Source: Sinorhizobium saheli (GTDB taxonomy: Bacteria > Pseudomonadota > Alphaproteobacteria > Rhizobiales > Rhizobiaceae). Taken from it: a stretch of 64,000 nucleotides of DNA. Positions 1-64,000 of the stretch are shown here, piece by piece. A model generated the notes under the pieces. It saw nothing but the letters and a program-made list of their open reading frames with translations, was not told where the DNA came from and searched no databases. The position numbers were made by a program, and so were the translations under genes. Each line of letters begins with the position of its first letter. The first letter of the stretch is position 1. The stretch covers positions 62,001 through 126,000 of the forward strand of contig NZ_LNQB01000070.1 in NCBI RefSeq assembly GCF_001651875.1, in the 5' to 3' direction.

Positions 1-80
1 CGATACCAGCGCCAAACTTCCGGATTTATCGTCTCTTCCATGCTCCGGTATAGCTACTTCCAGCGTCTGCTGTCTTGTCA

Positions 81-116
81 AACGAAAGGGCGGCACCGCC
101 GTGGACCGCCCTTCGT
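81..116. terminator. GC-rich hairpin, possible terminator
   Basis: An inverted repeat pairs AGGGCGG (about 88-94) with CCGCCCT (about 106-112), and the flanking AACGA/TCGTT extends the stem. No clear T-run follows on either strand, so termination is only a guess. It lies downstream of the minus-strand gene at 205-474 and could end that transcript. Confidence 0.35.
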
Positions 117-204
117 TCACTCGTAAGGCCTTTCCGCTGTCGGCGCTGTCGATGCCGGACAAGCCGTTGCGTGCAAATTCGGGGTCATGCTACAGCCGTA
201 TTCT

Positions 205-474
205 TCAAATGCTCACAGTCGGCCAATATTTGTCGTCGGTAAAATCCATTGGCATCGGATTGAGCTGTTCGAGTTTCTCGGCAACGAAATCGATCTGCAT
301 CTTCAGGTATTGGATCGACCGCGGGATCGGCGCCCCGGTCGCCAGGCTGCGGACTCGCCATTGCTCGTAGCCCGTCGCCTTGATGCGTCGCTCCGCCTCG
401 TCGCGGATGCCTGCCGGCCCCGCCCCGGGCCTGGTTTCGATCGCTTTGCCCCCTTCGATCACCCTGAATTTCAT
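205..474 (-). CDS. conserved small hypothetical protein (89 aa)
   Basis: This is a short soluble protein with no signal peptide or membrane segment. It starts MKFRVIEGG and contains a mixed-charge helical stretch around DEAERRIKATGYEQW. I do not recognise a functional domain. The start is supported by a GGGAAGG ribosome-binding site four bases upstream of the ATG. The protein-like composition suggests it is real, in contrast to the overlapping frames on the other strand. It is followed by a hairpin near the window edge and lies downstream of gnd on the same strand, with about 100 bp between them. No function is proposed. Confidence 0.6.
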   Translation of the reverse strand: MKFRVIEGGKAIETRPGAGPAGIRDEAERRIKATGYEQWRVRSLATGAPIPRSIQYLKMQIDFVAEKLEQLNPMPMDFTDDKYWPTVSI

Positions 475-574
475 GCTGCCTTCCCGATTGCTCCCTTGCC
501 TGAGGTATCGTGAGCTTGTCGTGAAAGGGCGACCAGCGCCACCCTTCCTTTGGTAGAAGCGAACTAAACTGATC

Positions 575-2005
575 CTACGCCTTCAGCCCGCTACCCCATG
601 GCCCATGGTGGCTGTCGGCGCCGTCGATGCGGTCGAAGCCGTGGGCGCCGAAGAAGTCGCGCTGCGCCTGGATGACGTTGGCCGTACCGCGGCCGCGGCG
701 ATAGCTGTCGAAATAGCCGAGCGCCGAGGCAAGCGCCGGCACCGGCAGTCCGCCGAGCACCGCGGCCGAGACGACGCGGCGGAGTGCTGCGTCGGTCTCC
801 TTGACCATCGAAGCGAAAGCCGGCGTCACGATCAGGTTCGCCGCATCCGGCGCCTTGGTGAAGGCGGTGGTGATCTCGTCGAGGAACTGCGAACGGATGA
901 TGCAGCCGGCGCGCCAGATTTTGGCGATCGTCGGCATCGGCAGGTTCCAGCCGAACTCCTTCGAGGCCGCAGACATTACCGCGAAGCCCTGCGCATAGGC
1001 GCCGATCTTGGCGGCGAGAAGCCCGTTTTCGAGGTCCTTGATGAAGGCATTCCTGTCCGCAACCTGGAACGCGCCGACCGGCGGCAGGCCGAGGATCTTT
1101 TCGGCCGCCTCCCGCTCCTCCTTCGCCGAGGAAATGCTGCGGGCGGCGACGGCTGCCTCGATGGCGGTCGCCGGAACGCCCATGTTCTGCGCCTCGATCA
1201 CCGACCATTTGCCGGTGCCCTTCTGCCCGGCCTTGTCGAGGATCAGGTCGACGGTCGGCTTGCCGGTCAGCGGATCGGCGGCCTTCAGCACCTTTTCGGT
1301 GATCTCGATCAGATAGGAGTTGAGCCGTCCCTTGTTCCAGCCGCCGAAGACTTCGCCGATCTCGCTCGCCGTCATCTTCAGCCCGTCGCGCAGGATGCCG
1401 TAGATCTCGGCGATCATCTGCATGTCGGCATATTCGATGCCGTTGTGAATCGTCTTGACGAAGTGCCCGGCGCCATTCTCGCCGAGCCAGGCGACGCAGG
1501 GGTCGCCTTCATATTTCGCGGCGATCGAGGTCAGCACTTTCTCGACGCGGGCATAGGATTCCTGCGTGCCGCCGACCATGATCGAGGGGCCGTGGCGAGC
1601 GCCCTCCTCGCCGCCGGAAACACCCATGCCGATGAAGGTGAAACCCGAATCCTTCAACATATCGAAGCGGCGCATCGTGTCGCGGAAATTGGCGTTGCCG
1701 GCATCGATCATGATGTCGCCCCTGGCAAGATGCGGCTTCAGGGCCGCCATCTGCTGGTCGACCGGCTCGCCGGCCTTGATCATGATGATGATCGGGCGCG
1801 GCGGACGGATGGCGGCGACGAAGTCCTCGATCGTCTCGCAAGGAACGATCTGCTCCTTGAGGGCGCCGGCTTCGGCGTAGAACTTGCGCGTCGCGTCAAC
1901 CGTGCGGTTGAAAACGGCGATCTTGTTGCCTTTTTCAGCGATGTTGAGCGCCAGGTTCGATCCCATGACGCCGAGGCCGATTAGGCCGATTTCCGCCTGT
2001 GACAC
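575..2005 (-). CDS. gnd: 6-phosphogluconate dehydrogenase, decarboxylating
   Basis: This enzyme oxidatively decarboxylates 6-phosphogluconate to ribulose 5-phosphate with NADP+ in the cytosolic oxidative pentose phosphate pathway. The N-terminal dinucleotide fold shows GLGVMGSNLALN near residue 8. The family signature GVSGGEEGARHGPSIM and the catalytic lysine/glutamate stretch HFVKTIHNGIEYADMQ are both present, as is the conserved C-terminal tail ending HGPWGSG. The chosen GTG start gives 476 aa, the usual family length, and has GGAGG seven bases upstream. The frame stays open another 49 codons upstream, but that part has no family similarity. The gene appears monocistronic, with decayed fixS upstream. 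Identification is secure. Confidence 0.96.
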   Translation of the reverse strand: MSQAEIGLIGLGVMGSNLALNIAEKGNKIAVFNRTVDATRKFYAEAGALKEQIVPCETIEDFVAAIRPPRPIIIMIKAGEPVDQQMAALKPHLARGDIMIDAGNANFRDTMRRFDMLKDSGFTFIGMGVSGGEEGARHGPSIMVGGTQESYARVEKVLTSIAAKYEGDPCVAWLGENGAGHFVKTIHNGIEYADMQMIAEIYGILRDGLKMTASEIGEVFGGWNKGRLNSYLIEITEKVLKAADPLTGKPTVDLILDKAGQKGTGKWSVIEAQNMGVPATAIEAAVAARSISSAKEEREAAEKILGLPPVGAFQVADRNAFIKDLENGLLAAKIGAYAQGFAVMSAASKEFGWNLPMPTIAKIWRAGCIIRSQFLDEITTAFTKAPDAANLIVTPAFASMVKETDAALRRVVSAAVLGGLPVPALASALGYFDSYRRGRGTANVIQAQRDFFGAHGFDRIDGADSHHGPWGSGLKA

Positions 2006-2183
2006 GTGATTGCCTCCATTGGACAGAAGAGCCGGACACGAAAATCGCGACGACGCGCGATGCCGGCACCTCGAATTGATCTGCGCACGCCCGCCGCCCT
2101 GCGGGAACGGGCGGTCCTGACACGCGGTCGCGGAGGCAGTTTTGGCACTCAAATCGATTTACGACAAGCCATTCCTGGCAAAA

Positions 2184-2340
2184 TCAATCCTTTTCGGGTC
2201 GGCCGTCGCCGTCGTCGAGGACGCGCCAAGCCGCGCCGTCAGATCCTCGTATTGATCGCTCTTCAGCGCCCAGAGGAAGGCGACAGGACCGAGACCGTCG
2301 AGGGAAAGCGCGATCGGGTCAGGTAGGCGAGCGTGTTCAT
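2184..2340 (-). pseudogene. fixS: fixS (ccoS) remnant with two frameshifts
   Basis: FixS/CcoS is a roughly 50-residue single-span membrane protein needed for cbb3 oxidase maturation. The ATG at 2340 begins MNTLAYL. One missing base then shifts the frame, after which the family sequence continues as PIALSLDGLGPVAFLWALKS and DQYEDL. A second missing base shifts it again, and the rest reads DGAAWRVLDDGDGRPEKD followed by TGA. Restoring one base at each point gives an ordinary full-length FixS, so this is a recent double-frameshift pseudogene. It overlaps the end of the fixI remnant in the TGATG arrangement usual for fixI-fixS. Confidence 0.8.
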
Positions 2341-2525
2341 CAAGCACCCCCTGCCGGCAGCAAGGCGGTGGGCGATGCATTGCTTTCGGCGGGCTTCATG
2401 GATGCGAGACCCCGCAGCCGCAAGGCATTGGCGACGACGATCAGCGACGAGGTCGACATCGCCACGGCAGCGACCAGCGGCGTCGCATAACCCAGCATCG
2501 CGATCCGCACGGCGATCAGATCCAC
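2340..2525 (-). pseudogene. fixI: C-terminal fragment of copper P-type ATPase FixI (CcoI)
   Basis: About 60 codons match the last membrane segment of P1B copper-transporting ATPases, with the hallmark GYATPLVAAVAMSTSSLIVV followed by ANALRLR. An intact FixI has about 750 residues, so more than 90 percent of the gene is missing. Upstream of about 2525 the frame no longer resembles an ATPase and quickly runs into the end of the LysR gene, which marks the breakpoint. The adjacent fixS is also broken, so neither gene can function. FixI supplies copper for cbb3 oxidase assembly, and functional copies presumably lie elsewhere in the genome. Confidence 0.75.
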
Positions 2526-2585
2526 GGTTCTCACACCGTCTATATTGACGTCCATATAGACAGAGCATCCAGCTCGCCTCACTTC

Positions 2586-3533
2586 TCAGCAAGGCGGCCC
2601 TCCTCGGATGCGTACTGCCAAGAGCGCTTGAGCGACGTTTGAAAGGCGCGCGCGCAGACGCGGCGCGGCAAAACCAACGAATTCCTCGACAAGACTTCGG
2701 GTCTGCCGCTTTTGCAGGCGCAGCATATGGACGGGGATCTGACTGTCGTCAAATTGCGGGAGTATCTCGACCAGACGGCCTTCCATGACAGACGAATACA
2801 CCTGGTACGATAGAAGCCGAGTGATGCCCATGTCCGCCTCGGCACACGAAACAGCGGCTGCCACAGCGTTCACGGACAGTCTTGGACGCAGCCGCACCGA
2901 GTTTGCACCGAACTCCGCACTACTGAACGTCCATCGAAAATCACCGAAACCACCATTGAAGACCACACAGTCATGGTTCGCGAGTTCTGCTACGGTGGTT
3001 GGCTCACCGTGTCTTTCAAGATAGTCGGGCGAAGCGCACACCACCGGACGGAGATTGCCTACGTTGACCGACAGTAAGCCGCAGTCACCGAGTTTCCCCA
3101 CTCGTATTGCCAGGTCAATTCCTTCCTCGACGATATCAATGGATCGGTCGAGAAACTCGATGCGGACCGTGACCTTAGGGTAGACGCGTAGAAAGTCGTT
3201 GACGACAGGGAGGAAGTGCGAGCGGCCAAGGGTAACAGGGGCAGTTATGACCAAGTTCCCGGAGTGGCCCTTCACCTTTTCGCTGATGCGCGCTTCCGCA
3301 TACTCGAGCTCGTCGAGCAGGTTACGCGCAGCGATGAGATACTCTTGCCCCTCCTGAGTTAGAACCGCGACACGCGATGTACGATTGACCAGCGTAAAAC
3401 CCAAATGGTGCTCCAGTTGGGCCATCTGGCGGCTCACGTTTGTGAGCGGTTCGGATAACGACCGCGCGGCCGCGGAAAGGCTTCCCGCCTCGGCGACGGC
3501 GATAAAAGTCTTCATCATCCGCAGCTTGTCCAT
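2586..3533 (-). CDS. LysR family transcriptional regulator
   Basis: The protein has 315 aa, with an N-terminal winged helix-turn-helix (residues about 3-62, AEAGSLSAAARSLSEPLTNV and SRQMAQLEHHLGF) and a C-terminal substrate-binding domain (about 90-295). It is transcribed divergently from the glutathione transferase gene at 3640, the usual layout for a LysR regulator and its target. The tail after RLRARLS is longer than typical and may run into foreign sequence at the junction with the fixI remnant. Base use in the pair looks less GC-skewed than in neighbouring genes, which suggests acquisition. The inducer is unknown. Confidence 0.88.
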   Translation of the reverse strand: MDKLRMMKTFIAVAEAGSLSAAARSLSEPLTNVSRQMAQLEHHLGFTLVNRTSRVAVLTQEGQEYLIAARNLLDELEYAEARISEKVKGHSGNLVITAPVTLGRSHFLPVVNDFLRVYPKVTVRIEFLDRSIDIVEEGIDLAIRVGKLGDCGLLSVNVGNLRPVVCASPDYLERHGEPTTVAELANHDCVVFNGGFGDFRWTFSSAEFGANSVRLRPRLSVNAVAAAVSCAEADMGITRLLSYQVYSSVMEGRLVEILPQFDDSQIPVHMLRLQKRQTRSLVEEFVGFAAPRLRARLSNVAQALLAVRIRGGPPC

Positions 3534-3639
3534 GGATCCTCCCCCTTTCTGGAAAGATGACTTTCAAAGAACCAGACTTACCTCGACGCCCTGCCCTTTG
3601 TGAGAATGCAGCGTCAAGTGAGGCTACCTGGAGGTAAAG

Positions 3640-4239
3640 ATGGCCATGAAACTTTACGACCTCGAACTGTCGGGCAACTGCTACAAAGTCCGCCTGTTCT
3701 TGCAACTGATCGGTCAAGAATACGAACTTGTCCCCGTTGATTTTCTGGGAGGCGCGCACAAAAAGCCTCCGCTTAGCGAGTTGAACCCGTTTCTTGAGAT
3801 CCCGATTCTCGCGGATGGCGACCTCGTTCTGCGCGACTCGCACGCGATCCTTGTGTATCTGGCGCGCAAGTATGGCGGAGAGGGTTGGATGCCGACTGAA
3901 CCATCATCAATGGCCCGGGTCATTGAATGGCTCATGGTCGCTGAAAATGAAATCGCTCGTGGCCCAAACGATGCCCGCCTCCACGACAAATTCGGGTACG
4001 ACTTGGACCACGGTCTGGCTGTCAAACGATCGACGCGCATCTTGGACCTCATCGAGGAACACTTGAAAGGACGGGACTGGCTGGTTCTGGGCCGTCCGAC
4101 GATCGCAGACATCGCATGTTTCCCATACATCGCGTTGGGGCATGAGGGTCGGGTGCCCGTCGGGGACAGACGTAACGTTACCGCCTGGATCGGGAGGATA
4201 AAGACGCTTCCCGGGTTCGTCGGCATGCCGGAACTGTGA
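3640..4239 (+). CDS. glutathione S-transferase family protein
   Basis: This is a 199-residue cytosolic glutathione transferase-like enzyme. The N-terminal thioredoxin-like domain (about 1-80) starts MKLYDLELSGNCYKVRLFL, with a serine and cysteine in the usual active-site region. It carries the glutathione-binding NPFLEIPIL and DSHAILVYLARKY motifs. The C-terminal helical domain contains PTIADIACFPYI, matching the conserved N-capping aspartate motif. GGAGG lies five bases before the ATG at 3640, and a second ATG two codons later is possible. It is divergent from the LysR gene, which probably regulates it. The substrate cannot be inferred. Confidence 0.88.
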   Translation: MAMKLYDLELSGNCYKVRLFLQLIGQEYELVPVDFLGGAHKKPPLSELNPFLEIPILADGDLVLRDSHAILVYLARKYGGEGWMPTEPSSMARVIEWLMVAENEIARGPNDARLHDKFGYDLDHGLAVKRSTRILDLIEEHLKGRDWLVLGRPTIADIACFPYIALGHEGRVPVGDRRNVTAWIGRIKTLPGFVGMPEL

Positions 4240-4430
4240 GTGTGTCATGGCTTTCCAAGTAACTACCCGCCCGCCGGAATCAGGGAGACTGTCCGTGTAA
4301 CGCACTGAATCTTCAGCGTCGCACGAGCCGCAACAGGCGTGCGACGCCGCGCATCCGGGCAGGGCCTGGCCGTTTCGTTCAAGACCGCCGCCCGGCAAAG
4401 TGCTATCAAAGGGGGCAAGGAGAGAAACCC

Positions 4431-4838
4431 ATGACCACGATGGCGGCGAGGATCGTCCACATCTCGATCGAGCGCGACTGGCGCGAGGTTTATGCCTTCA
4501 TGGCGGATCCTCAGAAGATGCCGCTTTGGGCTTCCGGCCTCTCGTCCGGGCTCAAGCGTGACGGCGATGAGTGGATCGCGCCCGGACCGCTCGGCAATGC
4601 CCGCGTCCGCTTCGCCGCTCACAACGAATTCGGCGTCGTCGACCATCTCGTCAGCCTGGAGAACGGCTTGACGGTGCACAACGCCCTCCGCGTCGTGCCG
4701 AACGGCGACGGGGCGGAAGTCATGTTCACGCTGCTCAGACAAGCGGACATGAGCGACGAGCAGTTCGCCGCCGACGCCGCCTGGGTGGAAAAGGATCTTG
4801 CCGCCCTCAAAACCATCATGGAAGCCGACGATCGCTGA
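4431..4838 (+). CDS. SRPBCC-fold protein (polyketide cyclase/dehydrase type)
   Basis: The 135-residue protein begins with the pattern typical of START/SRPBCC ligand-binding folds (IVHISIERDWREVYAFMADP), then a tryptophan-containing segment (MPLWASGL) and a C-terminal helix (FAADAAWVEKDLAALKTIME). Such proteins bind hydrophobic ligands or act as small cyclases or hydrolases, and the ligand here is unknown. An AAGGAG-like site precedes the ATG. A VOC-family gene follows 19 bp after the stop, so the two are probably cotranscribed. Confidence 0.75.
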   Translation: MTTMAARIVHISIERDWREVYAFMADPQKMPLWASGLSSGLKRDGDEWIAPGPLGNARVRFAAHNEFGVVDHLVSLENGLTVHNALRVVPNGDGAEVMFTLLRQADMSDEQFAADAAWVEKDLAALKTIMEADDR

Positions 4839-4857
4839 TCAAACGACGGGAAAGAAC

Positions 4858-5211
4858 ATGGATACCCAAAATAACGACCGCCGCATCGACTATATCGAAT
4901 TCAACGTAGCGGACATCGCCGCCAGCAAGGCCTTCTATGGCAACGCCTTCGGCTGGACCTTCAAGGATTACGGCCCGGAATACTGCGAGTTTGCCGACGG
5001 CCGGCTGACCGGAGGCTTCACCACGCTCGGACCGGTCCGCAGCGGCGGCCCGCTCGTCATCATCTATGCCGATAACTTGGAAGACGCCTTGGCGCGCGTC
5101 GAAGGCGCCGGCGGCAAGATCCTCAAGCCGATCTTTTCCTTTCCGGGCGGCCGGCGTTTCCACTTCGCCGATCCGGACGGCTATGAACTGGCAGTCTGGT
5201 CCACCCGCTAA
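4858..5211 (+). CDS. VOC family protein (glyoxalase/bleomycin resistance fold)
   Basis: This 117-residue protein has one vicinal oxygen chelate module. It opens with IDYIEFNVADIAASKAFYG and closes with RFHFADPDGYELAVWS, the usual paired beta-alpha-beta motifs. Putative metal ligands are limited, as in many small VOC proteins of unknown function. The ATG at 4858 is preferred over an upstream in-frame ATG at 4798 because the latter overlaps the preceding gene and AAAGAA lies just before 4858. It probably forms a two-gene unit with the SRPBCC gene. Confidence 0.8.
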   Translation: MDTQNNDRRIDYIEFNVADIAASKAFYGNAFGWTFKDYGPEYCEFADGRLTGGFTTLGPVRSGGPLVIIYADNLEDALARVEGAGGKILKPIFSFPGGRRFHFADPDGYELAVWSTR

Positions 5212-5248
5212 GCAATTCGCGGTCGGCTCTGTCCCGGGGGGCTCCTGG

Positions 5249-5335
5249 CTATTCGCCGAAGCGAATGAACAATGCGCCGACAAGGCCGAAGACGACGATG
5301 CACTGCAGAATGAACATTGGCCATTCCTGTGACAT
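5249..5335 (-). CDS. putative 28-aa single-span membrane protein
   Basis: The ATG at 5335 is preceded at seven bases by a strong AGGAGG site. The 28-residue product starts MSQEWPMFILQCIVVFGLVG and ends with a basic residue and FGE, giving one hydrophobic helix (residues about 6-24) with a short polar start. Nothing else is annotated in this 300-bp gap. Function is unknown, but tiny proteins of this shape often associate with larger membrane complexes. Support rests on the ribosome-binding site and hydrophobicity only. Confidence 0.5.
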   Translation of the reverse strand: MSQEWPMFILQCIVVFGLVGALFIRFGE

Positions 5336-5433
5336 CTCGAATCCTCCTGTCGAGCATCACCGCTGCCGTGGATTTCTGCGCCACTCGAAAGCACGAGTGG
5401 CGAGTCTAACACTTCCGGTGGAGTTCCGCACAG

Positions 5434-5464
5434 AAAAGCCGTGCGTCCGGTGAAGGGCGCACGG
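5434..5464 (-). terminator. rho-independent terminator (minus strand)
   Basis: The stem CCGTGCG/CGCACGG (5439-5445 with 5458-5464) is followed, reading on the minus strand, by CTTTT. It would end transcripts coming from the PAS-protein side (5758-6546), leaving the small gene at 5249-5335 to its own promoter. Confidence 0.55.
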
Positions 5465-5521
5465 CCGGAGCGGTAGCGGAAAAGTGTGAGCGGTTTTCCT
5501 TCGCCGCTCCGTTCGCCGGGA

Positions 5522-5650
5522 TTAGTCGGCGCCGCCCCCGAGCGAATGGACGAAGACCGCGAGTTCCTTGACGGTCGTGTCACCGATGCGCGGCAGACCG
5601 GAGGCTACATGCTGCGCGGCTTCTTCACCAATTTGCGCCGTCATGTCCAT
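5522..5650 (-). CDS. possible small hypothetical protein (start unresolved)
   Basis: The minus-strand frame ending at 5522 reads as coherent protein at its C-terminus (MDMTAQIGEEAAQHVASGLP, then TTVKELAVFVHSLGG). The open frame extends upstream to 5842 into the PAS gene, and a TTG at 5686 is another possible start. None of the starts has a good ribosome-binding site, so this could be a truncated or chance frame. It lies between the PAS-protein gene and a minus-strand terminator. No domain is recognised. Confidence 0.3.
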   Translation of the reverse strand: MDMTAQIGEEAAQHVASGLPRIGDTTVKELAVFVHSLGGGAD

Positions 5651-5757
5651 TTCGAGCAGGAATGCCTGCGGGGAATTCTCGCCCAATACCCGGTGCAGCC
5701 GCCGTCCTGATACAACATGCGCATCGCATCGTTCCGATGCGTTCCTCACGGCAGAGA

Positions 5758-6546
5758 TCAGGCGGCGATCGCCTTGCGTCGATCGGCATGTTCCTGGATG
5801 ACAAGAATGGCGCCGATGAGCTTGCCGGAACTGGACCTGCACGGCGTCATGCGACAGCGTACCACGACAGTCCGTGCGTTGACGGTCTTTGCGAAGGTGT
5901 ACTCGACCACTTCCCCGGCGAAACAGCGGTCGAGATAGCCCTTCACACGTTGCTCGAAGCGCTGCAGGCCGATGAATTCGACGATGTGCCTGCCGATGAG
6001 TTCCATCGGCCTGCTGTCGAGACGGCTCGCATTCACCGGATTTGTGTAGAGATAGCGGTAATCCGGCGTGATGACGGCGATCCGGTCGGGAAAGCTGTCG
6101 AGGATCGCCTCGTTGAGCAGCCCTTCGTCGGCGCGCCCCTTGTTCGGAAGCTTCGGCGCGCGCTCGAGGTCGAGCCCGGCGAGATCCGTTGACCGCGTCG
6201 CGGCGAAATAGCGATTGATCAGCGACTGAAGCAAGCGCGAATGGCGCAGCACGCAGGACATGTCGTCCGCCTCGAAGCGCAATATATCGATCAGGAACTG
6301 AAATTGCAGGCGCGCGTCTTCGACGCTCGCGGCCTTTTCATCGTAAACGGCCTTCAGAATCGGCTCGAGTTCGCGATCGAGGATACCGACCAGATGCTCG
6401 TCCGCCACCTTCACGGCGTATTGCAATTGCGAATATTTGAACCAGAACAGCTCAATCAACTCGTTCAATTCGAAAAGCCCCATTCCCCGCGGCAAGGCCG
6501 CGCCCAAAGCACTCGAAAGCTGGCCGCTCAGTTGCAAGCGACTCAT
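5758..6546 (-). CDS. PAS domain-containing protein
   Basis: The protein has 262 residues. The first 150 form a helical region (LNELIELFWFKYSQLQYAVK, then many hydrophobic/charged heptads) that resembles no output domain I can name. Residues about 150-255 form a PAS module with LNEAILDSFPDRIAVITPDY, a YTNPVNASRL loop and the closing strand SGKLIGAILVIQEH. There is no kinase, GGDEF or helix-turn-helix output, so it may act as a sensor adapter. The ATG at 6546 has AAGGAG six bases upstream, and an earlier ATG at 6552 directly abuts the ribosome-binding site. It appears to be a single-gene transcript. Confidence 0.75.
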   Translation of the reverse strand: MSRLQLSGQLSSALGAALPRGMGLFELNELIELFWFKYSQLQYAVKVADEHLVGILDRELEPILKAVYDEKAASVEDARLQFQFLIDILRFEADDMSCVLRHSRLLQSLINRYFAATRSTDLAGLDLERAPKLPNKGRADEGLLNEAILDSFPDRIAVITPDYRYLYTNPVNASRLDSRPMELIGRHIVEFIGLQRFEQRVKGYLDRCFAGEVVEYTFAKTVNARTVVVRCRMTPCRSSSGKLIGAILVIQEHADRRKAIAA

Positions 6547-6798
6547 GCGCATCTCCTTGAATCGACCTCGATTCAAGGACAAAGAGATGCAGAAATTCAA
6601 CGTGCTGCAGCGACCTTTGCGCGCCTTATCAGACGCGCGGGCGCTGTAGCGTCGATCTGGACGGTCCCCCTGTTTCCGGCGCAGGAAAACTGCCCCGCGC
6701 CTTCAGCCCAAAGCGCTTGCAGCCGCTCCCCGAGCACAACGAATGAGTTTACACCCATCGCACAGCCGTTCAACAACAGAAAGCCACCACTATATATT

Positions 6799-6810
6799 GC
6801 AAACGTTTGC
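6799..6810. promoter_or_regulatory. perfect 12-bp palindrome, LacI-family-like operator
   Basis: GCAAACGTTTGC is a perfect palindrome with a central CG, the layout of LacI/GalR-family operators (compare the E. coli PurR box). A GCAAACG half-site repeats at 6818-6824. It lies in the roughly 400-bp gap between the starts or ends of two minus-strand genes, with no LacI-family gene in the window. The controlled gene is unclear; the nearest downstream start is the PAS gene. Confidence 0.4.
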
Positions 6811-6963
6811 GGACCATGCAAACGGCGCATCGGCCCAAATTTGAGTAGGTCGAAAGGCCAAGATGCGCGTGGGGCGATCAATCGGGAAGCCGGACCGGGG
6901 GACGCATGTTTCCTGGCGTCTGGGTCGCCGGCGAGATTCCGGAAGGCGGCGGAGCGTCCGCCC

Positions 6964-7902
6964 TCAAAGATGGCGTTTGATGTGCCAGCGATCGTGGTAC
7001 CAGAGCCATTGGCCCGGATATTCGCGCACCCAGCTTTCGACCTTGTCGTTCAGCATTTGCGCTGTGGCATTGACATCGACGCTGCCATCGGCCCGCCTCG
7101 GGATTTCCACGGCCGGCTCCAGTTCCAGCCGGAAACGCCCCCCGGGCAGGCGGATGCAGCGGGCCGGATAGACCTCACAGTTGAACTGGCGCACAAGCTT
7201 GGCAAGCAGCGGGTTCGTCTGCACGTCGCGGCCGAAGAACTTCGTCTTCAGCCCCTTGCGGAACTTCTGGTCGACGAGCACGCCGACGGCGCCGCCGCGC
7301 TCGAGCTGCCGGGCCAGTGCGAAGGACGAGCCTGCATGCGAGGGCACGAGATTGCCCATGCGTGCCTTGCGGAACTCGAACACTTTGTCGGCGAGATAAG
7401 GATTGTTCGGCGGGCGGAAGAGGACGGTCACGTCGAGGCCGAAGGCGGAGCCGGCGACCGGCAGCATCTCGAAATTGCCGGTATGAGCCGTGAACACGAT
7501 AAAGGGCCGCGGACTGTCTCTGAGCTCGAGGAAGAGCGGAATACCGGACACCTCCACCCTCCCCGGCTCCCTCCGGTCGGGATCGAAGTCGAAGAGCTGG
7601 TCGAGAAAGACATACTCGGCTGCGAGCCGCCCCATATTGCCCCAGCTTTCGAGCGCGATCTCCCCGATCTCCGCATCGCTCTTTTCGGGAAAGGCGTTGC
7701 GCAGGTTGGTGAGCGTCAGCTTGTGGCGGCGGGTCTTCGGACCGATCCAGCGTGCGACCCGGTCCATGAAATCGATCGCCGTGTCGGGCGGCAGCAGCTT
7801 CAGGACCGTGAGGAGCAGCAGCACGAACTGCGCGATGAGCCATTGCCGGAAATGGTCGGCGGCCAGCACCAGCCGCGTGATCAGCATCCGCACGGCGATC
7901 AA
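6964..7902 (-). CDS. lpxXL: very-long-chain (C28) lipid A acyltransferase LpxXL
   Basis: This 312-residue inner-membrane LpxL/MsbB-type acyltransferase transfers the (omega-1)-hydroxy very-long-chain acyl group from AcpXL to lipid A in rhizobia. An N-terminal hydrophobic anchor (QFVLLLLTVLKLLPP) is followed by the HX4E catalytic motif in FTAHTGNFEML and a C-terminal EYPGQWLWYHDRWH block typical of the family. It overlaps adh2XL by four bases (ATGA) and is the last gene of the acpXL operon, so translation is coupled. The assignment rests on family motifs plus the intact acpXL-fabZXL-fabF-adh context. Confidence 0.92.
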   Translation of the reverse strand: MIAVRMLITRLVLAADHFRQWLIAQFVLLLLTVLKLLPPDTAIDFMDRVARWIGPKTRRHKLTLTNLRNAFPEKSDAEIGEIALESWGNMGRLAAEYVFLDQLFDFDPDRREPGRVEVSGIPLFLELRDSPRPFIVFTAHTGNFEMLPVAGSAFGLDVTVLFRPPNNPYLADKVFEFRKARMGNLVPSHAGSSFALARQLERGGAVGVLVDQKFRKGLKTKFFGRDVQTNPLLAKLVRQFNCEVYPARCIRLPGGRFRLELEPAVEIPRRADGSVDVNATAQMLNDKVESWVREYPGQWLWYHDRWHIKRHL

Positions 7903-8927
7903 TCCATCCTGAGGACGATCTTGCCGAAGACCTGGCGCGACTCCATGCGCTCCAGCGCCCGGTCGATGTCGGAGAGACCGACTTCCGTGTCGATCACCGG
8001 ATGGACGAGACCGCGCGCCATCTTCTGCATGGCGTTCGCCATGTTCTCCATGCGGCAGCCGAAGGAGCCGAGCAGCTTCAGCTGCTGCTGGAAGAGCATC
8101 ATCAGGTTGAGGTCGGTCGACACGCCGGAGGTCGAGCCACAGGTGACCAACCGTCCGCCCCGCTTCATCGACAGCATCGAACCCGCCCAGGTGTCCTTGC
8201 CGACATGCTCGAAGACGACGTCGACGCCCTTCTTCCTGGTGAGCTTGCGCACCACGCCCTCGAAGCGGTCGGTGCGGTAATTGATGACATGATCGGCGCC
8301 GAGCGCCTTGGCCCTCTCGATCTTGTCGTCGGAGCCGACGGTGGTGATGACGGTGCAGCCTATCTTCTTCGCGAGCTGAATCGCCGCCGTGCCGATGCCG
8401 GAACCGCCGGCATGGACGAGGATCGTCTCGCCCGGCTCGAGCCTGGCGTTGTCGAACAGCATGTGCTCGACCGTGCCGAAGGTGACGGGCGCGAGAGCCG
8501 CGCCGACCGCATCGACGCCCGGGGGCGCCGGGACCAGGAGGCGCGCCGGCAGGTTCACCTTCTCCTGCGCGAAGCCGTCGAGATGGAAGCCGTGCACCCC
8601 GCCGACATGTTCGCAGAGATTGTCACGACCTTCCCGGCAGGGGCGGCAGAGGCCGCAGGTCCGCGCACCGTAGATCGAAACGAGCTGGCCTGGCAGGAGA
8701 TTGGCTACGCCGGGGCCGATGCTTTCGACGACACCCGATGCTTCGGCGCCGATGACGAGCGGCATCTTGCGCTTGGCAAAGGCCATGCCGCGCCAGCCCC
8801 AGACGTCGATATGGTTGAGCGCAACCGCCTTGACGCGAAGCGTGACTTCACCGGGGGCCGGCGCGTCCGGTTCCGGGAGGTCGGTGATTTCGAGCTTGCG
8901 ATCATCGAGCAGTTGCAGGGCGCGCAT
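7899..8927 (-). CDS. adh2XL: zinc-type alcohol dehydrogenase of the very-long-chain fatty acid cluster
   Basis: This 342-residue medium-chain dehydrogenase/reductase has a GroES-like catalytic domain (residues 1-120) and an NAD(P)-binding Rossmann domain (HAGGSGIGTAAIQLAKKIG near 150). The four-cysteine structural zinc loop is present in CGLCRPCREGRDNLC. In rhizobial acpXL clusters this gene is conserved between the ketosynthases and lpxXL. It is thought to act in chain modification or reduction during synthesis of 27-hydroxyoctacosanoate, though its exact reaction is not settled. It overlaps lpxXL, and a repeat element separates it from fabF1XL upstream. Confidence 0.85.
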   Translation of the reverse strand: MRALQLLDDRKLEITDLPEPDAPAPGEVTLRVKAVALNHIDVWGWRGMAFAKRKMPLVIGAEASGVVESIGPGVANLLPGQLVSIYGARTCGLCRPCREGRDNLCEHVGGVHGFHLDGFAQEKVNLPARLLVPAPPGVDAVGAALAPVTFGTVEHMLFDNARLEPGETILVHAGGSGIGTAAIQLAKKIGCTVITTVGSDDKIERAKALGADHVINYRTDRFEGVVRKLTRKKGVDVVFEHVGKDTWAGSMLSMKRGGRLVTCGSTSGVSTDLNLMMLFQQQLKLLGSFGCRMENMANAMQKMARGLVHPVIDTEVGLSDIDRALERMESRQVFGKIVLRMD

Positions 8928-8964
8928 GGTCTTTCCTTTGGATAGTTCGGTTTCTGGCGGAGGC

Positions 8965-9145
8965 GCTCACCGCCTCTGGCCTGCCGGCCACCTCCCCCAC
9001 AATGGGGGCGAACAGATGTGGCGCCGTTTGCGTCTCCAGCGACCGTTCCGTTTGCAGGGGGTGTTTCGCTTGGAGCGCGGGGCAGGCCGCTTGTATTCTC
9101 CCCCCTTGTGGGGGAGATGGCCGGCAGGCCAGAGGGGGCACTGCT
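8965..9145. repeat. palindromic intergenic repeat (GGCCGGCAGGCC/CTCCCCC family)
   Basis: Two inverted arms flank about 100 bp. The left arm (about 8975-9012) carries CTGGCCTGCCGGCCACCTCC, and the right arm (about 9097-9140) carries CTCCCCCCTTGTGGGGGAGA then TGGCCGGCAGGCCAGA. The same arms recur inside cobN at 21580-21755. It sits inside the very-long-chain lipid A operon between fabF1XL and adh2XL and could fold in the mRNA, perhaps altering relative expression. Confidence 0.75.
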
Positions 9146-9156
9146 TGCGCCACCAC

Positions 9157-10440
9157 TCAAGCCGGCTCGGCGGTCATGACGAGGCTGGCGTTCTGTCCGC
9201 CGAAGCCGAAGGAATTCGACAGCACGGCGGTGACCTGCTTGCTGCGCTTCACGTTCGGCACGACATCGAGAACGATCGCCGGGTCCGGGTTCTGGTAATT
9301 GATGGTCGGCGGCAGGGTGCCGGTAAGGATCGTCTGCAGCGAGAAGACCGCCTCGACCGCGCCGGCGGCCGTCAGCGTGTGGCCGATCATCGACTTGTTG
9401 GACGAAACCGGAATGGACGGCAGCCGCTCGCCGAAGACGGCCGACATCGACAGATACTCCATCTTGTCGTTTTCCGGCGTCGAGGTGCCGTGCGCATTGA
9501 TGTAGCCGATACCGGTCTCGTCGATGCCGGCATCGGCAAGCGCCGCGCGGATCGTCGCGATCGCCGGTCCGCCATCGGGCGAGGAGCGCGTGCGATGGAA
9601 GAGGTCGGCCTTCTCCCCGCAGCCCCTGAGGATGCCGTAGACGCGAGCGCCGCGGGCAACGGCGGCCTCCAGCGATTCGAGCACGAGCGTGGCGGCGCCT
9701 TCCGCGATCACGAAACCGTCGCGGTCCTTGGTGAAGGGCTTCGATGCCTTTTCCGGCGGATCGTTCTGGGTCGAAAGCGCCGAAAGCAGCGAAAAGCGGA
9801 TCAGCGCTTCGGCGCTGAGCGAGCCGTCGGTCGCGACCGTCAGCGCCCGGTCGGTGCGGCCCTGGCGGATCGCCTCGACGCCGAGCTGGATCGCGGTTGC
9901 GCCCGAGGCGCAGGCGGTCGAAAGCGTGACCGGCAGGCCGCGGGTGCCGAAGCGATCGGCGAGACGCTCCGAGATCGAGCCGAACAGTACGGCCTCATGG
10001 AAGGCCGGATCCGCCTTCTGCCGCATGGCGGCGAGGAAGCGGTTGTAGGCATCGCCCGGGCGCTCCGACGGCGGCGAGCGGTCGGCGAGCTCGAAACGCG
10101 CGCTCCATTCCGGCTCGATCGGCGGCGCCGCCAGGAAAAGCGGGCCGTTGAAGTCGCCGGAAAGACCGGCCTGCGCGAGCGCCTCCAACGTCGTCTCGCG
10201 CGCCATCGCATAGGAGCGCTCGACGGCGTTTTCCGCCGGCAGCTCGATGAAATCGACCGTGCCGCTGATGCGCGTCGAAAGCCCCTCTGTCGGGAAGCGG
10301 CTGATCTTGTGGATGCCCGAAACGCCGCCGCTGAGCGCCGCCCAGTTGTCCTCCAGACCTTGGCCCAGCGAGGTGATGACGCCCATGCCGGTGACCGCGA
10401 CGATCGGACGGCCGAGGTGATCCTTATACGCCTTGCTCAT
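9157..10440 (-). CDS. fabF1XL: 3-oxoacyl-ACP synthase (KAS II type), catalytically complete
   Basis: This 427-residue condensing enzyme should elongate the acyl chain on AcpXL. The full KAS triad is present: the nucleophilic cysteine in LSTACASGATAI, the first histidine in NAHGTSTPENDK and the second in SNKSMIGHTLTAAGAVEA. The N-terminus VAVTGMGVITSLGQG is the typical FabF opening. It lies 11 bp downstream of fabF2XL, which lacks the cysteine, so the two are probably a heterodimeric pair like the ketosynthase/chain-length factor of type II polyketide synthases (inference). It is part of the acpXL operon. Confidence 0.92.
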   Translation of the reverse strand: MSKAYKDHLGRPIVAVTGMGVITSLGQGLEDNWAALSGGVSGIHKISRFPTEGLSTRISGTVDFIELPAENAVERSYAMARETTLEALAQAGLSGDFNGPLFLAAPPIEPEWSARFELADRSPPSERPGDAYNRFLAAMRQKADPAFHEAVLFGSISERLADRFGTRGLPVTLSTACASGATAIQLGVEAIRQGRTDRALTVATDGSLSAEALIRFSLLSALSTQNDPPEKASKPFTKDRDGFVIAEGAATLVLESLEAAVARGARVYGILRGCGEKADLFHRTRSSPDGGPAIATIRAALADAGIDETGIGYINAHGTSTPENDKMEYLSMSAVFGERLPSIPVSSNKSMIGHTLTAAGAVEAVFSLQTILTGTLPPTINYQNPDPAIVLDVVPNVKRSKQVTAVLSNSFGFGGQNASLVMTAEPA

Positions 10441-10451
10441 GCTTAAGCCCT

Positions 10452-11654
10452 CTATTCAGCGGCAAGCACGGCGATGCCTTCGCCGCGGGCATGGCCGATG
10501 GTTGTGACGACCGCGGCCTTGGCGGCCGCCGTCATGGGCGCCTCCGCGTCCGGATCGAAGGGGGGAACCTCTGCTCCATGGCCGAGCGAAAGGGCAGCGA
10601 ACGCCACGCCGACCGGGAACTGAGCCTCGATGCCGTGGCCGACGAGACCGCCATAGGCGCGGATCGGCCGGCCGGCGAGCTCGGTTTCGAGAAACGCCTT
10701 CTCGCGCCGGGCAAGATCATGGAACCCCGAGGTGCCCGAGAAGACCACGGTCGACTGCGGATCGAACTCCGCCGCGGGCCGCGCCAGGTCCTTGAGGCGC
10801 GCCTCGAGCCGGCCGTCCTCGCGGCTGCCGCGATCGCCGCCGATCGCCGCAATCGTCGCATAGATGCGCGCGCCGCGGGCCTCGGCATATTCGCGCGATT
10901 CCAGGACGAGGAAGGCGCCGACGGAGCCGAGGATCATGCCGCCGCCGTTTCCGGGCTTGCGCGACCAGATCGGATGCCACTCGCCAAGCGAATGGCCCTG
11001 GATCGCTTCGATGAGCAGGACGATGTCGAGGCGCTCGGCCGAAAAAGCGCCGCCGACCAGCGTGTGCGTCGACTGACCGGCCTTGATGCGGGCAAAGGCC
11101 GTCTCGATCGCCGAGATGCCTGCCGCCTCCTCGCCCATGAAAGTGCGCGACGAACCCGTCACCTTGTGGACGATGGAAATGTTGCCGGCAAGGAGGTTGG
11201 AAAGCTGCGCCAGGAAAAGCGTCGGGCGCAGCTCGGTCGTGAGCTTCTCATTCAGGAGCTGCTCGCGATCGTTGCGCTTCAGGGCTTCGTCGACGATCAG
11301 CGAGTCGACATTGATGTCGCGTTCGCCACCACCGGCCGCGACGATCATGTCCATGCTGCCGCAGGCTTCGAGATTGTCCTTGAGCCCGGCATCGTCGAGG
11401 GCGAGCCCGGCGGCAAACACGCCGAGGCGCTGCCAGTTCTCCATCTGCCGCTGGTCGCCGCGCTTGGCGATCTGCTGCGACCAGTCGATCTCGGGCAGCG
11501 GATGTATCGGATAGGGGGCAAAGCGTTCCGTCTCGATCCTGACCTTCGGCGACTGGCTCGCGCCGAGCAGCGCCACGTGCGGCTCGGCTCCAACGCCCTG
11601 GCTGGTCACGATGCCGACGCCGGTGATCACCACATCGTTAGCGGATTTCGTCAT
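10452..11654 (-). CDS. fabF2XL: ketosynthase-like protein lacking the catalytic cysteine
   Basis: This 400-residue thiolase-fold paralogue of FabF opens VVITGVGIVTSQGVGAE. Where FabF1XL has STACASG this protein reads TGSSRTFMGEE, so the nucleophilic cysteine is absent. The first active-site histidine region (NAHGTST) is replaced by VFSGTSG, and only the second histidine, in GGLVGHGIEAQ, remains. It therefore cannot condense acyl groups by the normal mechanism and resembles a chain-length factor. The ATG at 11654 lies two bases after the fabZXL stop (GGAGAAG-like site upstream), giving tight coupling. An in-frame extension upstream overlaps fabZXL and is not used. Confidence 0.88.
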   Translation of the reverse strand: MTKSANDVVITGVGIVTSQGVGAEPHVALLGASQSPKVRIETERFAPYPIHPLPEIDWSQQIAKRGDQRQMENWQRLGVFAAGLALDDAGLKDNLEACGSMDMIVAAGGGERDINVDSLIVDEALKRNDREQLLNEKLTTELRPTLFLAQLSNLLAGNISIVHKVTGSSRTFMGEEAAGISAIETAFARIKAGQSTHTLVGGAFSAERLDIVLLIEAIQGHSLGEWHPIWSRKPGNGGGMILGSVGAFLVLESREYAEARGARIYATIAAIGGDRGSREDGRLEARLKDLARPAAEFDPQSTVVFSGTSGFHDLARREKAFLETELAGRPIRAYGGLVGHGIEAQFPVGVAFAALSLGHGAEVPPFDPDAEAPMTAAAKAAVVTTIGHARGEGIAVLAAE

Positions 11655-11656
11655 CT

Positions 11657-12133
11657 TCACTTCTCCGAACCGGCCATCGCGGCCACCAGTCCCAGTTCCT
11701 CGGCACGTTTGCGGACGATATCGCCAAGCGGCACCTGGTCGAACGGGATCGTCCTCAGCTTCAGCTGGGCGTCGCATATCTTCTTGCCGCCCGAGGTGAT
11801 CTTCGCCTTGGTTACGGCGAAACCCGAGCCCTCGTGCTCCAACAGGGCTTCGATCTCGAGCTCGGCGGAAGGCTCGACGAAGCTGCGCATCTTGGCACCG
11901 TCGACCGACATCAGGAACGGCATTGCGGCAAATTTCGTGGCGGCGAGCACCAGGAAGCCGGAGGCCTGCGCCATTGTCTCGATGAGCAGCACGCCGGGAA
12001 CCAGCGGATAGCCCGGGAAATGCCCCTCGAAGACCGGGCTCTGCTCCGGCACGACCGACCGCGCGACAAGCCTGCCGGCCGCAAGATCGACGGCATCGAT
12101 CCGGTCGATCATCTGGAAATACTCAAGGAGCAT
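11657..12133 (-). CDS. fabZXL: 3-hydroxyacyl-ACP dehydratase, AcpXL-specific FabZ
   Basis: This 158-residue hot-dog-fold dehydratase removes water from the 3-hydroxyacyl intermediate during very-long-chain acyl synthesis on AcpXL. The signature GHFPGYPLVPGVLLIETMAQ contains the catalytic histidine and the glutamate in the expected spacing. It begins MLLEYFQMIDRID, the typical FabZ start. It lies about 115 bp downstream of acpXL and two bases before fabF2XL on the same strand. The assignment to the XL pathway rather than the housekeeping FabZ comes from this gene order. Confidence 0.92.
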   Translation of the reverse strand: MLLEYFQMIDRIDAVDLAAGRLVARSVVPEQSPVFEGHFPGYPLVPGVLLIETMAQASGFLVLAATKFAAMPFLMSVDGAKMRSFVEPSAELEIEALLEHEGSGFAVTKAKITSGGKKICDAQLKLRTIPFDQVPLGDIVRKRAEELGLVAAMAGSEK

Positions 12134-12248
12134 GAAGGCTCATCCCGTTTGTTTCGCGCTCAAGTAAAAATGCCGATGCCGCCTGTCAAGCGCGAGGCGC
12201 GACAGGCGGCACCGGACAAGGAATGAACCCGTGTCAGCGGGAGATCGA

Positions 12249-12533
12249 TCAGGCCTTGGCGGCCCGAAGCTCGTCGATCTTCGCGCAGAGGTTCTTCAGT
12301 ACGAAATATTCCTCGGTAGAGACCTTGCCCTCGTTGACTTCCTGGGTCCACTGCTCCAGCGGAATCTTGATGCCGAACTCCTTGTCGATCGCAAAAACGA
12401 TGTCGAGGAAGTCCAGGCTGTCGATGCCGAGGTCATCGATCGTATGGCTTTCCGGCTTGATCGTCTCACGATCGATCTCGCTCGTTTCCGCAATGATGTC
12501 GGCAACTTTGTCGAATGTAGCTGTCACGCGCAT
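12249..12533 (-). CDS. acpXL: acyl carrier protein AcpXL
   Basis: This 94-residue acyl carrier protein is dedicated to the very-long-chain hydroxy fatty acid of lipid A. The phosphopantetheine serine lies in [20 protein letters not shown]. It is slightly longer than housekeeping AcpP, with the extended C-terminus ([19 protein letters not shown]) seen in rhizobial AcpXL. It is the promoter-proximal gene of the six-gene operon, and the 270 bp upstream to the glycerophosphodiesterase gene should hold the promoter. Confidence 0.95.
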
Positions 12534-12807
12534 ACCTCATGAAATTCGAGTCTTGGCGATCCCTATAGAAAAATGCACCGCAAAAGCCAATGCCCCACGG
12601 CCTTTTGCCGTCGTGATTTGAGAAGCGGTGTTGCCGAACGGCGACCGATCGCTAGCCTTCCGGTAGAGCAGGACGGGCCTGGCGTGCACCGTCAGGCCCA
12701 TCCCGAGGACGCCTGGCAAACAGCCGCGTTGCCGTGCCGGACCTCGATCCGCTGATGCGTCATGCCGGCATGGATTGCTGAGCGGCAGCGGACTGCAGTA
12801 GCGGGGT

Positions 12808-13557
12808 TTACCGGAAACAATCCGCAGCGAGGCGCGGGTCATCGAGGAGGATCGCGTCGGGAGCAAAGGCGTGCAACCTTGCCAGCCCCTCCCGATCGAT
12901 GAGACCGACAGGAAACGGCGGATATTCCGGCAAGGGAACCGGCCGCGGCTGACCGGCCATCACCGCGAGACGCATTGCCGCAGCCCGCACGGTCGCCGCA
13001 CGGTCAGCCGTCAACGCGGCCTGCCAGAGCCGGAACCAGTTCGCGCCCGCTCGCGCTGCCGCCTGGATCGCGTCCGGCTCACCGAGAAAGGCGAGAATCG
13101 CGACGTCCTGGCTGGCGCCACGGGCGGAAGTGATGAGATCGACGCCGCGCAGGCCCAGCATCACGCGGTCGAGCGCATTGGCGGCGGCGACCGCATCGAT
13201 GACCAGCGGAAGCTGCGTGCTCTCCATCAGCTTGACGTCCAGGAGCACACCCAGCGAACCGGAGGCTGCAAGCGCCTGCTCGAGCGTCATCACCGCCGGC
13301 AGCAGCCGGCGCAGCGTCGCAAGGTCGAGGTCGGCGACCGCGCGCGGATCGCCTGAAAGCCGCAACAGGTCGGCGTCGTGGATACAGACGAGAGCCCCGT
13401 CCCTGGTCAGGCGGACATCCGTCTCGACGGCATCGGCCCCGGCTTGCGCGGCCGCGCGCAGCGCCTCCGCGCTGTTTTCAGGCGCGAGGGCAGCGCCGCC
13501 GCGATGTGCGATGATCAGGGGCTTGCGTTCCGGTCGATCGGTCCACCAATTCGACAT
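12808..13557 (-). CDS. glycerophosphodiester phosphodiesterase family protein
   Basis: This 249-residue TIM-barrel GDPD-type enzyme hydrolyses glycerophosphodiesters to glycerol 3-phosphate and an alcohol. The active-site motifs IIAHRGGAALAPENS, AVETDVRLTRDGALV and CIHDADL supply the expected histidines, glutamate and aspartate. No signal peptide is seen, so it is probably cytosolic. It is immediately followed upstream (3 bp) by the cobD stop and may be cotranscribed with the cob operon, although its activity has no obvious link to B12. Confidence 0.85.
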   Translation of the reverse strand: MSNWWTDRPERKPLIIAHRGGAALAPENSAEALRAAAQAGADAVETDVRLTRDGALVCIHDADLLRLSGDPRAVADLDLATLRRLLPAVMTLEQALAASGSLGVLLDVKLMESTQLPLVIDAVAAANALDRVMLGLRGVDLITSARGASQDVAILAFLGEPDAIQAAARAGANWFRLWQAALTADRAATVRAAAMRLAVMAGQPRPVPLPEYPPFPVGLIDREGLARLHAFAPDAILLDDPRLAADCFR

Positions 13558-13560
13558 GCA

Positions 13561-14544
13561 TCACAGGACCAGGAACGAAAGCGCCATGGCCGCGAAGGCA
13601 AGCGTCATCGCAAGACAGGCGGCATGGAAAACCGAAACGGCGGTGTCGATGTCCGCGGCGGTGGCGACCGCGCGTCCCGCGGCGTTGATCATCGACTCAT
13701 CCACCGTCTCGCCACCGTAAACCCTGGGCCCGGCAAGCTGGATGCCGAGCGCGCCCGCCATGGCCGCCTCGGGCCATCCGGAATTTGGCGAGCGATGAAA
13801 GTGATGGTCGCGCCGCGCGACGTCGATTGCGGCCCTCGCCGCTTCCGAGCCCCGCCTGAAATAGGCGCCCGCCGCGACGAGGAGGACGGAAAGCCGCGCA
13901 GCCGGCAGATTGGCGAGATCGTCAAGGCGCGCCGAGGCCCAGCCGAAATGGAGGTATTTCGGGCTCTTGTGGCCGATCATCGAATCCGCGGTGTTCAGCA
14001 TCTTGTAGGCCAGCAGACCGGGGAGACCGGCGACCGCATACCAGAAGGCCGGAGCGACCACCCCGTCGGAGAAGTTTTCCGCGAGGCTCTCGATGGCGGC
14101 ACGGCAGACCGCAGGCTCGTCGAGCGTCTTCGGATCGCGGCCGACGATCATCGATACCGCTTCGCGGCCGGCGGCAAGTCCGCCGCTGCGCAAGCCGTCG
14201 GCAACCCGGACCACATGGTCGGCAAGGCTCTTCTGGGCGAGGAAAACGGCGACGGTGACCGCCTCCAGCACGAAGCCGATCGCCCCCAGGACATCGAACA
14301 GCCGGTTGAGCACCACCCCTGCCGCGATGCTGGCTGCAAGCAGGATGAGGATGGTCGCCATGCCCCGCAGCTTCAGCCGGCCGGCAGTCACGCCGGCACC
14401 GTTGAGCATCTCGTCGAACAAGCCGATCGCCTGGCCGAAGAGCACGACCGGATGCGTGAGGCGTGACCAGAGCCACTCCGGATCGCCCAAAAGGCGGTCT
14501 ATCAGCAATGCAACGACGAGGATGAGCAGAATTTCCGCCGACAC
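13561..14544 (-). CDS. cobD: cobalamin biosynthesis protein CobD (CbiB)
   Basis: This 327-residue integral membrane protein attaches the aminopropanol arm to adenosylcobyric acid, giving adenosylcobinamide. It shows the CbiB opening (LLIDRLLGDPEWLWSRLTHP), several hydrophobic helices (MATILILLAASIAAGVVLNR among them) and the conserved ESLAENFSDGVVAPAFWYAV block. It abuts the cobC stop without a gap and is the last cob gene of the cobE-A-B-C-D unit. Confidence 0.94.
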   Translation of the reverse strand: MSAEILLILVVALLIDRLLGDPEWLWSRLTHPVVLFGQAIGLFDEMLNGAGVTAGRLKLRGMATILILLAASIAAGVVLNRLFDVLGAIGFVLEAVTVAVFLAQKSLADHVVRVADGLRSGGLAAGREAVSMIVGRDPKTLDEPAVCRAAIESLAENFSDGVVAPAFWYAVAGLPGLLAYKMLNTADSMIGHKSPKYLHFGWASARLDDLANLPAARLSVLLVAAGAYFRRGSEAARAAIDVARRDHHFHRSPNSGWPEAAMAGALGIQLAGPRVYGGETVDESMINAAGRAVATAADIDTAVSVFHAACLAMTLAFAAMALSFLVL

Positions 14545-15552
14545 TTATACACCTGCTCTGTTCAGGGCCGCGGCAAGGCGACGATCGCCCTCCGCGGTGG
14601 CCGCCAAACCGATCCGCAGCCAGCGCGGGTTATAGTCGAACTTGCGCGTCAGTATATGCGCTTCGCAGAGCGCCGCATGAAGATCGTATGCCCCTTCACT
14701 TTCAACGAGCGCGAAGAGCCCCGTACCGCCGACGATATCGAGCCCGGCACCGCCAAGCACGGCATCGAGTGCGGCCTTGCGTTCAAGGATGCGGTCGCGG
14801 ATCGAACTCGTATCGGCTTGCATCAGCTTTGCCGAAATGGCGAGTGCCGGACCGGAGACCGCCCAGGGACCGAGCCCGTCGCGGAAGGTTTCGATGATGG
14901 CTGGAGCCGCGATGACGAAACCGAGCCGCAGGCCCGCAAGCCCGAAGAATTTGCCGAAGGAGCGGAAGACGACGAGGTTGTCATGGGCAGCGACGTGCCG
15001 AGCGACGCTCGCCGCCGGCTCGAGATCACCGAAGGCCTCGTCGACGACGATGAGGCCGCCTCGCGCCTTTATCGTCTCTGCCATGGCGAGAATCTCTTCC
15101 GGCGCGAAAAGCCTGCCGGTCGGGTTGTTGGGATTCACCACCACGGCGAGGCTGTACCCGTCGGCGAGATCTTCGGCGCTTCCGATGAAGTCCACGGCAA
15201 GCCCGGCTCCCGTCAGCACCCGGGCGTATTCGCCGTAAGTCGGAGCGAAGATCGCGACGCGCTTCCTCGCGCCAACGAGCCTCGGCAGCAGTTGAATGAC
15301 CGCTTGGGTACCGGGAACGGGCAGAGGCATTATGCCGCCGGCCCCGTAATAGCGGCTCGCCGCCTCGCGCGCCGTGTCTTCGAGATACCGGTCGGGAAGC
15401 CGGTGCCAGACCCGCGGGTCGATCTCGGGAAGCGCCACCGGGCACGGGTTGATGCCGGTCGAAAGGTCGAGCCAGTCGTCAGGTGCGCCGCCGAAGCGCG
15501 CCGCAGCTTCGGTGATCCCGCCGCCATGGATGATCGGAGCGGTCATGATCAC
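14545..15552 (-). CDS. cobC: threonine-phosphate decarboxylase-like aminotransferase CobC
   Basis: This 335-residue fold-type I PLP enzyme probably makes (R)-1-amino-2-propanol phosphate for the nucleotide loop. It has the NPNNPTGRLF cofactor motif, the aspartate region LIVVDEAFGDLEP and the Schiff-base lysine in FRSFGKFFGLAGLRLGF. The N-terminus HGGGITEAAARFGGAPDDWL is characteristic of CobC/CobD-type proteins. Starts at 15552 or two codons later are both possible. It overlaps cobB by four bases and runs straight into cobD. Confidence 0.93.
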   Translation of the reverse strand: MIMTAPIIHGGGITEAAARFGGAPDDWLDLSTGINPCPVALPEIDPRVWHRLPDRYLEDTAREAASRYYGAGGIMPLPVPGTQAVIQLLPRLVGARKRVAIFAPTYGEYARVLTGAGLAVDFIGSAEDLADGYSLAVVVNPNNPTGRLFAPEEILAMAETIKARGGLIVVDEAFGDLEPAASVARHVAAHDNLVVFRSFGKFFGLAGLRLGFVIAAPAIIETFRDGLGPWAVSGPALAISAKLMQADTSSIRDRILERKAALDAVLGGAGLDIVGGTGLFALVESEGAYDLHAALCEAHILTRKFDYNPRWLRIGLAATAEGDRRLAAALNRAGV

Positions 15553-16844
15553 TCCGAAAGGTCGATGAGATGCATGAAGGAGCCGGCGACGTGGCCGCGA
15601 CGAAGGCCGGCGCGACCGAGATCGAGGCCGGCCGCGTCCTCCACCGCGAAGAGCGGCTCTGCCGCGCCCTCGGAAACAATCGTCGCATAGTGGAATTCGT
15701 GTGCCGTCATCGGTCCATCGAAATAGGCGTTATCGAGCGGCGTCACGCGCCGGTAACCGAGATGCCGCTTGCGCTCGGCGAAACTGGTGACGAGCGGCAA
15801 GAGGCCGAGCATTTCGTAACCCCTGCCGTCCGCGGCGACAAGCCCTTCGCCGAGCGCCATGTAGCCACCGCACTCGCCGAAGATGCGCGTGCCCTGCCCG
15901 GCCGCGCTGCGCATCGCGCCACGAAAACGGGAGGCGGCGGCGAGCTGCCCGGCATGCAGCTCCGGATACCCGCCGGGCAGATAGATTGCTTCGGCGCCCG
16001 CCTCGGGCGCTTCATCTTCCAGCGGTGAAAAGAACGAGATTTCCGCCCCCTGCCCGCGCCAGCCGGAGAGAAGGTGCTCGTAGCAGAAGGCGAAGGCGAC
16101 GTCGCGGGCAACGGCGATCCGCTGCCCGAGCGGCTTCAGCCTCTTGGCCCCGGTCGTCGGCCGAGCCCGCAAGGGCGCTGCTGCGGCCTGGATCGCCTCG
16201 AGATGGCAACCGGATGCAACGCGCGCTGCCGCATGGTCGATGAAGACCTCCAGGGCCGTGTGTTCGCGCGCCTGGACGAGGCCCAGATGCCGTTCGGGCA
16301 ATTGCAGGGCGCTGTCCTGGCGGAGCACGCCGAAAATCGAAACGCCGAGCTGGTCGAGCGCGTCGCGCAGCATCGTCTCGTGACGGTCGCTGCCGACCTT
16401 GTTGAGGATGACCCCGGCGACGCGGATATCGTCGCGATGAGCGGCATAGCCGCGCACGAGCGCAGCCACCGAGTGGGACAGACGCGCGCAATCGACGACG
16501 AGGATGACGGCGAGCCCGAGCGCCGCGGCAAGGTCCGCCGGCGAGCCGCTGCCGTCGGCGGCGCCGTCAAAGAGGCCCATCATCGCCTCCACGACGAGCA
16601 TCGAGCCGTCTTCCGCGGCAGTCGCAGCGTTATCGAGGAGCAGATCCCGCCGCATCGCCCAGGGATCGTAATTGAAGCAGGGCTTGCCGCTGGCGGCCGC
16701 GTGAAAGGCCGGATCGATATAGTCCGGCCCTGCCTTGCCCGGTGCGATCAATACCCCGCGCCGTTTCAACGCCCGCATCAGGCCGAGCGTCACCGTCGTC
16801 TTGCCCGAGCCGGAGCTCGGGGCAGCAATCATCAGACCATTCAT
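15549..16844 (-). CDS. cobB: hydrogenobyrinic/cobyrinic acid a,c-diamide synthase
   Basis: This 431-residue ATP- and glutamine-dependent amidotransferase amidates the a and c side chains. The N-terminal ATPase domain starts with MNGLMIAAPSSGSGKTTVTL (P-loop). The C-terminal type 1 glutamine amidotransferase domain has the nucleophilic cysteine in RIFGECGGYMALGEG and a closing HVAGSFMHL histidine block. The ATG at 16844 overlaps the cobA stop (ATGA); a longer upstream frame lies inside cobA. It is translationally coupled to cobC downstream. Confidence 0.94.
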   Translation of the reverse strand: MNGLMIAAPSSGSGKTTVTLGLMRALKRRGVLIAPGKAGPDYIDPAFHAAASGKPCFNYDPWAMRRDLLLDNAATAAEDGSMLVVEAMMGLFDGAADGSGSPADLAAALGLAVILVVDCARLSHSVAALVRGYAAHRDDIRVAGVILNKVGSDRHETMLRDALDQLGVSIFGVLRQDSALQLPERHLGLVQAREHTALEVFIDHAAARVASGCHLEAIQAAAAPLRARPTTGAKRLKPLGQRIAVARDVAFAFCYEHLLSGWRGQGAEISFFSPLEDEAPEAGAEAIYLPGGYPELHAGQLAAASRFRGAMRSAAGQGTRIFGECGGYMALGEGLVAADGRGYEMLGLLPLVTSFAERKRHLGYRRVTPLDNAYFDGPMTAHEFHYATIVSEGAAEPLFAVEDAAGLDLGRAGLRRGHVAGSFMHLIDLSE

Positions 16845-17683
16845 GCCGGATTCCGGAGGATGCGGCTCGAAAACGGATCGGCCGCAAGTGCCCGGCCCTT
16901 GCGTGCGCCCTGCCAATCGAGCGACGGCCGCAGCCGGACGACCTCGCCGACGACGACGATCGCCGGCGGCTCGAGGCCCGAGGCGGCAACATCGGCTTCG
17001 GCGCGGGACAGCGTGGTCTCGAGCACCACCTGCTCGGGCGTCGCCGCATTGCACACGAAGGCGACAGGCTCGTCCGCCGAACGCCCGGCGGCGATGAGAT
17101 TGGCGGAAATCTGGCCGATATGCTTCATCGCCATATACATGACGATCACCGGCGAGCCCTTGGCGATGCCCTCCCAATTGATCCGGTCCGGCACGACGCC
17201 GGAGGAATCGTGACCGGTCAGGAAGGTGACGGCATGGTTGACCTCGCGATGCGTCACCGGAATGCCGGCATAGGCCAGCCCGCCGATGCCGGCGGTGATG
17301 CCCGGCACGATGCGGAACGGTATGCCGTGCTCGACGAGCATCAGCGCCTCTTCGCCACCGCGGCCGAAAACGAAGGGATCGCCGCCCTTGAGGCGCAGCA
17401 CCCGCTTGCCTTCACGCGCGAGTTCGACCAGCCGGAGCGAGATGTCGCGCTGTTTCGGCGAAGGCTTGCCGCCACGCTTGCCGGCGAACTCGAGCGTCGC
17501 ACCGGCCTTCGCGAGTTTCAGGCAGTCGCCATTCACCAGCGCATCGTGAACGATCACGTCCGCCTGGCGCAACGCATTGGCCGCGTGCAGCGTCAGGAGG
17601 CCCGGGTCACCCGGCCCCGCCCCGACGAGCCAGACGGTCCCCGGTTCGAGTTGAGGCAGTCCGTCGAATACGGTTTCCGTCAT
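16841..17683 (-). CDS. cobA: uroporphyrinogen-III C-methyltransferase
   Basis: This 280-residue SAM-dependent enzyme methylates uroporphyrinogen III at C2 and C7 to precorrin-2, the branch point towards B12 and siroheme. The SUMT signatures VWLVGAGPGDPGLLTLHA, LKGGDPFVFGRGGEE and VPGITAGIGGLAYAGIPVTH are all present. It is a stand-alone methyltransferase rather than a CysG-type fusion. It overlaps cobE upstream and cobB downstream by four bases each, so the unit is tightly coupled. Confidence 0.95.
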   Translation of the reverse strand: MTETVFDGLPQLEPGTVWLVGAGPGDPGLLTLHAANALRQADVIVHDALVNGDCLKLAKAGATLEFAGKRGGKPSPKQRDISLRLVELAREGKRVLRLKGGDPFVFGRGGEEALMLVEHGIPFRIVPGITAGIGGLAYAGIPVTHREVNHAVTFLTGHDSSGVVPDRINWEGIAKGSPVIVMYMAMKHIGQISANLIAAGRSADEPVAFVCNAATPEQVVLETTLSRAEADVAASGLEPPAIVVVGEVVRLRPSLDWQGARKGRALAADPFSSRILRNPA

Positions 17684-18135
17684 CGTCTTTCACTCCCCGT
17701 CGAACGAAGCATTGCACGCCCATCGGGCCTGCCGGCGATCGCCGCCGTTGCGTGAGCCGAGCGGATTTTCGGCACGATCAGGACCGCATCCCGTCCCGCC
17801 CCGGCAAGTGCTGCCCCTTCCGCGACGCCGTGGCAGCCGGTATGGGCGAAGACGATCTCCGATGGGCTCTGCAACCGCTCCGCCTCCGCCTCGAGCGTGG
17901 CTGCGTCGAAAAACCGAAGCGGCACGGCAAAATGCTGCCCGGCGGCGTGAATGGCGGGTTCCTCCGAACGCGTATCGAGGGAGACGATCAGAGAGAGATC
18001 GCTCGCGCAGGCGCCTGCATCCGCCAGCGCCCGTTCCGCAAGCGCGATCACTTCCTCGGCCGGCGTGCGGCGCTCGCAGCCGAGACCCAGTACGAACTTT
18101 CCAATGGTGGCGGCTGGTCCCTCGGCCGAAGGCAT
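17680..18135 (-). CDS. cobE: cobalamin biosynthesis protein CobE (CbiG C-terminal-like)
   Basis: This 151-residue protein matches the CobE/CbiG C-terminal family: it opens GKFVLGLGCERRTPAEEV and continues with SLIVSLDTRSEEPAIHAAG. Its precise role in aerobic cobalamin synthesis is not well defined. An earlier in-frame ATG 12 codons upstream (18171) exists, but MPSAEGP at 18135 better fits the family. It is the first gene of the cobE-A-B-C-D unit and overlaps cobA by four bases, as in the P. denitrificans cobA-cobE neighbourhood. Confidence 0.85.
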   Translation of the reverse strand: MPSAEGPAATIGKFVLGLGCERRTPAEEVIALAERALADAGACASDLSLIVSLDTRSEEPAIHAAGQHFAVPLRFFDAATLEAEAERLQSPSEIVFAHTGCHGVAEGAALAGAGRDAVLIVPKIRSAHATAAIAGRPDGRAMLRSTGSERR

Positions 18136-18540
18136 GCGGTGCGGCTCCCCACAGCCGCGGCCTCTCGACACGCAAGCTGCAACTTAGTTGATAGCTGCAC
18201 AGGGAGTTTCGGTTCCAGGACCCCAGCAGCGGACGGCGTTCATACGAAGCGCCGGCCTGGGGTCGATGCCCGCACCGGTCTGGACAGCACCGGATCTGGC
18301 CCCCTGGATGGGTCGGCCGCACCGGACGCTCTTTCAGTCCGCTTGCACGGACGCCGTCGCATGATCTTCATTTTTATCGGAGGGCATCCGGGCGGTCAAA
18401 CCGGATTGCGCCATGGCGGCGTCGTAAACGGCGCAGGCAAAAGCAATCCGTGCACCTCGGAGCAGCCTGCCTTTGCATTTCGCCTCGACCTCTGACACAA
18501 GGCGAAAGCAATTCCGTCGCCATCCGCTCCCGGTTCTCCC
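18136..18540. other. gene-free region with GC-rich inverted repeats
   Basis: This gap lies between the divergent cobE and TauE-type genes. It contains GACCCCAG-type arms near 18219 and 18256, three GCACCGG direct repeats between about 18279 and 18330, and several compact stems. On the minus strand it would be the cobE leader. I looked for the cobalamin riboswitch core (the GCCAGGAGACC box and neighbours) and did not find it. No supported gene is seen. Confidence 0.5.
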
Positions 18541-19326
18541 GTGCCCGATCTCGCGCTCCACATCCTGCTCTTCCTTTTTGCTGCGGCCTTCATTGCCGGC
18601 TTCATCGATTCGATCGCCGGCGGCGGCGGCATGATCACCATCCCGGCCATGCTGATCGCCGGGATTCCGCCGCTCGAAACGCTGGGGACCAACAAGCTGC
18701 AGTCGCTCTTCGGTTCCGGCTCGGCGAGCATGGCCTATGCGCGGAACGGCCATGTGAACCTGCGAGAGCAAATGCCGATGGCCCTGATGTCGGCAGCGGG
18801 ATCGGTGCTGGGTGCGCTGCTCGCGACCGTCGTCCCGGGAGATGCGCTGAAAGCCGTGCTGCCCTTCCTGCTGATCGCGATCGCCCTCTATTTCGGCTGC
18901 AAGCCGAACATCGGCGATGTCGAAAGGCACCACCGCATGACCCGCTTGATGTTCACCCTCTCCTTCGTGCCGCTGATCGGCCTCTATGACGGCGTCTTCG
19001 GCCCCGGCACGGGCTCATTCTTCATGCTCGGCTTCGTCACGCTGGGGGGATTCGGCATCCTCAAGGCCACCGCCCATACGAAGTTTCTGAACTTCGGCTC
19101 CAATCTCGGCGCCTTCGCCGTCTTCGTCCTCTATGGCGTCGTGCTCTGGAAAGTCGGCCTGATCATGGGAGCCGGCCAGTTCCTCGGCGCGCAGGTCGGC
19201 TCCCGCTACGCCATGGCCAAGGGCGCCAAGATCATCAAGCCGCTGCTCGTCATCGTCTCGATCGCGCTCGCGATCCGGCTGCTTGCCGACCCGACGCATC
19301 CGTTGAGGCTGTGGCTCGGGATGTGA
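18541..19326 (+). CDS. TSUP/TauE-SafE family membrane transporter
   Basis: This 261-residue protein has about eight hydrophobic segments. It carries the family repeat signature GFIDSIAGGGGMITIPAML near the N-terminus and its second copy around YDGVFGPGTGSFFMLGFVTL. Family members export or import sulfite, sulfonates and related anions, and the substrate here is unknown. The start is the GTG at 18541. It is transcribed against the flanking cob genes and is probably a single-gene insertion in the cob region. A cobalt role is conceivable only from position. Confidence 0.88.
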   Translation: MPDLALHILLFLFAAAFIAGFIDSIAGGGGMITIPAMLIAGIPPLETLGTNKLQSLFGSGSASMAYARNGHVNLREQMPMALMSAAGSVLGALLATVVPGDALKAVLPFLLIAIALYFGCKPNIGDVERHHRMTRLMFTLSFVPLIGLYDGVFGPGTGSFFMLGFVTLGGFGILKATAHTKFLNFGSNLGAFAVFVLYGVVLWKVGLIMGAGQFLGAQVGSRYAMAKGAKIIKPLLVIVSIALAIRLLADPTHPLRLWLGM

Positions 19327-19379
19327 CCGCTCACTTGCGGGACGATGCGCCCCGCGCAGCGCCCCGCCGATGGTAGGCT

Positions 19380-20024
19380 TCAGAACTCCACACCCTTCTG
19401 CGCCTTGATCCCGGAGCGGAACGGGTGCTTGACGAGTTCCATCTCGGTGACGAGATCGGCGATCTCGATCAGGTCTTCCTTGGCGTTGCGGCCGGTCAGG
19501 ACCACATGCGTCATGTGCGGCTTCTCTTCCTTCAGGAAGCGCATGACCTCGGCGATATCGATATAGTCATAGCGCAGCGCGATGTTGATCTCGTCGAGCA
19601 GCACCATCGAGTTGCGCTCGTCGCGAATCAGTTCCTTCGCCTTTTCCCAGGCCTTTTCCGCCATCGCCACGTCGCGGGCGCGGTCCTGCGTCTCCCAGGT
19701 GAAGCCTTCGCCGAGCGTGTAGAACTGGCAGAGATCGCCGAAATGCCTGTCGATCAGGTCGCGCTCACCGGTCTGCATGGCGCCCTTGATGAACTGCACG
19801 ACAGCGCAGGGCATGCCATGGGCGATATGGCGGAAGATCATGCCGAAGCCGGCGGTCGACTTGCCCTTGCCCTTGCCGGTATGGACGATGATCAGCCCCT
19901 TCTCGTCCGTCTTCGTCGCCATGATCTTGTCGCGGGCGGTCTTCTTCTTCGCCATCTTCATGGCGTGACGGGCTTCGTCCTTCTCGGCGACCGGTTCGCC
20001 GGTGTTTGCGGTTTCATCGCTCAT
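19380..20024 (-). CDS. cobO: cob(I)yrinic acid a,c-diamide adenosyltransferase
   Basis: This 214-residue CobA/CobO-type ATP:corrinoid adenosyltransferase adds the upper adenosyl ligand. The P-loop IIVHTGKGKGKSTAGFG and the VLLDEINIALRYDYID block identify the family. The first 35 residues form a charged lysine-rich tail that is more variable. It lies nine bases downstream of cobN on the same strand and is the last gene of the cobU-W-N-O set, probably under the riboswitch at 26 kb. Confidence 0.94.
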   Translation of the reverse strand: MSDETANTGEPVAEKDEARHAMKMAKKKTARDKIMATKTDEKGLIIVHTGKGKGKSTAGFGMIFRHIAHGMPCAVVQFIKGAMQTGERDLIDRHFGDLCQFYTLGEGFTWETQDRARDVAMAEKAWEKAKELIRDERNSMVLLDEINIALRYDYIDIAEVMRFLKEEKPHMTHVVLTGRNAKEDLIEIADLVTEMELVKHPFRSGIKAQKGVEF

Positions 20025-20033
20025 GGCGTCCTC

Positions 20034-23000
20034 CTATTCGTTTCCGGCGTGCAGGCGTTCCGCTGCACGGCTGGACAGGCTGTTCAGTTCAAATCGCGCC
20101 GAATTGGAGCGCGGGCTCCATAGACCGCGATCGATCGCTTCCAGAAACCGCTCCGACATTTCGGCAAGTGCGGCCGGGTTCTTCTCGCGCAGGAAGTCGA
20201 GGACCTTCTCGTCGGCGATGAACGCCCGGTAGGCTGCCTCGAAATGATGATCGCGCACGGCGCCGGTGGTAGCGGCAAAGGCGAACATGTAGTCGACCGT
20301 CGCGGCGATCTCGAAGGCGCCCTTGTAGCCGTGGCGCATGACGCCTTCGATCCACTTGGGATTGACGACGCGGGCACGCACCACACGGCCGATTTCTTCC
20401 TCGAGCGAGCGGATCACCGGCTTTTCCGGACGCGAATGGTCGTTGTGATAGATCGCCGGTCTCTGGCCCGCGAGGTGTTCCGCCGCGGCACTCATGCCGC
20501 CCTCGAACTGGTAGTAGTCATCGCTGTCGAGCAGGTCGTGCTCGCGATTGTCCTGGTTCTGGACGACCGCTTCGATCGAGCGCAGGCGCTCCTCGAAAAG
20601 GCTGCGCTCAGCCTTGCCTTCTTCGCCCGCGCCATAGGCATAGCCGCCCCATGTGAGATAGGCCTCGGCGAGGTCGCCGCGCTTCTCCCAGCCCTTCTCG
20701 TCGATCAGGGCCTGCAAGCCCGCCCCATAGGCGCCGGGCTTCGCTCCGAAGACGCGATAGGAGGCGCGCCGCGCCGCCTCCTTCGGCTCGACGCCCTTCT
20801 CTTCGAGCGACCGGGTCTCCGCGCGCATGCGCGCCGCGATCATGTTGTCTGCATCGTCCTCGTCGAGCGCACCGATGGCGCGGATCGCCTTGTCGAACAG
20901 CGCGATCTGTTCCGGAAAAGCATCGCGGAAGAAACCGGAAATGCGCAAGGTGACGTCGACGCGCGGGCGGCCGAGGACGGCAAGCGGCACGATCTCGTAG
21001 CCGGTCACGCGGCGCGAGGCCACGTCCCAGACGGGCTTGGCGCCGATCAGCGCCAGCGCCTGGGCGATGTCGTCGCCGCCGGTTCGCATGTTGGACGTGC
21101 CCCAGGCGGTGAGCCCGAAGGAGGACGGCCATTCGCCGTGATCCTGCAGATAGCGGCGGATGAGCAGTTCGGCCGATTTCCTGCCGAGCTCGTAGGCCGC
21201 CGGCGTCGGCACGGCGCGGCTGTCGACGGAATAGAAATTGCGACCCGTCGGCAACACGTCGGGCCGCCCGCGGGTCGGCGCGCCGGAGGGCCCGGGCGCA
21301 ACGAAACGGCCCGCGAGACCGGTGAGCAGGCCATGGATTTCCGCCCGGCCGGACTGCTGGATCGAAGGTTTGAGCTGCGCATCGATCTCGTCGAGCACGG
21401 CGCGGGTGTTGCTCCAGCCTCCCGGGCAAGCGGTTTCGCCCGAGACGAGTTTCGTCGCCAGCAGTTCGATGCGCTCGACCGTATCGCCGGCGGTGCGCCA
21501 GGGGGCGTCCGAGAGCGTTGCGAGGAGATCGGGTTTCGGGCCGGTCCAAGGGGCGGACATCACGCAATCGAGCGGGTCGAAAGGGGCCCCCACAAGGGGG
21601 GAGAGTGACTCGCGGCGAGCCTCTGCCCCAAAATTGTCGCTTGGGGCGCGGGAATTTTCGGCAGGACTTGCCTCCAGTTCGGCGGTTGTGGACGAGCGAG
21701 CGCCCGCCTCCCCCCTTGTGGGGGAGATGCCCGGCAGGGCAGAGGGGGTCATTTGCCCCGGGCGACCCAACCCCATATCCGCCGCAATCGCCCGCTGGAG
21801 ACTCTGGTCCCCGCCCTCTCCCAGTCCGCGCGGCACGCGGGCGAGTGCGACGGTGAGATCGTTCAGCAGCCGCCCTTCCGGCGCGACGCCGAAGACGTGC
21901 AGCCCGTCGCGGATCTGCATCTCTTTCAGGTCGCAGAGATAGGCATCGAGCTTCTCCAGCGCCTTGTCGTCGCTGTCTCCCCTGTCGATACCGGCATCGT
22001 GGTCGAGACCGATATCGCGCACGAGATCGAGAATCTGGCGGCTCAAAAGCTTGAGCCGCCTGGGGTCGCCTCCGGCCGCCTCGTAATATTCGTCGACCAG
22101 TGCCTCCAGGTCCTTGAGCGGCCCGTAGGACTCGGCGCGCGTCAGCGGCGGCGTCAGATGGTCGATGATGACGGCGCTGGTACGGCGCTTGGCCTGGGTG
22201 CCCTCGCCCGGATCGTTGACGATGAACGGATAGAGATGCGGCGTCGGTCCGAAGATCGCCTCGGGATAGCAGGCCTCCGACAGCGCCAGCGCCTTGCCGG
22301 GCAGCCATTCGAGATTGCCGTGCTTGCCCATGTGGACGATCGCGTCGGCACCGAAAACCTGGCGCAGATAGGCATAGAAGGCGATATAGCCATGCGGCGG
22401 CACGAGGTCCGGCGCGTGATAGGTTTCCTTCGGATCGATGTTGTAACCGCGCGCCGGCTGGATGCCGACGAGAACCTCGCCGAAGCGGGCAAGCGGCAGC
22501 GCGAAGGCACCGTCGAGAAAGAAGGGATCGGTCTCCGGAGAGCCCCAGCGATCCGTCACCTCCTGTTGAATCTTGCTGGGAAGGCCGGAGAAGAAATCCT
22601 TGTATTCGCTCAAGGAAATGGTCTCGCGGATTTCCCGGTCATGGCTCGCTGCATTCGTCGGCCCGGCCATCAGGAAGCGCATCAGCGCATCCCCGTCGCC
22701 CGGCAATTCGCCGAGCGCATAGCCTTCCTGCGCCATCGCCCTCAGCACCTCGATGGTGCCGGCGGGCGTGTCGAGGCCGACACCGTTGCCGAGCCTTCCG
22801 TCGCGATTCGGGTAGTTGGCCATCACGATGGCGACGCGGCGCACCTCCGGTCGCGCCCGGCGCAGGCGCGCCCAATTGGCCGCAAGCCGGGCGGCAAAGC
22901 GAACGCGGTCGGCGACCGGCTCGTGGCCGACGATATTCGCCTCCACGAGCGGATCGTAGACGGAAGCCGCCTTGAAGGACACGGCGCGCGCCAGAACGCG

Positions 23001-23984
23001 CCCGTCCACCTCCGGCAGCGCAACATTCATGCCGAGGTCGCGGGCCATCAAGCCCTGAGCCGAGGCCTCCCAGGCCGCCCGCGTCGAACCGGAGAAGATC
23101 ACCTGCAGCACCGGCGCACCGGTCGACTCCAATACCGTCGGCTGCCGGTCGGCGCCGGGAGCCGAGACGGCGAAACCGGTGGCGTTCATCACCACGTCGG
23201 GTGCAGCCTCGGCGAAAATCGCCTCGAGCGTCCCGATCGATACCTGGTCCTTGAGGCTGGAGACGAAGACCGGGAGCGCACGCATCCCCTCGGCGGCCAG
23301 CGCCTCGATCAAGGCTTCGACGGGTTTCGTCTCCCCGCTCTGCACGAGGGCGCGGTAGAAGCAGATGGCGACGGTCGGCCGGCACTCCTCCGCGTCCTGT
23401 CCGGCAACACGCATCCACTCGCCAGGCCCGATCACGCCCCTGCCCGGCCACCAGATACCGGCCTTGAGCAGCGGTCGCGCCGGTTGCGGTTTCTCGCCGC
23501 GATCGATCAGCGCCTCTGCATAATCGAGGAAGAGCCCGGCATTCTCCGCACCGCCTTCCGTGAGATAGGCCCAGAGGCGCCCGCGGTCTTCGGCCGACAC
23601 TGTGGAATAGGGATCAAGGCCCGGATCCGGCTTGTCGTCGCCCGGCAGCACCGCGATCTGGAACTTGCCCGCCACGGCGGCAGCATGCAGAGCCTCGATC
23701 ACGTAACGGAAATAGCTGGCGCCGCCGAGCAGCCGCGCGACGATCAGCTTCGCGTGCCGGGCCGTGCGCTCGACATAGGTGTCGACCGACATCGGATGCA
23801 TGAGCGTCATCAGGCTGGCGATGCGCAGCGACCTTGCGCCGGCGCGCCGACGGTGGGCGGCGGCGATGGAGGCGAGCTCCGTATCGGCGGCCGACAGAAA
23901 CAATATGTCCGCCGGGCTTTGCCCGAGGTCGATCGCCTCATTGCCGTCGGCGATCGTTCCTTTCTGGGCTAGGAGGAGATGCAT
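20034..23984 (-). CDS. cobN: cobaltochelatase large subunit CobN, with in-frame repeat insertion
   Basis: This 1316-residue ATP-dependent subunit inserts cobalt into hydrogenobyrinic acid a,c-diamide with CobS and CobT. Family blocks include VVIVMANYPNRDGRLGNGVG (read as AIVMANYP), HGYIAFYAYLRQVFGADAIV, MGKHGNLEWLPGKALALSE and GLTAWGTSNMRTGGDDIAQAL. Residues about 741-800 are not family sequence. They translate the palindromic repeat at 21580-21755 (SALPGISPTRGEAGA and LSPLVGAPFDPLD) and explain the length above the roughly 1250-1275 usual. The frame is intact through the insertion, so the enzyme may still work with a surface loop. Confidence 0.94.
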   Translation of the reverse strand: MHLLLAQKGTIADGNEAIDLGQSPADILFLSAADTELASIAAAHRRRAGARSLRIASLMTLMHPMSVDTYVERTARHAKLIVARLLGGASYFRYVIEALHAAAVAGKFQIAVLPGDDKPDPGLDPYSTVSAEDRGRLWAYLTEGGAENAGLFLDYAEALIDRGEKPQPARPLLKAGIWWPGRGVIGPGEWMRVAGQDAEECRPTVAICFYRALVQSGETKPVEALIEALAAEGMRALPVFVSSLKDQVSIGTLEAIFAEAAPDVVMNATGFAVSAPGADRQPTVLESTGAPVLQVIFSGSTRAAWEASAQGLMARDLGMNVALPEVDGRVLARAVSFKAASVYDPLVEANIVGHEPVADRVRFAARLAANWARLRRARPEVRRVAIVMANYPNRDGRLGNGVGLDTPAGTIEVLRAMAQEGYALGELPGDGDALMRFLMAGPTNAASHDREIRETISLSEYKDFFSGLPSKIQQEVTDRWGSPETDPFFLDGAFALPLARFGEVLVGIQPARGYNIDPKETYHAPDLVPPHGYIAFYAYLRQVFGADAIVHMGKHGNLEWLPGKALALSEACYPEAIFGPTPHLYPFIVNDPGEGTQAKRRTSAVIIDHLTPPLTRAESYGPLKDLEALVDEYYEAAGGDPRRLKLLSRQILDLVRDIGLDHDAGIDRGDSDDKALEKLDAYLCDLKEMQIRDGLHVFGVAPEGRLLNDLTVALARVPRGLGEGGDQSLQRAIAADMGLGRPGQMTPSALPGISPTRGEAGARSSTTAELEASPAENSRAPSDNFGAEARRESLSPLVGAPFDPLDCVMSAPWTGPKPDLLATLSDAPWRTAGDTVERIELLATKLVSGETACPGGWSNTRAVLDEIDAQLKPSIQQSGRAEIHGLLTGLAGRFVAPGPSGAPTRGRPDVLPTGRNFYSVDSRAVPTPAAYELGRKSAELLIRRYLQDHGEWPSSFGLTAWGTSNMRTGGDDIAQALALIGAKPVWDVASRRVTGYEIVPLAVLGRPRVDVTLRISGFFRDAFPEQIALFDKAIRAIGALDEDDADNMIAARMRAETRSLEEKGVEPKEAARRASYRVFGAKPGAYGAGLQALIDEKGWEKRGDLAEAYLTWGGYAYGAGEEGKAERSLFEERLRSIEAVVQNQDNREHDLLDSDDYYQFEGGMSAAAEHLAGQRPAIYHNDHSRPEKPVIRSLEEEIGRVVRARVVNPKWIEGVMRHGYKGAFEIAATVDYMFAFAATTGAVRDHHFEAAYRAFIADEKVLDFLREKNPAALAEMSERFLEAIDRGLWSPRSNSARFELNSLSSRAAERLHAGNE
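21580..21755. repeat. palindromic repeat inserted in frame within cobN
   Basis: Inverted arms GGCCCCCACAAGGGGGGAG (about 21585-21604) and CTCCCCCCTTGTGGGGGAGA (about 21708-21727), followed by TGCCCGGCAGGGCAGAGGGG, match the intergenic repeat at 8965-9145. The element sits wholly inside the cobN coding sequence and is read through without a stop codon. Confidence 0.8.
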
Positions 23985-24000
23985 GACGGCTCCTCGGGGT

Positions 24001-24275
24001 TAAAGCCCTCCCCAACCCCTCCCCACAAGGGGGAGGGGCTTGCCCCGCCGCACCGTCTCTGCCTTCGATTGAGACGGCTCGGCCAGACCCCGGGAGTGAA
24101 AAAAGGCAAGCGAGGCCCGCAGGCGCCTGAAGCATTTTGCAGCCAGGCGGAATCGCCCGGCGTCGCACAAATGCGGCAGAAACAAACAGATAGAGCGGTG
24201 GCGCGAACGCATGTGAGCGCATCCCGCTCCAGCCCCTCCCCCTTGTGGGGTGGGCTTGGGGAGGGGCAATTCAGG
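24001..24275. repeat. inverted CCCCTCCCC/AAGGGGGAGGGG repeats
   Basis: The left arm (about 24007-24040) reads CCCTCCCCAACCCCTCCCCA then CAAGGGGGAGGGGCTTG. The right arm (about 24230-24270) is close to its reverse complement (AGCCCCTCCCCCTTGTGGGG then TGGGCTTGGGGAGGGG). The arms enclose a RIME-like element. Together they fill the 300-bp gap between cobW and cobN and could form a large stem in the cob mRNA. Confidence 0.7.
24131..24231 (+). repeat. RIME-like repeat, copy 1
   Basis: About 100 bp starting AGCATTTTGCAG, with AAACAAACAGATAGAGCGG in the middle and GCATGTGAGCGCATCCCGCT at the end, is closely matched in the same orientation at 60824-60922. Internal short palindromes (GGCGGAATCGCCCGGCG region and GCGAACGCATGTGAGCGC) fit the Rhizobium intergenic mosaic element description. 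Confidence 0.75.
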
Positions 24276-24289
24276 TTCAAGGTCAAACC

Positions 24290-25360
24290 TCACACGAGCG
24301 CGGCGATCGCCGCGCGGACCGCCGCCTCGTCCATATCATGCAGGCCGATGACGACGAGGCGCGTGCCGCGCGTTTCGTCCGCGCCCCAGGCGCGGTCGTA
24401 ATACTGGTCGATGCGGCTGCCGACCGCCTGGATCAGGAGGCGCATCGGCTTGCCGGGAACGTCCGCGAAGCCCTTGAGCCGCAGCACGTCGTGCTCGGCG
24501 ATGACGCCCTTCAGCCGATCGATGAAGCGAGCGGGATCGGCGATCTGGCCGAGTTCGACGACGAAGCTGTCGAACTCGTCGTGATCGTGCTCCTCACCCG
24601 CCTCATGCTCCATCTCGTGGTGCGACTTGCGGTTGGCGATCTCGCCCTCGGTGCCGACGCCGAGGCCGAGCAGGATGGCGGCGGCCACCTCGCCGTTCTT
24701 CGCCTCGATCATCGCCGGCTTGCGGCTGATACGGGAGGCGACTTCCTCTCGCACGGATTTGACGCCGGCCGCATCGATGAGGTCGGTCTTGTTGAGGACG
24801 ATGAGGTCGGCGGCGGTGAGCTGATCCTCGAAGAGCTCTTCGAGCGGGCTCTCATGGTCGAGGTTCTCGTCGTTGACGCGCAGCGCATCGACCTTGTCGT
24901 GGTCGTCGGCAAAGCGGCCGGCGGCGACGGCCGCGCTGTCGACGACCGTGACGACGCCATCGACGGTGACCTCGCTGCGAATATCCGGCCAGTTGAAGGC
25001 GGCGACGAGCGGCTGCGGCAGCGCCAGGCCCGAGGTCTCGATGACGATATGATCCGGTCGGTTCTCGCGCTCGAGCAGCCTGGTCATCGTCGGGATGAAA
25101 TCGTCGGCGACGGTGCAGCAGATGCAGCCGTTGGTGAGTTCGATGATGTCGTCCTCCGAGCAGGCCTCCGCGCCGCATCCTTTCAGGACGTCGCCGTCGA
25201 CACCGAGGTCGCCGAACTCGTTGATGATCAGCGCGATGCGCTTGCCGTCGGCGTTCTGCAGCAGGTTGCGGATCATCGTCGTCTTGCCGGCGCCGAGAAA
25301 GCCGGTGATGACGGTGGCCGGAATCTTGCCCTGCTGGGCCTTTGCGAGTGTCATGTTCAA
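24290..25360 (-). CDS. cobW: CobW, COG0523-family metallochaperone GTPase
   Basis: This 356-residue G3E-family GTPase is thought to deliver cobalt for corrin synthesis. Walker A is in [18 protein letters not shown], and the family metal-binding CXCC motif is in [16 protein letters not shown]. Walker B/guanine motifs (VLNKTDLID) and a histidine/acid-rich linker ([18 protein letters not shown], residues about 245-262) are visible. It lies between cobU (four-base overlap) and cobN. This position and the downstream chelatase support the cobalt role over the zinc role of other COG0523 members. Confidence 0.93.
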
Positions 25361-25884
25361 CCCTTCATTTTCAGCGGCAGTCCGGCCGCGACAAAGTAAA
25401 CCTCGGCGGACTTCTCCGCCACGACCTGATGCAGCCGGCCGGCGTGGTCGCGGAAATGGCGCGCCATGCGATTTTCCGGGACGATGCCGAGTCCGACCTC
25501 ATTGGAAACGAAAACGAGCCGCGAGCGCGCCTCGGGCAGGAACGCGGCCAGTGCTGAGAATTCGGCGGCGATGTCACGCCCCTCCATCATCAGGTTCGTG
25601 ACCCACAGCGTCAGGCAGTCGACGAGCACGGCGCGGTCCGGAGCGTCGATGCGGCGCAACTGCCCGACGAGATCGAGCGGCTCTTCATGGGTGGTCCAGC
25701 CCCTGCCGCTCCGTGCTGCGCGGTGATGGGCGATGCGCTCGCGCATCTCGTCGTCGAAGGCGCGGCCGGTCGCCAGATAATGCATCGGCAGGCCCGAATT
25801 TTCGACGAGCTTCTCCGCGAAGGCGGACTTCCCGGAGCGGGCACCGCCGAGCACGAGGACCGGGCCGGCAATGGAGACGGTCAT
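25357..25884 (-). CDS. cobU: adenosylcobinamide kinase/guanylyltransferase (CobP/CobU)
   Basis: This 175-residue bifunctional enzyme phosphorylates adenosylcobinamide and transfers GMP to it. The P-loop [19 protein letters not shown] and the [16 protein letters not shown] block are characteristic. The ATG at 25884 gives the normal family length; the longer open frame upstream runs into the riboswitch leader. It is the first gene after the cobalamin riboswitch and overlaps cobW by four bases. Confidence 0.94.
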
Positions 25885-26029
25885 GCGGGCCAGCCGCAGG
25901 TCACTAAGCGGCAGCCTGCCGAGACAATGGCAGTCGCACGCGCCAATGGCGCGCCGATGGAGAAACTGTAAGCCACGACAACCTCCGTGCTGGCATCGGG
26001 GAGGCATTCTCCCCTGGGCGGAATGCCCG

Positions 26030-26410
26030 TGCGGATGGCAGGTCTCCTGGCTCACGGCGCCACGGGTGCAGCATCTGCGCGCAAGGCTCTCGCGCGTCGA
26101 TGCGGCAACCCGAACGGGTTCGCCTCGCCTTCCCGGCGTATTCGACATCGTGAAAGGCGGACGATTCGTAGAAGAAGAGGCGTCCAGCCCGGCTGATCAC
26201 GACGCCACGCCAGTGGCTTTTCCGGCCTGCCCCGCCACTCCGCGAACCACCCCATGCGGTTCGTCGGAACGCGACGACATTGCCCGATGGCGAACCCTGA
26301 CCGTTCTACAGTCGCGGGGTCGGCTGCGATAAGGGCGCCCGGCGTGGGTCCGCCCCGTCACATTCCCATTTACTCCCCCGCTCCACCTCGGCGCGAGGGA
26401 ACCATCCGTT
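26030..26410 (-). promoter_or_regulatory. cobalamin riboswitch upstream of cobU
   Basis: Reading the minus strand, the conserved blocks occur in order: GGTTCCC (26403-26397), AAATGGGAATGTGA (about 26370-26358), CCCGCGACTGTAG (26318-26306), GCCACTGGCG (26217-26208), GGGAAGGCG (26134-26126) and the terminal GAGCCAGGAGACCTGCC box (26053-26037). It should sense adenosylcobalamin and repress cobU-cobW-cobN-cobO. At about 380 nt it is longer than a typical 200-nt element because of extended peripheral stems between the CCCGCGACTG and GCCACTGG blocks and before the last box. Confidence 0.92.
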
Positions 26411-26654
26411 CTGCGTTAATTATGAAGCGGGGGCGGCAAAGTCAATCGACGGACTGCGACACCGCGGCCATCGATTACGGCAGGGAGGGAAATTCCTACT
26501 CCGAACGGGTGAGCAGACTCCCCTGCCCGCCGCGTGCTAAAAATGACCGTTTGCAGCCGAGCGCCGCCTGGGGGCAGCGTCGCGCTAAAACTGTCTTGAT
26601 CGTTCACGTTCGGGGTGCCGGACTTTCCAGGCCGGTATCGTCGTGGAGGGTGCG

Positions 26655-27512
26655 ATGTCCTGTGTGCGTCGTACCGCAATCGCCGCGCTTGGCGCGGCGC
26701 TTTACGGTTTCATGCCTACAATGGCCGCCGAACCGGTCGGCGAAGCAGTCCGGATAAGGACCTCGGTTACCGGCGCGAGCGGACCGATCGCGGTCCGGGA
26801 CGCCGTCCATCGCGATGAGCGCATTTCGACATCGAGGTCGGGCCTCGGGCAATTCGTGTTCCGCGACGGCAGCAAACTGGCCGTGGGCGCCGGGTCGTCC
26901 GTCGTCATCGACAAATTCGTCTTTGACGACTCGAAAACGGTGCAGAAGCTCACCGTCGCGGCGGTGAAGGGGACGTTCCGGTGGATCAGCGGCAAGTCCA
27001 AGCACTCGGCCTACGAGATCGTCACCCCCGCCGGGACGATCGGCGTCCGGGGCACGGTCTTCGACTTTTACGTCGGCGGCGACGGCACGACGGCAATGGT
27101 TCTGTTGAGCGGCGCCGCCGAATTCTGCAGCCAGGGCAATTGCCAGCAACTGACGCAGCGCTGCGATTGCGTGATCGCCAGGCGCAACGGCTCGATGACC
27201 GACGCTCACCGGGTCAATCGCAGCATACTGACGACGCTCGGCAACCAGAAGGCCTTGCCCTTCCTTTCGGGCGACCAGCGGCTGTCGCCCTCGTTCGGCA
27301 GCATGAGCGGTAGTTGTGGCCTTTCCGCTTCCCTGGAAATCAAGCCGACCACCCCGGAGCGGCTGCGCCCGCAGGAAAAACCGAGCCAACCTCCGGGCAA
27401 GATCAGGAGCAACGAGCCGGGGAAGAGAGGCCTGGACACCGGCAAGCGGGGGCAGGATCCCGGCACGCGCGGTCAGGACACAGGCGAGAAGAGAGGTCAG
27501 GACCGGCGGTAG
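26655..27512 (+). CDS. secreted FecR-domain protein
   Basis: This 285-residue protein has an N-terminal signal peptide (basic start, AALGAALYGFMP, cleavage near MAAEP). A FecR-type beta domain (about 50-155) follows, with VFRDGSKLAVGAGSSVVI, KGTFRWISGKSK and TPAGTIGVRGTVFDFYVGGD. The C-terminus (about 215-285) is a disordered proline/charged tail with imperfect GKRGQDPGTRGQDTG repeats. The ATG at 26655 has GGAGGG just upstream. It converges on the CHASE2 adenylate cyclase gene with only 24 bp between the stops, a gene pairing seen elsewhere in proteobacteria. It may bind a periplasmic partner or ligand. Confidence 0.8.
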   Translation: MSCVRRTAIAALGAALYGFMPTMAAEPVGEAVRIRTSVTGASGPIAVRDAVHRDERISTSRSGLGQFVFRDGSKLAVGAGSSVVIDKFVFDDSKTVQKLTVAAVKGTFRWISGKSKHSAYEIVTPAGTIGVRGTVFDFYVGGDGTTAMVLLSGAAEFCSQGNCQQLTQRCDCVIARRNGSMTDAHRVNRSILTTLGNQKALPFLSGDQRLSPSFGSMSGSCGLSASLEIKPTTPERLRPQEKPSQPPGKIRSNEPGKRGLDTGKRGQDPGTRGQDTGEKRGQDRR

Positions 27513-27536
27513 GCGCGCAGGCGCGCTTGCGTCGCT

Positions 27537-29708
27537 CTACTCGGCAGACTCGGCGGGCCTCGCCGGAGGCTCGCCGGCGAAGTGATCGCTCCTGCGGGAA
27601 ATCCTGCGATAGAAATCCGTGAGCCCGGTGCAGACGGACGGAGCCTTGAGCTTTGCGGCGGCAAGCTTCTCGCGGCTCGCCGGAGTGCGCGACCGCAGCG
27701 CGGCGATCAGTTGTCCATGAATGCCATGCAGTTCCGCAAACTCTGTCGATGCCGCCACCGCTTCGTCGCCGACAACGGCGTAGACCTGCGTCCGCGTGCT
27801 CTTGCCCCTTAGAGGGAGCGCCCCCGCCTCGAGCAAGGCGTAATGGTCAGCCGATTTTGCCGTCATCTCGGATACGAGAATGTCGAATCCGAGATCCTTG
27901 CAGGCGGACTCGATCCGCGCGGCGACGTTGACGGCGTCGCCCACCGCCGAATAGTCGAAATGCATCTCGGCACCCATGTTGCCGACGCAGGCAAGCCCGG
28001 TATGGATGCCGACCCCGATCCGGACCTTCTGCTCGTCGCCGAACCCGAAGGCGTCGCTGTCATTGAGGCGGGCGAGCGTCTCGCGCATCGCCAGGGCGGC
28101 GCGCACGGCCTTGCCGGCATGGTCGGTGACGTCGACCGGCGCATTCCAGAAGGCCATGATCGAATCGCCGATGAACTTGTCGAGCGTGCCCTCGTTGGCG
28201 ATGACATGGCGGCTCAGCGCATCGAGAAGCGTGTTGAGAAAGCGAACCACCTCGGTCGGCGCGAGCCGCTCGCTGATCTCCGTGAAATTGCGCACATCGA
28301 CGAACATGATGGTCAGTTCGCGGTCGTCGCCGCCAAGGCGCAGGGCGTCGTGCGTGTGCTCGATGCGATAAAGGAGCGACGGCGACAGATATTGGCCGAA
28401 GGCACGCCGCACCACGCGCCGCTCCCGGTCTGTCACGAGGAAACGGTAGGCGGTTGCCGCGAAGTGGGTGACCGACCCTGCGAGGATGGGCGCCAACGGA
28501 TCCAAGAGGAGCCCCATGTAAACGAAGGCGAGCCAGGAGGCGACCAGAGCGAGCGCGGTGATCAGCAGGCCGCAGGCGAGCGCGACGGCAGGACTGACGA
28601 AGGTGGTCAGCAGGACGAGCAGGCTGCCCGCCGCGGCGATCGACAGGATCTCCAGCCCGTCGGCCCAGTCCGGGCGCGCGAGAAAGCGCCCCGACAGCAC
28701 CTGCTCGACCGTCTGTGCGTGAAGCGACACGCCCGGCACGTTGTGCCCGAGCGCGGTGGTGCGGATGTCCTGCAGCCCGGCGGCCGACGTACCGACGAAA
28801 ACGATGCTGCCTTCGATCGCCGCCCTGGTTTGCGCGGATGGACCGTCCGCCGCCAGAACCCGGCTCGCCGAAACATATCGCTCCGCCCGGTCCGGGCTGA
28901 CATAGAGCCAGAGTTCGCCGGCGGCCGTCACCGGAATGACGAATTCGCCGACCTTGAGCTCAGTGAGGACGTCCTGAACGTCCGGAGCACCCGCCAGGAT
29001 GTAAGTCGAGGCGCCCTGCGCAACGCGGAGCGCCTCGAGCGCGAGATTGGGATAGAGTTGCTGGCCGTCGCTCAGCAGGAGGGGAATCGTCCGCACGACC
29101 GCCGAAGGACGGCCGGGATCGAGGCTGATATGGCCGATGCCGGCGGCATTGATCGCGAATCGCGGCCGCAAAGGCGTGGCGGCATCGATCTTTGGCGGCG
29201 CAGCAAACAGGCTCTCCCCGGTAAAGGCGAAACCGGCTTTGACGGGCGGAAGATAGCTCCCTTCGGTGGAGAGCCCGAAGCCGAGCACGACGGGCGGGCC
29301 GGCGATCGACCGGGCGAATATCTCATCATTGTCGGGGAGCCGGCCGAGCAGCGCTTTGTCGACGTTGGGAATGTCGCGCACGACGGTGCGCGGCGACAGG
29401 CGGTCAGGCTCGGAAAAAAGAATGTCGAAGGCGATGACGGAGGCACCCATTTCGGAAAGGCGGTCGACGAGTGCGGCAAGGCGATCGCGCGGCCAGGGCC
29501 ATTGGCCGAACGCCTTGAGCGAGGCTTCATCGATATCGACGATGCGGACCGGGACATCCTCGAAGTCCCGCGGCGCCAGACGCTGGTATTCGTCGAAGGT
29601 CACGTCGCGCGCGAGCCGCAGGAGCGGCGGATCGCTTGCTCGCAGAACGGTCAGCGCGGCGACGAGCGCCAGGCCGATAGTGACGCCAACGAACTGCGTG
29701 CGTGTCAT
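27537..29708 (-). CDS. CHASE2-domain adenylate cyclase (class III)
   Basis: The protein has 723 residues. An N-terminal membrane helix is followed by a periplasmic CHASE2 sensor (about 40-340, with FEDVPVRIVDIDEASLKAFG and GSIVFVGTSAAGLQDIRTT). Hydrophobic helices follow (about 355-430), then a class III cyclase domain (about 470-640). The metal aspartates are in LTIMFVDVRNFTEISERL and in LDKFIGDSIMAFWNAPVD, whose lysine fits ATP specificity. YSAVGDAVNVAARIESA completes the site, so it should make cAMP. The ATG at 29708 is preferred to one 17 codons upstream. The FecR-like protein encoded convergently may feed its sensor domain. Confidence 0.9.
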   Translation of the reverse strand: MTRTQFVGVTIGLALVAALTVLRASDPPLLRLARDVTFDEYQRLAPRDFEDVPVRIVDIDEASLKAFGQWPWPRDRLAALVDRLSEMGASVIAFDILFSEPDRLSPRTVVRDIPNVDKALLGRLPDNDEIFARSIAGPPVVLGFGLSTEGSYLPPVKAGFAFTGESLFAAPPKIDAATPLRPRFAINAAGIGHISLDPGRPSAVVRTIPLLLSDGQQLYPNLALEALRVAQGASTYILAGAPDVQDVLTELKVGEFVIPVTAAGELWLYVSPDRAERYVSASRVLAADGPSAQTRAAIEGSIVFVGTSAAGLQDIRTTALGHNVPGVSLHAQTVEQVLSGRFLARPDWADGLEILSIAAAGSLLVLLTTFVSPAVALACGLLITALALVASWLAFVYMGLLLDPLAPILAGSVTHFAATAYRFLVTDRERRVVRRAFGQYLSPSLLYRIEHTHDALRLGGDDRELTIMFVDVRNFTEISERLAPTEVVRFLNTLLDALSRHVIANEGTLDKFIGDSIMAFWNAPVDVTDHAGKAVRAALAMRETLARLNDSDAFGFGDEQKVRIGVGIHTGLACVGNMGAEMHFDYSAVGDAVNVAARIESACKDLGFDILVSEMTAKSADHYALLEAGALPLRGKSTRTQVYAVVGDEAVAASTEFAELHGIHGQLIAALRSRTPASREKLAAAKLKAPSVCTGLTDFYRRISRRSDHFAGEPPARPAESAE

Positions 29709-29905
29709 GGCAGCGCCTTTCGCACCGGATGTCACCGCCGCGCGTTGCGCCAGCGACATCGTCCTCGCTCTGCAGCGCCGCGCGACGAGACGCGCAACGG
29801 TCGCTGCAAGGAAGCATGCAGTAGATCATGCTGCATTGTTCATCGGGACTATGCAACGGCGAGCCTACGATCGCCCGCTGCGTCAATCGGTCGGCGAGCT
29901 CCGCG

Positions 29906-31360
29906 CTATCCGAGCAAGTCATCGACCCATGAGGGGTCGAGCGCCGACTGTAGCTCGGCGGCGATCTCGTCGAGCGCGGCATCGACCGACCGGCGGTAAT
30001 TGCCTCCGCCGCCCTCTATGCCGAAGCTCTTGAGCAGCGCCGCGCGATAGGCGTCGCTCCCGAAGAGGCCGTGCAGATAGGTTCCCATGACCTTGCCGTC
30101 GGCGGACATCGCCCCGTCCGGGCGGCCGTCGATTTCCACCGGTGCGCGGGTGCAGTCGACGCCCGTCGTCTTGCCGAGATGTATCTCGTAGCCTTCAAGC
30201 GCAACCTGGTGCTCCACCGACCAGGCGCGACTGTTGCGCACCGTCTTTTCCGGCGCCATCTCGGTCTCGACCGAGAGCAGGCCAAGTCCGGCGATCTCGC
30301 GCTCGGTGCCTTCGATGCCGAGCGGGTCGGTGACGCGGGCGCCCAGCATCTGGTAGCCGCCGCAGATGCCGATGACCCGGCCGCCGCGACGCACGTGGCG
30401 CTCAAGGTCCCGGTCCCAGCCTTCGGCGCGGAAATCCTTGAGGTCGCCAATGGTCGATTTCGAGCCGGGAACGACGACGAGGCCGGCATCCTCGGGAAGC
30501 GGCGTGCCCGGCCGGACGAAGACGAGATCGACTTCCGGCTCCGCCGCCAGCGGATCGAAATCATCGAAATTGGCGATCCGCGACAGGACCGGCACGGCGA
30601 CTTTCAGCGCCTTGCCGCCGCCGCGCGCCAGCCTCTCGAGCACGACCGAATCCTCGGCCGGCAGCCGCGACGCGCTCTTCAGCCACGGAACGACGCCGAA
30701 GCAGGGCCAGTCGGTGAAGCGGCGGATCGCCGCAATGCCGTCATCGAAAAGCGTCACGTCGCCGCGAAACTTGTTGATGAGATAGCCGGTGACCATCCGC
30801 CGGTCCTCCTCTGGCAGGATCGCGTGCGTACCGACGAGCGATGCTATGACGCCGCCGCGGTCGATGTCTCCGACGAGCACCACGGGCACCCCGGCGCGGG
30901 TGGCAAATCCCATGTTGGCGATGTCGCCCGCGCGCAGGTTGATCTCCGCGGGCGAGCCCGCCCCTTCGACGACGACGAGGTCGGCGCCGTCAGAGACCTG
31001 CTCGAAACTCTCCATCACCGCACCAAGAAGCCGAGGTTTCAGCGCCTGGTACTCCCTGCCCTTCGCCTGTCCGGCGACCTTGCCCTGGAGAACGATCTGG
31101 CTGCCCACGTCGGATTGCGGCTTCAGGAGCACCGGGTTCATGTGCACCGAAGACGGCACGCGCGCCGCGAGCGCCTGCAGCCATTGCGCCCGGCCGATCT
31201 CGCCGCCGTCGTCCGAGACCGCGGCGTTGTTCGACATGTTTTGCGGCTTGAACGGCCTGACCTTCAGGCCACGGTTGGAGGCAAGCCGGCAGAGGCCGGC
31301 GACCAATACCGATTTTCCGACATCCGAGCCGGTACCCTGCAGCATGATCCTACGTGTCAT
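29906..31360 (-). CDS. cobQ: cobyric acid synthase
   Basis: This 484-residue glutamine-dependent amidotransferase amidates the b, d, e and g side chains of adenosyl-cobyrinic a,c-diamide. The synthase domain opens MLQGTGSDVGKSVLVAGLCR, with FKPQNMSNNAAVSDDGGEIG. The C-terminal glutamine amidotransferase has the cysteine in VIGICGGYQMLGARV and the histidine in VMGTYLHGLFGSD. It is separated from the other cob genes by the cyclase. A possible 32-codon leader frame overlaps its ATG. Confidence 0.95.
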   Translation of the reverse strand: MTRRIMLQGTGSDVGKSVLVAGLCRLASNRGLKVRPFKPQNMSNNAAVSDDGGEIGRAQWLQALAARVPSSVHMNPVLLKPQSDVGSQIVLQGKVAGQAKGREYQALKPRLLGAVMESFEQVSDGADLVVVEGAGSPAEINLRAGDIANMGFATRAGVPVVLVGDIDRGGVIASLVGTHAILPEEDRRMVTGYLINKFRGDVTLFDDGIAAIRRFTDWPCFGVVPWLKSASRLPAEDSVVLERLARGGGKALKVAVPVLSRIANFDDFDPLAAEPEVDLVFVRPGTPLPEDAGLVVVPGSKSTIGDLKDFRAEGWDRDLERHVRRGGRVIGICGGYQMLGARVTDPLGIEGTEREIAGLGLLSVETEMAPEKTVRNSRAWSVEHQVALEGYEIHLGKTTGVDCTRAPVEIDGRPDGAMSADGKVMGTYLHGLFGSDAYRAALLKSFGIEGGGGNYRRSVDAALDEIAAELQSALDPSWVDDLLG

Positions 31361-31455
31361 GCCGTCTCCCGTAACACCGAAACCGTCTCGCGCAAAGCCC
31401 TGTCTCGGCGCGATTTTGCCGCAACTGCGCCGTCAGCGATCACGGTCTGTTTCAT
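31357..31455 (-). CDS. possible 32-aa leader peptide coupled to cobQ
   Basis: A short frame (MKQTVIADGAVAAKSRRDRA, 32 codons) preceded by GGTGAGGGG ends in a TGA that overlaps the cobQ ATG (ATGA). The peptide is charged and has no known domain. The overlap could couple translation, or the frame may be chance. Confidence 0.3.
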   Translation of the reverse strand: MKQTVIADGAVAAKSRRDRALRETVSVLRETA

Positions 31456-31606
31456 CCCCTCACCAAGCTTGCGAAGAACCTCGACGGGACTAGCCGAATT
31501 GCGACATGCCATGGCGGGCATGGCATTCAAATCGCAACGGCACGCGCCTATATCAGCGCTATCGCAAACACGCCCCGGAAAGACCGGGCCTCCCAAGGTA
31601 CAAACC

Positions 31607-31750
31607 ATGCTGTTCGTCTTCAGCAAGCCCAACTTCGTTCAGATTGCCTGGAATTCCAGAACGCCGAGGAACCAGTCCCGCGTCCGCAACGTCGTGATGG
31701 ACGCGCCGGTCGGTCCCCTCGGCTTCATTCGTACGTCCAACGTCGGATAA
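31607..31750 (+). CDS. putative 47-aa small protein
   Basis: The ATG at 31607 opens MLFVFSKPNFVQIAWNSRTP, and the frame ends GPLGFIRTSNVG. It is followed 20 bp later by a strong terminator on the same strand, which argues that a transcript ends here. AAGG lies nine bases upstream of the ATG. It is divergent from cobQ. The hydrophobic start is too short for a clear membrane span, and no family is recognised. Confidence 0.5.
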   Translation: MLFVFSKPNFVQIAWNSRTPRNQSRVRNVVMDAPVGPLGFIRTSNVG

Positions 31751-31772
31751 GCGAGACGCCTCCCCAACTTCG

Positions 31773-31801
31773 AGCCGCTCCATTCAGGGGCGGCTTTTTT
31801 T
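31773..31801 (+). terminator. rho-independent terminator
   Basis: The stem AGCCGC(TCC)...(GGG)GCGGCT (31773-31795) is followed by seven T residues. It ends the transcript of the small gene at 31607-31750. Confidence 0.85.
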
Positions 31802-32267
31802 GTTCGCGTCGAGGAAAGCGAAAACCGCACCCGACCCTTGATGCGGGAGGGATGCGGCCGCGAAAATCGGGTCCGGTACGCACTACCTGATCCGGACCTG
31901 CGGCAGTTTCCCGCCGCAGGCAAACCATTATCCCGACAACGTTACCGGATCGTTATTGAGCTCTTAACCAAAGATGAATTCCGGATTTTTTCAGCCGTTC
32001 CATCGCCGGCTCGAACGACCGGCAACGGAACCGGCCGCACGCCGGCGCGCCACATTCAAAAGGTTGATTTCCCTGTTGATTTCTCGTGAGGAATACTTAG
32101 GCTTGCCGCAACGGTGAAGAGCAGTCCGGCGGGAGAAATGGGCTTTGCGACCGGACGTTGAACGACAGGCCGAGCGCTCGCGGCAGGATGCTCCGGCGTT
32201 TCGCTTTCCGCAAATGACTCTGCGGCGCCGTCGACTTCGGCCGCAGATGACGCGGAGGTCTGACGAT
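31802..32267. other. gene-free region upstream of the betaine-type binding protein
   Basis: This 466-bp gap holds a stem-loop CCTGCGGC/GCCGCAGG (31897-31920) and an AT-rich stretch (31940-32000) that probably contains the promoter of the gene at 32268. A GGAGG site lies just before that start. No supported gene is seen. Confidence 0.5.
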
Positions 32268-33266
32268 ATGAGACGACTCCTTGCTTTCATCTTCCTTGCC
32301 GCGGGCGTCAGCGCCGTGGCGGCTTCCGCCGAGGCGCAGGAATGCGGCCAGGTCAGCATAGCGGAGATGAACTGGGCGTCGGCCGGCATCGCGGCTCACG
32401 TCGACAAGATCATCCTGGAAAATGGTTACGGCTGCACGGTGACGCTCGTCGCCGGAGATACGATGCCGACCTTCGCCTCGATGAACGAGAAGGCGGAACC
32501 CGACATGGCACCCGAGCTCTGGGTCAATTCGGTGCGCACGGCCCTGAATGCGGCGGTGAAGGATGGCCGCCTCATCGAGGCCGCCAGGATCCTGAGCGAA
32601 GGCGGCGTGGAGGGCTGGTGGATACCGAAGTTCATCGCCGACGCGCACCCGGAAATCAGGACGGTCCGGGATGCATTGTCGCGTCCGGACCTCTTCCCCG
32701 CGCCCGACAATCCGTCCAGGGGAGCAATCCACAATTGCCCGGCCGGCTGGAACTGCCAGATCTCGACCGCCAATCTCTTCCGGGCGCTCGAAGCGCAAAA
32801 GGCGGGCTTCGAACTGGTCGACACCGGGGCCGCCGCCGGGCTCGACGGCTCCATCGCCGAGGCCTTCGAGAACAAGACGGGCTGGCTCGGTTACTATTGG
32901 GCGCCAACGGCCATCCTCGGCAAATACGAGATGACCCTCTTGTCCTTCGGCGTCGATCACGACAGGGCGGAATGGGACTCCTGCTCCGCCGTTCCCGACT
33001 GCCCTGCCCCGAAGGTGAACTCCTACCCGGTTTCGGACGTCTACACCGTTGTGACCAGATCCTTCGCGCAGAAGGCCGCGGTCGCGATGGACTACGTCAA
33101 TGCACGCAGCTGGGACAATGCGACGATCAACAAGGTCTTGGCCTGGATGGACCAGAACCAGGGAACGAGCGAGGACGCCGCGCGATATTTCCTCAGCAAT
33201 TTCCAGAGCACATGGGTTCCGTGGGTCAGTCCGGCCGTCGCGGAAAAGGTCAAGGCGGCCATCTGA
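32268..33266 (+). CDS. glycine betaine/choline-type ABC transporter substrate-binding protein
   Basis: This 332-residue periplasmic OpuAC/ProX-family binding protein has a signal peptide (MRRLLAFIFLAAGVSAVAAS, cleavage near AEAQ). The mature part carries aromatic segments expected of a quaternary-ammonium cage (AEMNWASAG, GYYWAPTAILGKYEM, STWVPWVS). Pairs of cysteines (CPAGWNC, CSAVPDC) suggest disulfides. A GGAGG site precedes the ATG. An ABC ATPase follows after 207 bp, but no permease gene lies between or after them. The ligand is probably a betaine. Confidence 0.85.
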   Translation: MRRLLAFIFLAAGVSAVAASAEAQECGQVSIAEMNWASAGIAAHVDKIILENGYGCTVTLVAGDTMPTFASMNEKAEPDMAPELWVNSVRTALNAAVKDGRLIEAARILSEGGVEGWWIPKFIADAHPEIRTVRDALSRPDLFPAPDNPSRGAIHNCPAGWNCQISTANLFRALEAQKAGFELVDTGAAAGLDGSIAEAFENKTGWLGYYWAPTAILGKYEMTLLSFGVDHDRAEWDSCSAVPDCPAPKVNSYPVSDVYTVVTRSFAQKAAVAMDYVNARSWDNATINKVLAWMDQNQGTSEDAARYFLSNFQSTWVPWVSPAVAEKVKAAI

Positions 33267-33473
33267 CCGCGTTCGAGGCAATACTTGCTCATCGCGACGC
33301 ACTATGGTCGCAGGCGTCGCAAACAGTAAAGCGGAGGGCACGTTCCGCTGTCACATTCCTGATGCGGGGAGCGAAGAGCCCATGAAGAAATGGCGCAAGG
33401 GGGCGATGAAGAGCCTTCCGAAGACGCAAGCGGCCGCAACAGGGCTCCCAGCCGAGAAGGGGAAAGGTTGTTC

Positions 33474-34520
33474 ATGACTAGCCACGCAATCGAGGTGAAG
33501 AACCTCTACAAGATCTTCGGCCCCCGCGGCGAGGACTATGTCGATGTCGTCCGCAACGGCATGGGCAAGGCCGAGCTCAATGAAAAGCATGGGCACGTGC
33601 TGGGGCTGCAGGACATCAACATCTCCATGCCCGGCGGCTGCATAACGGTCGTGATGGGCCTTTCCGGCTCGGGCAAATCGACGCTGATCCGGCACATCAA
33701 CCGGCTGATCGACCCGACGGCCGGCGAAGTGCTCTATGACGGCGTCGATGTCTGCAAGATGAACGAGAACGATCTTCGCAATTTCCGCCGCCACAAGACG
33801 GCAATGGTATTCCAGAAGTTTGCGCTGCTGCCGCATCGCACCGTACTCGAGAACACCATTTACGGCCTGGAGATCCAGGGCGTCGAGCGTCGCGAAAGCG
33901 AGAAGCGGGCGCTCGGCTGGATCGAGCGGGTAGGACTGAAGGGCTTCGAGAGGCACTATCCGAACCAGCTTTCGGGCGGCATGCAGCAGCGCGTGGGTCT
34001 TGCCCGGGCGCTCACCAACAATGCCGAGATCCTGCTGATGGACGAAGCCTACTCGGCACTCGACCCGCTGATCCGCGTCGACATGCAGACGGTCCTGCTC
34101 GAATTGCAGAGCGAATTGAAGAAGACCGTCGTCTTCATCACCCACGATCTGGACGAGGCCTTGAGGCTCGGCGACAAGATCGCCATCCTGCGCGACGGCC
34201 GCGTCGTGCAGCAGGGAACCGGCCAGGAGATCGTGCTTTCGCCGGCGGACGACTACATCACCGCCTTCGTGAAGGAGGTGAACCGTGGTCGAGTCGTGCA
34301 TGTCGAGACAATCATGCGACCGCTGTCCGGCAGCCCGGAGGGTCTTCCGATCGCGGCGGATACGGTCCTCGAGGCCGCCGCTCGCACCATGACGAGCGCG
34401 CATCTCAACACGGCCCACGTCGTCGACGCCAATGGCCGCCCGATCGGCTCGGTCGACCTGCAAACGATCATTGGCGCCATGGTGATGCCGGCAAGCCACC
34501 ACGAGAGCAAGGCAGCTTGA
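33474..34520 (+). CDS. glycine betaine/proline-type ABC transporter ATP-binding protein
   Basis: This 348-residue ProV/OpuAA-family ATPase has a Walker A (GLSGSGKSTLIRHINRL), a signature motif (YPNQLSGGMQQRVGLARALT) and a Walker B (ILLMDEAYSALDPLIR), plus the family switch histidine in VFITHDLDEAL. The extended N-terminus before DINISM is typical of this subfamily. The C-terminus (about 265-345) looks like CBS-type sequence that in homologues senses ionic strength. The ATG at 33474 follows GGGGAAAGG. It is downstream of the binding protein, but the permease is missing here. Confidence 0.9.
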   Translation: MTSHAIEVKNLYKIFGPRGEDYVDVVRNGMGKAELNEKHGHVLGLQDINISMPGGCITVVMGLSGSGKSTLIRHINRLIDPTAGEVLYDGVDVCKMNENDLRNFRRHKTAMVFQKFALLPHRTVLENTIYGLEIQGVERRESEKRALGWIERVGLKGFERHYPNQLSGGMQQRVGLARALTNNAEILLMDEAYSALDPLIRVDMQTVLLELQSELKKTVVFITHDLDEALRLGDKIAILRDGRVVQQGTGQEIVLSPADDYITAFVKEVNRGRVVHVETIMRPLSGSPEGLPIAADTVLEAAARTMTSAHLNTAHVVDANGRPIGSVDLQTIIGAMVMPASHHESKAA

Positions 34521-34531
34521 TGCCTTCGGCT

Positions 34532-34558
34532 GAAGGGGCGCTCTTGTAGCGCCCCTTC
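34532..34558 (+). terminator. rho-independent terminator
   Basis: The perfect stem GAAGGGGCGCT/AGCGCCCCTTC (34532-34542 with 34548-34558) with a short loop is followed by ATCTTTACG. It closes the transporter operon and may also serve the convergent tautomerase gene. Confidence 0.75.
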
Positions 34559-34573
34559 ATCTTTACGCGTTCT

Positions 34574-34984
34574 TTATGCGGCCGCCTGCAATTTACCGCT
34601 GATGAACCGGAACTCCTGGGTCTCGCCACCATAACCGTAAGCGGCGGCCGACACCTCGTGCACGAGCACGTAGCTTTCCGTGTGGACCTTTCCCAAGAGC
34701 CCTTCGAACCCGGCAAAGATCGCCCCTATATAGCTGGCAAGCTCCTGCTTCGTGTTGGTGCCGTCGACAACCTTGATGTCGAGCCAGAAGCTGTTCGTCT
34801 GCTGTGACGCGATCGACTTTCCGCCAGCGAACCAGTGCTGCGGGTCGATATAACTGATTGCAACGGCCGTCACGGTCGGGTCCTTGCGCAGGTGCACGCG
34901 CGTCAATTCGGTGACAGAAGCCGCAATTCTCGCGGACAGATCGGGATCCGCCCAGCCGGCGATGGCGATATTGATGATTGGCAT
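34574..34984 (-). CDS. tautomerase family protein
   Basis: This 136-residue protein begins MPIINIAIAGWADPDLSARI, with the catalytic N-terminal proline of 4-oxalocrotonate-type tautomerases exposed after Met removal. Its length suits the longer Tautomerase_2/MIF-like members, with DPQHWFAGG and SYVLVHEVSAAAYGY as further blocks. AAGGAGC lies upstream of the ATG at 34984; the frame continues further upstream without family sequence. It is divergent from a LysR regulator that probably controls it. Confidence 0.82.
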   Translation of the reverse strand: MPIINIAIAGWADPDLSARIAASVTELTRVHLRKDPTVTAVAISYIDPQHWFAGGKSIASQQTNSFWLDIKVVDGTNTKQELASYIGAIFAGFEGLLGKVHTESYVLVHEVSAAAYGYGGETQEFRFISGKLQAAA

Positions 34985-35087
34985 GGAAGCTCCTTCTTGG
35001 TGGTTAGAAATTGAAGGTGAGCTTGCCATGCTCGTTGCATCAGAAAAATCGAATTGTTTGGCATAAATAATTCTGTATCGTTGAACT

Positions 35088-35951
35088 ATGACGACACTTG
35101 ATCCTGACCTGCTGCGAACGTTCCTCGCCTTTGCCGAAGGCGGCTCGCTCGCCCGCGCTGCCGCGGCGGTCAACCGCTCTCCATCGGCCGTGACGGCGCA
35201 GATGCAGCGGCTCGAGGCGCTCGTCGGAGAATCCCTTCTCGCGCCGATGGGGCGCGGACGAGCACTGACACCGGTGGGCGAGGAGTTCGTGGAGCATGCT
35301 CGCCGTATCCTCGATGCTCATCGCGACGCATGGCTCAGCCTCAAGGGCGCTCGGGCCGATGGTCGTGTCGCGCTTGGCAGCACCCAGGACTTTGCCGACA
35401 CGACGCTTCCTGCCCTGCTCCGCCGCTTCGCGCGCTCGCATCCGCGCGTTCGCCTCGATCTGCGGATCGGCAGGACGAAGGAATTGATGACGGCCTACGA
35501 ACAGGGCCAGATCGACATTCTGCTGACAATGCGACAGGGGCCCGCGGCCGACGAAGTGCTCGTCCTTCGAGAGCCGATGATCTGGCTGTGTTCCGCGGAC
35601 GGCCTCGCGTCGGCCGAGCCCGAACTCCCGCTGGCCGTGCTCGATCCGCCCTGCGGCTTTCGCGCCGCCGCCATTGCCGCGCTCGAAGCCGCCCGCCGGC
35701 CGTTCCGGATTGCCGCCACGAGCCCGAGCCTTTCGGGCCTGCGTGCCGCCGTCTTGAGCGGCATCGCCGTGACTGCCCGTACGGACCGTTTCCTCGGTGC
35801 CGGCATGGTGGTTGCGCCCCGGCATCTTGAGCTCCCGGCGCTGCCGGCCGCGGAATTCAGCCTGCGCCTGCGCCCCCAGGCCGAAGGCGCGCCCGCCGAT
35901 CTCGCGGCCTTGCTGTCGGATGAACTGCCGCGATCAGGCCCCATCTATTGA
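35088..35951 (+). CDS. LysR family transcriptional regulator
   Basis: The protein has 287 aa. The N-terminal helix-turn-helix (AEGGSLARAAAAVNRSPSAV then TAQMQRLEALVGESLL) is followed by the effector domain from about residue 88 (VALGSTQDFADTTLPALLRR). The 103-bp gap to the divergent tautomerase gene contains AT-rich sequence (ATAAATAATTCTG) suitable for shared promoters. The effector is unknown. Confidence 0.9.
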   Translation: MTTLDPDLLRTFLAFAEGGSLARAAAAVNRSPSAVTAQMQRLEALVGESLLAPMGRGRALTPVGEEFVEHARRILDAHRDAWLSLKGARADGRVALGSTQDFADTTLPALLRRFARSHPRVRLDLRIGRTKELMTAYEQGQIDILLTMRQGPAADEVLVLREPMIWLCSADGLASAEPELPLAVLDPPCGFRAAAIAALEAARRPFRIAATSPSLSGLRAAVLSGIAVTARTDRFLGAGMVVAPRHLELPALPAAEFSLRLRPQAEGAPADLAALLSDELPRSGPIY

Positions 35952-36025
35952 GCCCGGGCACCCGGCGATCCTCCGAAACGTGGTTCATCGAACCATATTT
36001 AAGTTGCCTAGCTGATTGCCAAGAC

Positions 36026-36041
36026 ATAAAGATATCTTTAT
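36026..36041. promoter_or_regulatory. 16-bp palindromic operator upstream of bmt
   Basis: ATAAAGATATCTTTAT is a perfect 16-bp palindrome 35 bp before the bmt start, in an otherwise AT-poor genome. The sequence resembles the AAAGAT-type sites described for the ArsR-family methionine-cycle regulator SahR in alphaproteobacteria (recalled, not checked). It probably controls bmt. Confidence 0.6.
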
Positions 36042-36076
36042 ATGTTGTTGCAATTTCATTCAGCCGGGAAAAGCCG

Positions 36077-37096
36077 ATGTCCGCCGTCTCCAATGCCCTC
36101 TCCGATCTCCTTGCCCAAAAGGGCGTCCTGCTTGCCGACGGCGCCACCGGCACCTCGCTTTTCGCCATGGGGCTCGAAGCGGGTGAGGCGCCGGAGCTCT
36201 GGAACGAAACGAAGCCGGAGAACATCACCAAGCTGCATCAGGATTTCGTCGATGCCGGCGCCGATATCATTCTCACCAACTCCTTCGGCGGCACGCGCCA
36301 CCGGCTGAAGCTGCACCAGGCCGAGGATCGTGTGCACGCACTGAACAAGCGCGCCGCCGAGATCGCCCGGGCCGTCGCCGACAAAGCGCCGCGCAAGGTC
36401 ATTACCGCCGGCTCCGTCGGCCCGACCGGGGAGCTGCTGGTGCCGCTCGGCGCGCTTTCCTATGAGGATGCGGTATCGGCTTTCGCCGAGCAGATCGAGG
36501 GCCTGAAGGCCGGCGGCGCGGAGATCGCCTGGATCGAGACGATGTCCTCGCCTGAGGAGATCCGCGCGGCCGCGGAAGCCGCAACGAAGGTCGGCCTTCC
36601 CTTCGTCTATACCGGCTCGTTCGATACCGCCGGCAAGACGATGATGGGTCTCCACCCGAAGGACATCCACGGCGTCGCTGCCGACATCGGCGAAGGGCCG
36701 GTCGCGGTCGGGGCCAATTGCGGCGTCGGAGCCTCGGACATCCTCTCCTCGCTCCTCGACATGACGGCGGCCAAGCCGGACGCGGCCATCGTCGTCAAGG
36801 GCAATTGCGGCATTCCCGAATTCCGCGGCTCGGAGATTCATTATTCCGGCACGCCGCCGCTGATGGCGGAATATGCGCGCTTGGCCGTCGATGCCGGCGC
36901 CAAGATCATCGGCGGCTGCTGCGGCACCTCCTGCAACCACCTCGCGGCGATGCGGCTTGCACTCGACAACCACAGCAAGCGCGAGCGTCCGACGCTTGAC
37001 GTGATCGTCGAGAAGATCGGCCCCTTGCGCAACAAGACGGCCAACGAGGCGGCCGCCGCGCCGGCGCGCGAGCGTGGCGGCCGCCGCCGCGCCTGA
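36077..37096 (+). CDS. bmt: betaine-homocysteine S-methyltransferase
   Basis: This 339-residue zinc-dependent TIM-barrel methyltransferase transfers a methyl group from a betaine to homocysteine, giving methionine and dimethylglycine. The zinc cysteines are in AVGANCGVGASDI and in KIIGGCCGTSCNHLAAM. The opening VLLADGATGTSLFAMGLEAG and NSFGGTRHRLKLH match BHMT-like proteins. The ATG at 36077 is chosen over an upstream frame that crosses the operator. A basic RGGRRRA tail ends it, and a terminator follows. Confidence 0.92.
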   Translation: MSAVSNALSDLLAQKGVLLADGATGTSLFAMGLEAGEAPELWNETKPENITKLHQDFVDAGADIILTNSFGGTRHRLKLHQAEDRVHALNKRAAEIARAVADKAPRKVITAGSVGPTGELLVPLGALSYEDAVSAFAEQIEGLKAGGAEIAWIETMSSPEEIRAAAEAATKVGLPFVYTGSFDTAGKTMMGLHPKDIHGVAADIGEGPVAVGANCGVGASDILSSLLDMTAAKPDAAIVVKGNCGIPEFRGSEIHYSGTPPLMAEYARLAVDAGAKIIGGCCGTSCNHLAAMRLALDNHSKRERPTLDVIVEKIGPLRNKTANEAAAAPARERGGRRRA

Positions 37097-37120
37097 CGGA
37101 AGAGCCGACAAACACAAAAG

Positions 37121-37157
37121 AGGGCTCCGCGACCCGAAAGGTCCGGAGCCTTTTTCT
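37121..37157 (+). terminator. rho-independent terminator after bmt
   Basis: The stem GGCTCCG/CGGAGCC (37123-37129 with 37144-37150) is followed by TTTTTCTTT. It lies 25 bp after the bmt stop. Confidence 0.85.
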
Positions 37158-37272
37158 TTCGACGCCGGGTCTTCGCGGGAGTGATGCCGCACACGGCGCG
37201 GAGACACTCTGTTGCGGATCGGCGGCGGCTCGCCTATCCCCGAGGATGTTCGATTCCTAGGGAGATGATTCC

Positions 37273-37617
37273 ATGAGCGGGCCAGCCGCCTTTCCGGACA
37301 GGGACACCACTGCCGCCAAGCTCGCGAGCTTCGATGATGCGAACCAGGCTTTCGTCAAGCTGTTGATGGAAAACCCGGAGCAGGACGAGAACCTGATGGA
37401 GGGCCTTTGCCGCCATCTCGACCTCGCCGCTGAAGCGCGCTTCCTGAATTCGCTGAAGCTCGAAAAACTCGGAGAATGGCTGGGCAACGAGGCGCCGCCC
37501 CGGCTGCAGATGCGGCTCATGGAAACCGCCCGCTCAAGCCAGCACCCGGCCTACCAGGCCTTCCGAGCCGGCCTGGCGAGATCCGGCGGACTGCAGCGGG
37601 CATTTGCGAATGCCTGA
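37273..37617 (+). CDS. hypothetical protein (114 aa)
   Basis: This is a soluble, helix-rich protein (LASFDDANQAFVKLLMENPE, then EARFLNSLKLEKLGEWLG). It has no signal peptide or known motif. GGGAGATGATTCC precedes the ATG at 37273, placing a GGGAG site about eight bases upstream. It stands alone between the bmt terminator and the convergent VWA gene. Function is unknown. Confidence 0.7.
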   Translation: MSGPAAFPDRDTTAAKLASFDDANQAFVKLLMENPEQDENLMEGLCRHLDLAAEARFLNSLKLEKLGEWLGNEAPPRLQMRLMETARSSQHPAYQAFRAGLARSGGLQRAFANA

Positions 37618-37656
37618 CGCAAGCGCCGGATGAGCCGTTGCCGCGTGCGCCGGGGC

Positions 37657-39660
37657 TTATTCCCCCGAAAGCCCCTTCGCCAGCCGCACCAGATTGACGA
37701 ACTCGGCGCGGTAGCCGAACGGGTCGGCTCCTTTCGCGCCGGCCGCAAGATCGGCGATCGCCGCGTAGCTGTAATCGGCCACCGCCGAATTGTTCGCGAG
37801 CTTCTGGCCAAAAGCAGCGACCGCGACGGAGAAGCGGATGTCCGCCGACGCATCGGCGAGGCTCGGCATCGCATTTGCCTCGGTCACCGGCGTCGCGATC
37901 AGTTCGCTCCTGTCGCCGTCCGGCTTCTTGTAGCGGATCTTGAGAAAGGCGAGTTCGCCGCTCAGCGCCGCTTCGCCGGCGGGCTTTTCCGCCGCGGCAT
38001 AGCGCAGGTCGTCGTTGAGCACGGCGGGGCTGCCCTTGGGCGTCACCTCGTAGATTGCCGTGACGCTGTGGCCTGAGCCGATGTCTCCGGCATCAACCCG
38101 GTCATTGTTGAAATCCTCGCGCTTCAGGGAGCGCGTCTCGTAGCCGATCAGCCGATATTCGGCGATCGCTGCCGGGTTGAATTCCACCTGCAGCTTCACA
38201 TCCTTGGCAATCGGAAAGAGCGAAGATCCCGCCTCCTCGACCAATGTCTTCTGCGCCTCCGCCAGCGTATCGATGTAGGCCGCAACGCCGTTGCTGTTCT
38301 GCGCGATCGTCTGCATCAGGGCGTCGCTGTAATTGCCGCGGCCGAAGCCGAGCACCGAAAGGAAGATGCCGGTCTTTCGCTTCTCCTCGATGAGCCGCTT
38401 CAGCTCGTCGTCGCTCGACGGGCCGACATTGAAGTCGCCATCCGTCGCGAGCAGGATGCGATTGACGCCGCCCTTGACGAGGGCCTTCTCCGCGAGTGCG
38501 TAGGCCGCATCGATACCGGCGGCACCGGCCGTCGAGCCGCCCGGCTGCAAGGTGTCGATCGCCGCAAGAATCTTCGCCTTGTCCTTGACCGCGGTCGGTT
38601 CGAGCACCGTGCCGGCGTTGCCGGCATAGGTGACGATCGAAACGGTATCCTCGGCCTTGAGCCGGTCGATGAGCAGCCGGAACGCATTCTTCAGGAGCGG
38701 CAGCTTGTCCGGCTCGTCCATGGAGCCCGAGACATCGATGAGGAAGACGAGATTGGCCTTCGGCGCTTCCGCCGGCACCACCTCATAGCCCTTGATCGCC
38801 ACATGCATCAGCCTTGTTCCCGCGTTCCACGGCGTCGGCGTGACGGTGACGGTCGCCTTGAACGGTTCGGCGGCCGAGGCCGGGCGCGGCCAGTCATAGG
38901 GGAAATAGTTGATCATCTCTTCGACGCGCACGGCGTCACGGCTCGGCATCTCGCCCGCCATCAGTGAACGGCGCACGAAGGCGTAAGAGGCCGTATCGAC
39001 ATCGACGGAGAAGGTCGAGACGGGATCCGTGGCCGCGCTCTTCACCGGATTGGCATCGGCCTTGCCGAAGCGCTCACGGTTTTCCGTTGGCGGCGGGAGA
39101 ATGTCCGCCGGTGCGGCGGGCGCCGGCAAAGGCATGACATCGCGGCGGGCTGCGAAGCCAGCGGCGCCGCCAAAGGCGCTGGGCGCAGCGGTGTCAGCGG
39201 CGCTCTGGCGCATCGCTTCGTATTCGCGTGGTGCCGGAGCCGCCTGTTTGCTGAGGAGGCCGGCATCCTCCCGTTTCTCTGCGTCGGCGAGCGCGCTCTC
39301 CTGCATGGTCGCAGGCGGGGCCGGTTTCGGCACCGGGCGCGCCTCTGGTTTCGCCGCTACCTGCACCTCCGCTTCGCGCGGCGGATCGTTGCGGACGATC
39401 GCCAGCGCAACGAAGGCGGCCGCGGGGACGATGATCAACGTTGCCAGCGCCGATCCGGCAAGCAATTTCCTGTTCATGATAGGGCTCCATATCCGATTGA
39501 GGATGGAGCTTTGACGACCGGGGCTTACGGATCCTTGGGGCGTTCCCTGCTTTTCCGCCGCATCGAAGGCCTGCATGGCGGCGGCAAGCGCGCGCGCCCG
39601 TCCATCGTCGCCGGGCCTTGGCGGCGTCCGCCGTGACAGAATGTCGAAATCGTCGGTCAT
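37657..39660 (-). CDS. membrane-anchored VWA-domain protein (YfbK-like)
   Basis: The protein has 667 residues. A cytoplasmic N-terminus of about 60 residues precedes one membrane helix (LLAGSALATLIIVPAAAFVA). A proline-rich linker follows, then a YfbK-type N-terminal block (SYAFVRRSLMAGEMPSRDAV). The von Willebrand factor A domain has a MIDAS in LVFLIDVSGSMDEPDKLPLL (about 355-530), and a DUF3520-like end closes the protein. The ATG at 39660 overlaps the stop of the sigma-factor gene by one base. The short cytoplasmic part next to an ECF sigma suggests it could act as an anti-sigma-like partner (inference). Confidence 0.85.
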   Translation of the reverse strand: MTDDFDILSRRTPPRPGDDGRARALAAAMQAFDAAEKQGTPQGSVSPGRQSSILNRIWSPIMNRKLLAGSALATLIIVPAAAFVALAIVRNDPPREAEVQVAAKPEARPVPKPAPPATMQESALADAEKREDAGLLSKQAAPAPREYEAMRQSAADTAAPSAFGGAAGFAARRDVMPLPAPAAPADILPPPTENRERFGKADANPVKSAATDPVSTFSVDVDTASYAFVRRSLMAGEMPSRDAVRVEEMINYFPYDWPRPASAAEPFKATVTVTPTPWNAGTRLMHVAIKGYEVVPAEAPKANLVFLIDVSGSMDEPDKLPLLKNAFRLLIDRLKAEDTVSIVTYAGNAGTVLEPTAVKDKAKILAAIDTLQPGGSTAGAAGIDAAYALAEKALVKGGVNRILLATDGDFNVGPSSDDELKRLIEEKRKTGIFLSVLGFGRGNYSDALMQTIAQNSNGVAAYIDTLAEAQKTLVEEAGSSLFPIAKDVKLQVEFNPAAIAEYRLIGYETRSLKREDFNNDRVDAGDIGSGHSVTAIYEVTPKGSPAVLNDDLRYAAAEKPAGEAALSGELAFLKIRYKKPDGDRSELIATPVTEANAMPSLADASADIRFSVAVAAFGQKLANNSAVADYSYAAIADLAAGAKGADPFGYRAEFVNLVRLAKGLSGE

Positions 39661-40187
39661 TACACAGCCTCCCTGCCGAGCAGAGTGCGCAGGCGCTTGC
39701 GCGCCTCGTGGACGTGCCAAGAGACGGTTGCCTCGGAACAGCCGAGCACATCGGCGGCCGCCGCATGGCTCAGGCCCTCGGCATAGACCAGCAGCACGGC
39801 ATCGCATTGTTTTTCCGGCAGCGCCCTGACGGCCGCCCAGAGCGCCTCGTGCCGGTCCTCGTCATCGCCTGGTGACGGGCCGACCAGCGTCCGATCCGTC
39901 GCATAGGCCCTGATCTTCCGCTCATCGCGCGCCCGGCGACGCTGGTGGTCGCGCACCGCATTCAGCGTCAGCGTGTAGAGCCAGGTGCGAAAACGGCTGC
40001 TGCCGCGAAAACCGCGGATCGCCGAACCCAGCCGGATGCAGACATCCTGCGCGATATCCTCGGCATCGGATACGTTTCCCGACCAGCGCCAGGCGATCGC
40101 ATGGACGAAATCATAGTGGCGCTCGAGCAATCGGCTGAAAGCCTCGCGATCCCCTTTCACCGCCCTGTCAACGAGTTCCGCGTCCAA
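39660..40187 (-). CDS. ECF RNA polymerase sigma factor
   Basis: This 175-residue ECF sigma factor has region 2 (LLERHYDFVHAIAWRWSG then DAEDIAQDVCIRL) and region 4 (LPEKQCDAVLLVYAEGLSHA with the helix-turn-helix EATVSWHVHEARKRLRTL). Region 1.1 and region 3 are absent, as expected. Its stop overlaps the start of the VWA membrane protein (TAATG), so the two are translationally coupled and likely work together in envelope-related regulation. Confidence 0.92.
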   Translation of the reverse strand: MDAELVDRAVKGDREAFSRLLERHYDFVHAIAWRWSGNVSDAEDIAQDVCIRLGSAIRGFRGSSRFRTWLYTLTLNAVRDHQRRRARDERKIRAYATDRTLVGPSPGDDEDRHEALWAAVRALPEKQCDAVLLVYAEGLSHAAAADVLGCSEATVSWHVHEARKRLRTLLGREAV

Positions 40188-40274
40188 GTCCCTGCCCGCT
40201 CTTGTCCTGTCTTAACCCTTAGACGTCCGCCGAACGTTCTTCCTTGGGGCCAGAGGCAAAAAAATTGCGCCGGT

Positions 40275-41027
40275 TCATCGTGGAAAACGCGCGACGACGG
40301 CGATGATCGGCCCGAGCGGAAACAGTCGATCGTGGCGGTTGATCTCGGGCGCGTAAAGGCTCGAGATCGTGCCGTCGAGGAACAGCGCGTTCGAGCAAGC
40401 GAGCCCGTCGCGAAACAACGTCGCGAAGTCATGGAAGCGCACCGGGCGCTTCGAAACCACAAAAACGACCTCGCCGCTTTTCGTGACGCCGACGCCATTG
40501 CGGGTTTTCAGACTATCGCTGCCCGGCAGGAAGCGCGGGTGAAGCCCGCCGTCGATGACCAGCATCGGACCGGACTGCGTCGCAAAGCGCGGCTTGATCC
40601 CGGCGGCGCGGTAGGCCTCCGCCGCCATGACGCCGGCCTTGCCGTCGCCGAAATAGAAGACGCCGTTCGGCAGCAGGTGAAAGTTGCCCCAGCCGGCGTT
40701 GGTATTGAGCGGCGCCTGCTCCACCCCCTCTTCGACATGCAGTCCGACCGGAGAAAGGTCCTCGTGATACATCCCGCCATTCATCGCAAAGACGACATAC
40801 TCATCGCGATGACGCAGTTCGAGCGACAGCGCCTGGAAGGATTTGAAGGGTACGCCCGCCTGGTCCTTGTTGTAGAGGCGAATGTCGCTCGCCGCGGGGT
40901 CGAAGCTGCAGGCGACATAGTCCTCGCCGAGATGGCTCACGTTGCGGCAGGCGGCGAACGCAGGGGCAGCAAGGCTGGCGGAGAGAATGGCGGCGCCGGT
41001 GAGCAAAGATTTGGGAAACAGCGGCAT
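40275..41027 (-). CDS. secreted phosphodiester glycosidase family protein (NAGPA/DUF2233)
   Basis: This 250-residue protein has a signal peptide (MPLFPKSLLTGAAILSASLA, cleavage after APAFA). The mature domain carries the NAGPA-like blocks YVVFAMNGGMYHEDLSPVG and GPMLVIDGGLHP, then SNALFLDGTISSLYAPE. Family members cleave phosphodiester-linked sugars. The ATG at 41027 starts the signal peptide; a longer frame upstream lacks it. It is followed on the same strand by the ECF sigma gene after about 90 bp. The substrate is unknown. Confidence 0.82.
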   Translation of the reverse strand: MPLFPKSLLTGAAILSASLAAPAFAACRNVSHLGEDYVACSFDPAASDIRLYNKDQAGVPFKSFQALSLELRHRDEYVVFAMNGGMYHEDLSPVGLHVEEGVEQAPLNTNAGWGNFHLLPNGVFYFGDGKAGVMAAEAYRAAGIKPRFATQSGPMLVIDGGLHPRFLPGSDSLKTRNGVGVTKSGEVVFVVSKRPVRFHDFATLFRDGLACSNALFLDGTISSLYAPEINRHDRLFPLGPIIAVVARFPR

Positions 41028-41114
41028 GGTTTGCACCTGGAGGGAATCGCACTGTGCAGCATCGCATAGATTACGGCAGTTCTGCGCGCAGGTTTTTGCC
41101 AACACGTGAATGGC

Positions 41115-41174
41115 TTCTTTCACGGCGCGGACGCGCCGTGGCTAGATTCCTGTGACAAGCACAGGAATGAGGGT
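41115..41174 (-). repeat. rhizobial palindromic repeat, copy A
   Basis: Reading the minus strand, CCTCATTCCTGTGCTTGTCA then CAGGAATC is followed by a GC-rich hairpin (ACGGCGCG/CGCGCCGT). An inverted copy lies at 41286-41350. This module is a common type in Sinorhizobium intergenic regions. Confidence 0.65.
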
Positions 41175-41285
41175 GGCGTAAGGGTGCATTGCGGCTCAAT
41201 AGGATCAGGCCATCTGGGCATTTCCAACTCTGCTTCCCACGTTTGATTCAATCCGCCGCGATTTGCGCATGTGCGCAATCCAACA

Positions 41286-41350
41286 CTCCCTCATTCCTTG
41301 CTTGTCACAGGAATCCAGTCGCGCCGCGTCGGCGGCGCGAGAAACTGTCA
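41286..41350 (+). repeat. rhizobial palindromic repeat, copy B (inverted to copy A)
   Basis: TCCCTCATTCCTTGCTTGTC then ACAGGAATCC is followed by a GCGCCGCGTCGGCGGCGCGA hairpin. It is inverted relative to copy A, with about 110 bp between, and together they make a MITE-like arrangement in the gap upstream of the phosphodiester glycosidase gene. No other feature is seen in 41028-41384. Confidence 0.65.
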
Positions 41351-41384
41351 CGATCGTCATCAAGCGCGGTGGGCGCGTTCTCTA

Positions 41385-42089
41385 TCAAAGACCAAGCGCC
41401 GCCATATGGAAACGCAGTTGCTCTCTCGGATAGCGAAAGTCTCGGCCGATGGGACAGGCATCGCGGGATAGGCAGCCATCTGCAAGACAGCCGGCCGCCC
41501 CGGACTTCGTCCTCACATGCGTGCGGCACCGCCCCACGTCGAACATACCGGTCCCCAAGGCATTCACCGGACAGGCAGAAATGCACGGCTTGCCGATACA
41601 GTCGTCGCAAGGATGGCCGGCTCTAACGGAGCTCGTTTGCGGCAAGGCCCTGTCAAAGCCGAGCGCGCCGCGGTAGCCGTGCCACAGCCCATACCGTGGG
41701 TGGATCAATATGCCGAGTGGAGAAGCCTTCAAGCCTTCGGCGCGTATCGCCCATTGTTGGAAGGGCTGCCAGGGCGGATCGGAGGGAAAATAGCTCGTGG
41801 CGCCGGCGGCCTCCGCCACCGGCAGGATCACCTGCTTCGACCAATTGTCGAGGGGATCGGAGCCGCCGCGATCCGGCGTGCCTGCGCGCCAGCGCGTGAG
41901 CGGCTCCCAGATCGAGCCGCCGATATTGCCGATGAGCACGACGCTTGCCGCGGGCGCGCCACTCGCCAGCCGGGGCGCCGCCTCCCCCGGCTCGAAATCC
42001 ACCGTGCCGCGCAAAAAAAGTCCGCGCGGCTCGAGAGCCGCACGGATTGTTTCGATCAGATTGTCGACGCAAGCGGGGGCTGCCGTCAT
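41385..42089 (-). CDS. ferredoxin-like [4Fe-4S] protein
   Basis: The protein has 234 residues. Residues 1-150 form a domain I cannot name (ASVVLIGNIGGSIWEPLTRW; SYFPSDPPWQPFQQWA). The C-terminus carries a cysteine-rich region (CDDCIGKPCISACPVNAL, then CRTHV, CLADGCLSRDACPIG) consistent with one or two [4Fe-4S] clusters. The layout recalls the iron-sulfur half of QueG or reductive-activation proteins. The ATG at 42089 overlaps the end of an in-frame extension of mttB (ATGA). Immediate linkage suggests an electron-transfer role with the corrinoid system (inference). Confidence 0.8.
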   Translation of the reverse strand: MTAAPACVDNLIETIRAALEPRGLFLRGTVDFEPGEAAPRLASGAPAASVVLIGNIGGSIWEPLTRWRAGTPDRGGSDPLDNWSKQVILPVAEAAGATSYFPSDPPWQPFQQWAIRAEGLKASPLGILIHPRYGLWHGYRGALGFDRALPQTSSVRAGHPCDDCIGKPCISACPVNALGTGMFDVGRCRTHVRTKSGAAGCLADGCLSRDACPIGRDFRYPREQLRFHMAALGL

Positions 42090-42196
42090 TTTGGTTTCGG
42101 CCCCTGAAGTTCGTAATGCGGGCGCCAGACCTCCTTCTGAATCATGTCGGCCACCTGCGCCGCGCCGCCTTGCTCCCTGGCGCGCTCGGGAGCCTT

Positions 42197-43771
42197 TCAG
42201 GTGAAGGCGTCCGGCATCGAGTCCTTGCGCTTGGCGATGTACTCCTTCAGCGCCTCGTCGATCGCCGGATCGAGGTAAGGCGCCTCGTAATGCTCCAGCC
42301 AGGAACGGGCGAGCGCATTGGCGCGTTGCTCGATCCGCTTCTCGCCTTCCACCTCCCACTGCTCGAAGGAGTTGTTGTCGGCAAGCGGCGAGCGGTAGAA
42401 GGCCGTCTGGAAGTTCGCCTGCGTGTGGGCGCAGCCGAGGTAATGGCTGCCCGGGCCGACTTCGCGGATCGCCTCGAGCGCCTGGGCGTTCTCCGACAGA
42501 TCGACGCCTTCGGCCATCTTCTGCATCATGCCGAGCTGGTCCTGGTCGATCATGAACTTCTCGTAGGACGAGACGAGACCGCCTTCCAGCCAGCCGGCCG
42601 CATGCAGCACGAAATTGGTGCCGGCAAGCAGCGTCATGTTCAGCGTGTTCGCCGATTCGTGCGCGGCTTGCGCATCCGGGACCTTGGAGCCGCAGAGCGA
42701 GCCGCCGGTACGGAACGGCAGGCCGAGGCGGCGGGCGAGCTGCGCCGCGCCGTAGGAGACGAGCGACGGCTCAGGCGTGCCGAAGGTCGGGGCGCCCGAC
42801 TGCATCGAAATCGACGCGGCGAAGGTGCCGAAGAGCACCGGCGCACCCTTGCGGATGAGCTGCGTGAAGGAAGCACCGGCCAGCACCTCGGCCAGGATCT
42901 GCGTCAGCGTGCCGACAACCGTCACGGGACTCATGGCGCCCGAAAGGATGAAGGGAGAGACCACGCAGGCCTGGTTATGGCGGGCATAGACCTTGGCCGC
43001 GCCAAGCATCGTCTCGTCAAAGACCATCGGCGAGTTGGCGTTGATGAGGTTCAGCGTCACCGTGTTGTTTTCGACGAAATCGTCGCCGAACAGGATCTTC
43101 GCCATGGCGACCGTGTCTTCGGCGCGCTCCGGCGCGGTGACCGACCCCATGAAGGGTTTGTCGGAATAGCGGATATGGCTGTAGACCATATCGAGATGGC
43201 GCTTGTTGACGGGGACGTCGACCGGCTCGCACACCGTTCCGCCGGAAGAGTGAATCGACGGCGCCATATAGGCGAGCTTCACGAAACTGCGGAAGTCCTC
43301 GATCGTGGCATAGCGGCGGTTGCCTTCGAGATCGCGCACGAAGGGCGGGCCGTACACCGGTGCGAAGACCGTTGCCTTGCCGCCGATCTGGGCGTTGCGC
43401 TCGGGATTGCGCGCATGCCAGGTGAACTCCTTGGGCGCCGTCTTCAGAAGCTCGCGGCAAAGTCCCTTCGGGAAATGCACGCGCTCACCGCGCACGTCGG
43501 CGCCGGCGGCCTTCCAGAGTTCGAGCGCTTCCGCGTCGTCGCGAAACTCGATGCCGATCTCCTCGAGAATTCTATCGGCATTGCGCTCGATGAGCTGCAG
43601 GCCCTCCTCGTCGAGCACTTCATACTCGCGAATCTTGCGCTGGATATAGGGCAGAGACGGCCCCGGGCCGCCACCGGTGCGGGATGCGCGTCGCGCTGCC
43701 GCTCCCCGTCCCTCGCCACGCGCGCGGCGTCCGCCGCCTTCGACCGCGCCTCGTTCTGTCACGTCGCTCAT
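42197..43771 (-). CDS. mttB: MttB-family corrinoid methyltransferase (non-pyrrolysine; betaine type)
   Basis: This 524-residue member of the trimethylamine methyltransferase family is probably a glycine or proline betaine methyltransferase. Family blocks include GKATVFAPVYGPPFVRDLEG, the SIHSSGGTVCEP segment and GAPTFGTPEPSLVSYGAAQL. The frame has no internal amber codon, so the pyrrolysine of true MttB is absent, as in the MtgB-type enzymes described from anaerobes. The N-terminus is an unusual basic GGGRRARGEGRGAAARRA tail. The ATG at 43771 follows GAGGAA. It is divergent from the corrinoid protein gene. A 36-codon in-frame, protein-like stretch follows the TGA. Confidence 0.9.
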   Translation of the reverse strand: MSDVTERGAVEGGGRRARGEGRGAAARRASRTGGGPGPSLPYIQRKIREYEVLDEEGLQLIERNADRILEEIGIEFRDDAEALELWKAAGADVRGERVHFPKGLCRELLKTAPKEFTWHARNPERNAQIGGKATVFAPVYGPPFVRDLEGNRRYATIEDFRSFVKLAYMAPSIHSSGGTVCEPVDVPVNKRHLDMVYSHIRYSDKPFMGSVTAPERAEDTVAMAKILFGDDFVENNTVTLNLINANSPMVFDETMLGAAKVYARHNQACVVSPFILSGAMSPVTVVGTLTQILAEVLAGASFTQLIRKGAPVLFGTFAASISMQSGAPTFGTPEPSLVSYGAAQLARRLGLPFRTGGSLCGSKVPDAQAAHESANTLNMTLLAGTNFVLHAAGWLEGGLVSSYEKFMIDQDQLGMMQKMAEGVDLSENAQALEAIREVGPGSHYLGCAHTQANFQTAFYRSPLADNNSFEQWEVEGEKRIEQRANALARSWLEHYEAPYLDPAIDEALKEYIAKRKDSMPDAFT

Positions 43772-44269
43772 TCGCTCGCTTCCTCTCCCGCAGCACCCGA
43801 GAGGGGCGCAGCATATTTTACCAGGATGGGCGCATAGTCCTTTCCGGAGGTCAAATCCAGTGGTCGGCACCATGCGCCCGGTGTCGATTGGGCCTAATGC
43901 TACCAAGCCGCCGGACCGGTACGGGTCTCAATGCGCCAACGGGTGGCGCATCTCAGACACTCGGCCAGCGCCGGATGAGGAGGCGCACGGTGCCCGCCAC
44001 GGCCGCCAGGATCGGAAGTTCCGGCGGACATAACATCTTGAACTGTTGCATAAATTTACCGGAGCCGGATTCCGGCCCGGGGAAATATGCGCTAGGACTA
44101 TAAAGAGGGAGAGATTGAGCAGGGGCGCCGTCGTTTTTCATTACATGCGACGTCGCTTTCAAAAAGAGATTTTCGGGCGACGCCCGTTAAGGATGGGAAA
44201 CGCGTCCGGATTGCGCGCCTGTTGGCCATCCGAGCGAAACGACCATGCCAGGAACCGAGGAAACCTACT
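43772..44269. other. divergent promoter region between mttB and the corrinoid gene
   Basis: This 498-bp gap should hold both promoters. It contains a stem TGCGCCA/TGGCGCA (43932-43938 with 43944-43950) and a shorter one around 44060-44082. I see no convincing regulator site shared with the bmt promoter and no supported gene. Confidence 0.5.
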
Positions 44270-44965
44270 ATGGCAGATGATGAAATCATTCTCGAGGACC
44301 TTTCCGACGAGGAACTCGTGCAGCAGATGCATGACGACCTTTATGACGGTCTCAAGGAGGAAATCGAGGATGGTACGCGTATCCTCCTCGAGCGCGGCTG
44401 GACGCCTTACGACATCCTAACCAAAGCTCTCGTCGAAGGCATGCGCATCGTCGGCATCGACTTCCGCGACGGCATCCTCTTCGTGCCCGAAGTGCTGCTT
44501 TCCGCGAACGCGATGAAGGCAGGCATGTCGATCCTGCGCCCGCTGCTCGCCGAAACCGGGGCGCCGAAGCTCGGCAAGATGGTGATCGGCACCGTCAAGG
44601 GCGACATCCACGACATCGGCAAGAATCTCGTCGGCATGATGATGGAGGGCGCGGGCTTCGATGTCGTCGACCTCGGCATCAACAACCCGGTCGAGAACTA
44701 CATCGAGGCACTCGAGCGTGAGCAGCCCGATATCCTCGGCATGTCGGCGCTGCTGACGACGACCATGCCCTATATGAAGGTCGTCATCGACACGATGAAG
44801 GAGAAGGGCCTGCGCGACGATTACGTCGTGCTCGTCGGCGGTGCGCCGCTCAACGAGGAATTCGGCAAGGCGGTCGGCGCCGATGCCTACTGCCGTGATG
44901 CTGCCGTGGCCGTCGAAACCGCCAAGGACTTCATGAAGCGCAGGCATAACCAGCTTGCCGGCTGA
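44270..44965 (+). CDS. corrinoid (methyl-carrier) protein of the MttB system
   Basis: This 231-residue protein has an N-terminal helical cap (about 1-90, ILLERGWTPYDILTKALVEG) and a C-terminal Rossmann B12-binding domain. The base-off cobalt-ligand histidine is in GTVKGDIHDIGKNLVGMMME, with SALLTTTMPYMK and VLVGGAPLNEEFG as further cofactor contacts. It should accept the methyl group from the MttB-like enzyme on cob(I)alamin and give it to the folate methyltransferase at 50 kb. It is divergent from mttB and ends in a strong terminator. Confidence 0.93.
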   Translation: MADDEIILEDLSDEELVQQMHDDLYDGLKEEIEDGTRILLERGWTPYDILTKALVEGMRIVGIDFRDGILFVPEVLLSANAMKAGMSILRPLLAETGAPKLGKMVIGTVKGDIHDIGKNLVGMMMEGAGFDVVDLGINNPVENYIEALEREQPDILGMSALLTTTMPYMKVVIDTMKEKGLRDDYVVLVGGAPLNEEFGKAVGADAYCRDAAVAVETAKDFMKRRHNQLAG

Positions 44966-44985
44966 GGCTGAACCCTCGGGAAAAC

Positions 44986-45025
44986 AAAGCCGGCTGCACG
45001 GGTGAAAACGGCAGCCGGCTTTCCT
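44986..45025 (+). terminator. rho-independent terminator after the corrinoid gene
   Basis: The stem AGCCGGCTGC/GCAGCCGGCT (44988-44997 with 45011-45020) is followed by TTCCTATTT, and AAA precedes it. On the minus strand it also ends the entericidin-like gene, so it is bidirectional. Confidence 0.8.
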
Positions 45026-45057
45026 ATTTATGCGCAGAGGGAGCCGCGCAAGGGCCC

Positions 45058-45222
45058 TCAGTTTGCCGATTTGGCGACCCGGTGACCGGCCGATTGCGTC
45101 GCATTGACGGCATTTGCAGTGTCCTGCCCCATGCCGCGGATCGTGTTTGCGCAGGAACTGAACGTCGTCAGCGCCATCAGGACAGCGCCGATCGCCGCGA
45201 GAGTCTTTGTTCTCATGACCAT
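45058..45222 (-). CDS. entericidin A/B-family small lipoprotein
   Basis: This 54-residue frame starts MVMRTKTLAAIGAVLMALTT. A lipobox ends in SSC, and the mature tail NTIRGMGQDTANAVNATQSA is the EcnA/EcnB pattern. Its lipid-modified cysteine would anchor it in the membrane. GGAAGGA lies just upstream of the ATG at 45222, and the ATG at 45216 is an alternative start. It is encoded against the corrinoid operon and shares its terminator. Entericidins act in stress-linked lysis and antidote pairs in enterobacteria, but the rhizobial role is unknown. Confidence 0.8.
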   Translation of the reverse strand: MVMRTKTLAAIGAVLMALTTFSSCANTIRGMGQDTANAVNATQSAGHRVAKSAN

Positions 45223-45255
45223 GATTCCTTCCTATTGCTGCAAGGCGGAATAAAG

Positions 45256-45876
45256 ATGGAAAATGCATCGCCGGCAAGAGAACGTGCACAACCGAAGAAA
45301 GTTCACGTCATTGGTTGCGGCGCGATCGCGCGCGAAATTCTCGCCGTCTGCGAAGCCAACGGGCTCGACCACATCGACCTCGAATGCCTGCCCGCCATCT
45401 GGCACAACACGCCGGAGAAAATCGTGCCGGGCCTGCGCGAGGCGATCGCGCGAGCGCGGGCGGAAGGTTGCGAGCGCATCTTCATCGCCTACGCCGACTG
45501 CGGCACCGGCGGGCTGATCGACCGGCTGTGCGCGGAGGAAGGCGTCTCCCGCATTCCCGGCCCGCATTGCTACTCCTTCTTCGCCGGCAACGCTGATTTC
45601 GCCAAGCGCTGGGACGACGATATCACCGCCTTTTTCCTGACCGATTTCCTCGCCCGCCAGTTCGAGGCCTTTGTCATCGAGCCGCTCGGCCTCAACCGGC
45701 ATCCGGAGTTGCGCGACATGTATTTCGGCCACTACCGCAAGCTCGTCTATCTTTCGCAACAGGAGGACGGAGCGCTGCAGGAGAAGGCCCGCCGCGCCGC
45801 CGACTATCTCGGCCTCGAATACGAGTATCGCTACACCGGCTACGGCGACCTCACCCGGTCGCTGACCGAAACGTAA
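45256..45876 (+). CDS. DUF1638 domain-containing protein
   Basis: This 206-residue cytosolic protein opens KVHVIGCGAIAREILAVCEA. It contains the motif RIFIAYADCGTGGLIDRLCA, and a later cysteine-histidine segment (IPGPHCYSFFAG) could bind a cofactor. DUF1638 proteins are repeatedly found near corrinoid methyltransferases, but I know of no assigned activity. The cysteines C14-region, C95-region and C-H pair could suit metal or corrinoid handling (inference). The ATG at 45256 follows GGAATAAAG. It stands between the corrinoid gene and a formyltransferase. Confidence 0.8.
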   Translation: MENASPARERAQPKKVHVIGCGAIAREILAVCEANGLDHIDLECLPAIWHNTPEKIVPGLREAIARARAEGCERIFIAYADCGTGGLIDRLCAEEGVSRIPGPHCYSFFAGNADFAKRWDDDITAFFLTDFLARQFEAFVIEPLGLNRHPELRDMYFGHYRKLVYLSQQEDGALQEKARRAADYLGLEYEYRYTGYGDLTRSLTET

Positions 45877-46037
45877 TCGATCGAAAGACCGTCGCGGTCA
45901 GACGCCTTCGCGCGCCACGCACCCCGCAAAACGACCTTCTTAAGCGGACGGTAACATGTGATGCCGCATATCTGGCGCCGCCGCTGCGAGCAGTTGCCTC
46001 GAATGTAAATCAAATAGATACGCCAAGTTTATCGCGC

Positions 46038-46853
46038 ATGGATCGAGCTTTTCCCGGGGCTGATGAAAAGGTGAAAGCAGGCGTATCGGCCGGCGGACGC
46101 ATCGTCGTGGTCACAGCCGGCGGCGACAATCCGAACATCATGATCAACGCCCTTGCTGGCCGGTTCGACGACGTCGTCGTGCTTCAGGAGGAGCCGGAAT
46201 CGAAGGCGCTCTTCGTCAAGCGCCGCGCCCGCAGGCTCGGATGGCCGACCGCCTTGGGCCAGCTTGCGACGATGATCGTCTCGCGCTTCGGCAAGCGCGT
46301 CACGCGCCGGCGAGCGGCCGAGATCCTGGTTAAATACGGCGCATCCGTCGAACTCGATCCGTCGATCCCTATCCGCCGCATCGGCTCGATCAACGATCGC
46401 GAAGGCCGCGCACAATTGCAGGCACTTCAGCCCGCGGTCGTCTTCCTGATCAGTTGCCGCATGCTGGCGTCGAAAACGCTCGCCGCGATCCCCTGCCCGG
46501 TCCTCAATTTTCATGCCGGCATCAACCCGCAATATCGCGGGCTGATGGGCGGCTACTGGGCGCTCGTCAACAACGACCTCGAAAACTTTGGCGCGACGGT
46601 GCATCTCGTCGACGAAGGCGTCGATACCGGCGCGACCCTCTATCAGGCCCGGCAGACCCCGACTTCCGCCGACACGATGCATACCTATCCGCTCCTCCAG
46701 ACGGCGGCCTCGACCGGCATCGCGATCAGGGCCGTCGAGGATGCGCTCGCCGGAAATCTGCACCCCGTCGCCAGCGCGGCACCCTCTCGGCAATGGTATC
46801 ACCCGACCCTGTGGACCTGGCTTTGGAACGGCCTGCGGCGCGGGATCTGGTAG
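46038..46853 (+). CDS. formyltransferase-family protein
   Basis: This 271-residue protein has a Rossmann-like formyltransferase core. LISCRMLASKTLAAIPCP is followed by the hallmark VLNFHAGINPQYRGLMGGYW with the catalytic asparagine and histidine, and by GATVHLVDEGVDTGATLYQ with the aspartate of the N-H-D triad. It would use 10-formyl-THF to formylate an amino group, perhaps on a sugar or another metabolite. It lacks the C-terminal tRNA-binding domain of Fmt. Its position in the folate/corrinoid region suggests a link to one-carbon metabolism (inference). Confidence 0.82.
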   Translation: MDRAFPGADEKVKAGVSAGGRIVVVTAGGDNPNIMINALAGRFDDVVVLQEEPESKALFVKRRARRLGWPTALGQLATMIVSRFGKRVTRRRAAEILVKYGASVELDPSIPIRRIGSINDREGRAQLQALQPAVVFLISCRMLASKTLAAIPCPVLNFHAGINPQYRGLMGGYWALVNNDLENFGATVHLVDEGVDTGATLYQARQTPTSADTMHTYPLLQTAASTGIAIRAVEDALAGNLHPVASAAPSRQWYHPTLWTWLWNGLRRGIW

Positions 46854-46926
46854 ACGGGTTTGATCTTGAACGGGGAATAAAGACGGCGCGGTCGGCGTCA
46901 TATCCAATCCACGATTGAAGAAAGCC

Positions 46927-47109
46927 ATGACCTACAGAGCGTCCGCGGTTATGGCCCTGATTGCGCTTCTGACGATCTCCGGATGCATGAGCAATCAGGC
47001 CAGCCAGAAGAATACCGCCCCTCCTCCCCCGAGCAGTTCCGGCAGCGCCGGTGCTTCCGGCGGCGGCATGGGCGGCGGCAGCCAGGGTGGCGGCAGTTCC
47101 GGCTATTGA
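46927..47109 (+). CDS. small glycine/serine-rich lipoprotein
   Basis: The product has about 60 residues, with a lipoprotein signal (MTYRASAVMALIALLTISGC) and a mature part that is a low-complexity tail (PPPPSSSGSAGASGGGMGGG). The ATG at 46927 or an upstream TTG at 46915 may start it. It follows the formyltransferase by 73 bp. A hairpin (GGCTGCCCG/CGGGCAGCC, 47142-47169) separates it from the convergent BA14K gene. Function is unknown. Confidence 0.65.
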   Translation: MTYRASAVMALIALLTISGCMSNQASQKNTAPPPPSSSGSAGASGGGMGGGSQGGGSSGY

Positions 47110-47141
47110 TGCGCGCATTCACCCGGGCTTTGCATGTCGAA

Positions 47142-47169
47142 GGCTGCCCGGCGCGACGCGCGGGCAGCC
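47142..47169. terminator. hairpin between convergent genes
   Basis: The stem GGCTGCCCG/CGGGCAGCC (47142-47150 with 47161-47169) lies between the convergent lipoprotein and BA14K genes. There is no strong T-run, so it is a likely but not certain bidirectional terminator. Confidence 0.5.
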
Positions 47170-47178
47170 CGGGACCTC

Positions 47179-47655
47179 TCAATAGTAAGGTGAATAGCAC
47201 TGCTCCCTGGGACCGCCATAGGGCTGGAAGGAGTTGTCCCAGGCGCGGTACGAGCGATAGCGATTGTAGCACCAGCTCACATGGCGCGGCGGCAGTCTCG
47301 ACGCACCGTAACGGGGCGCCGCGTAGCGCGGCGCAGGAGGCGCCGCGAGCGCCCCACCGATCGCGAGGCCGGCGCCGAAGGCCGCCAGCGGATACCACCA
47401 GCCGTCGCTATGCCTGCGGTAACCGTGCCGGTGGGAGCGGTAGCCGCGATATCCATTGTAGTAGCTGTAGCGATGGCCCTCATCTCCACGCCAGCGACGC
47501 GGCGGACCGCCCTGATGCCAGGGCTTATGGTGAACCAGTTCCACGCTCGAACCAGGCTGTGACGCCAAGGCCGGCGGAACAGGCATGGCTTGTGCCGGCG
47601 CCAGACCCGTGAACGCCGTCGCTGCCGCAATAAACAGAATGCCGAACTTCTTCAT
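47179..47655 (-). CDS. BA14K-family secreted protein
   Basis: This 158-residue protein has a signal peptide ([19 protein letters not shown], cleavage near AQA). It has a Tyr/Arg/His-rich mature region ([20 protein letters not shown]), a hydrophobic [18 protein letters not shown] segment, and the BA14K-type end [20 protein letters not shown]. The family was first noted as a Brucella immunoreactive protein and is common in rhizobia, where its envelope role is unclear. A GTG two codons upstream is an alternative start. Confidence 0.85.
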
Positions 47656-47973
47656 TTCCACACCTATCTGTTACGATAGACGCAGCTTTGCTCGAACCAT
47701 CTGAACCGGCAGTGAATGCCAATATCATGATGTTCTAATCCAAAGGAAAAGCCTCCCGGCAATCCGGCCGGTGCGCTCCCCCGCCACCTGGAGCGGTGAA
47801 GGCAATCGTCGCCCTCTTCGCGTCCATGCTAGGAGGGCGCCGGGGAAGGCCGCGCAAGTGTCCGGACGCGTCGCTGTGCAGCGTCGTTTTTGGACATATC
47901 CGACGTCGTGGCAAGGTGAGCCACGAGACCCGGACATGCGCATTGTCCCCTCTTGAGGAGAACAGGAATCCCC
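47656..47973. other. divergent promoter region, no gene seen
   Basis: This 318-bp gap lies between BA14K (minus) and the small folate-operon leader gene (plus). It contains an AT-rich stretch near 47720-47745 that suits a promoter, and a GAGGAG ribosome-binding site just before 47974. No gene or clear operator is supported. Confidence 0.45.
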
Positions 47974-48276
47974 ATGGCAGACCGCATCATCGTCTACTGG
48001 CGCGACATCCCCGCGCAGGTCATCATCAAACAGGGCCGAAAGAGCGCCAAACGCGAGTTGTCGCTGCGCTTTACCGAGGCGATCGACATGTGCGCGATGC
48101 GCACCGGCGCGGCCGAGACCGACGACTACCTCGCAGAATGGCGCAAGGCCGACCCGGTCCCGGTCTCCGACGATCTCGAAGCGGAGGCCGACAAGGCGGC
48201 GGCCGAACTGGAGGCCGCCTACGACAAGGAGCGGCTCGTGGCCCTCGTCAAGTCCGGAGGACGCGACAATGTCTGA
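47974..48276 (+). CDS. small 'virulence factor' domain protein of the MTHFR operon
   Basis: This 100-residue protein opens MADRIIVYWRDIPAQVIIKQ and contains DAYLAEWRK-type sequence (DDYLAEWRKADPVPV), matching the misnamed virulence-factor family PF13769. In alphaproteobacteria it is encoded beside the two MTHFR genes. No catalytic residues are obvious. GAGGAG precedes the ATG. It overlaps the next gene by eight bases, so the three genes are translated together. It may be a subunit or assembly factor for the reductase (inference). Confidence 0.8.
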   Translation: MADRIIVYWRDIPAQVIIKQGRKSAKRELSLRFTEAIDMCAMRTGAAETDDYLAEWRKADPVPVSDDLEAEADKAAAELEAAYDKERLVALVKSGGRDNV

Positions 48277-48853
48277 TCCCAAGGTCGTCACCGGCAACGC
48301 CCAGCCCGCCAAGAAGGCGGCAACAGGCGCCTACACCCCTGCAAACGTTTCGCCGAGCCGCCGCGCGCGCCACAAATACACCGTGCGGCTCTGGGCCGTG
48401 CGGAATTCACGGTTCCTCGAATGGTTCTACAACCGTTTCGCCGACTTGTTCCTGACACTCCATCCGCTGTGGAACGCCCTCGGCTACAATCGTGTCGAGC
48501 GGCCGGTCACTTTCATCGAACGCCACGTGAAGGGTTTTCTCTTCGACTGTCGCATGTGCGGCCAGTGCGCGCTCTCGTCGACGGGCATGTCCTGCCCGAT
48601 GAACTGCCCGAAACAGCTGCGCAATGGCCCCTGCGGCGGCGTCCGCGCCAACGGCCATTGCGAGGTCGAACCGGACATGCCCTGCGTCTGGGTACAGGCG
48701 TGGAAGGGTTCGCAAAACATGGTGAAGGGTGATGCTATCATGAACGTGCAGAAGCCGGTCAATCAGTCGCTGCGCGAAACGTCCTCCTGGCTGCGTGTGA
48801 CGGCGGAAGCCGCGGCTCGTCGTGATGCCGCTCGGAAGGAAACCCAGCGATGA
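48269..48853 (+). CDS. MTHFR C-terminal domain protein (MetV-like)
   Basis: This 194-residue protein belongs to the MTHFR_C (PF12225) type. Its cysteine cluster FDCRMCGQCALSSTGMSCPM, then NCPKQLRNGPCGGVRANGHC, can bind an iron-sulfur cluster, as in MetV of acetogens. In those organisms MetV forms a complex with MetF and passes electrons to or from it. It overlaps the MetF gene by four bases. The basic Arg/Lys ends are unstructured. Its presence suggests electrons from methyl-THF oxidation are handed to an iron-sulfur carrier rather than only to NAD. Confidence 0.85.
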   Translation: MSDPKVVTGNAQPAKKAATGAYTPANVSPSRRARHKYTVRLWAVRNSRFLEWFYNRFADLFLTLHPLWNALGYNRVERPVTFIERHVKGFLFDCRMCGQCALSSTGMSCPMNCPKQLRNGPCGGVRANGHCEVEPDMPCVWVQAWKGSQNMVKGDAIMNVQKPVNQSLRETSSWLRVTAEAAARRDAARKETQR

Positions 48854-49941
48854 GCCCGGATATCAACCCTCTCGACCCGAGCGCACCGCTCGACCCGTTG
48901 CCCGGCCATACGTCGCGAGGCCGGCTGGAGCGCGTGCTCCGCCGCGGTGAGTTTGCGGTCACCGCCGAGCTCAACCCGCCGGACAGCGCCAATCCGCAGG
49001 ACGTTTACGAGCGCGCAGCGATCTTCGACGGCTGGGTCGACGGCATCAATGCGGTCGATGCTTCGGGTGCCAACTGCCACATGTCGTCCGTCGGCATCTG
49101 CGCGCTCCTGACCCGCATGGGCTATGCGCCGATCATGCAGATCGCCTGCCGCGACAAGAACCGCATCGCCATCCAGGGAGACGTGCTCGGCGCCTCGGCC
49201 ATGGGCGTTCAGAACATCATGTGCCTGACCGGCGACGGCGTGCAGGCCGGCGACCAGCCGGGCGCCAAGCCGGTATTCGACCTCGACTGCATGTCGCTGC
49301 TCGAGACCGTCAGGATCATGCGGGACAACTCGAAGTTCCTCTCCGGCCGCAAGCTGACGACGCCGCCGCAGGTCTTCCTCGGCGCGGCCATCAACCCATT
49401 CGCGCCGCCCTACGACTTCCGGCCCTATCGTCTGGCCAAGAAGATCGAGGCCGGAGCGCAGTTCGTCCAGAGCCAATATTGCTTCGATGTGCCTATGTTC
49501 CGGGAATACATGAAGAAGGTGCGCGACCTCGGCCTGCATGAGAAATGCTTCATCCTTGTCGGCGTCGGGCCGATGGCATCGGCCAAGACCGCCCGCTGGA
49601 TCCGTTCCAACGTGCCGGGCATCCATATTCCCGACAGCGTCATCAAGCGGCTCGAAGGCGCCCAGGACCAGAAAGAGGAAGGCAAGCAGCTCTGCATCGA
49701 CATCATCAACGAGGTGAAGGAGATCGAGGGCGTTTCCGGCGTTCACGTCATGGCCTATCGCCAGGAGGAATATGTGGCGGAAATCGTCCATGAATCAGGC
49801 GTCCTGAAGGGCCGCAGGCCATGGAAACCGGAAACCACGCCGACCGACGCGCTCGTCGCCGAGCGGCTGGAGCACCTGCGCGAGGGCGTTGAGGAAAATC
49901 AGCAGCAGATGGCCGAAGCCGCGGCGCATCACCCGCATTGA
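48850..49941 (+). CDS. methylenetetrahydrofolate reductase (MetF-type)
   Basis: This 363-residue TIM-barrel flavoprotein interconverts methyl-THF and methylene-THF. Family blocks are RGEFAVTAELNPPDSANPQD, the folate/FAD region QNIMCLTGDGVQAGDQPG, and the carboxylate/arginine segment ESDNSKFL-like (RDNSKFLSGRK). It is longer than E. coli MetF. In this operon it probably oxidises methyl-THF produced from a betaine. It starts inside the MetV-like gene (ATGA) and is followed after 137 bp by the folate methyltransferase. Confidence 0.9.
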   Translation: MSPDINPLDPSAPLDPLPGHTSRGRLERVLRRGEFAVTAELNPPDSANPQDVYERAAIFDGWVDGINAVDASGANCHMSSVGICALLTRMGYAPIMQIACRDKNRIAIQGDVLGASAMGVQNIMCLTGDGVQAGDQPGAKPVFDLDCMSLLETVRIMRDNSKFLSGRKLTTPPQVFLGAAINPFAPPYDFRPYRLAKKIEAGAQFVQSQYCFDVPMFREYMKKVRDLGLHEKCFILVGVGPMASAKTARWIRSNVPGIHIPDSVIKRLEGAQDQKEEGKQLCIDIINEVKEIEGVSGVHVMAYRQEEYVAEIVHESGVLKGRRPWKPETTPTDALVAERLEHLREGVEENQQQMAEAAAHHPH

Positions 49942-50077
49942 GCCTGCAGGAGGGACGCGGCAATCGCGTCCTTCCGATAGTAAAGAGAAAAACCGGCGCC
50001 CCGGACCGTCCAGCGTCTTACAAACAGGAACCGGGCCTGTTACATGGCCCCACGCTTCAAGGATCAAAGGATCTTCC

Positions 50078-51040
50078 ATGACCCGCACCATCGTCGCCTC
50101 CGCCACCCGCGAGATCGTCATCGGCTTCGACCAACCCTTCTGCGTCATCGGTGAGCGCATCAACCCGACCGGGCGCAAGAAGCTCGCCGCCGAAATGATC
50201 GAAGGCAACTTCGAAACGGTCATCAAGGATGCACTGGAGCAGGTCGCGGCCGGCGCGACGATGCTGGACGTCAATGCGGGTGTGACGGCTGTCAACCCGA
50301 ACGAGACCGAGCCGCCGCTGCTGGTCAAGACGCTTGAGATCGTACAGGGCCTCGTCGACGTGCCGCTGTCGATCGATAGCTCCGTGACGGCCGCGATCGA
50401 AGCCGGGCTGCGCGTCGCCAAGGGGCGCCCGCTCGTTAACTCGGTCACCGGCGAAGAGGAAAAACTCGAGGCGATCCTGCCGCTCGTCAAGAAATACGAT
50501 GTGCCGGTGGTGGCGATCTCCAACGACGAGACCGGCATCTCGATGGACCCGGACGTGCGCTTCGCCGTCGCCAAGAAGATTGTCGAGCGCGCCATGGATC
50601 ACGGGATCAAGCCGCACGACATCGTCGTCGACCCGCTCGTCATGCCGATCGGCGCGCTCGGCGATGCGGGCCGGCAGGTCTTCGCGCTGCTGCGTCGCCT
50701 GCGCGAAGAGCTGAAGGTGAACACCACCTGCGGCCTTTCCAACATTTCGTTTGGCCTGCCGCACCGCCACGGCATCAATGCCGGCTTCATCCCGATGGTG
50801 ATCGGCGCCGGCATGACCTCGGCGATCATGAACCCCTGCCGCCCGCAGGAAATGGAAGCCGTGCGCGCTGCGAACGTCCTGAACGGCACCGATGCGAACT
50901 GCACCAACTGGATCATGACCTATCGCGACCACAAGCCGGCCGAAGGCGGCCATGCCGTAGCCGCTGCGGCTCCGGCCGCCGGCGGTGGACGCCGCGGTGG
51001 GCGTGCGGCCCGAGCCGGCGCTGGCGCAAGAGCGGAATAA
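50078..51040 (+). CDS. methyltetrahydrofolate:corrinoid methyltransferase
   Basis: This 320-residue pterin-binding barrel of the AcsE/MetH (DHPS-like) type has a pterin motif GERINPTGRKKLAAEM, ATMLDVNAGVTAVNPNET and VDVPLSIDSS, with asparagine/aspartate residues contacting the folate. It should transfer the methyl from methylcob(III)alamin on the corrinoid protein to THF (or the reverse). The C-terminus is a disordered AAPAAGGGRRGGRAARAG tail resembling that of MttB here. The ATG at 50078 is used; the frame is open upstream without family sequence. Confidence 0.9.
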   Translation: MTRTIVASATREIVIGFDQPFCVIGERINPTGRKKLAAEMIEGNFETVIKDALEQVAAGATMLDVNAGVTAVNPNETEPPLLVKTLEIVQGLVDVPLSIDSSVTAAIEAGLRVAKGRPLVNSVTGEEEKLEAILPLVKKYDVPVVAISNDETGISMDPDVRFAVAKKIVERAMDHGIKPHDIVVDPLVMPIGALGDAGRQVFALLRRLREELKVNTTCGLSNISFGLPHRHGINAGFIPMVIGAGMTSAIMNPCRPQEMEAVRAANVLNGTDANCTNWIMTYRDHKPAEGGHAVAAAAPAAGGGRRGGRAARAGAGARAE

Positions 51041-51059
51041 GGTTGTTGCCAAACTGCAC

Positions 51060-51380
51060 TTGAAAGGGAGAAAGACGACGAGAAGCCAACTGCGCCTCTT
51101 TGCCGTCCTTCTCCCTTTGGTCATCATCGCCAGGTATACGCTGTTTGACGGTGCGGCGGAGTTTCAACGATTCTACGCAGCTCTCCGGACCTCTCTTTTG
51201 CCGGTCCTGTTCATAACCGCTGCCGTACTTGCGGTCATATTGGTCGCCACCGTTACGAAGAAAGTCGACCTCGGACCCAAGGAACGGGTCATCGACATTT
51301 GCTTCTGGGGCAGCTCGGCCGTGTTGGCAGCAGCCGTCGCTTATGCATTTGCCGTCGTGAAGCTTGCCGGGACGCCGTAA
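51060..51380 (+). CDS. small membrane protein of unknown function
   Basis: The frame has three hydrophobic helices (LFAVLLPLVIIARYTLF; LPVLFITAAVLAVILVATV; AVLAAAVAYAFAVVKLA). The start is unclear. A TTG near 51060 would avoid overlap with the methyltransferase gene, whereas an ATG at 50985 would overlap its end by 56 bp. It lies between the folate methyltransferase and the activator gene. I cannot name a family, and position suggests a role with them only weakly. Confidence 0.5.
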   Translation: MKGRKTTRSQLRLFAVLLPLVIIARYTLFDGAAEFQRFYAALRTSLLPVLFITAAVLAVILVATVTKKVDLGPKERVIDICFWGSSAVLAAAVAYAFAVVKLAGTP

Positions 51381-51428
51381 AATCGGACTTCGGCGCCGCC
51401 ATCGGCACCGTAAGAGTGGAGAGCGCCC

Positions 51429-51770
51429 ATGATGCCACGCCGTCTTCGACTGGACACTGCGACGCTCTTGTTCGAAGCCCCTTTCGTAATCGCGCTACGG
51501 CTGCAGGAAATGCAGATGGCCGTGCTCACGGGCAAGACGCAGGACGTGGCCGAACTTTACCGCATGATCTTCGAAAAGGTTGCGGCCACGGCCGATAGTG
51601 TCGCCGCCGTCAACGTCGCGCTCTGGAAGGCCTCTTTCGACAACTCGATGCGGCTGATGATGGGCGGCCAGCCGTCCGATCACGGAACGGCGATTGCGTC
51701 GGCCGCACTCAGGCCGTATGGCAAGCGAGTGCGCAGCAACGCCCGCCGTCTGTCGCGCAAGAAAGTCTGA
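51429..51770 (+). CDS. hypothetical protein (113 aa)
   Basis: This is a small, mostly helical basic protein (LRLDTATLLFEAPFVIALRL; VAATADSVAAVNVALWKASF) with a lysine/arginine end. It vaguely resembles phasin-like helical proteins but has no clear signature. GTGGAGAG precedes the ATG. It lies between the membrane protein and the corrinoid activator gene on the same strand, and function is unknown. Confidence 0.55.
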   Translation: MMPRRLRLDTATLLFEAPFVIALRLQEMQMAVLTGKTQDVAELYRMIFEKVAATADSVAAVNVALWKASFDNSMRLMMGGQPSDHGTAIASAALRPYGKRVRSNARRLSRKKV

Positions 51771-51929
51771 CCTTCGTCGCGCCCGCAGGAAGTGCCCCCT
51801 GGGAAATGATGCTCGCAGATCGTTCGATGTCGGGATTGGACAACTATCCGGCACCGTTCCGGTGCAGTCTGAGTCCGTTTACCCGTGCTTCGCTGTCAAA
51901 ATGAAGCGGACCTGACGAGAGACTTGAGC

Positions 51930-54005
51930 ATGCGCATCGATAGCACCTCCGAGATCGAGACCAATATGACTGAAGTCACGCAGAAGGATCCCCTGGTGCT
52001 TTTCATGCCGTCGGGAAAGCGCGGGCGCTTCCCGGTCGGCACACCGATCCTCGACGCTGCGCGTTCGCTCGGGGTCTATGTCGAGAGCGTCTGCGGCGGA
52101 CGTGCGACTTGCGGACGCTGCCAGGTCTCCGTGCAGGAAGGCAATTTCGCCAAGCATAAGATCGTCTCGTCGAACGAGCACATCTCGCCGGTCGGACCGA
52201 AGGAGCAGCGCTACGCGAGCGTGCGCGAGCTCCCGGACGGCCGCCGCCTGTCCTGTTCGGCGCAGATCCTCGGCGATCTCGTCATCGACGTGCCGCAGGA
52301 CACCGTCATCAATGCCCAGGTGGTGCGAAAGGCCGCGACGGACCGCGCGATCGAGCGCAATGCCGCCGTCCAGATGTGCTATGTCGAGGTCGACGAACCG
52401 GACATGCATAAGCCGCTCGGCGATCTCGACCGGCTGAAAGCTGTTCTGGAGAAGGACTGGGGCTGGAAGGACCTGCTGATCGCGCCGCACCTCATTCCGC
52501 AGGTGCAAGGCATCCTGCGCAAGGGTAACTGGGCGGTTACCGCGGCGATCCACCGGGACATGGATTCCTCCCGTCCCTTCATCGTCGGCCTCTCGCCGGG
52601 GCTGAAGAACGAGGCCTATGGCGTCGCCTGCGACATCGGCTCGACGACGATCGCCATGCACCTGGTGTCGCTCCTCTCCGGCCGCATCGTCGCCTCCTCC
52701 GGAGCATCGAACCCGCAGATCCGCTTCGGCGAGGATCTGATGAGCCGCGTCTCCTACGTGATGATGAACCCGGACGGCCGCGAGGCAATGACCAAGGCGG
52801 TGCGCGAGGCGGTGAACGGACTGATCGGCAAGGTTTGCGCCGAAGGCGGGGTCGACCGCCACGACATCCTCGACATGGTGGTCGTCGGCAACCCGATCAT
52901 GCACCATCTGTTCCTCGGCATCGACCCGACGGAACTCGGCCAGGCGCCCTTCGCGCTCGCCGTATCGGGTGCCCTGCAATATTGGGCGCATGAGGTCGAC
53001 ATAGAGGTCAATCGCGGGGCGAGGCTCTATATGCTGCCGTGCATCGCCGGCCATGTCGGCGCCGACGCCGCCGGCGCAACCCTCTCGGAAGGGCCGCACC
53101 GACAGGACAAGATGATGCTGCTCGTCGATGTCGGCACCAATGCCGAAATCGTGCTCGGCAATCGCCAACGTGTCGTCGCCGCCTCCTCGCCGACGGGACC
53201 GGCCTTCGAAGGCGCGGAGATCTCCTCCGGCCAGCGCGCCGCCCCCGGAGCGATCGAGCGCGTGCGCATCGACCCGGAAACGCTGGAACCGCGCTTCCGC
53301 GTCATCGGCGTCGACAAATGGTCGGACGAAGAGGGATTTGCGGAAGCCGCCGCTGCGACCGGCGTCACCGGCATCTGCGGCTCGGCGATCATCGAAGTCG
53401 TCGCCGAGATGTACCTGACCGGCATCATTTCGCAGGACGGCGTCGTCGATGGCGCGATGGCAGCAAGGAGCCGGCGCGTCATTTCCAACGGCCGCACCTT
53501 CTCCTACCTGCTGCATGACGGAGAACCGCGCATCACGGTGACGCAGAACGATATCCGGGCGATCCAGCTCGCCAAGGCCGCGCTTTATGCCGGTATCAAG
53601 CTCTTGATGGAAAAGCAGGGCGTCGAGCACGTCGACACGATCCGCTTTGCCGGCGCCTTCGGCTCCTTCATCGACCCGAAATACGCGATGGTGCTCGGCC
53701 TCATCCCGGATTGCGACCTTACCGAGGTGAAGGCGGTCGGCAACGCCGCCGGCACCGGCGCGCTGATGGCACTCCTCAACCGCGGCCACCGCCGCGAGAT
53801 CGAGGAAACCGTTAGAAAAATCGAGAAGATAGAGACAGCTCTTGAATCGAAGTTTCAGGAGCACTTCGTCAACGCCATGGCGATGCCGAACAAGGTCGAC
53901 GCCTTCCCGAAGCTCGCCGAGGTGGTCAGCCTGCCCGAGCGCAAGGTGCTCACCGACGACGGCAGCGAAGGCGGGGGCCGCAGGAGGCGCAGGAGCCGGG
54001 AGTGA
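51930..54005 (+). CDS. corrinoid activation protein, [2Fe-2S]/ASKHA (DUF4445 type)
   Basis: The protein has 691 residues. An N-terminal plant-type [2Fe-2S] domain has CX5CX2C in VCGGRATCGRCQVS, and a later cysteine in GRRLSCSAQIL. A linker is followed by an ASKHA ATPase-like domain (GVACDIGSTTIAMHLVSLL and MMLLVDVGTNAEIVLGN) and a RACo-like end (RFAGAFGSFIDPKYAMVLG). Such proteins reduce inactivated cob(II)alamin back to cob(I)alamin with ATP. The ATG at 51930 or 51966 may start it. A charged RRRRRSRE tail ends it. It should reactivate the corrinoid protein at 44 kb. Confidence 0.9.
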   Translation: MRIDSTSEIETNMTEVTQKDPLVLFMPSGKRGRFPVGTPILDAARSLGVYVESVCGGRATCGRCQVSVQEGNFAKHKIVSSNEHISPVGPKEQRYASVRELPDGRRLSCSAQILGDLVIDVPQDTVINAQVVRKAATDRAIERNAAVQMCYVEVDEPDMHKPLGDLDRLKAVLEKDWGWKDLLIAPHLIPQVQGILRKGNWAVTAAIHRDMDSSRPFIVGLSPGLKNEAYGVACDIGSTTIAMHLVSLLSGRIVASSGASNPQIRFGEDLMSRVSYVMMNPDGREAMTKAVREAVNGLIGKVCAEGGVDRHDILDMVVVGNPIMHHLFLGIDPTELGQAPFALAVSGALQYWAHEVDIEVNRGARLYMLPCIAGHVGADAAGATLSEGPHRQDKMMLLVDVGTNAEIVLGNRQRVVAASSPTGPAFEGAEISSGQRAAPGAIERVRIDPETLEPRFRVIGVDKWSDEEGFAEAAAATGVTGICGSAIIEVVAEMYLTGIISQDGVVDGAMAARSRRVISNGRTFSYLLHDGEPRITVTQNDIRAIQLAKAALYAGIKLLMEKQGVEHVDTIRFAGAFGSFIDPKYAMVLGLIPDCDLTEVKAVGNAAGTGALMALLNRGHRREIEETVRKIEKIETALESKFQEHFVNAMAMPNKVDAFPKLAEVVSLPERKVLTDDGSEGGGRRRRRSRE

Positions 54006-54032
54006 GGACGGTTCCCCTCACGTTGTCTAAAA

Positions 54033-54533
54033 TCAACCGGCGGGCTTCACCGATTTCAAAGGCACCGTTAGCCCCACCTTGACCCGGTCCATGGCGACGA
54101 AGGTTCGGAACCGCTTGACGTTGTTGTTGCCGAAGAACAGACGCCGGGTCAGCGCCTCGTAGTCGGCCATGGTGGCGACGACGATCACCAGGATGAAATC
54201 CGCCTCCCCGGTGACGTAATAGCATTGCTGCACTTCCGGCGTCGCCGAGAACTCCGCCTTGGCGGCGTCGATCAACTCGGTCGTCTCGCTGACCACCTCG
54301 ACCTCGACGAAGATAGTGATCGGCTGGCCGACCTTTGCCGGATCGACGATCGCGCAATTTGCCTGGATGACCCCCGCCTCCTCCATCCGCTTGATGCGCC
54401 GTTGCACCGCAGGCGCGGAGAGATTGACCGCCTCGCCGATCGTGCGCTGCGGCGTCGCATTGTCCTTCTGCAGGACATCAAGGATCGCCAGGTCGAAGGT
54501 ATCGAGGGCGATTTCGGAACCGAGCTTTGCCAA
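54033..54533 (-). CDS. Lrp/AsnC-family transcriptional regulator
   Basis: This 166-residue protein has an N-terminal helix-turn-helix (LDVLQKDNATPQRTIGEAVN, then APAVQRRIKRMEEAGVI) and a C-terminal RAM/AsnC ligand-binding domain (CYYVTGEADFILVIVVATM). It is divergent from the diaminopropionate ammonia-lyase gene with about 100 bp between and probably controls it in response to an amino acid. It ends 28 bp after the activator stop, convergent to it. Confidence 0.9.
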   Translation of the reverse strand: MAKLGSEIALDTFDLAILDVLQKDNATPQRTIGEAVNLSAPAVQRRIKRMEEAGVIQANCAIVDPAKVGQPITIFVEVEVVSETTELIDAAKAEFSATPEVQQCYYVTGEADFILVIVVATMADYEALTRRLFFGNNNVKRFRTFVAMDRVKVGLTVPLKSVKPAG

Positions 54534-54636
54534 GCAACCTCCTCATGAAACAAACTTGCATTTGCTGCCGCAGAATACAGCGCAATTTTCGTGACTGATG
54601 CAATATATCTTCGCCAGCTCTTGCACGAGGTGGGTC

Positions 54637-55848
54637 ATGTTTCTTCTCAACACTCTTCCCGAACACAACCAGGCTCTCGCCCCGGTCGATGCCGAGACCC
54701 TCGGCGAAGGTGCGGCGCAAACGGTCGAACGGTTCCTCGCGCACCGCGCCGATCGTGCCGAAACGCCGCTCCGTTCGCTGCCAGGACTGGCAGCGAAGCT
54801 TGGCATCGCCGCAACCCACATCAAGGACGAAGGCCATCGCCTGGGGCTCGGGAGTTTCAAGGCGCTCGGCGGAGCATACGCTGTGATCCGGCTTGTTCTC
54901 GAGGAAGCCGGCAAGGAACTCGGGCGGACGGTCGATGTTTCCGAAATTCAATCGCCAGAGGTCCAGGCGATCGCTCGCCGCATGACGGTCGCCTGCGCGA
55001 CCGACGGCAACCACGGCCGATCGGTTGCGCAGGGCGCCGAGCTCGTCGGCGCACGGGCGGCGATCTTCGTGCATTCCGGCGTAAGCGCCGAGCGGGTCGC
55101 GGCCATCGCCCGATTCGGCGCAGAGATGATCCGCGTCGACGGTACCTACGACGACTCCGTTCGGGAAGCGGCCCGGATTGCCGACGCGAACGGGTGGACC
55201 ATCGTGTCGGACACCTCCTGGCCGGGTTACGAGCGCATCCCCGGGCTCGTGATGCAGGGTTACACCGCCCTCGTTCGCGAATCCTTGCGGCAAATGCCGG
55301 ATCCGCCGACCCACGTGTTCATCCAGTCGGGCGTTGGCGGTATCGCCGCCGCCGTGGCGGGTCATCTGGCGATCGCGCTCGGCGACGAGCGTCCCGTCTT
55401 CACAGTGGTCGATCCGGCCCGTGCCGCCTGCATCTTCGAGACGGCGCGCGCGGGGCGTCCGGTGAAGATTGCGCATGGCGAACCGACCGTCATGGCCATG
55501 CTTGAATGCTACCAGCCCTCGCTGGTCGCCTGGCGCGTTCTCTCGCGCGTCGCCGACGCCTTCATCACGGTCGACGAGGAAGATGCGATCTCGGTCATGC
55601 GTGAGCTTTCCAATCCCGTCGATCGCGACCCGGCCGTCGTCGCCGGCGAAAGCGGCGGCGTCGGACTGGCGGGCCTCTTGAAGGCGGTCCGCGACCCGGC
55701 CGTCAAAGACGCACTTCGCATCGATCAACATGCGCGAATCTTCCTCGTAAACACGGAAGGGGCAACCGACCCCGGCAAATATGAAGAGATCGTCGGGCTG
55801 CCACCCGCCGCGGTCGCAGCGAAGAACGAGATGGGAGCCAAGGCATGA
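54637..55848 (+). CDS. dpaL: diaminopropionate ammonia-lyase
   Basis: This 403-residue fold-type II PLP enzyme converts 2,3-diaminopropionate to pyruvate and two ammonia. The Schiff-base lysine lies in GLGSFKALGGAYAVIRLV. The glycine-rich phosphate loop is in FIQSGVGGIAAAVAGHLA, and ACATDGNHGRSVAQGAEL is characteristic of the DpaL/YgeX family. The ATG at 54637 follows GAGGTGGG. It overlaps the next M20 gene by four bases. The regulator is the divergent Lrp gene. Substrate analogues cannot be excluded. Confidence 0.9.
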   Translation: MFLLNTLPEHNQALAPVDAETLGEGAAQTVERFLAHRADRAETPLRSLPGLAAKLGIAATHIKDEGHRLGLGSFKALGGAYAVIRLVLEEAGKELGRTVDVSEIQSPEVQAIARRMTVACATDGNHGRSVAQGAELVGARAAIFVHSGVSAERVAAIARFGAEMIRVDGTYDDSVREAARIADANGWTIVSDTSWPGYERIPGLVMQGYTALVRESLRQMPDPPTHVFIQSGVGGIAAAVAGHLAIALGDERPVFTVVDPARAACIFETARAGRPVKIAHGEPTVMAMLECYQPSLVAWRVLSRVADAFITVDEEDAISVMRELSNPVDRDPAVVAGESGGVGLAGLLKAVRDPAVKDALRIDQHARIFLVNTEGATDPGKYEEIVGLPPAAVAAKNEMGAKA

Positions 55849-57089
55849 ACGATCTTTCGATCGATGCAGCGCGTCTCCTCGAACGCATCCGCACGCTTGG
55901 CGCCATCGGGCGCGACGAGAGCGGGCGACTGACGCGCCTGGCGGCCTCCGATACGGAGAAGGTCGGTCGCGACCAGTTCGTCTCCTGGCTTGACGAAGCC
56001 GGTCTTGAGGTCGCCGTGGATCGCATCGGCAATATCCTCGGCATCTGGAGGCCCGACGGAGTGGGCGACCGGCAGCCGCTGATGCTCGGCTCGCACATCG
56101 ATACCGTCATCGACGCTGGCATCTATGATGGGTGCTATGGGGTACTCGCCGCTCTCGAGGTGATACAGACCCTGAAAGCCCAAGGGTTTGCTTCATCGCG
56201 TCCGGTGGTCGTCGTCGCCTTCACCAATGAGGAAGGCGTCCGCTACGCACCTGACATGATGGGGTCGCTGGTCTACGCAGGCGGTCTCGACCTCGACGCG
56301 GCACTCGCCACCCTCGGAACGGACGGCTCTGTTCTTGGCGACGAACTGAGGCGCATCGGTTATGCCGGGGCACAGGAGCCAGGCTTCTTCAAGCCGCATG
56401 CCTATATCGAGCTGCACATCGAGCAGGGCCCGGTTCTCGAGCGCGAGGGCATTCCTGTCGGCGCCGTGCAGAACCTTCAGGGCATTTCCTGGCAGATGGT
56501 AACGATCGAAGGCGACGCCAATCATGCGGGCACCACGCCAATCTCGATGCGCCGTGATGCCGGCCACGCCGCCGCTCGTGTCATCACCTTCCTGCGCGAC
56601 CGGGCGAAGGGTTCGAATACGCCGACCGTCGCCACGGTCGGCTGTATCGACTTCGAGCCCAATGCCATCAACGTCATCCCCTCGCGCGCGCGTTTCACGG
56701 TCGATCTGCGCGACCCGGATGAGGACCGCCTGAAGGAGGAGGAAGCTGCACTTGCCGCGTTTCTCGACCACCTCGCCGCCGAAGAGCAGGTCGGCATATC
56801 TGTCGAGCGCCTGGCCCGGTTTGAGCCGGTCACCTTCGATCGGCGGATCGTGGAACTGGTTGAGAAGGCGGCGCGGGAGCGCGGTCTCGCCTGCAGGCGG
56901 ATGACCTCGGGAGCCGGGCACGACGCGCAGATGATTGCCCGGATCGCACCGTCCGCGATGATCTTTGTCCCGAGCATCGGCGGCATCAGCCATAACCCGA
57001 AGGAACACACCACTGACGAAGACCTTGTCGCGGGAGCCAATGTTCTCCTGGACGTCGTCCGCGAGCTTGCGAGGAAGGATTGCTTATGA
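55845..57089 (+). CDS. M20-family Zn-dependent hydrolase (allantoate amidohydrolase/carbamoylase type)
   Basis: This 414-residue dinuclear metallo-hydrolase has metal ligands visible as LMLGSHIDTVIDAGIYDGCY (H, D), VVVAFTNEEGVRYAPDMMG (double E), ELHIEQGPVLEREGIPVG and a final HNPKEHTTDEDL histidine. The lid domain has NHAGTTPISMRRDAGHAA. This profile fits amidase/hydantoinase-like members of HyuC/allantoate amidohydrolase, releasing amino acids from N-carbamoyl or amide substrates. It overlaps dpaL and the following truncated M20 gene, so all were one operon. Confidence 0.88.
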   Translation: MNDLSIDAARLLERIRTLGAIGRDESGRLTRLAASDTEKVGRDQFVSWLDEAGLEVAVDRIGNILGIWRPDGVGDRQPLMLGSHIDTVIDAGIYDGCYGVLAALEVIQTLKAQGFASSRPVVVVAFTNEEGVRYAPDMMGSLVYAGGLDLDAALATLGTDGSVLGDELRRIGYAGAQEPGFFKPHAYIELHIEQGPVLEREGIPVGAVQNLQGISWQMVTIEGDANHAGTTPISMRRDAGHAAARVITFLRDRAKGSNTPTVATVGCIDFEPNAINVIPSRARFTVDLRDPDEDRLKEEEAALAAFLDHLAAEEQVGISVERLARFEPVTFDRRIVELVEKAARERGLACRRMTSGAGHDAQMIARIAPSAMIFVPSIGGISHNPKEHTTDEDLVAGANVLLDVVRELARKDCL

Positions 57090-57285
57090 CCGTCGATAGG
57101 GACGCCCTTCACGAGGAAATGATCGTCTGGCGGCGCGACCTCCACGCCCATCTCGAATTCGGTTTCGACGAAAAACGGACATCCGCCTTCGTGGCGAAGA
57201 AGTTGCGGGAGTTCGGGTTCGATGATGTCGTCGGGGGAACGGGGGTCGTCGGAACGCTGAGGCGCGGGAGCGGCAATCGCAAACG
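57086..57285 (+). pseudogene. 5' fragment of an M20 amidohydrolase
   Basis: The ATG at 57086 overlaps the previous stop (ATGA), and the frame starts MTVDRDALHEEMIVWRRDLH, then HLEFGFDEKRTSAFVAKKLR and GVVGTLRRGSGNR, the N-terminus of hippurate hydrolase-like enzymes. After about codon 65 the family sequence stops. The expected ALRADMDALP metal-site block is missing, and the frame runs on into unrelated sequence. About 85 percent of the gene is lost, with the breakpoint near 57280, so it should not make an active enzyme. Confidence 0.75.
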
Positions 57286-57402
57286 ATGCAGGGCTCCTTT
57301 ACGGCGCGGCTTTTCACGCGGCGATCGTTCGGCATCGCCTGCCGGCGGCATAGTTGCCGCCGGCCCTGGGGATACCTCATGGAAATTCGGCCAAGGCGAG
57401 GC

Positions 57403-57870
57403 TCAAGCCACCGTGGCGGCATAGGATGCCAGGAGACCGCCCCAGCCGGTCTCGGAATCGAACCTGCGGCGCATCTCTTCGGCCTTCGATCCGAAATTCG
57501 CAAGGTTGCGGTGTTCGAGGGTCACGGTCGTCTCGCCGTCGCCCTTCGCTTCGAAGCGGACTTCCACCTCGCTGTAGAATTCCGGATCGAAGGTGAAATC
57601 CGCGTTGAGCTGCCAGGCGAAGAGGATGCGGTTCGGCCGGTCGTAATCGATGACGCGGCCCCAGTCGCACTCCTCGCCGGAATTGCCGATTTCGTACCAG
57701 CGGCCGCCGGCAAAGGTCTCGACCACCACCGTCTTCTGGCCGGATTGCGAGACGCTATGCTCCTTGATCCACCAGTTCCCCATGCCGTTGACAAAGACAT
57801 CGAATGCTTTCTCCGGGGGCACGTGTACGGTCACAGACTTGCGGACCGCTGCTGGCTCGATCGTGTGCAT
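57403..57870 (-). CDS. SRPBCC/AHSA1-like protein
   Basis: This 155-residue START-superfamily protein opens IEPAAVRKSVTVHVPPEKAF and has the AHSA1-type block FVNGMGNWWIKEHSVSQSG and a closing DSETGWGGLLASYA. GGGAGG lies before the ATG at 57870. It lies 53 bp downstream of the ArsR gene on the same strand, a standard ArsR-SRPBCC operon, so it is probably induced by the ArsR ligand. The ligand is unknown. Confidence 0.85.
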   Translation of the reverse strand: MHTIEPAAVRKSVTVHVPPEKAFDVFVNGMGNWWIKEHSVSQSGQKTVVVETFAGGRWYEIGNSGEECDWGRVIDYDRPNRILFAWQLNADFTFDPEFYSEVEVRFEAKGDGETTVTLEHRNLANFGSKAEEMRRRFDSETGWGGLLASYAATVA

Positions 57871-57923
57871 GATACCTCCCTCCGATTGTCCGGCCATGAC
57901 GGCGCGGCGGTACCGGCCGCTCA

Positions 57924-58235
57924 TCACTGGTCATCTTTATCCTCGACGGCGACTGTGAAGGCGGCGAGCTGATCGTCCCAGAAGCGGTCGAGCCATCGCC
58001 TGAGCGGCCCGAGGCCTTTCGGGTCGATCGAATAGATGCGCCGTGCACCGTCCGGCTCGTCGCGGACGAGGCGCGCTTCCTTCAAGACCTTCAGGTGCTG
58101 CGATATCGCCGGCTGCGAAACGGGCACGGCGCGCGCCAACTCGGCGACCGAATGCCGCCGCTCAGCAAGACGCTCGAAAATGGCGCGTCGGGTCGGGTCG
58201 GCCAGTGCGGCAAATAGTCTACCTTCATAAGCCAT
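57924..58235 (-). CDS. ArsR-family transcriptional regulator
   Basis: This 103-residue winged helix-turn-helix protein opens LFAALADPTRRAIFERLAER. It has the recognition helix in VSQPAISQHLKVLKEARLVR and a wing in DEPDGARRIYSIDPKG. The metal cysteine pair ELCVC is absent, so it is the non-metal class that senses small molecules. An inverted repeat at 58244-58259, nine bases before its start, is its likely operator. Confidence 0.92.
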   Translation of the reverse strand: MAYEGRLFAALADPTRRAIFERLAERRHSVAELARAVPVSQPAISQHLKVLKEARLVRDEPDGARRIYSIDPKGLGPLRRWLDRFWDDQLAAFTVAVEDKDDQ

Positions 58236-58243
58236 GATTTATA

Positions 58244-58259
58244 ATAAGCGATAGCTTAT
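58244..58259. promoter_or_regulatory. inverted repeat operator for the ArsR gene
   Basis: ATAAGC-GATA-GCTTAT (58244-58249 with 58254-58259) is a perfect inverted repeat in an AT-rich patch next to the ArsR start. Autoregulation is likely. Confidence 0.6.
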
Positions 58260-58304
58260 AGAAGTCAACTTCGCAGCCTTGCCCGAAATCGTTCCGGGAA
58301 GATC

Positions 58305-59219
58305 CTAACCGGCAGCGGCCACCCTCGCCGGCTGCATCTGAAGCTCCGCGAAGGCTTCGCGGACATGATCGGCAACCGCAAGGACCGGCGCCGGGGCATC
58401 CTCTATCACCTTCAGGCCGATGTCATAATGGCCTAGATCCGGCAGACCGTCGCGCTCGCCAAGCGCGATCATGTCGCCCTGGACGAGATAGCGCGGCAAC
58501 GGCGCGATCGCGAGCCCGGCGAGGACGGCCGCGCGCTGCCCGGTCGTATAGGCGCTGAGGAATGCGACGCGAAACTTGCGGCCGGCTCGAGAAAGCTTCT
58601 CGACCGCATCGGCGCGCCACACGCAGCCGTCCTCCCACATGGAGACCGGCAGCGGATCGCGCAGATGCGCGTCGCCGCATTTCGCGCCAGCCCAAACCAG
58701 CTTCTCCTGCATCAGGATTTCGCCGTCCTTCGCCGCCTCGTCAGAAAGGCTGTTATAAATCGCGATGTCCAGCCGATGCTCGTCGACGCGCTTGCGCATC
58801 GCATTGCTCATGCCGATCGACACGTCCACCGTGACGTTCGGATAGGATTCGGCAAAGCGCTTGAGGACATCGGGCAGTATGCGTTCCCCAACGTCTTCCG
58901 GCGCGCCGACACGCACGACGCCGTTCATGTCCGGCATCAGGAAGCGCGACACCGTCTCATTGTTCAGCGACAAGAGCCGCCGGGCGAAGCCGAGAAGCAG
59001 CTCACCCTTGGGGGTCAGCGACACCGAGCGTGCGTCGCGCAGAAAGAGCGTGCAGCCGAGCATCTCCTCCAGTTTCTTGATCTGCATCGAGACCGCCGAA
59101 GGAGTGCGATACACCGTCTCCGCGGCGGTGGTGAAGTTGCCGGTTTCGGCGATGGCGACGAAGGTCTTCAGCACGTCCATCTCGAGCAGCGGAAGCGCGT
59201 GGCGCAGCATCATGTTCAT
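58305..59219 (-). CDS. LysR family transcriptional regulator
   Basis: The protein has 304 aa, with an N-terminal helix-turn-helix (VAIAETGNFTTAAETVYRTP then SAVSMQIKKLEEMLGCTLF) and an effector domain from about residue 95 (GVVRVGAPEDVGERILPDVL). Several isolated cysteines (CTLF, CGDAHL, GCVWRA) could allow redox sensing, which is only suggestive. The ATG at 59219 gives MNMMLRHALPLLEMDVLKTF. A perfect palindrome at 59233-59247 lies 14 bp upstream. Confidence 0.9.
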   Translation of the reverse strand: MNMMLRHALPLLEMDVLKTFVAIAETGNFTTAAETVYRTPSAVSMQIKKLEEMLGCTLFLRDARSVSLTPKGELLLGFARRLLSLNNETVSRFLMPDMNGVVRVGAPEDVGERILPDVLKRFAESYPNVTVDVSIGMSNAMRKRVDEHRLDIAIYNSLSDEAAKDGEILMQEKLVWAGAKCGDAHLRDPLPVSMWEDGCVWRADAVEKLSRAGRKFRVAFLSAYTTGQRAAVLAGLAIAPLPRYLVQGDMIALGERDGLPDLGHYDIGLKVIEDAPAPVLAVADHVREAFAELQMQPARVAAAG

Positions 59220-59232
59220 GGCGGCATCCTCA

Positions 59233-59247
59233 TTCAGAAATTCTGAA
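59233..59247. promoter_or_regulatory. LysR-type T-N11-A palindrome
   Basis: TTCAGAAATTCTGAA is a perfect 15-bp palindrome containing T-N11-A, just before the LysR start. It is a likely autoregulatory site. Confidence 0.55.
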
Positions 59248-59360
59248 AGATAGATTAACTTCATTTCGTTTGATTGAACATCAGAAGCGAGCGATAGTCA
59301 AGCTGCAAGGACGGGCGAGGCAGATGCCGAACCGTCCGAACCCAGGGCAAGGAGAAGGCC

Positions 59361-59651
59361 ATGTCCACTCTGACATTGATCCACGGCGGTACCGGCGTCG
59401 GACGGCGGCTCCAGGGCGCGGGCGCGGCCTCTGCCCTGCCCCGCTCCGGCGACGATGGCGACATGGTTCTTGCGATGCTCGCGCGCGCCCGCTCGCTGAT
59501 CGATCGTGTCGCCGACCGAAGGCGCGCCGACAACGTCGTCAGGAATCGGGTGGAAACCCGCCGCCAATTGGCGAAACTGCCGGCGCGGGTTCGCAACGAC
59601 CTGTTACAGCCGGAACAGCAGCCGATACCGCCATCCGCTAGAAGCGACTAG
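59361..59651 (+). CDS. hypothetical protein (96 aa)
   Basis: This is a small, basic, probably disordered protein (MSTLTLIHGGTGVGRRLQGA then LARARSLIDRVADRRRADN). It has no recognised family. It is divergent from the LysR gene and may be its target. GGAGAAGG precedes the ATG. It is followed by an inverted repeat and the DUF1127 gene. Confidence 0.55.
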   Translation: MSTLTLIHGGTGVGRRLQGAGAASALPRSGDDGDMVLAMLARARSLIDRVADRRRADNVVRNRVETRRQLAKLPARVRNDLLQPEQQPIPPSARSD

Positions 59652-59672
59652 TGCGGCGAAAACAGATCACGA

Positions 59673-59695
59673 TGTTTGATGAAAAAGATCAAACA
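59673..59695. promoter_or_regulatory. inverted repeat upstream of the DUF1127 gene
   Basis: TGTTTGAT-N7-ATCAAACA (59673-59680 with 59688-59695) lies in an AT-rich stretch about 80 bp before the DUF1127 start. It may be an operator; the binding protein is unknown. Confidence 0.5.
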
Positions 59696-59776
59696 TATTC
59701 GTTTGAATGATCAATCGCGTTGCGCCATATACAATCCATGGTCGCGACCTTTTGAAAAACTCAGAAGGAACCAGCA

Positions 59777-59977
59777 ATGTCTACGAACCAGCATTCATCC
59801 TCCGCATCGAGCCAGGGCCACTCGGCACTGCCCGGTCTTTTCAGCCTGCGCGCCCGCGCCTGGGCCGCTTGGAAGCGGCATCGCAACGAACGCGTTCTGG
59901 AGAACCTCTCCTACGACACGCTGAAGGACATCGGCTTCCCCTCCGTCGATGATGCGGTGCACAAGACGGAACAATGA
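59777..59977 (+). CDS. DUF1127 small protein
   Basis: This 66-residue protein has a DUF1127-type C-terminus (WAAWKRHRNERVLENLSYDT then LKDIGFPSVDD). The arginine-rich helix of DUF1127 proteins has been linked to RNA binding and to phosphate and stress responses in alphaproteobacteria. The N-terminus is Ser/Gln-rich. AGGAACC precedes the ATG. A terminator follows, so it is a single-gene unit. Confidence 0.85.
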   Translation: MSTNQHSSSASSQGHSALPGLFSLRARAWAAWKRHRNERVLENLSYDTLKDIGFPSVDDAVHKTEQ

Positions 59978-60031
59978 GTAAAGGCTCCCCCAAATGCCGT
60001 CCTCCCGGCATTGACCGCATAGCGAGCCTCT

Positions 60032-60070
60032 GAAGGGCATTCCGGTCGACGGAGTGCCCTTCTTGTTTTG
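60032..60070 (+). terminator. rho-independent terminator
   Basis: The stem GAAGGGCATTCCG/CGGAGTGCCCTTC, with a TCGA loop region and a T-rich tail (TTGTTTTGG), lies after the DUF1127 gene. Confidence 0.7.
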
Positions 60071-60107
60071 GTGGGCGCATTTTCCGCCCTTTGACGAGAT
60101 TACGGCA

Positions 60108-60800
60108 TCAACGTTTCGAGGGACCGGCCTCGAGGAATGCGCGCGCAAAGCCGTGTTCCGCGACCTTGATCGTCCCATCGGGCAACTTCAGGAGCCGATC
60201 GATCGCCACGCCGTAGAGCCGGAGCCGCTCGTCCAGCAATTCAGCCGCTTCGTCGAGATCCCCCTCCTCGGCCCGGCGCAACGCCTTGTGCATCACTTCC
60301 CGGAACGTCAGCCGCAGTTGCAGAAGCATGTCGGCAAAGGCTCGCGGATCCGGAATGTCGAAAAGCCCTTCCTCGCTGCCCCTTTCGAGGATTGCGCAAA
60401 TAAGCGGCGCAGCGATTTCCCTGACCGTTTCGTCGATCTTGTGAAAGAGCACGACGTTTTCCGGGCGGAAGAGGACGTCGAAGGTGCTGTGCAGCTGCGG
60501 CGCCAGTTCCACGTTCAACCGCCGCGATCCGGCCATGAGGGCGTTGAGCCGGCCGACCGCGTCGAGCGACGGGTCGTCGAGCACGGGCCGCAGCGCCGTG
60601 ATGCTGTCGCTCGCCAGACGCACCGCAAGCGCCTCGAGAAGCGCCTCCTTCGAGGCAAAGTAATGATAGAACGCGCCTTTCGACACGCCGGCTTCGCGAA
60701 TGATGTCGTTCACCGTCGTGTTGTCGTAGCCATTCGCGAAGAAAAGCCGCTGGGCACAATCGAGAAGCTCGGCGGATCGAATCTCAGGCGACTTTATCAC
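60108..60800 (-). CDS. TetR-family transcriptional regulator
   Basis: This 230-residue repressor has the helix-turn-helix AELLDCAQRLFFANGYDNTT then VNDIIREAGVSKGAFYHYFA (about 10-55) and a variable C-terminal ligand domain. I choose the GTG at 60800 (MIKSPEIRS). The frame stays open upstream to an ATG at 60914, but that stretch translates the RIME-like repeat. It is divergent from the efflux operon, and the operator at 61002-61020 is its likely target. Confidence 0.88.
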   Translation of the reverse strand: MIKSPEIRSAELLDCAQRLFFANGYDNTTVNDIIREAGVSKGAFYHYFASKEALLEALAVRLASDSITALRPVLDDPSLDAVGRLNALMAGSRRLNVELAPQLHSTFDVLFRPENVVLFHKIDETVREIAAPLICAILERGSEEGLFDIPDPRAFADMLLQLRLTFREVMHKALRRAEEGDLDEAAELLDERLRLYGVAIDRLLKLPDGTIKVAEHGFARAFLEAGPSKR

Positions 60801-60823
60801 TCGGGCCAAGGCGGTTTCCCTAG

Positions 60824-60922
60824 AGCATTTTGCAGTCGGGTGGAAACACCCGACGTAGTACAAATGCGTCAAAACAAACAGATAGAGCGGTGGTGCGAAC
60901 GCATGTGAGCGCATCCCGCTCT
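60824..60922 (+). repeat. RIME-like repeat, copy 2
   Basis: Starting AGCATTTTGCAG and ending GAGCGCATCCCGCTCT, it closely matches copy 1 at 24131-24231 in the same orientation, with AAACAAACAGATAGAGCGG intact. It lies between the TetR start and the efflux operator. Confidence 0.75.
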
Positions 60923-61001
60923 GAGTGTGGCTTGCCGGCGCGTGATGAGCGTGACGAGCGGATCGGAACCAACTCGTTACCGGCGCGTTTGACCTGGATA
61001 A

Positions 61002-61020
61002 TAGACCGACGGTCGGTCTA
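61002..61020. promoter_or_regulatory. TetR-type operator before the efflux operon
   Basis: TAGACCGACGGTCGGTCTA is a perfect 19-bp palindrome with a single central base. It lies 43 bp before the adaptor start and is a strong candidate site for the divergent TetR repressor. Confidence 0.75.
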
Positions 61021-61062
61021 ATGCTATAGGTTCACCGGGTATAAGTGCTTAGGGAGTGGTAC

Positions 61063-62073
61063 GTGCGGCTCGCACGCTGGATGGTAGGCGTCCTCGGTCT
61101 TGCGGCGGTCGCCGGTTCGACGGCATGGCTCGCCTGGAGGCCGACGGAAGTCTCGGTCGTGCGGGCGTCACGCGGTGATGCGGCGCAAATCGTCTATGCG
61201 AGCGGCAGCGTCGAGCCGCGGACCTGGGCCAAGGTGGCGCCTGTCGTCCGCGACAGGATCGTGGAGCAATGCGACTGCGAGGGGTCGAGGGTCGCGCGCG
61301 GCGACGTGCTTGCCCGGCTCGACGACAGCCAGGTGCGGGCCACACTGGGCGAACTCGAAGCGCGGCGAGCCCTGGCGCAGGAAGAGTACCGGCGCCTCTC
61401 CGTGCTTGCCGGACGGAATGTGACCAGCCAGCAGGCGCTCGACCGCGCTCGCGCCGAGCTCTTGCAGATCGAGGCGCTGATTGCCGGGCAGAAGGCGCGC
61501 CTGGAAACCTACGTATTGCGAGCGCCGGCCCCCGGCGTCGTGCTGAGGCAGGATGGCGAGGTAGGCGAAGTCGCCGAACTGGGAACGGTCCTTGTCTGGG
61601 TCGGCGAGCCGAAGCCGCTCCTGGTGATCGCGGAGGTCAACGAGGAGGACATCCCGCGCGTTCAAGTCGGTCAGCGCGCGCTCTTGCGGGCTGACGCCTT
61701 CCCGGGGCAGGATCTCGAGGCGGTGGTCGACAGCATCACGCCGAAAGGCGATTCCGTCACGAAGACCTATCGCGTTCGCCTGCGCCTGCCCGACGACACG
61801 CCGCTCAAGATCGGCATGTCGACTGACGTGAATATCGTGACACGGGTCTCGAAGAACGCGCTCCTGATCCCGTCCGTCGCCATCGAAGCCAACGAGGTCT
61901 TCGTCGTCGAAGACGGGACGGCCCGGCGGCGCGTGATCCGCACCGGGATTCGCGGCACAAACGGCGTCGAGGTGCTGGCCGGCATTGACGAGGACGCTCT
62001 TGTGATCTCACCCTTTCCCGACCTCGCCGATGGCGCGCGCGTGACCGTCGCGTCGCGGCAGGATCGGTCCTGA
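61063..62073 (+). CDS. HlyD/MacA-type periplasmic adaptor protein
   Basis: This 336-residue membrane-fusion protein has an N-terminal anchor (WMVGVLGLAAVAGSTAWLAW). A biotinyl-lipoyl-like domain is split around a short coiled coil (ARRALAQEEYRRLSVLAGRN). Beta-barrel segments include LLVIAEVNEEDIPRVQVGQR and a final VVEDGTARRRVIRTGIRG block. AGGGAG lies six bases before the GTG at 61063; a GTG at 61045 is weaker. It forms an operon with the FtsX permease and ABC ATPase downstream. Confidence 0.88.
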   Translation: MRLARWMVGVLGLAAVAGSTAWLAWRPTEVSVVRASRGDAAQIVYASGSVEPRTWAKVAPVVRDRIVEQCDCEGSRVARGDVLARLDDSQVRATLGELEARRALAQEEYRRLSVLAGRNVTSQQALDRARAELLQIEALIAGQKARLETYVLRAPAPGVVLRQDGEVGEVAELGTVLVWVGEPKPLLVIAEVNEEDIPRVQVGQRALLRADAFPGQDLEAVVDSITPKGDSVTKTYRVRLRLPDDTPLKIGMSTDVNIVTRVSKNALLIPSVAIEANEVFVVEDGTARRRVIRTGIRGTNGVEVLAGIDEDALVISPFPDLADGARVTVASRQDRS

Positions 62074-62083
62074 GCCTGGAAAC

Positions 62084-63325
62084 ATGCGCCTCATCTTCGA
62101 CATCGCAGCCACGCATATCACAGGCCGCGGCCGTCAGATGCTCGTTGCCGTGCTCGGCGTCGCGGTGGGCGTGGGCTTCTCCATCGCCATGGCGGCGCTG
62201 ATGCAGGGCGGGCAGGACGATTTCGTAAGGCAGATGGTCGACACTATGCCGCATGTCGACATCAGCGACGAGCGCCGCACGCCCCGCCGTCAGCCCGCCG
62301 AGGACGTGTTTGCGACGGCGGCGATCTCGGGGCTGAGGCCGCGCGACGACAGGCGCGGGATCATCAACCCCACGGCAGCGACCGCCTGGCTCGAAAGCTG
62401 GGTTCCGGGACGGTTCGCAGCCAGCCTCAAGGCGCAAGGCGTGATCCGCTATGCCAGCCGCGAGGTCGGGGCTGCCATCATCGGCGTCGATCCCGAACGC
62501 GAGCTCGCCGTCTCGCCCATCGCCGAGGACTTCGTCGAAGGCAGCTTCGCTGCGCTTATCGCGGGCGGCAACAATATTGTCGTCGGCGACACGATGGCGA
62601 CGCGACTAGGCGCCGGCTTCGGCGACACGATTACCGCGGTGTCTTCGGAAGGTCTGACACGCAATTTCAAGATCGTCGGCCTGTTCCACACAGGCACGAC
62701 CGCACGCGACGAGGGCGAGGCCTACGTGCTTCTGAAGAACGCGCAAATCCTCTCTGCGCGGCCGAATGCCATCAACGAGATTCGTATCAAGCTCGACGAT
62801 CCGGGCCTTGCGCCATCGGTGGCGCGCCGCGCCGAATCCGAACTTGGCTACGAGGCCGTTGCCTGGCAGGAGGCGAACGAATCGATCCTCGAGGCGCTCG
62901 TCATCCGCAACGTCATCATGTACACGGTCGTCGGCGCGATCATGCTCGTTGCCGGCTTCGGCATCTACAATATCATCTCCACCATCACGCACGAGAAGGC
63001 GCGCGATATCGCCATCATGAAGTCTCTCGGTTTCCGGGAGGCCGATATGCGCGGGCTTTTCCTCCTCGAAGGCGTGGCGATCGGCGCGGCTGGTTCCGCG
63101 CTTGGCTCGCTGCTCGGTCTTGCCATGACCTACGCACTGTCGCTGATACGTTTCGAGATCGCCGCGACGGGCCAGGAGATGACGCATCTGCCGATCACCT
63201 GGAGCCTGCTTCACTATGTCATCGCATCGGCTTTCGCACTGAGCTCGGCGGCGGTGGCGGGATATTTGCCGGCGCGCCGCGCGGCGGGCCTCAATCCGGT
63301 CGACATCATCCGGGGCGCATCATGA
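62084..63325 (+). CDS. MacB/LolC-type ABC transporter permease (FtsX family)
   Basis: This 413-residue protein has one N-terminal membrane helix (MLVAVLGVAVGVGFSIAMAA) and a large periplasmic domain (about 40-270). Three C-terminal helices are typical of FtsX/MacB permeases (TVVGAIMLVAGFGIYNIIST; VAIGAAGSALGSLLGLAMTY; YVIASAFALSSAAVAGYLPA). It lies ten bases after the adaptor and overlaps the ATPase gene (ATGA). With the adaptor it forms a tripartite-type efflux or lipoprotein-handling system; the substrate is unknown. Confidence 0.9.
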   Translation: MRLIFDIAATHITGRGRQMLVAVLGVAVGVGFSIAMAALMQGGQDDFVRQMVDTMPHVDISDERRTPRRQPAEDVFATAAISGLRPRDDRRGIINPTAATAWLESWVPGRFAASLKAQGVIRYASREVGAAIIGVDPERELAVSPIAEDFVEGSFAALIAGGNNIVVGDTMATRLGAGFGDTITAVSSEGLTRNFKIVGLFHTGTTARDEGEAYVLLKNAQILSARPNAINEIRIKLDDPGLAPSVARRAESELGYEAVAWQEANESILEALVIRNVIMYTVVGAIMLVAGFGIYNIISTITHEKARDIAIMKSLGFREADMRGLFLLEGVAIGAAGSALGSLLGLAMTYALSLIRFEIAATGQEMTHLPITWSLLHYVIASAFALSSAAVAGYLPARRAAGLNPVDIIRGAS

Positions 63326-64000
63326 GCGTGCTCATCGAAACCGAGAAGCTGACGCGCATCCTGCCGGAGACCGTCCCCGTCACACTGGTCAGGGACGTCT
63401 CGCTTTCGATCGGAGAAAAGGAATTCGTCGCCATCACCGGACCGTCAGGCTCCGGCAAATCCTCCCTGCTCTACCTCCTGGGCCTGCTCGACCGCCCGAC
63501 CAGCGGTATCCTCAGGATTGCCGGCCGCGACACCGAGCCCATGAACGAGCAGGAGCGTGCCGCAACGCGGCTTTCCACGCTCGGCTTCGTGTTCCAGTTC
63601 CACTTTCTGCTCCCGGAATTCACCGCGCGCGAGAATGTCGAGATCCCGATGCGTCGGCTCCGACGGCTGGGGCGAGCGGAAATCCGCGCGCGGGCCGCGG
63701 AGTTGCTCGCGTCGTTGGGGCTTGGCGAACATATCGACAAACGGCCCGACCAGCTTTCCGGCGGCCAGCGCCAGCGCGTGGCGGTCGCCCGGTCGCTTGC
63801 CAATGACCCTGCGGTCATCCTCGCCGACGAGCCCACCGGAAGCCTGGACAGCCATAGCTCCGAACAGGTCTTCAACATCCTGGAAAGCCTGGTGCGCGAA
63901 CGCGGCAAGACGGTCATCGCCGTGACGCACGATCTCGACATGGCAGCGCGCATGGATCGGCAAATCCGTCTCGTCGACGGCAAGATCGACTACGGCATGT
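63322..64000 (+). CDS. ABC transporter ATP-binding protein, partial (runs off window)
   Basis: This is the LolD/MacB-type ATPase of the efflux operon. Walker A is in ITGPSGSGKSSLLYLLGLLD, the signature in DQLSGGQRQRVAVARSLA, Walker B in PAVILADEPTGSLDSHSS, and the switch histidine in VIAVTHDLDMA. The ATG at 63322 overlaps the permease stop. No stop codon is reached by the window end (about 226 codons seen), so the C-terminus is missing here but should be short. Confidence 0.92.
   Translation, partial: MSVLIETEKLTRILPETVPVTLVRDVSLSIGEKEFVAITGPSGSGKSSLLYLLGLLDRPTSGILRIAGRDTEPMNEQERAATRLSTLGFVFQFHFLLPEFTARENVEIPMRRLRRLGRAEIRARAAELLASLGLGEHIDKRPDQLSGGQRQRVAVARSLANDPAVILADEPTGSLDSHSSEQVFNILESLVRERGKTVIAVTHDLDMAARMDRQIRLVDGKIDYGM

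What the first reader, a model, noticed from the sequence alone, without database searches (positions are those of the whole stretch)
42197..54005. Aerobic corrinoid-dependent betaine demethylation island
The sequence holds, nearly contiguously, a non-pyrrolysine MttB methyltransferase, a corrinoid protein with GDIHDIGKN, MetV-like and MetF-like reductases, an MTHF:corrinoid methyltransferase and a [2Fe-2S]/ASKHA activator. In anaerobes (MtgB-type systems in Desulfitobacterium, MtpB in Eubacterium) this set moves a methyl from a quaternary amine to folate. Finding the whole chain in a probable aerobic rhizobium, beside a full aerobic B12 pathway, a betaine transporter and bmt, suggests a little-described aerobic route from betaine to methylene-THF.
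Basis: partly seen in the sequence, partly recalled or inferred. Interest (0 to 1): 0.75.

Follow-up and report, generated by a model that had tools for sequence, protein, structure and literature searches.

The report
Aerobic betaine demethylation genes in Sinorhizobium
A root-nodule-type bacterium carries a known vitamin B12-dependent gene set for stripping a methyl group off betaine in air, and beside it sits a small, wrongly named 'virulence factor' gene that appears to be an overlooked working part of that machinery.

Summary
Window 42197-54005 holds a non-pyrrolysine MttB, a free-standing corrinoid protein, DUF1638, MetV- and MetF-like proteins, a methyl-THF:corrinoid methyltransferase and a [2Fe-2S]/ASKHA activator; bmt and cobalamin genes lie near. 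The genome is a Sinorhizobium. The pathway is no longer little described: Mausz et al. 2025 (PMC12478193) showed by mutants that mtgC and mtgD serve both betaine growth and methionine synthesis in Ruegeria pomeroyi, and named the S. meliloti locus. So this is an ortholog of a known system; its exact betaine is unproven.

The new part is PF13769 ('Virulence_fact'), a 100-aa protein at 47974-48276. It tracks free-standing MtgC closely: 26 and 26 genomes, 25 shared, of 142 Alphaproteobacteria; 28 and 29, 28 shared, of 299 Pseudomonadota. At 66 of 74 fetched loci another gene of the system lies within about 1.5 kb. On one Terrarubrum plasmid it is fused to the activator itself. 'Virulence' is absent from the main texts of the two key papers, and 'PF13769' from the held library. 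I propose that it belongs to the corrinoid-reactivation module (inferred, testable).

The parts
42197..43771 (-). mtgB: MttB-superfamily methyltransferase without pyrrolysine, 524 aa
   Evidence: PF06253 775.6 bits; very close to PDB 4yyc, 44% identical to D. hafniense MtgB 9yce
41385..42089 (-). 234-aa protein with eight invariant cysteines (two [4Fe-4S] expected), 107 bases downstream of mtgB; annotated 'ferredoxin' in S. meliloti; role open
   Evidence: found in 76 of 80 rhizobial loci, estimated gap to mtgB 78-132 bases in 73 of those 76; invariant Cys in 22 rows; no Pfam match; association loose in the class sample. Likeness to QueG is recalled, not a tool result
44270..44965 (+). mtgC: free-standing corrinoid protein, 231 aa
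   Evidence: PF02310 + PF02607, GDIHDIGKN; 79 of 80 loci
45256..45876 (+). DUF1638 protein; its P. inhibens homolog is needed for methionine synthesis by published fitness data
   Evidence: PF07796 94.7 bits; invariant C21, C44, C82, C105 in 46 rows; PMC5764234 passages
46038..46853 (+). formyl-transferase-like protein, variable companion
   Evidence: PF00551; 51 of 80 loci
47974..48276 (+). PF13769 'Virulence_fact' protein, 100 aa, candidate overlooked component
   Evidence: PF13769 94.8 bits; 76 of 80 rhizobial loci; co-occurs with MtgC; fused to RACo in L187
48269..48853 (+). MetV-like protein, overlaps the PF13769 gene by 8 bases
   Evidence: PF12225 97.1 bits
48850..49941 (+). MetF-like methylene-THF reductase, expected to oxidise methyl-THF
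   Evidence: PF02219 118.8 bits; best NCBIfam match is the reductase half of PRK08645, below its cut-off
50078..51040 (+). mtgD: methyl-THF:corrinoid methyltransferase
   Evidence: NF005719 401 bits over cut-off 259; PF00809
51429..51770 (+). phasin-like small protein, variable companion
   Evidence: NF045536 52 bits, below cut-off 100; 32 of 80 loci
51966..54005 (+). RACo/RamA-type corrinoid activator: [2Fe-2S] plus ASKHA
   Evidence: PF00111, PF17650, PF17651, PF14574; CGGRATCGRC
36077..37096 (+). bmt / mtgE: homocysteine S-methyltransferase module
   Evidence: NF005718 578.7 bits, PF02574; 70 of 80 loci
32145..33266 (+). glycine-betaine-type ABC transporter substrate-binding protein
   Evidence: PF04069 183.9 bits; 37 of 80 loci
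33390..34520 (+). ProV-type ABC transporter ATPase
   Evidence: TIGR01186 344.8 bits, cut-off 326.6; 52 of 80 loci

Best explanation
This is the Sinorhizobium version of the aerobic MtgBCDE system. MtgB (MttB) takes a methyl group from a betaine, most likely glycine betaine, and gives it to Co(I) of the corrinoid protein MtgC. MtgD passes it to tetrahydrofolate, and MetV/MetF oxidise methyl-THF to methylene-THF for C1 metabolism. In reverse, methyl-THF, MtgD and MtgC can feed MtgE (bmt) to make methionine. When MtgC slips to Co(II), the RACo activator re-reduces it with help from DUF1638 and, I propose, from the PF13769 protein, which acts beside RACo on MtgC. Shown here: anatomy, synteny, co-occurrence, the fusion. 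Shown elsewhere on homologs: need for mtgC and mtgD for betaine growth and for methionine; need for RamA and DUF1638 for methionine. Inferred: the substrate in this strain, the direction of MetV/MetF, the role of PF13769.
For: Complete gene set with curated-model support. Same order of the core genes in S. meliloti Ak57. Published mutants and proteomics for the R. pomeroyi homologs and explicit mention of the S. meliloti locus (PMC12478193, parts 1-4 of 6 read). Published fitness for RamA and DUF1638 (PMC5764234, passages). Betaine-transport genes nearby. For PF13769: co-occurrence with MtgC in 142 genomes (25 both, 1 + 1 single, 115 neither) and in 299 (28 both, 0 + 1 single, 270 neither); all 26 class genomes with it have RACo and MTTB; within 120 bases of DUF1638, match edge to match edge, in 16 of the 23 class genomes with both (positions); 66 of 74 fetched loci have another gene of the system within about 1.5 kb (24 of 26, 23 of 24, 19 of 24; recounted); one 760-aa PF13769-Fer2-RACo protein; stays near mtgD when MetV/MetF are absent or replaced (16 rhizobial loci).
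Against: A full-length MetH is also present, so the methionine role may be minor here. The four kept pocket residues do not discriminate substrates, and the fifth predicted pocket residue (aromatic in D. hafniense MtgB) is Gly here. Three curated models (two MtgC, one pyrrolysine MttB) are not reached. PF13769 is missing from G235, which has MtgC and DUF1638, and from four class genomes with RACo (G071, G077, G081, G125). The Fisher values are not corrected for kinship, operon co-inheritance can inflate them, and 21 of the 24 loci come from two families. The fusion is one sequence. PF13769 occurs in the B. subtilis control, where RACo, MTTB and DUF1638 do not match, and five of the 24 loci show no neighbour of the system. 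No fold match was found for its model.
Confidence: 0.78

Rival explanations
1. Same chemistry, other substrate: the window MtgB acts mainly on another quaternary amine (proline betaine, carnitine, choline or the like), and glycine betaine is handled by another MttB paralog.
For: Three paralogs in the genome. The C102 paralog sits beside two FAD/GcvT enzymes that resemble dimethylglycine/sarcosine dehydrogenases (the likeness is my reading of FAD-oxidase plus GcvT matches). Pocket position 353 of D. hafniense MtgB is Gly here.
Against: The window copy is the one welded to MtgC (79 of 80 loci), with betaine-type transporter genes some 8 kb away. The C102 copy is 26% identical to the window copy and lacks three of the four docking-predicted residues, although its neighbours speak for it.
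Confidence: 0.3
2. The cluster is in the first place a second, split methionine synthase with RACo-type reactivation, and betaine demethylation is secondary in this strain.
For: MtgE, MtgC and MtgD correspond to the three pieces shown in P. inhibens, and mtgC and mtgD mutants of R. pomeroyi are methionine auxotrophs.
Against: A complete MetH is present. MtgB, MetV and MetF have no obvious place in methionine synthesis from methyl-THF. In the class sample 16 of 26 PF13769 genomes show no MetH-sized hit, but this one does.
Confidence: 0.2
3. PF13769 is only a hitch-hiker in the operon with an unrelated role.
For: The family also occurs in the B. subtilis control, which lacks RACo, MTTB and DUF1638 matches; no structure or function is known to the tools.
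Against: It moves with the system to different places (beside DUF1638, beside mtgD, beside RACo), is as conserved as MtgB and MtgC in rhizobia (median 90.8% against 90.2% and 91.2%), and is fused to RACo once.
Confidence: 0.25

Closest known systems
MtgBCDE of Ruegeria pomeroyi and Sinorhizobium meliloti (Mausz et al. 2025, PMC12478193)
   Same: MtgB, C, D and E, a MetF step, RamA-type activator, DUF1638, linked cobalamin genes; the paper names the S. meliloti locus, and the S. meliloti Ak57 record shows the same order of the core genes
   Different: Sister species. The MetF here comes with a MetV-like partner; the paper calls the R. pomeroyi metF2 a paralog of metF. 'Virulence', 'ferredoxin' and 'MetV' occur 0 times in its main text
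Split methionine synthase with RamA and DUF1638 of Phaeobacter inhibens (Price et al. 2018, PMC5764234)
   Same: Homologs of MtgC, MtgD, MtgE, RamA, DUF1638
   Different: Here MetH is present too, and MtgB, MetV and MetF are linked. 'Virulence' occurs 0 times in its main text
MtgABC of Desulfitobacterium hafniense (anaerobic glycine betaine demethylation)
   Same: MtgB: 44% identity, four docking-predicted residues kept
   Different: Window corrinoid protein scores below both curated MtgC cut-offs (208.7 of 370; 175 of 310); Mausz et al. also place the aerobic MtgC apart from it. MtgD was not compared with MtgA here
Chloromethane utilisation (cmu) methyl transfer of aerobic methylotrophs (recalled; kinship of MtgC with CmuA is stated in PMC12478193)
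   Same: Aerobic corrinoid methyl transfer to folate followed by a MetF-type step (recalled)
   Different: No MttB-type enzyme (recalled); not compared here by sequence

Membership tests
Aerobic MtgBCDE system (Mausz 2025) | PF06253 MtgB without pyrrolysine | tested here: met
   PF06253 775.6 bits, uninterrupted 524-aa frame
Aerobic MtgBCDE system (Mausz 2025) | Free-standing corrinoid protein MtgC | tested here: met
   PF02310, PF02607 in 231 aa
Aerobic MtgBCDE system (Mausz 2025) | Free-standing pterin-binding MtgD | tested here: met
   NF005719 over cut-off
Aerobic MtgBCDE system (Mausz 2025) | MtgE homocysteine module | tested here: met
   NF005718 over cut-off
Aerobic MtgBCDE system (Mausz 2025) | RamA/RACo activator and DUF1638 | tested here: met
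Aerobic MtgBCDE system (Mausz 2025) | Glycine betaine demethylation and methionine synthesis shown by mutants | not testable with these tools
   no experiment on this strain; shown for R. pomeroyi in the paper
Anaerobic MtgB (D. hafniense type) | Docking-predicted residues Y94, N199, R309, H345 | tested here: met
   matched by motif; the typed chain ran one residue ahead of the paper's numbering (residues from PMC6855144)
Anaerobic MtgB (D. hafniense type) | Aromatic residue at 353 | tested here: not met
   Gly in the window protein (one-residue offset)
Anaerobic MtgC | NCBIfam MtgC models over cut-off | tested here: not met
   NF047996 208.7 of 370; NF047995 175 of 310
Pyrrolysine trimethylamine methyltransferase MttB | TIGR02369 over cut-off, in-frame amber codon | tested here: not met
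   280.8 of 525 bits; no in-frame stop
PF13769 (Virulence_fact) | Pfam gathering score | tested here: met
   94.8 bits, cut-off 25

The most novel reading that the evidence does not exclude
The family annotated 'Virulence_fact' (PF13769) has, in its free-standing Pseudomonadota form, nothing to do with virulence: it is a missing subunit of the aerobic corrinoid-reactivation module (RACo + DUF1638) that serves both betaine demethylation and split methionine synthesis. It may be what lets this once-anaerobic machinery run in air, for the Methanosarcina acetivorans control matches MTTB, RACo and DUF1638 but not PF13769 (controls; one genome).
Probability: 0.55. Interest if true: 0.62.

Novelty: new member of a known kind. 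Interest (0 to 1): 0.47.

Why it matters
The pathway decides how soil and marine bacteria break down betaine, a very common osmolyte, and ties that to vitamin B12 and methionine. Corrinoid methyltransferases are easily oxidised, so how aerobes keep them active is an open question; Price et al. had no specific proposal for DUF1638. A third, wrongly named protein that travels with these reactivation genes, once as a fusion with the activator, gives a concrete handle, and a misleading 'virulence factor' label could be removed from genome annotations.

Tried and rejected
Fe-S protein at 41385-42089 as a universal component: tight in rhizobia, but in the class sample it is in 29 of 142 genomes, 18 of the 26 with PF13769 and 11 outside (at most 20 candidates a genome were scored there, so misses are possible); kept as open. 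The Fisher line for it printed used a table that I had miscounted by one and is not used. PF13769 as a MetV/MetF subunit: rejected, since in 16 rhizobial loci with PF13769 and MtgD but no MetF2 match it lies 53-109 bases from mtgD in ten, and six have gaps of about 0.9-1.0 kb; five of these six show a 289-309 aa frame there, of which the three scanned match MTHFR models weakly. Downstream Lrp, diaminopropionate ammonia-lyase and carbamoylase genes as part of the system: rejected, found in 1, 1 and 0 of 80 loci. Riboswitch control of the cluster: the only Rfam match at gathering score in the window is a cobalamin riboswitch at 26020-26421. Structure searches: the PF13769 model (pLDDT 90.7, but the other four models 66-73) had no PDB match better than E 0.35; DUF1638 model best E 0.0046 with TM about 0.3; phmmer against PDB found nothing at E 1 for PF13769 and nothing better than E 0.3 for DUF1638. 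Passages of PMC8604678 and PMC9842639 gave nothing on the pocket of the window protein. A claim that the locus is unknown: rejected by the literature.
Full report
WHAT IS THERE. In order: an Fe-S protein and mtgB on the minus strand (41385-42089, 42197-43771), then on the plus strand mtgC (44270-44965), DUF1638 (45256-45876), a formyl-transferase-like gene (46038-46853), the PF13769 gene (47974-48276), metV (48269-48853), metF (48850-49941), mtgD (50078-51040), a phasin-like gene, and the RACo activator (51966-54005). PF13769 and metV overlap by 8 bases, metV and metF by 4. bmt (36077-37096) and betaine-type transporter genes lie on one side, with eight cobalamin genes and a cobalamin riboswitch further out.

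WHOSE GENOME. MttB is 97% identical to that of Sinorhizobium kostiense and 93-96% to the other loci whose titles say Sinorhizobium or Ensifer, and matches PDB chain 4yyc over its whole length (that 4yyc is from S. meliloti is recalled). The same order of the core genes is annotated in S. meliloti Ak57, where the PF13769 gene is called 'virulence factor' and the Fe-S gene 'ferredoxin'.

IS IT MORE THAN CHANCE. Of the four loci without PF13769, two are cut short by contig ends (L062, L066) and two (L004, L013) also lack MtgD in the stretch held.

ALREADY KNOWN. Mausz et al. 2025 (PMC12478193; I read parts 1-4 of 6 and searched the main text for single terms) show by proteomics and mutants that R. 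pomeroyi MtgC and MtgD are needed both for growth on glycine betaine and for methionine synthesis, place MetF2 as the oxidising step, and say that in S. meliloti MtgBCDE, the two reactivation modules and the cobalamin operon are colocalised. Price et al. 2018 (PMC5764234, passages only) showed the split methionine synthase and the need for a RamA-like and a DUF1638 protein in P. inhibens, and called it unexplained that S. meliloti has these beside MetH. This genome too has a full MetH (1261-aa frame, 1756 bits).

SUBSTRATE. Window MtgB keeps the four residues that docking predicted for glycine betaine in D. hafniense MtgB (Creighbaum 2019, PMC6855144, passages); the fifth, an aromatic at 353, is Gly (my typed chain ran one residue ahead of the paper's numbering, so positions were matched by motif). 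The paralog on contig C96 keeps the same four and sits near a trans-3-hydroxy-L-proline dehydratase, a MocE-type ferredoxin and a ferredoxin reductase; the C102 paralog keeps only the Asn and sits beside two FAD/GcvT enzymes. So an amino-acid betaine is likely and glycine betaine the best guess, unproven.

THE OVERLOOKED PART. I searched 142 alphaproteobacterial genomes (140 genera, family labels up to f139) with seven queries. PF13769: 26 genomes. Free-standing MtgC (at least 399 bits; the next hits are at 204 or less): 26, of which 25 shared; exceptions G007 (810 contigs) and G127 (74% complete). RACo: 30, including all 26; the other four are G071, G077, G081, G125. MTTB: 30, including all 26; the four without PF13769 are G064, G071, G077, G127, of 68, 82, 95 and 74% completeness. 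DUF1638: 25, of which 23 shared. MtgD over cut-off: 25, of which 24 shared. The Fe-S protein: 29, of which 18 shared. From the frame lengths, 10 of the 26 also show a MetH-sized hit (902 aa or more) and 16 do not. In 299 Pseudomonadota genomes (at least five of them also in the first set): PF13769 28, MtgC 29 (E at most 1e-60), all 28 shared; the one exception, G235, has MtgC and DUF1638 but no PF13769 in the genome search or, by my own profile, in 20 kb around. One-sided Fisher values are 1.5e-25 and 1.6e-38; they ignore kinship and serve only as a guide.

NEIGHBOURHOOD. At 24 of 26 loci of the class sample (one of them the window itself), 23 of 24 further loci of the phylum sample (9 of them of the window's own family, 12 of family f24) and 19 of 24 loci from another class of the phylum, PF13769 has another gene of the system within about 1.5 kb (recounted). 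The misses are L101, L102; L137; and L170, L173, L181, L182, L183, the last below cut-off. The partner varies: DUF1638 within 120 bases, match edge to match edge, in 16 of 23 class genomes with both; MtgD about 1 kb away in 11 of the 12 further f24 loci; RACo directly downstream in G056, which shows no free-standing MtgD over cut-off. In G218 (the other class) the order is mtgC, DUF1638, PF13769, metV, metF, mtgD, RACo. On the Azoarcus sp. KH32C plasmid pAZKH the same seven follow one another, from DUF1638 on with touching or overlapping frames, near proV and a permease, purU, folC, an FAD/GcvT enzyme and ETF-type genes; the plasmid also has an MttB, 70% identical to the window's.

THE FUSION. 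On a Terrarubrum flagellatum plasmid, after a B12-binding protein (76% identical to the window MtgC) and a DUF1638 protein, one 760-aa gene named 'virulence factor' holds PF13769 (residues 8-92), Fer2 (116-164) and all three RACo domains; it aligns at 59% to the window PF13769 protein and 57% to the window RACo. No MtgD, MtgB, MetV or MetF match lies in the 24 kb held. A natural fusion with the activator, in this company, points to reactivation and not to MetV/MetF or MtgD. It is a single case.

WHAT PF13769 MIGHT DO. In the alignment of the rhizobial and class-sample proteins a core W-R-D-I-P-x-Q-V, R-F, A-I-D, A-M, Y-L, W-R is kept in at least 95% of rows; in the rhizobial alignment of 50 rows no Cys or His is invariant, so a metal centre of its own is unlikely. 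The model suggests strands followed by helices, with no PDB match. I infer a docking or conformational partner that helps RACo reach Co(II) on MtgC. The M. acetivorans control matches MTTB, RACo and DUF1638 but not PF13769 (controls): one genome, so only a hint that PF13769 belongs to the aerobic version. The B. subtilis control matches PF13769 and none of RACo, MTTB and DUF1638, so the family has other uses.

IN PRINT. 'PF13769' occurs in no paper of the held library; 'virulence' occurs 0 times in the main texts of Price 2018 and Mausz 2025; the combined search found no paper. Supplements, figures and subscription papers were not seen, and the gene could appear under another name, so an earlier mention cannot be excluded.

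VERDICT. Observation confirmed. Interpretation right in kind, but already published and incomplete. Worth keeping for the PF13769 lead.

Noticed in passing
L118:8483-10045 (G000 contig C96): Second MttB paralog (55% to the window copy) near a trans-3-hydroxy-L-proline dehydratase, a MocE-type ferredoxin, a ferredoxin reductase and a dapA-like gene: possibly a corrinoid route for a hydroxyproline betaine.
   Followed up: partly
L119:8797-10347 (G000 contig C102): Third MttB paralog (26%) next to two FAD/GcvT enzymes resembling dimethylglycine/sarcosine dehydrogenases; could be the actual glycine betaine enzyme or one of another subfamily.
   Followed up: partly
41385-42089: Protein with eight invariant Cys directly downstream of mtgB in rhizobia; possible electron donor, loose association elsewhere.
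   Followed up: partly
L187:11756-14038: PF13769-RACo fusion on a 230-kb Terrarubrum flagellatum plasmid with MtgC and DUF1638 upstream.
   Followed up: yes
L186:3747-19921: Seven-gene cassette of the system with betaine transporter, purU and FAD/GcvT gene on a plasmid typed as mobilizable in the betaproteobacterium Azoarcus sp. KH32C: a possible vehicle of transfer.
   Followed up: partly
G081:C60:11685-15392 and G125:C26:11193-14845: Divergent RACo beside MtgD-like and MtgC-like genes in two alphaproteobacteria without an MTTB match: probably another corrinoid methyl-transfer system.
   Followed up: no
L025, L027, L035, L075, L077 between the PF13769 gene and mtgD: MetV/MetF missing and a frame of 289-309 aa in their place; the three scanned (L027, L075, L077) match MTHFR models weakly: apparent swap of the methyl-THF oxidising step.
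   Followed up: partly
54033-57089: Lrp regulator, diaminopropionate ammonia-lyase and carbamoylase-type hydrolase; not conserved beside the system (1, 1 and 0 of 80 loci).
   Followed up: partly
26020-26421: Cobalamin riboswitch on the minus strand, in front of the cob genes.
   Followed up: no
45256-45876: The S. meliloti DUF1638 protein (SMc04333) is listed with a value of -3.60 in a table of PHB/PhaR-dependent proteins (PMC12542648, passage only, column heads not seen).
   Followed up: no
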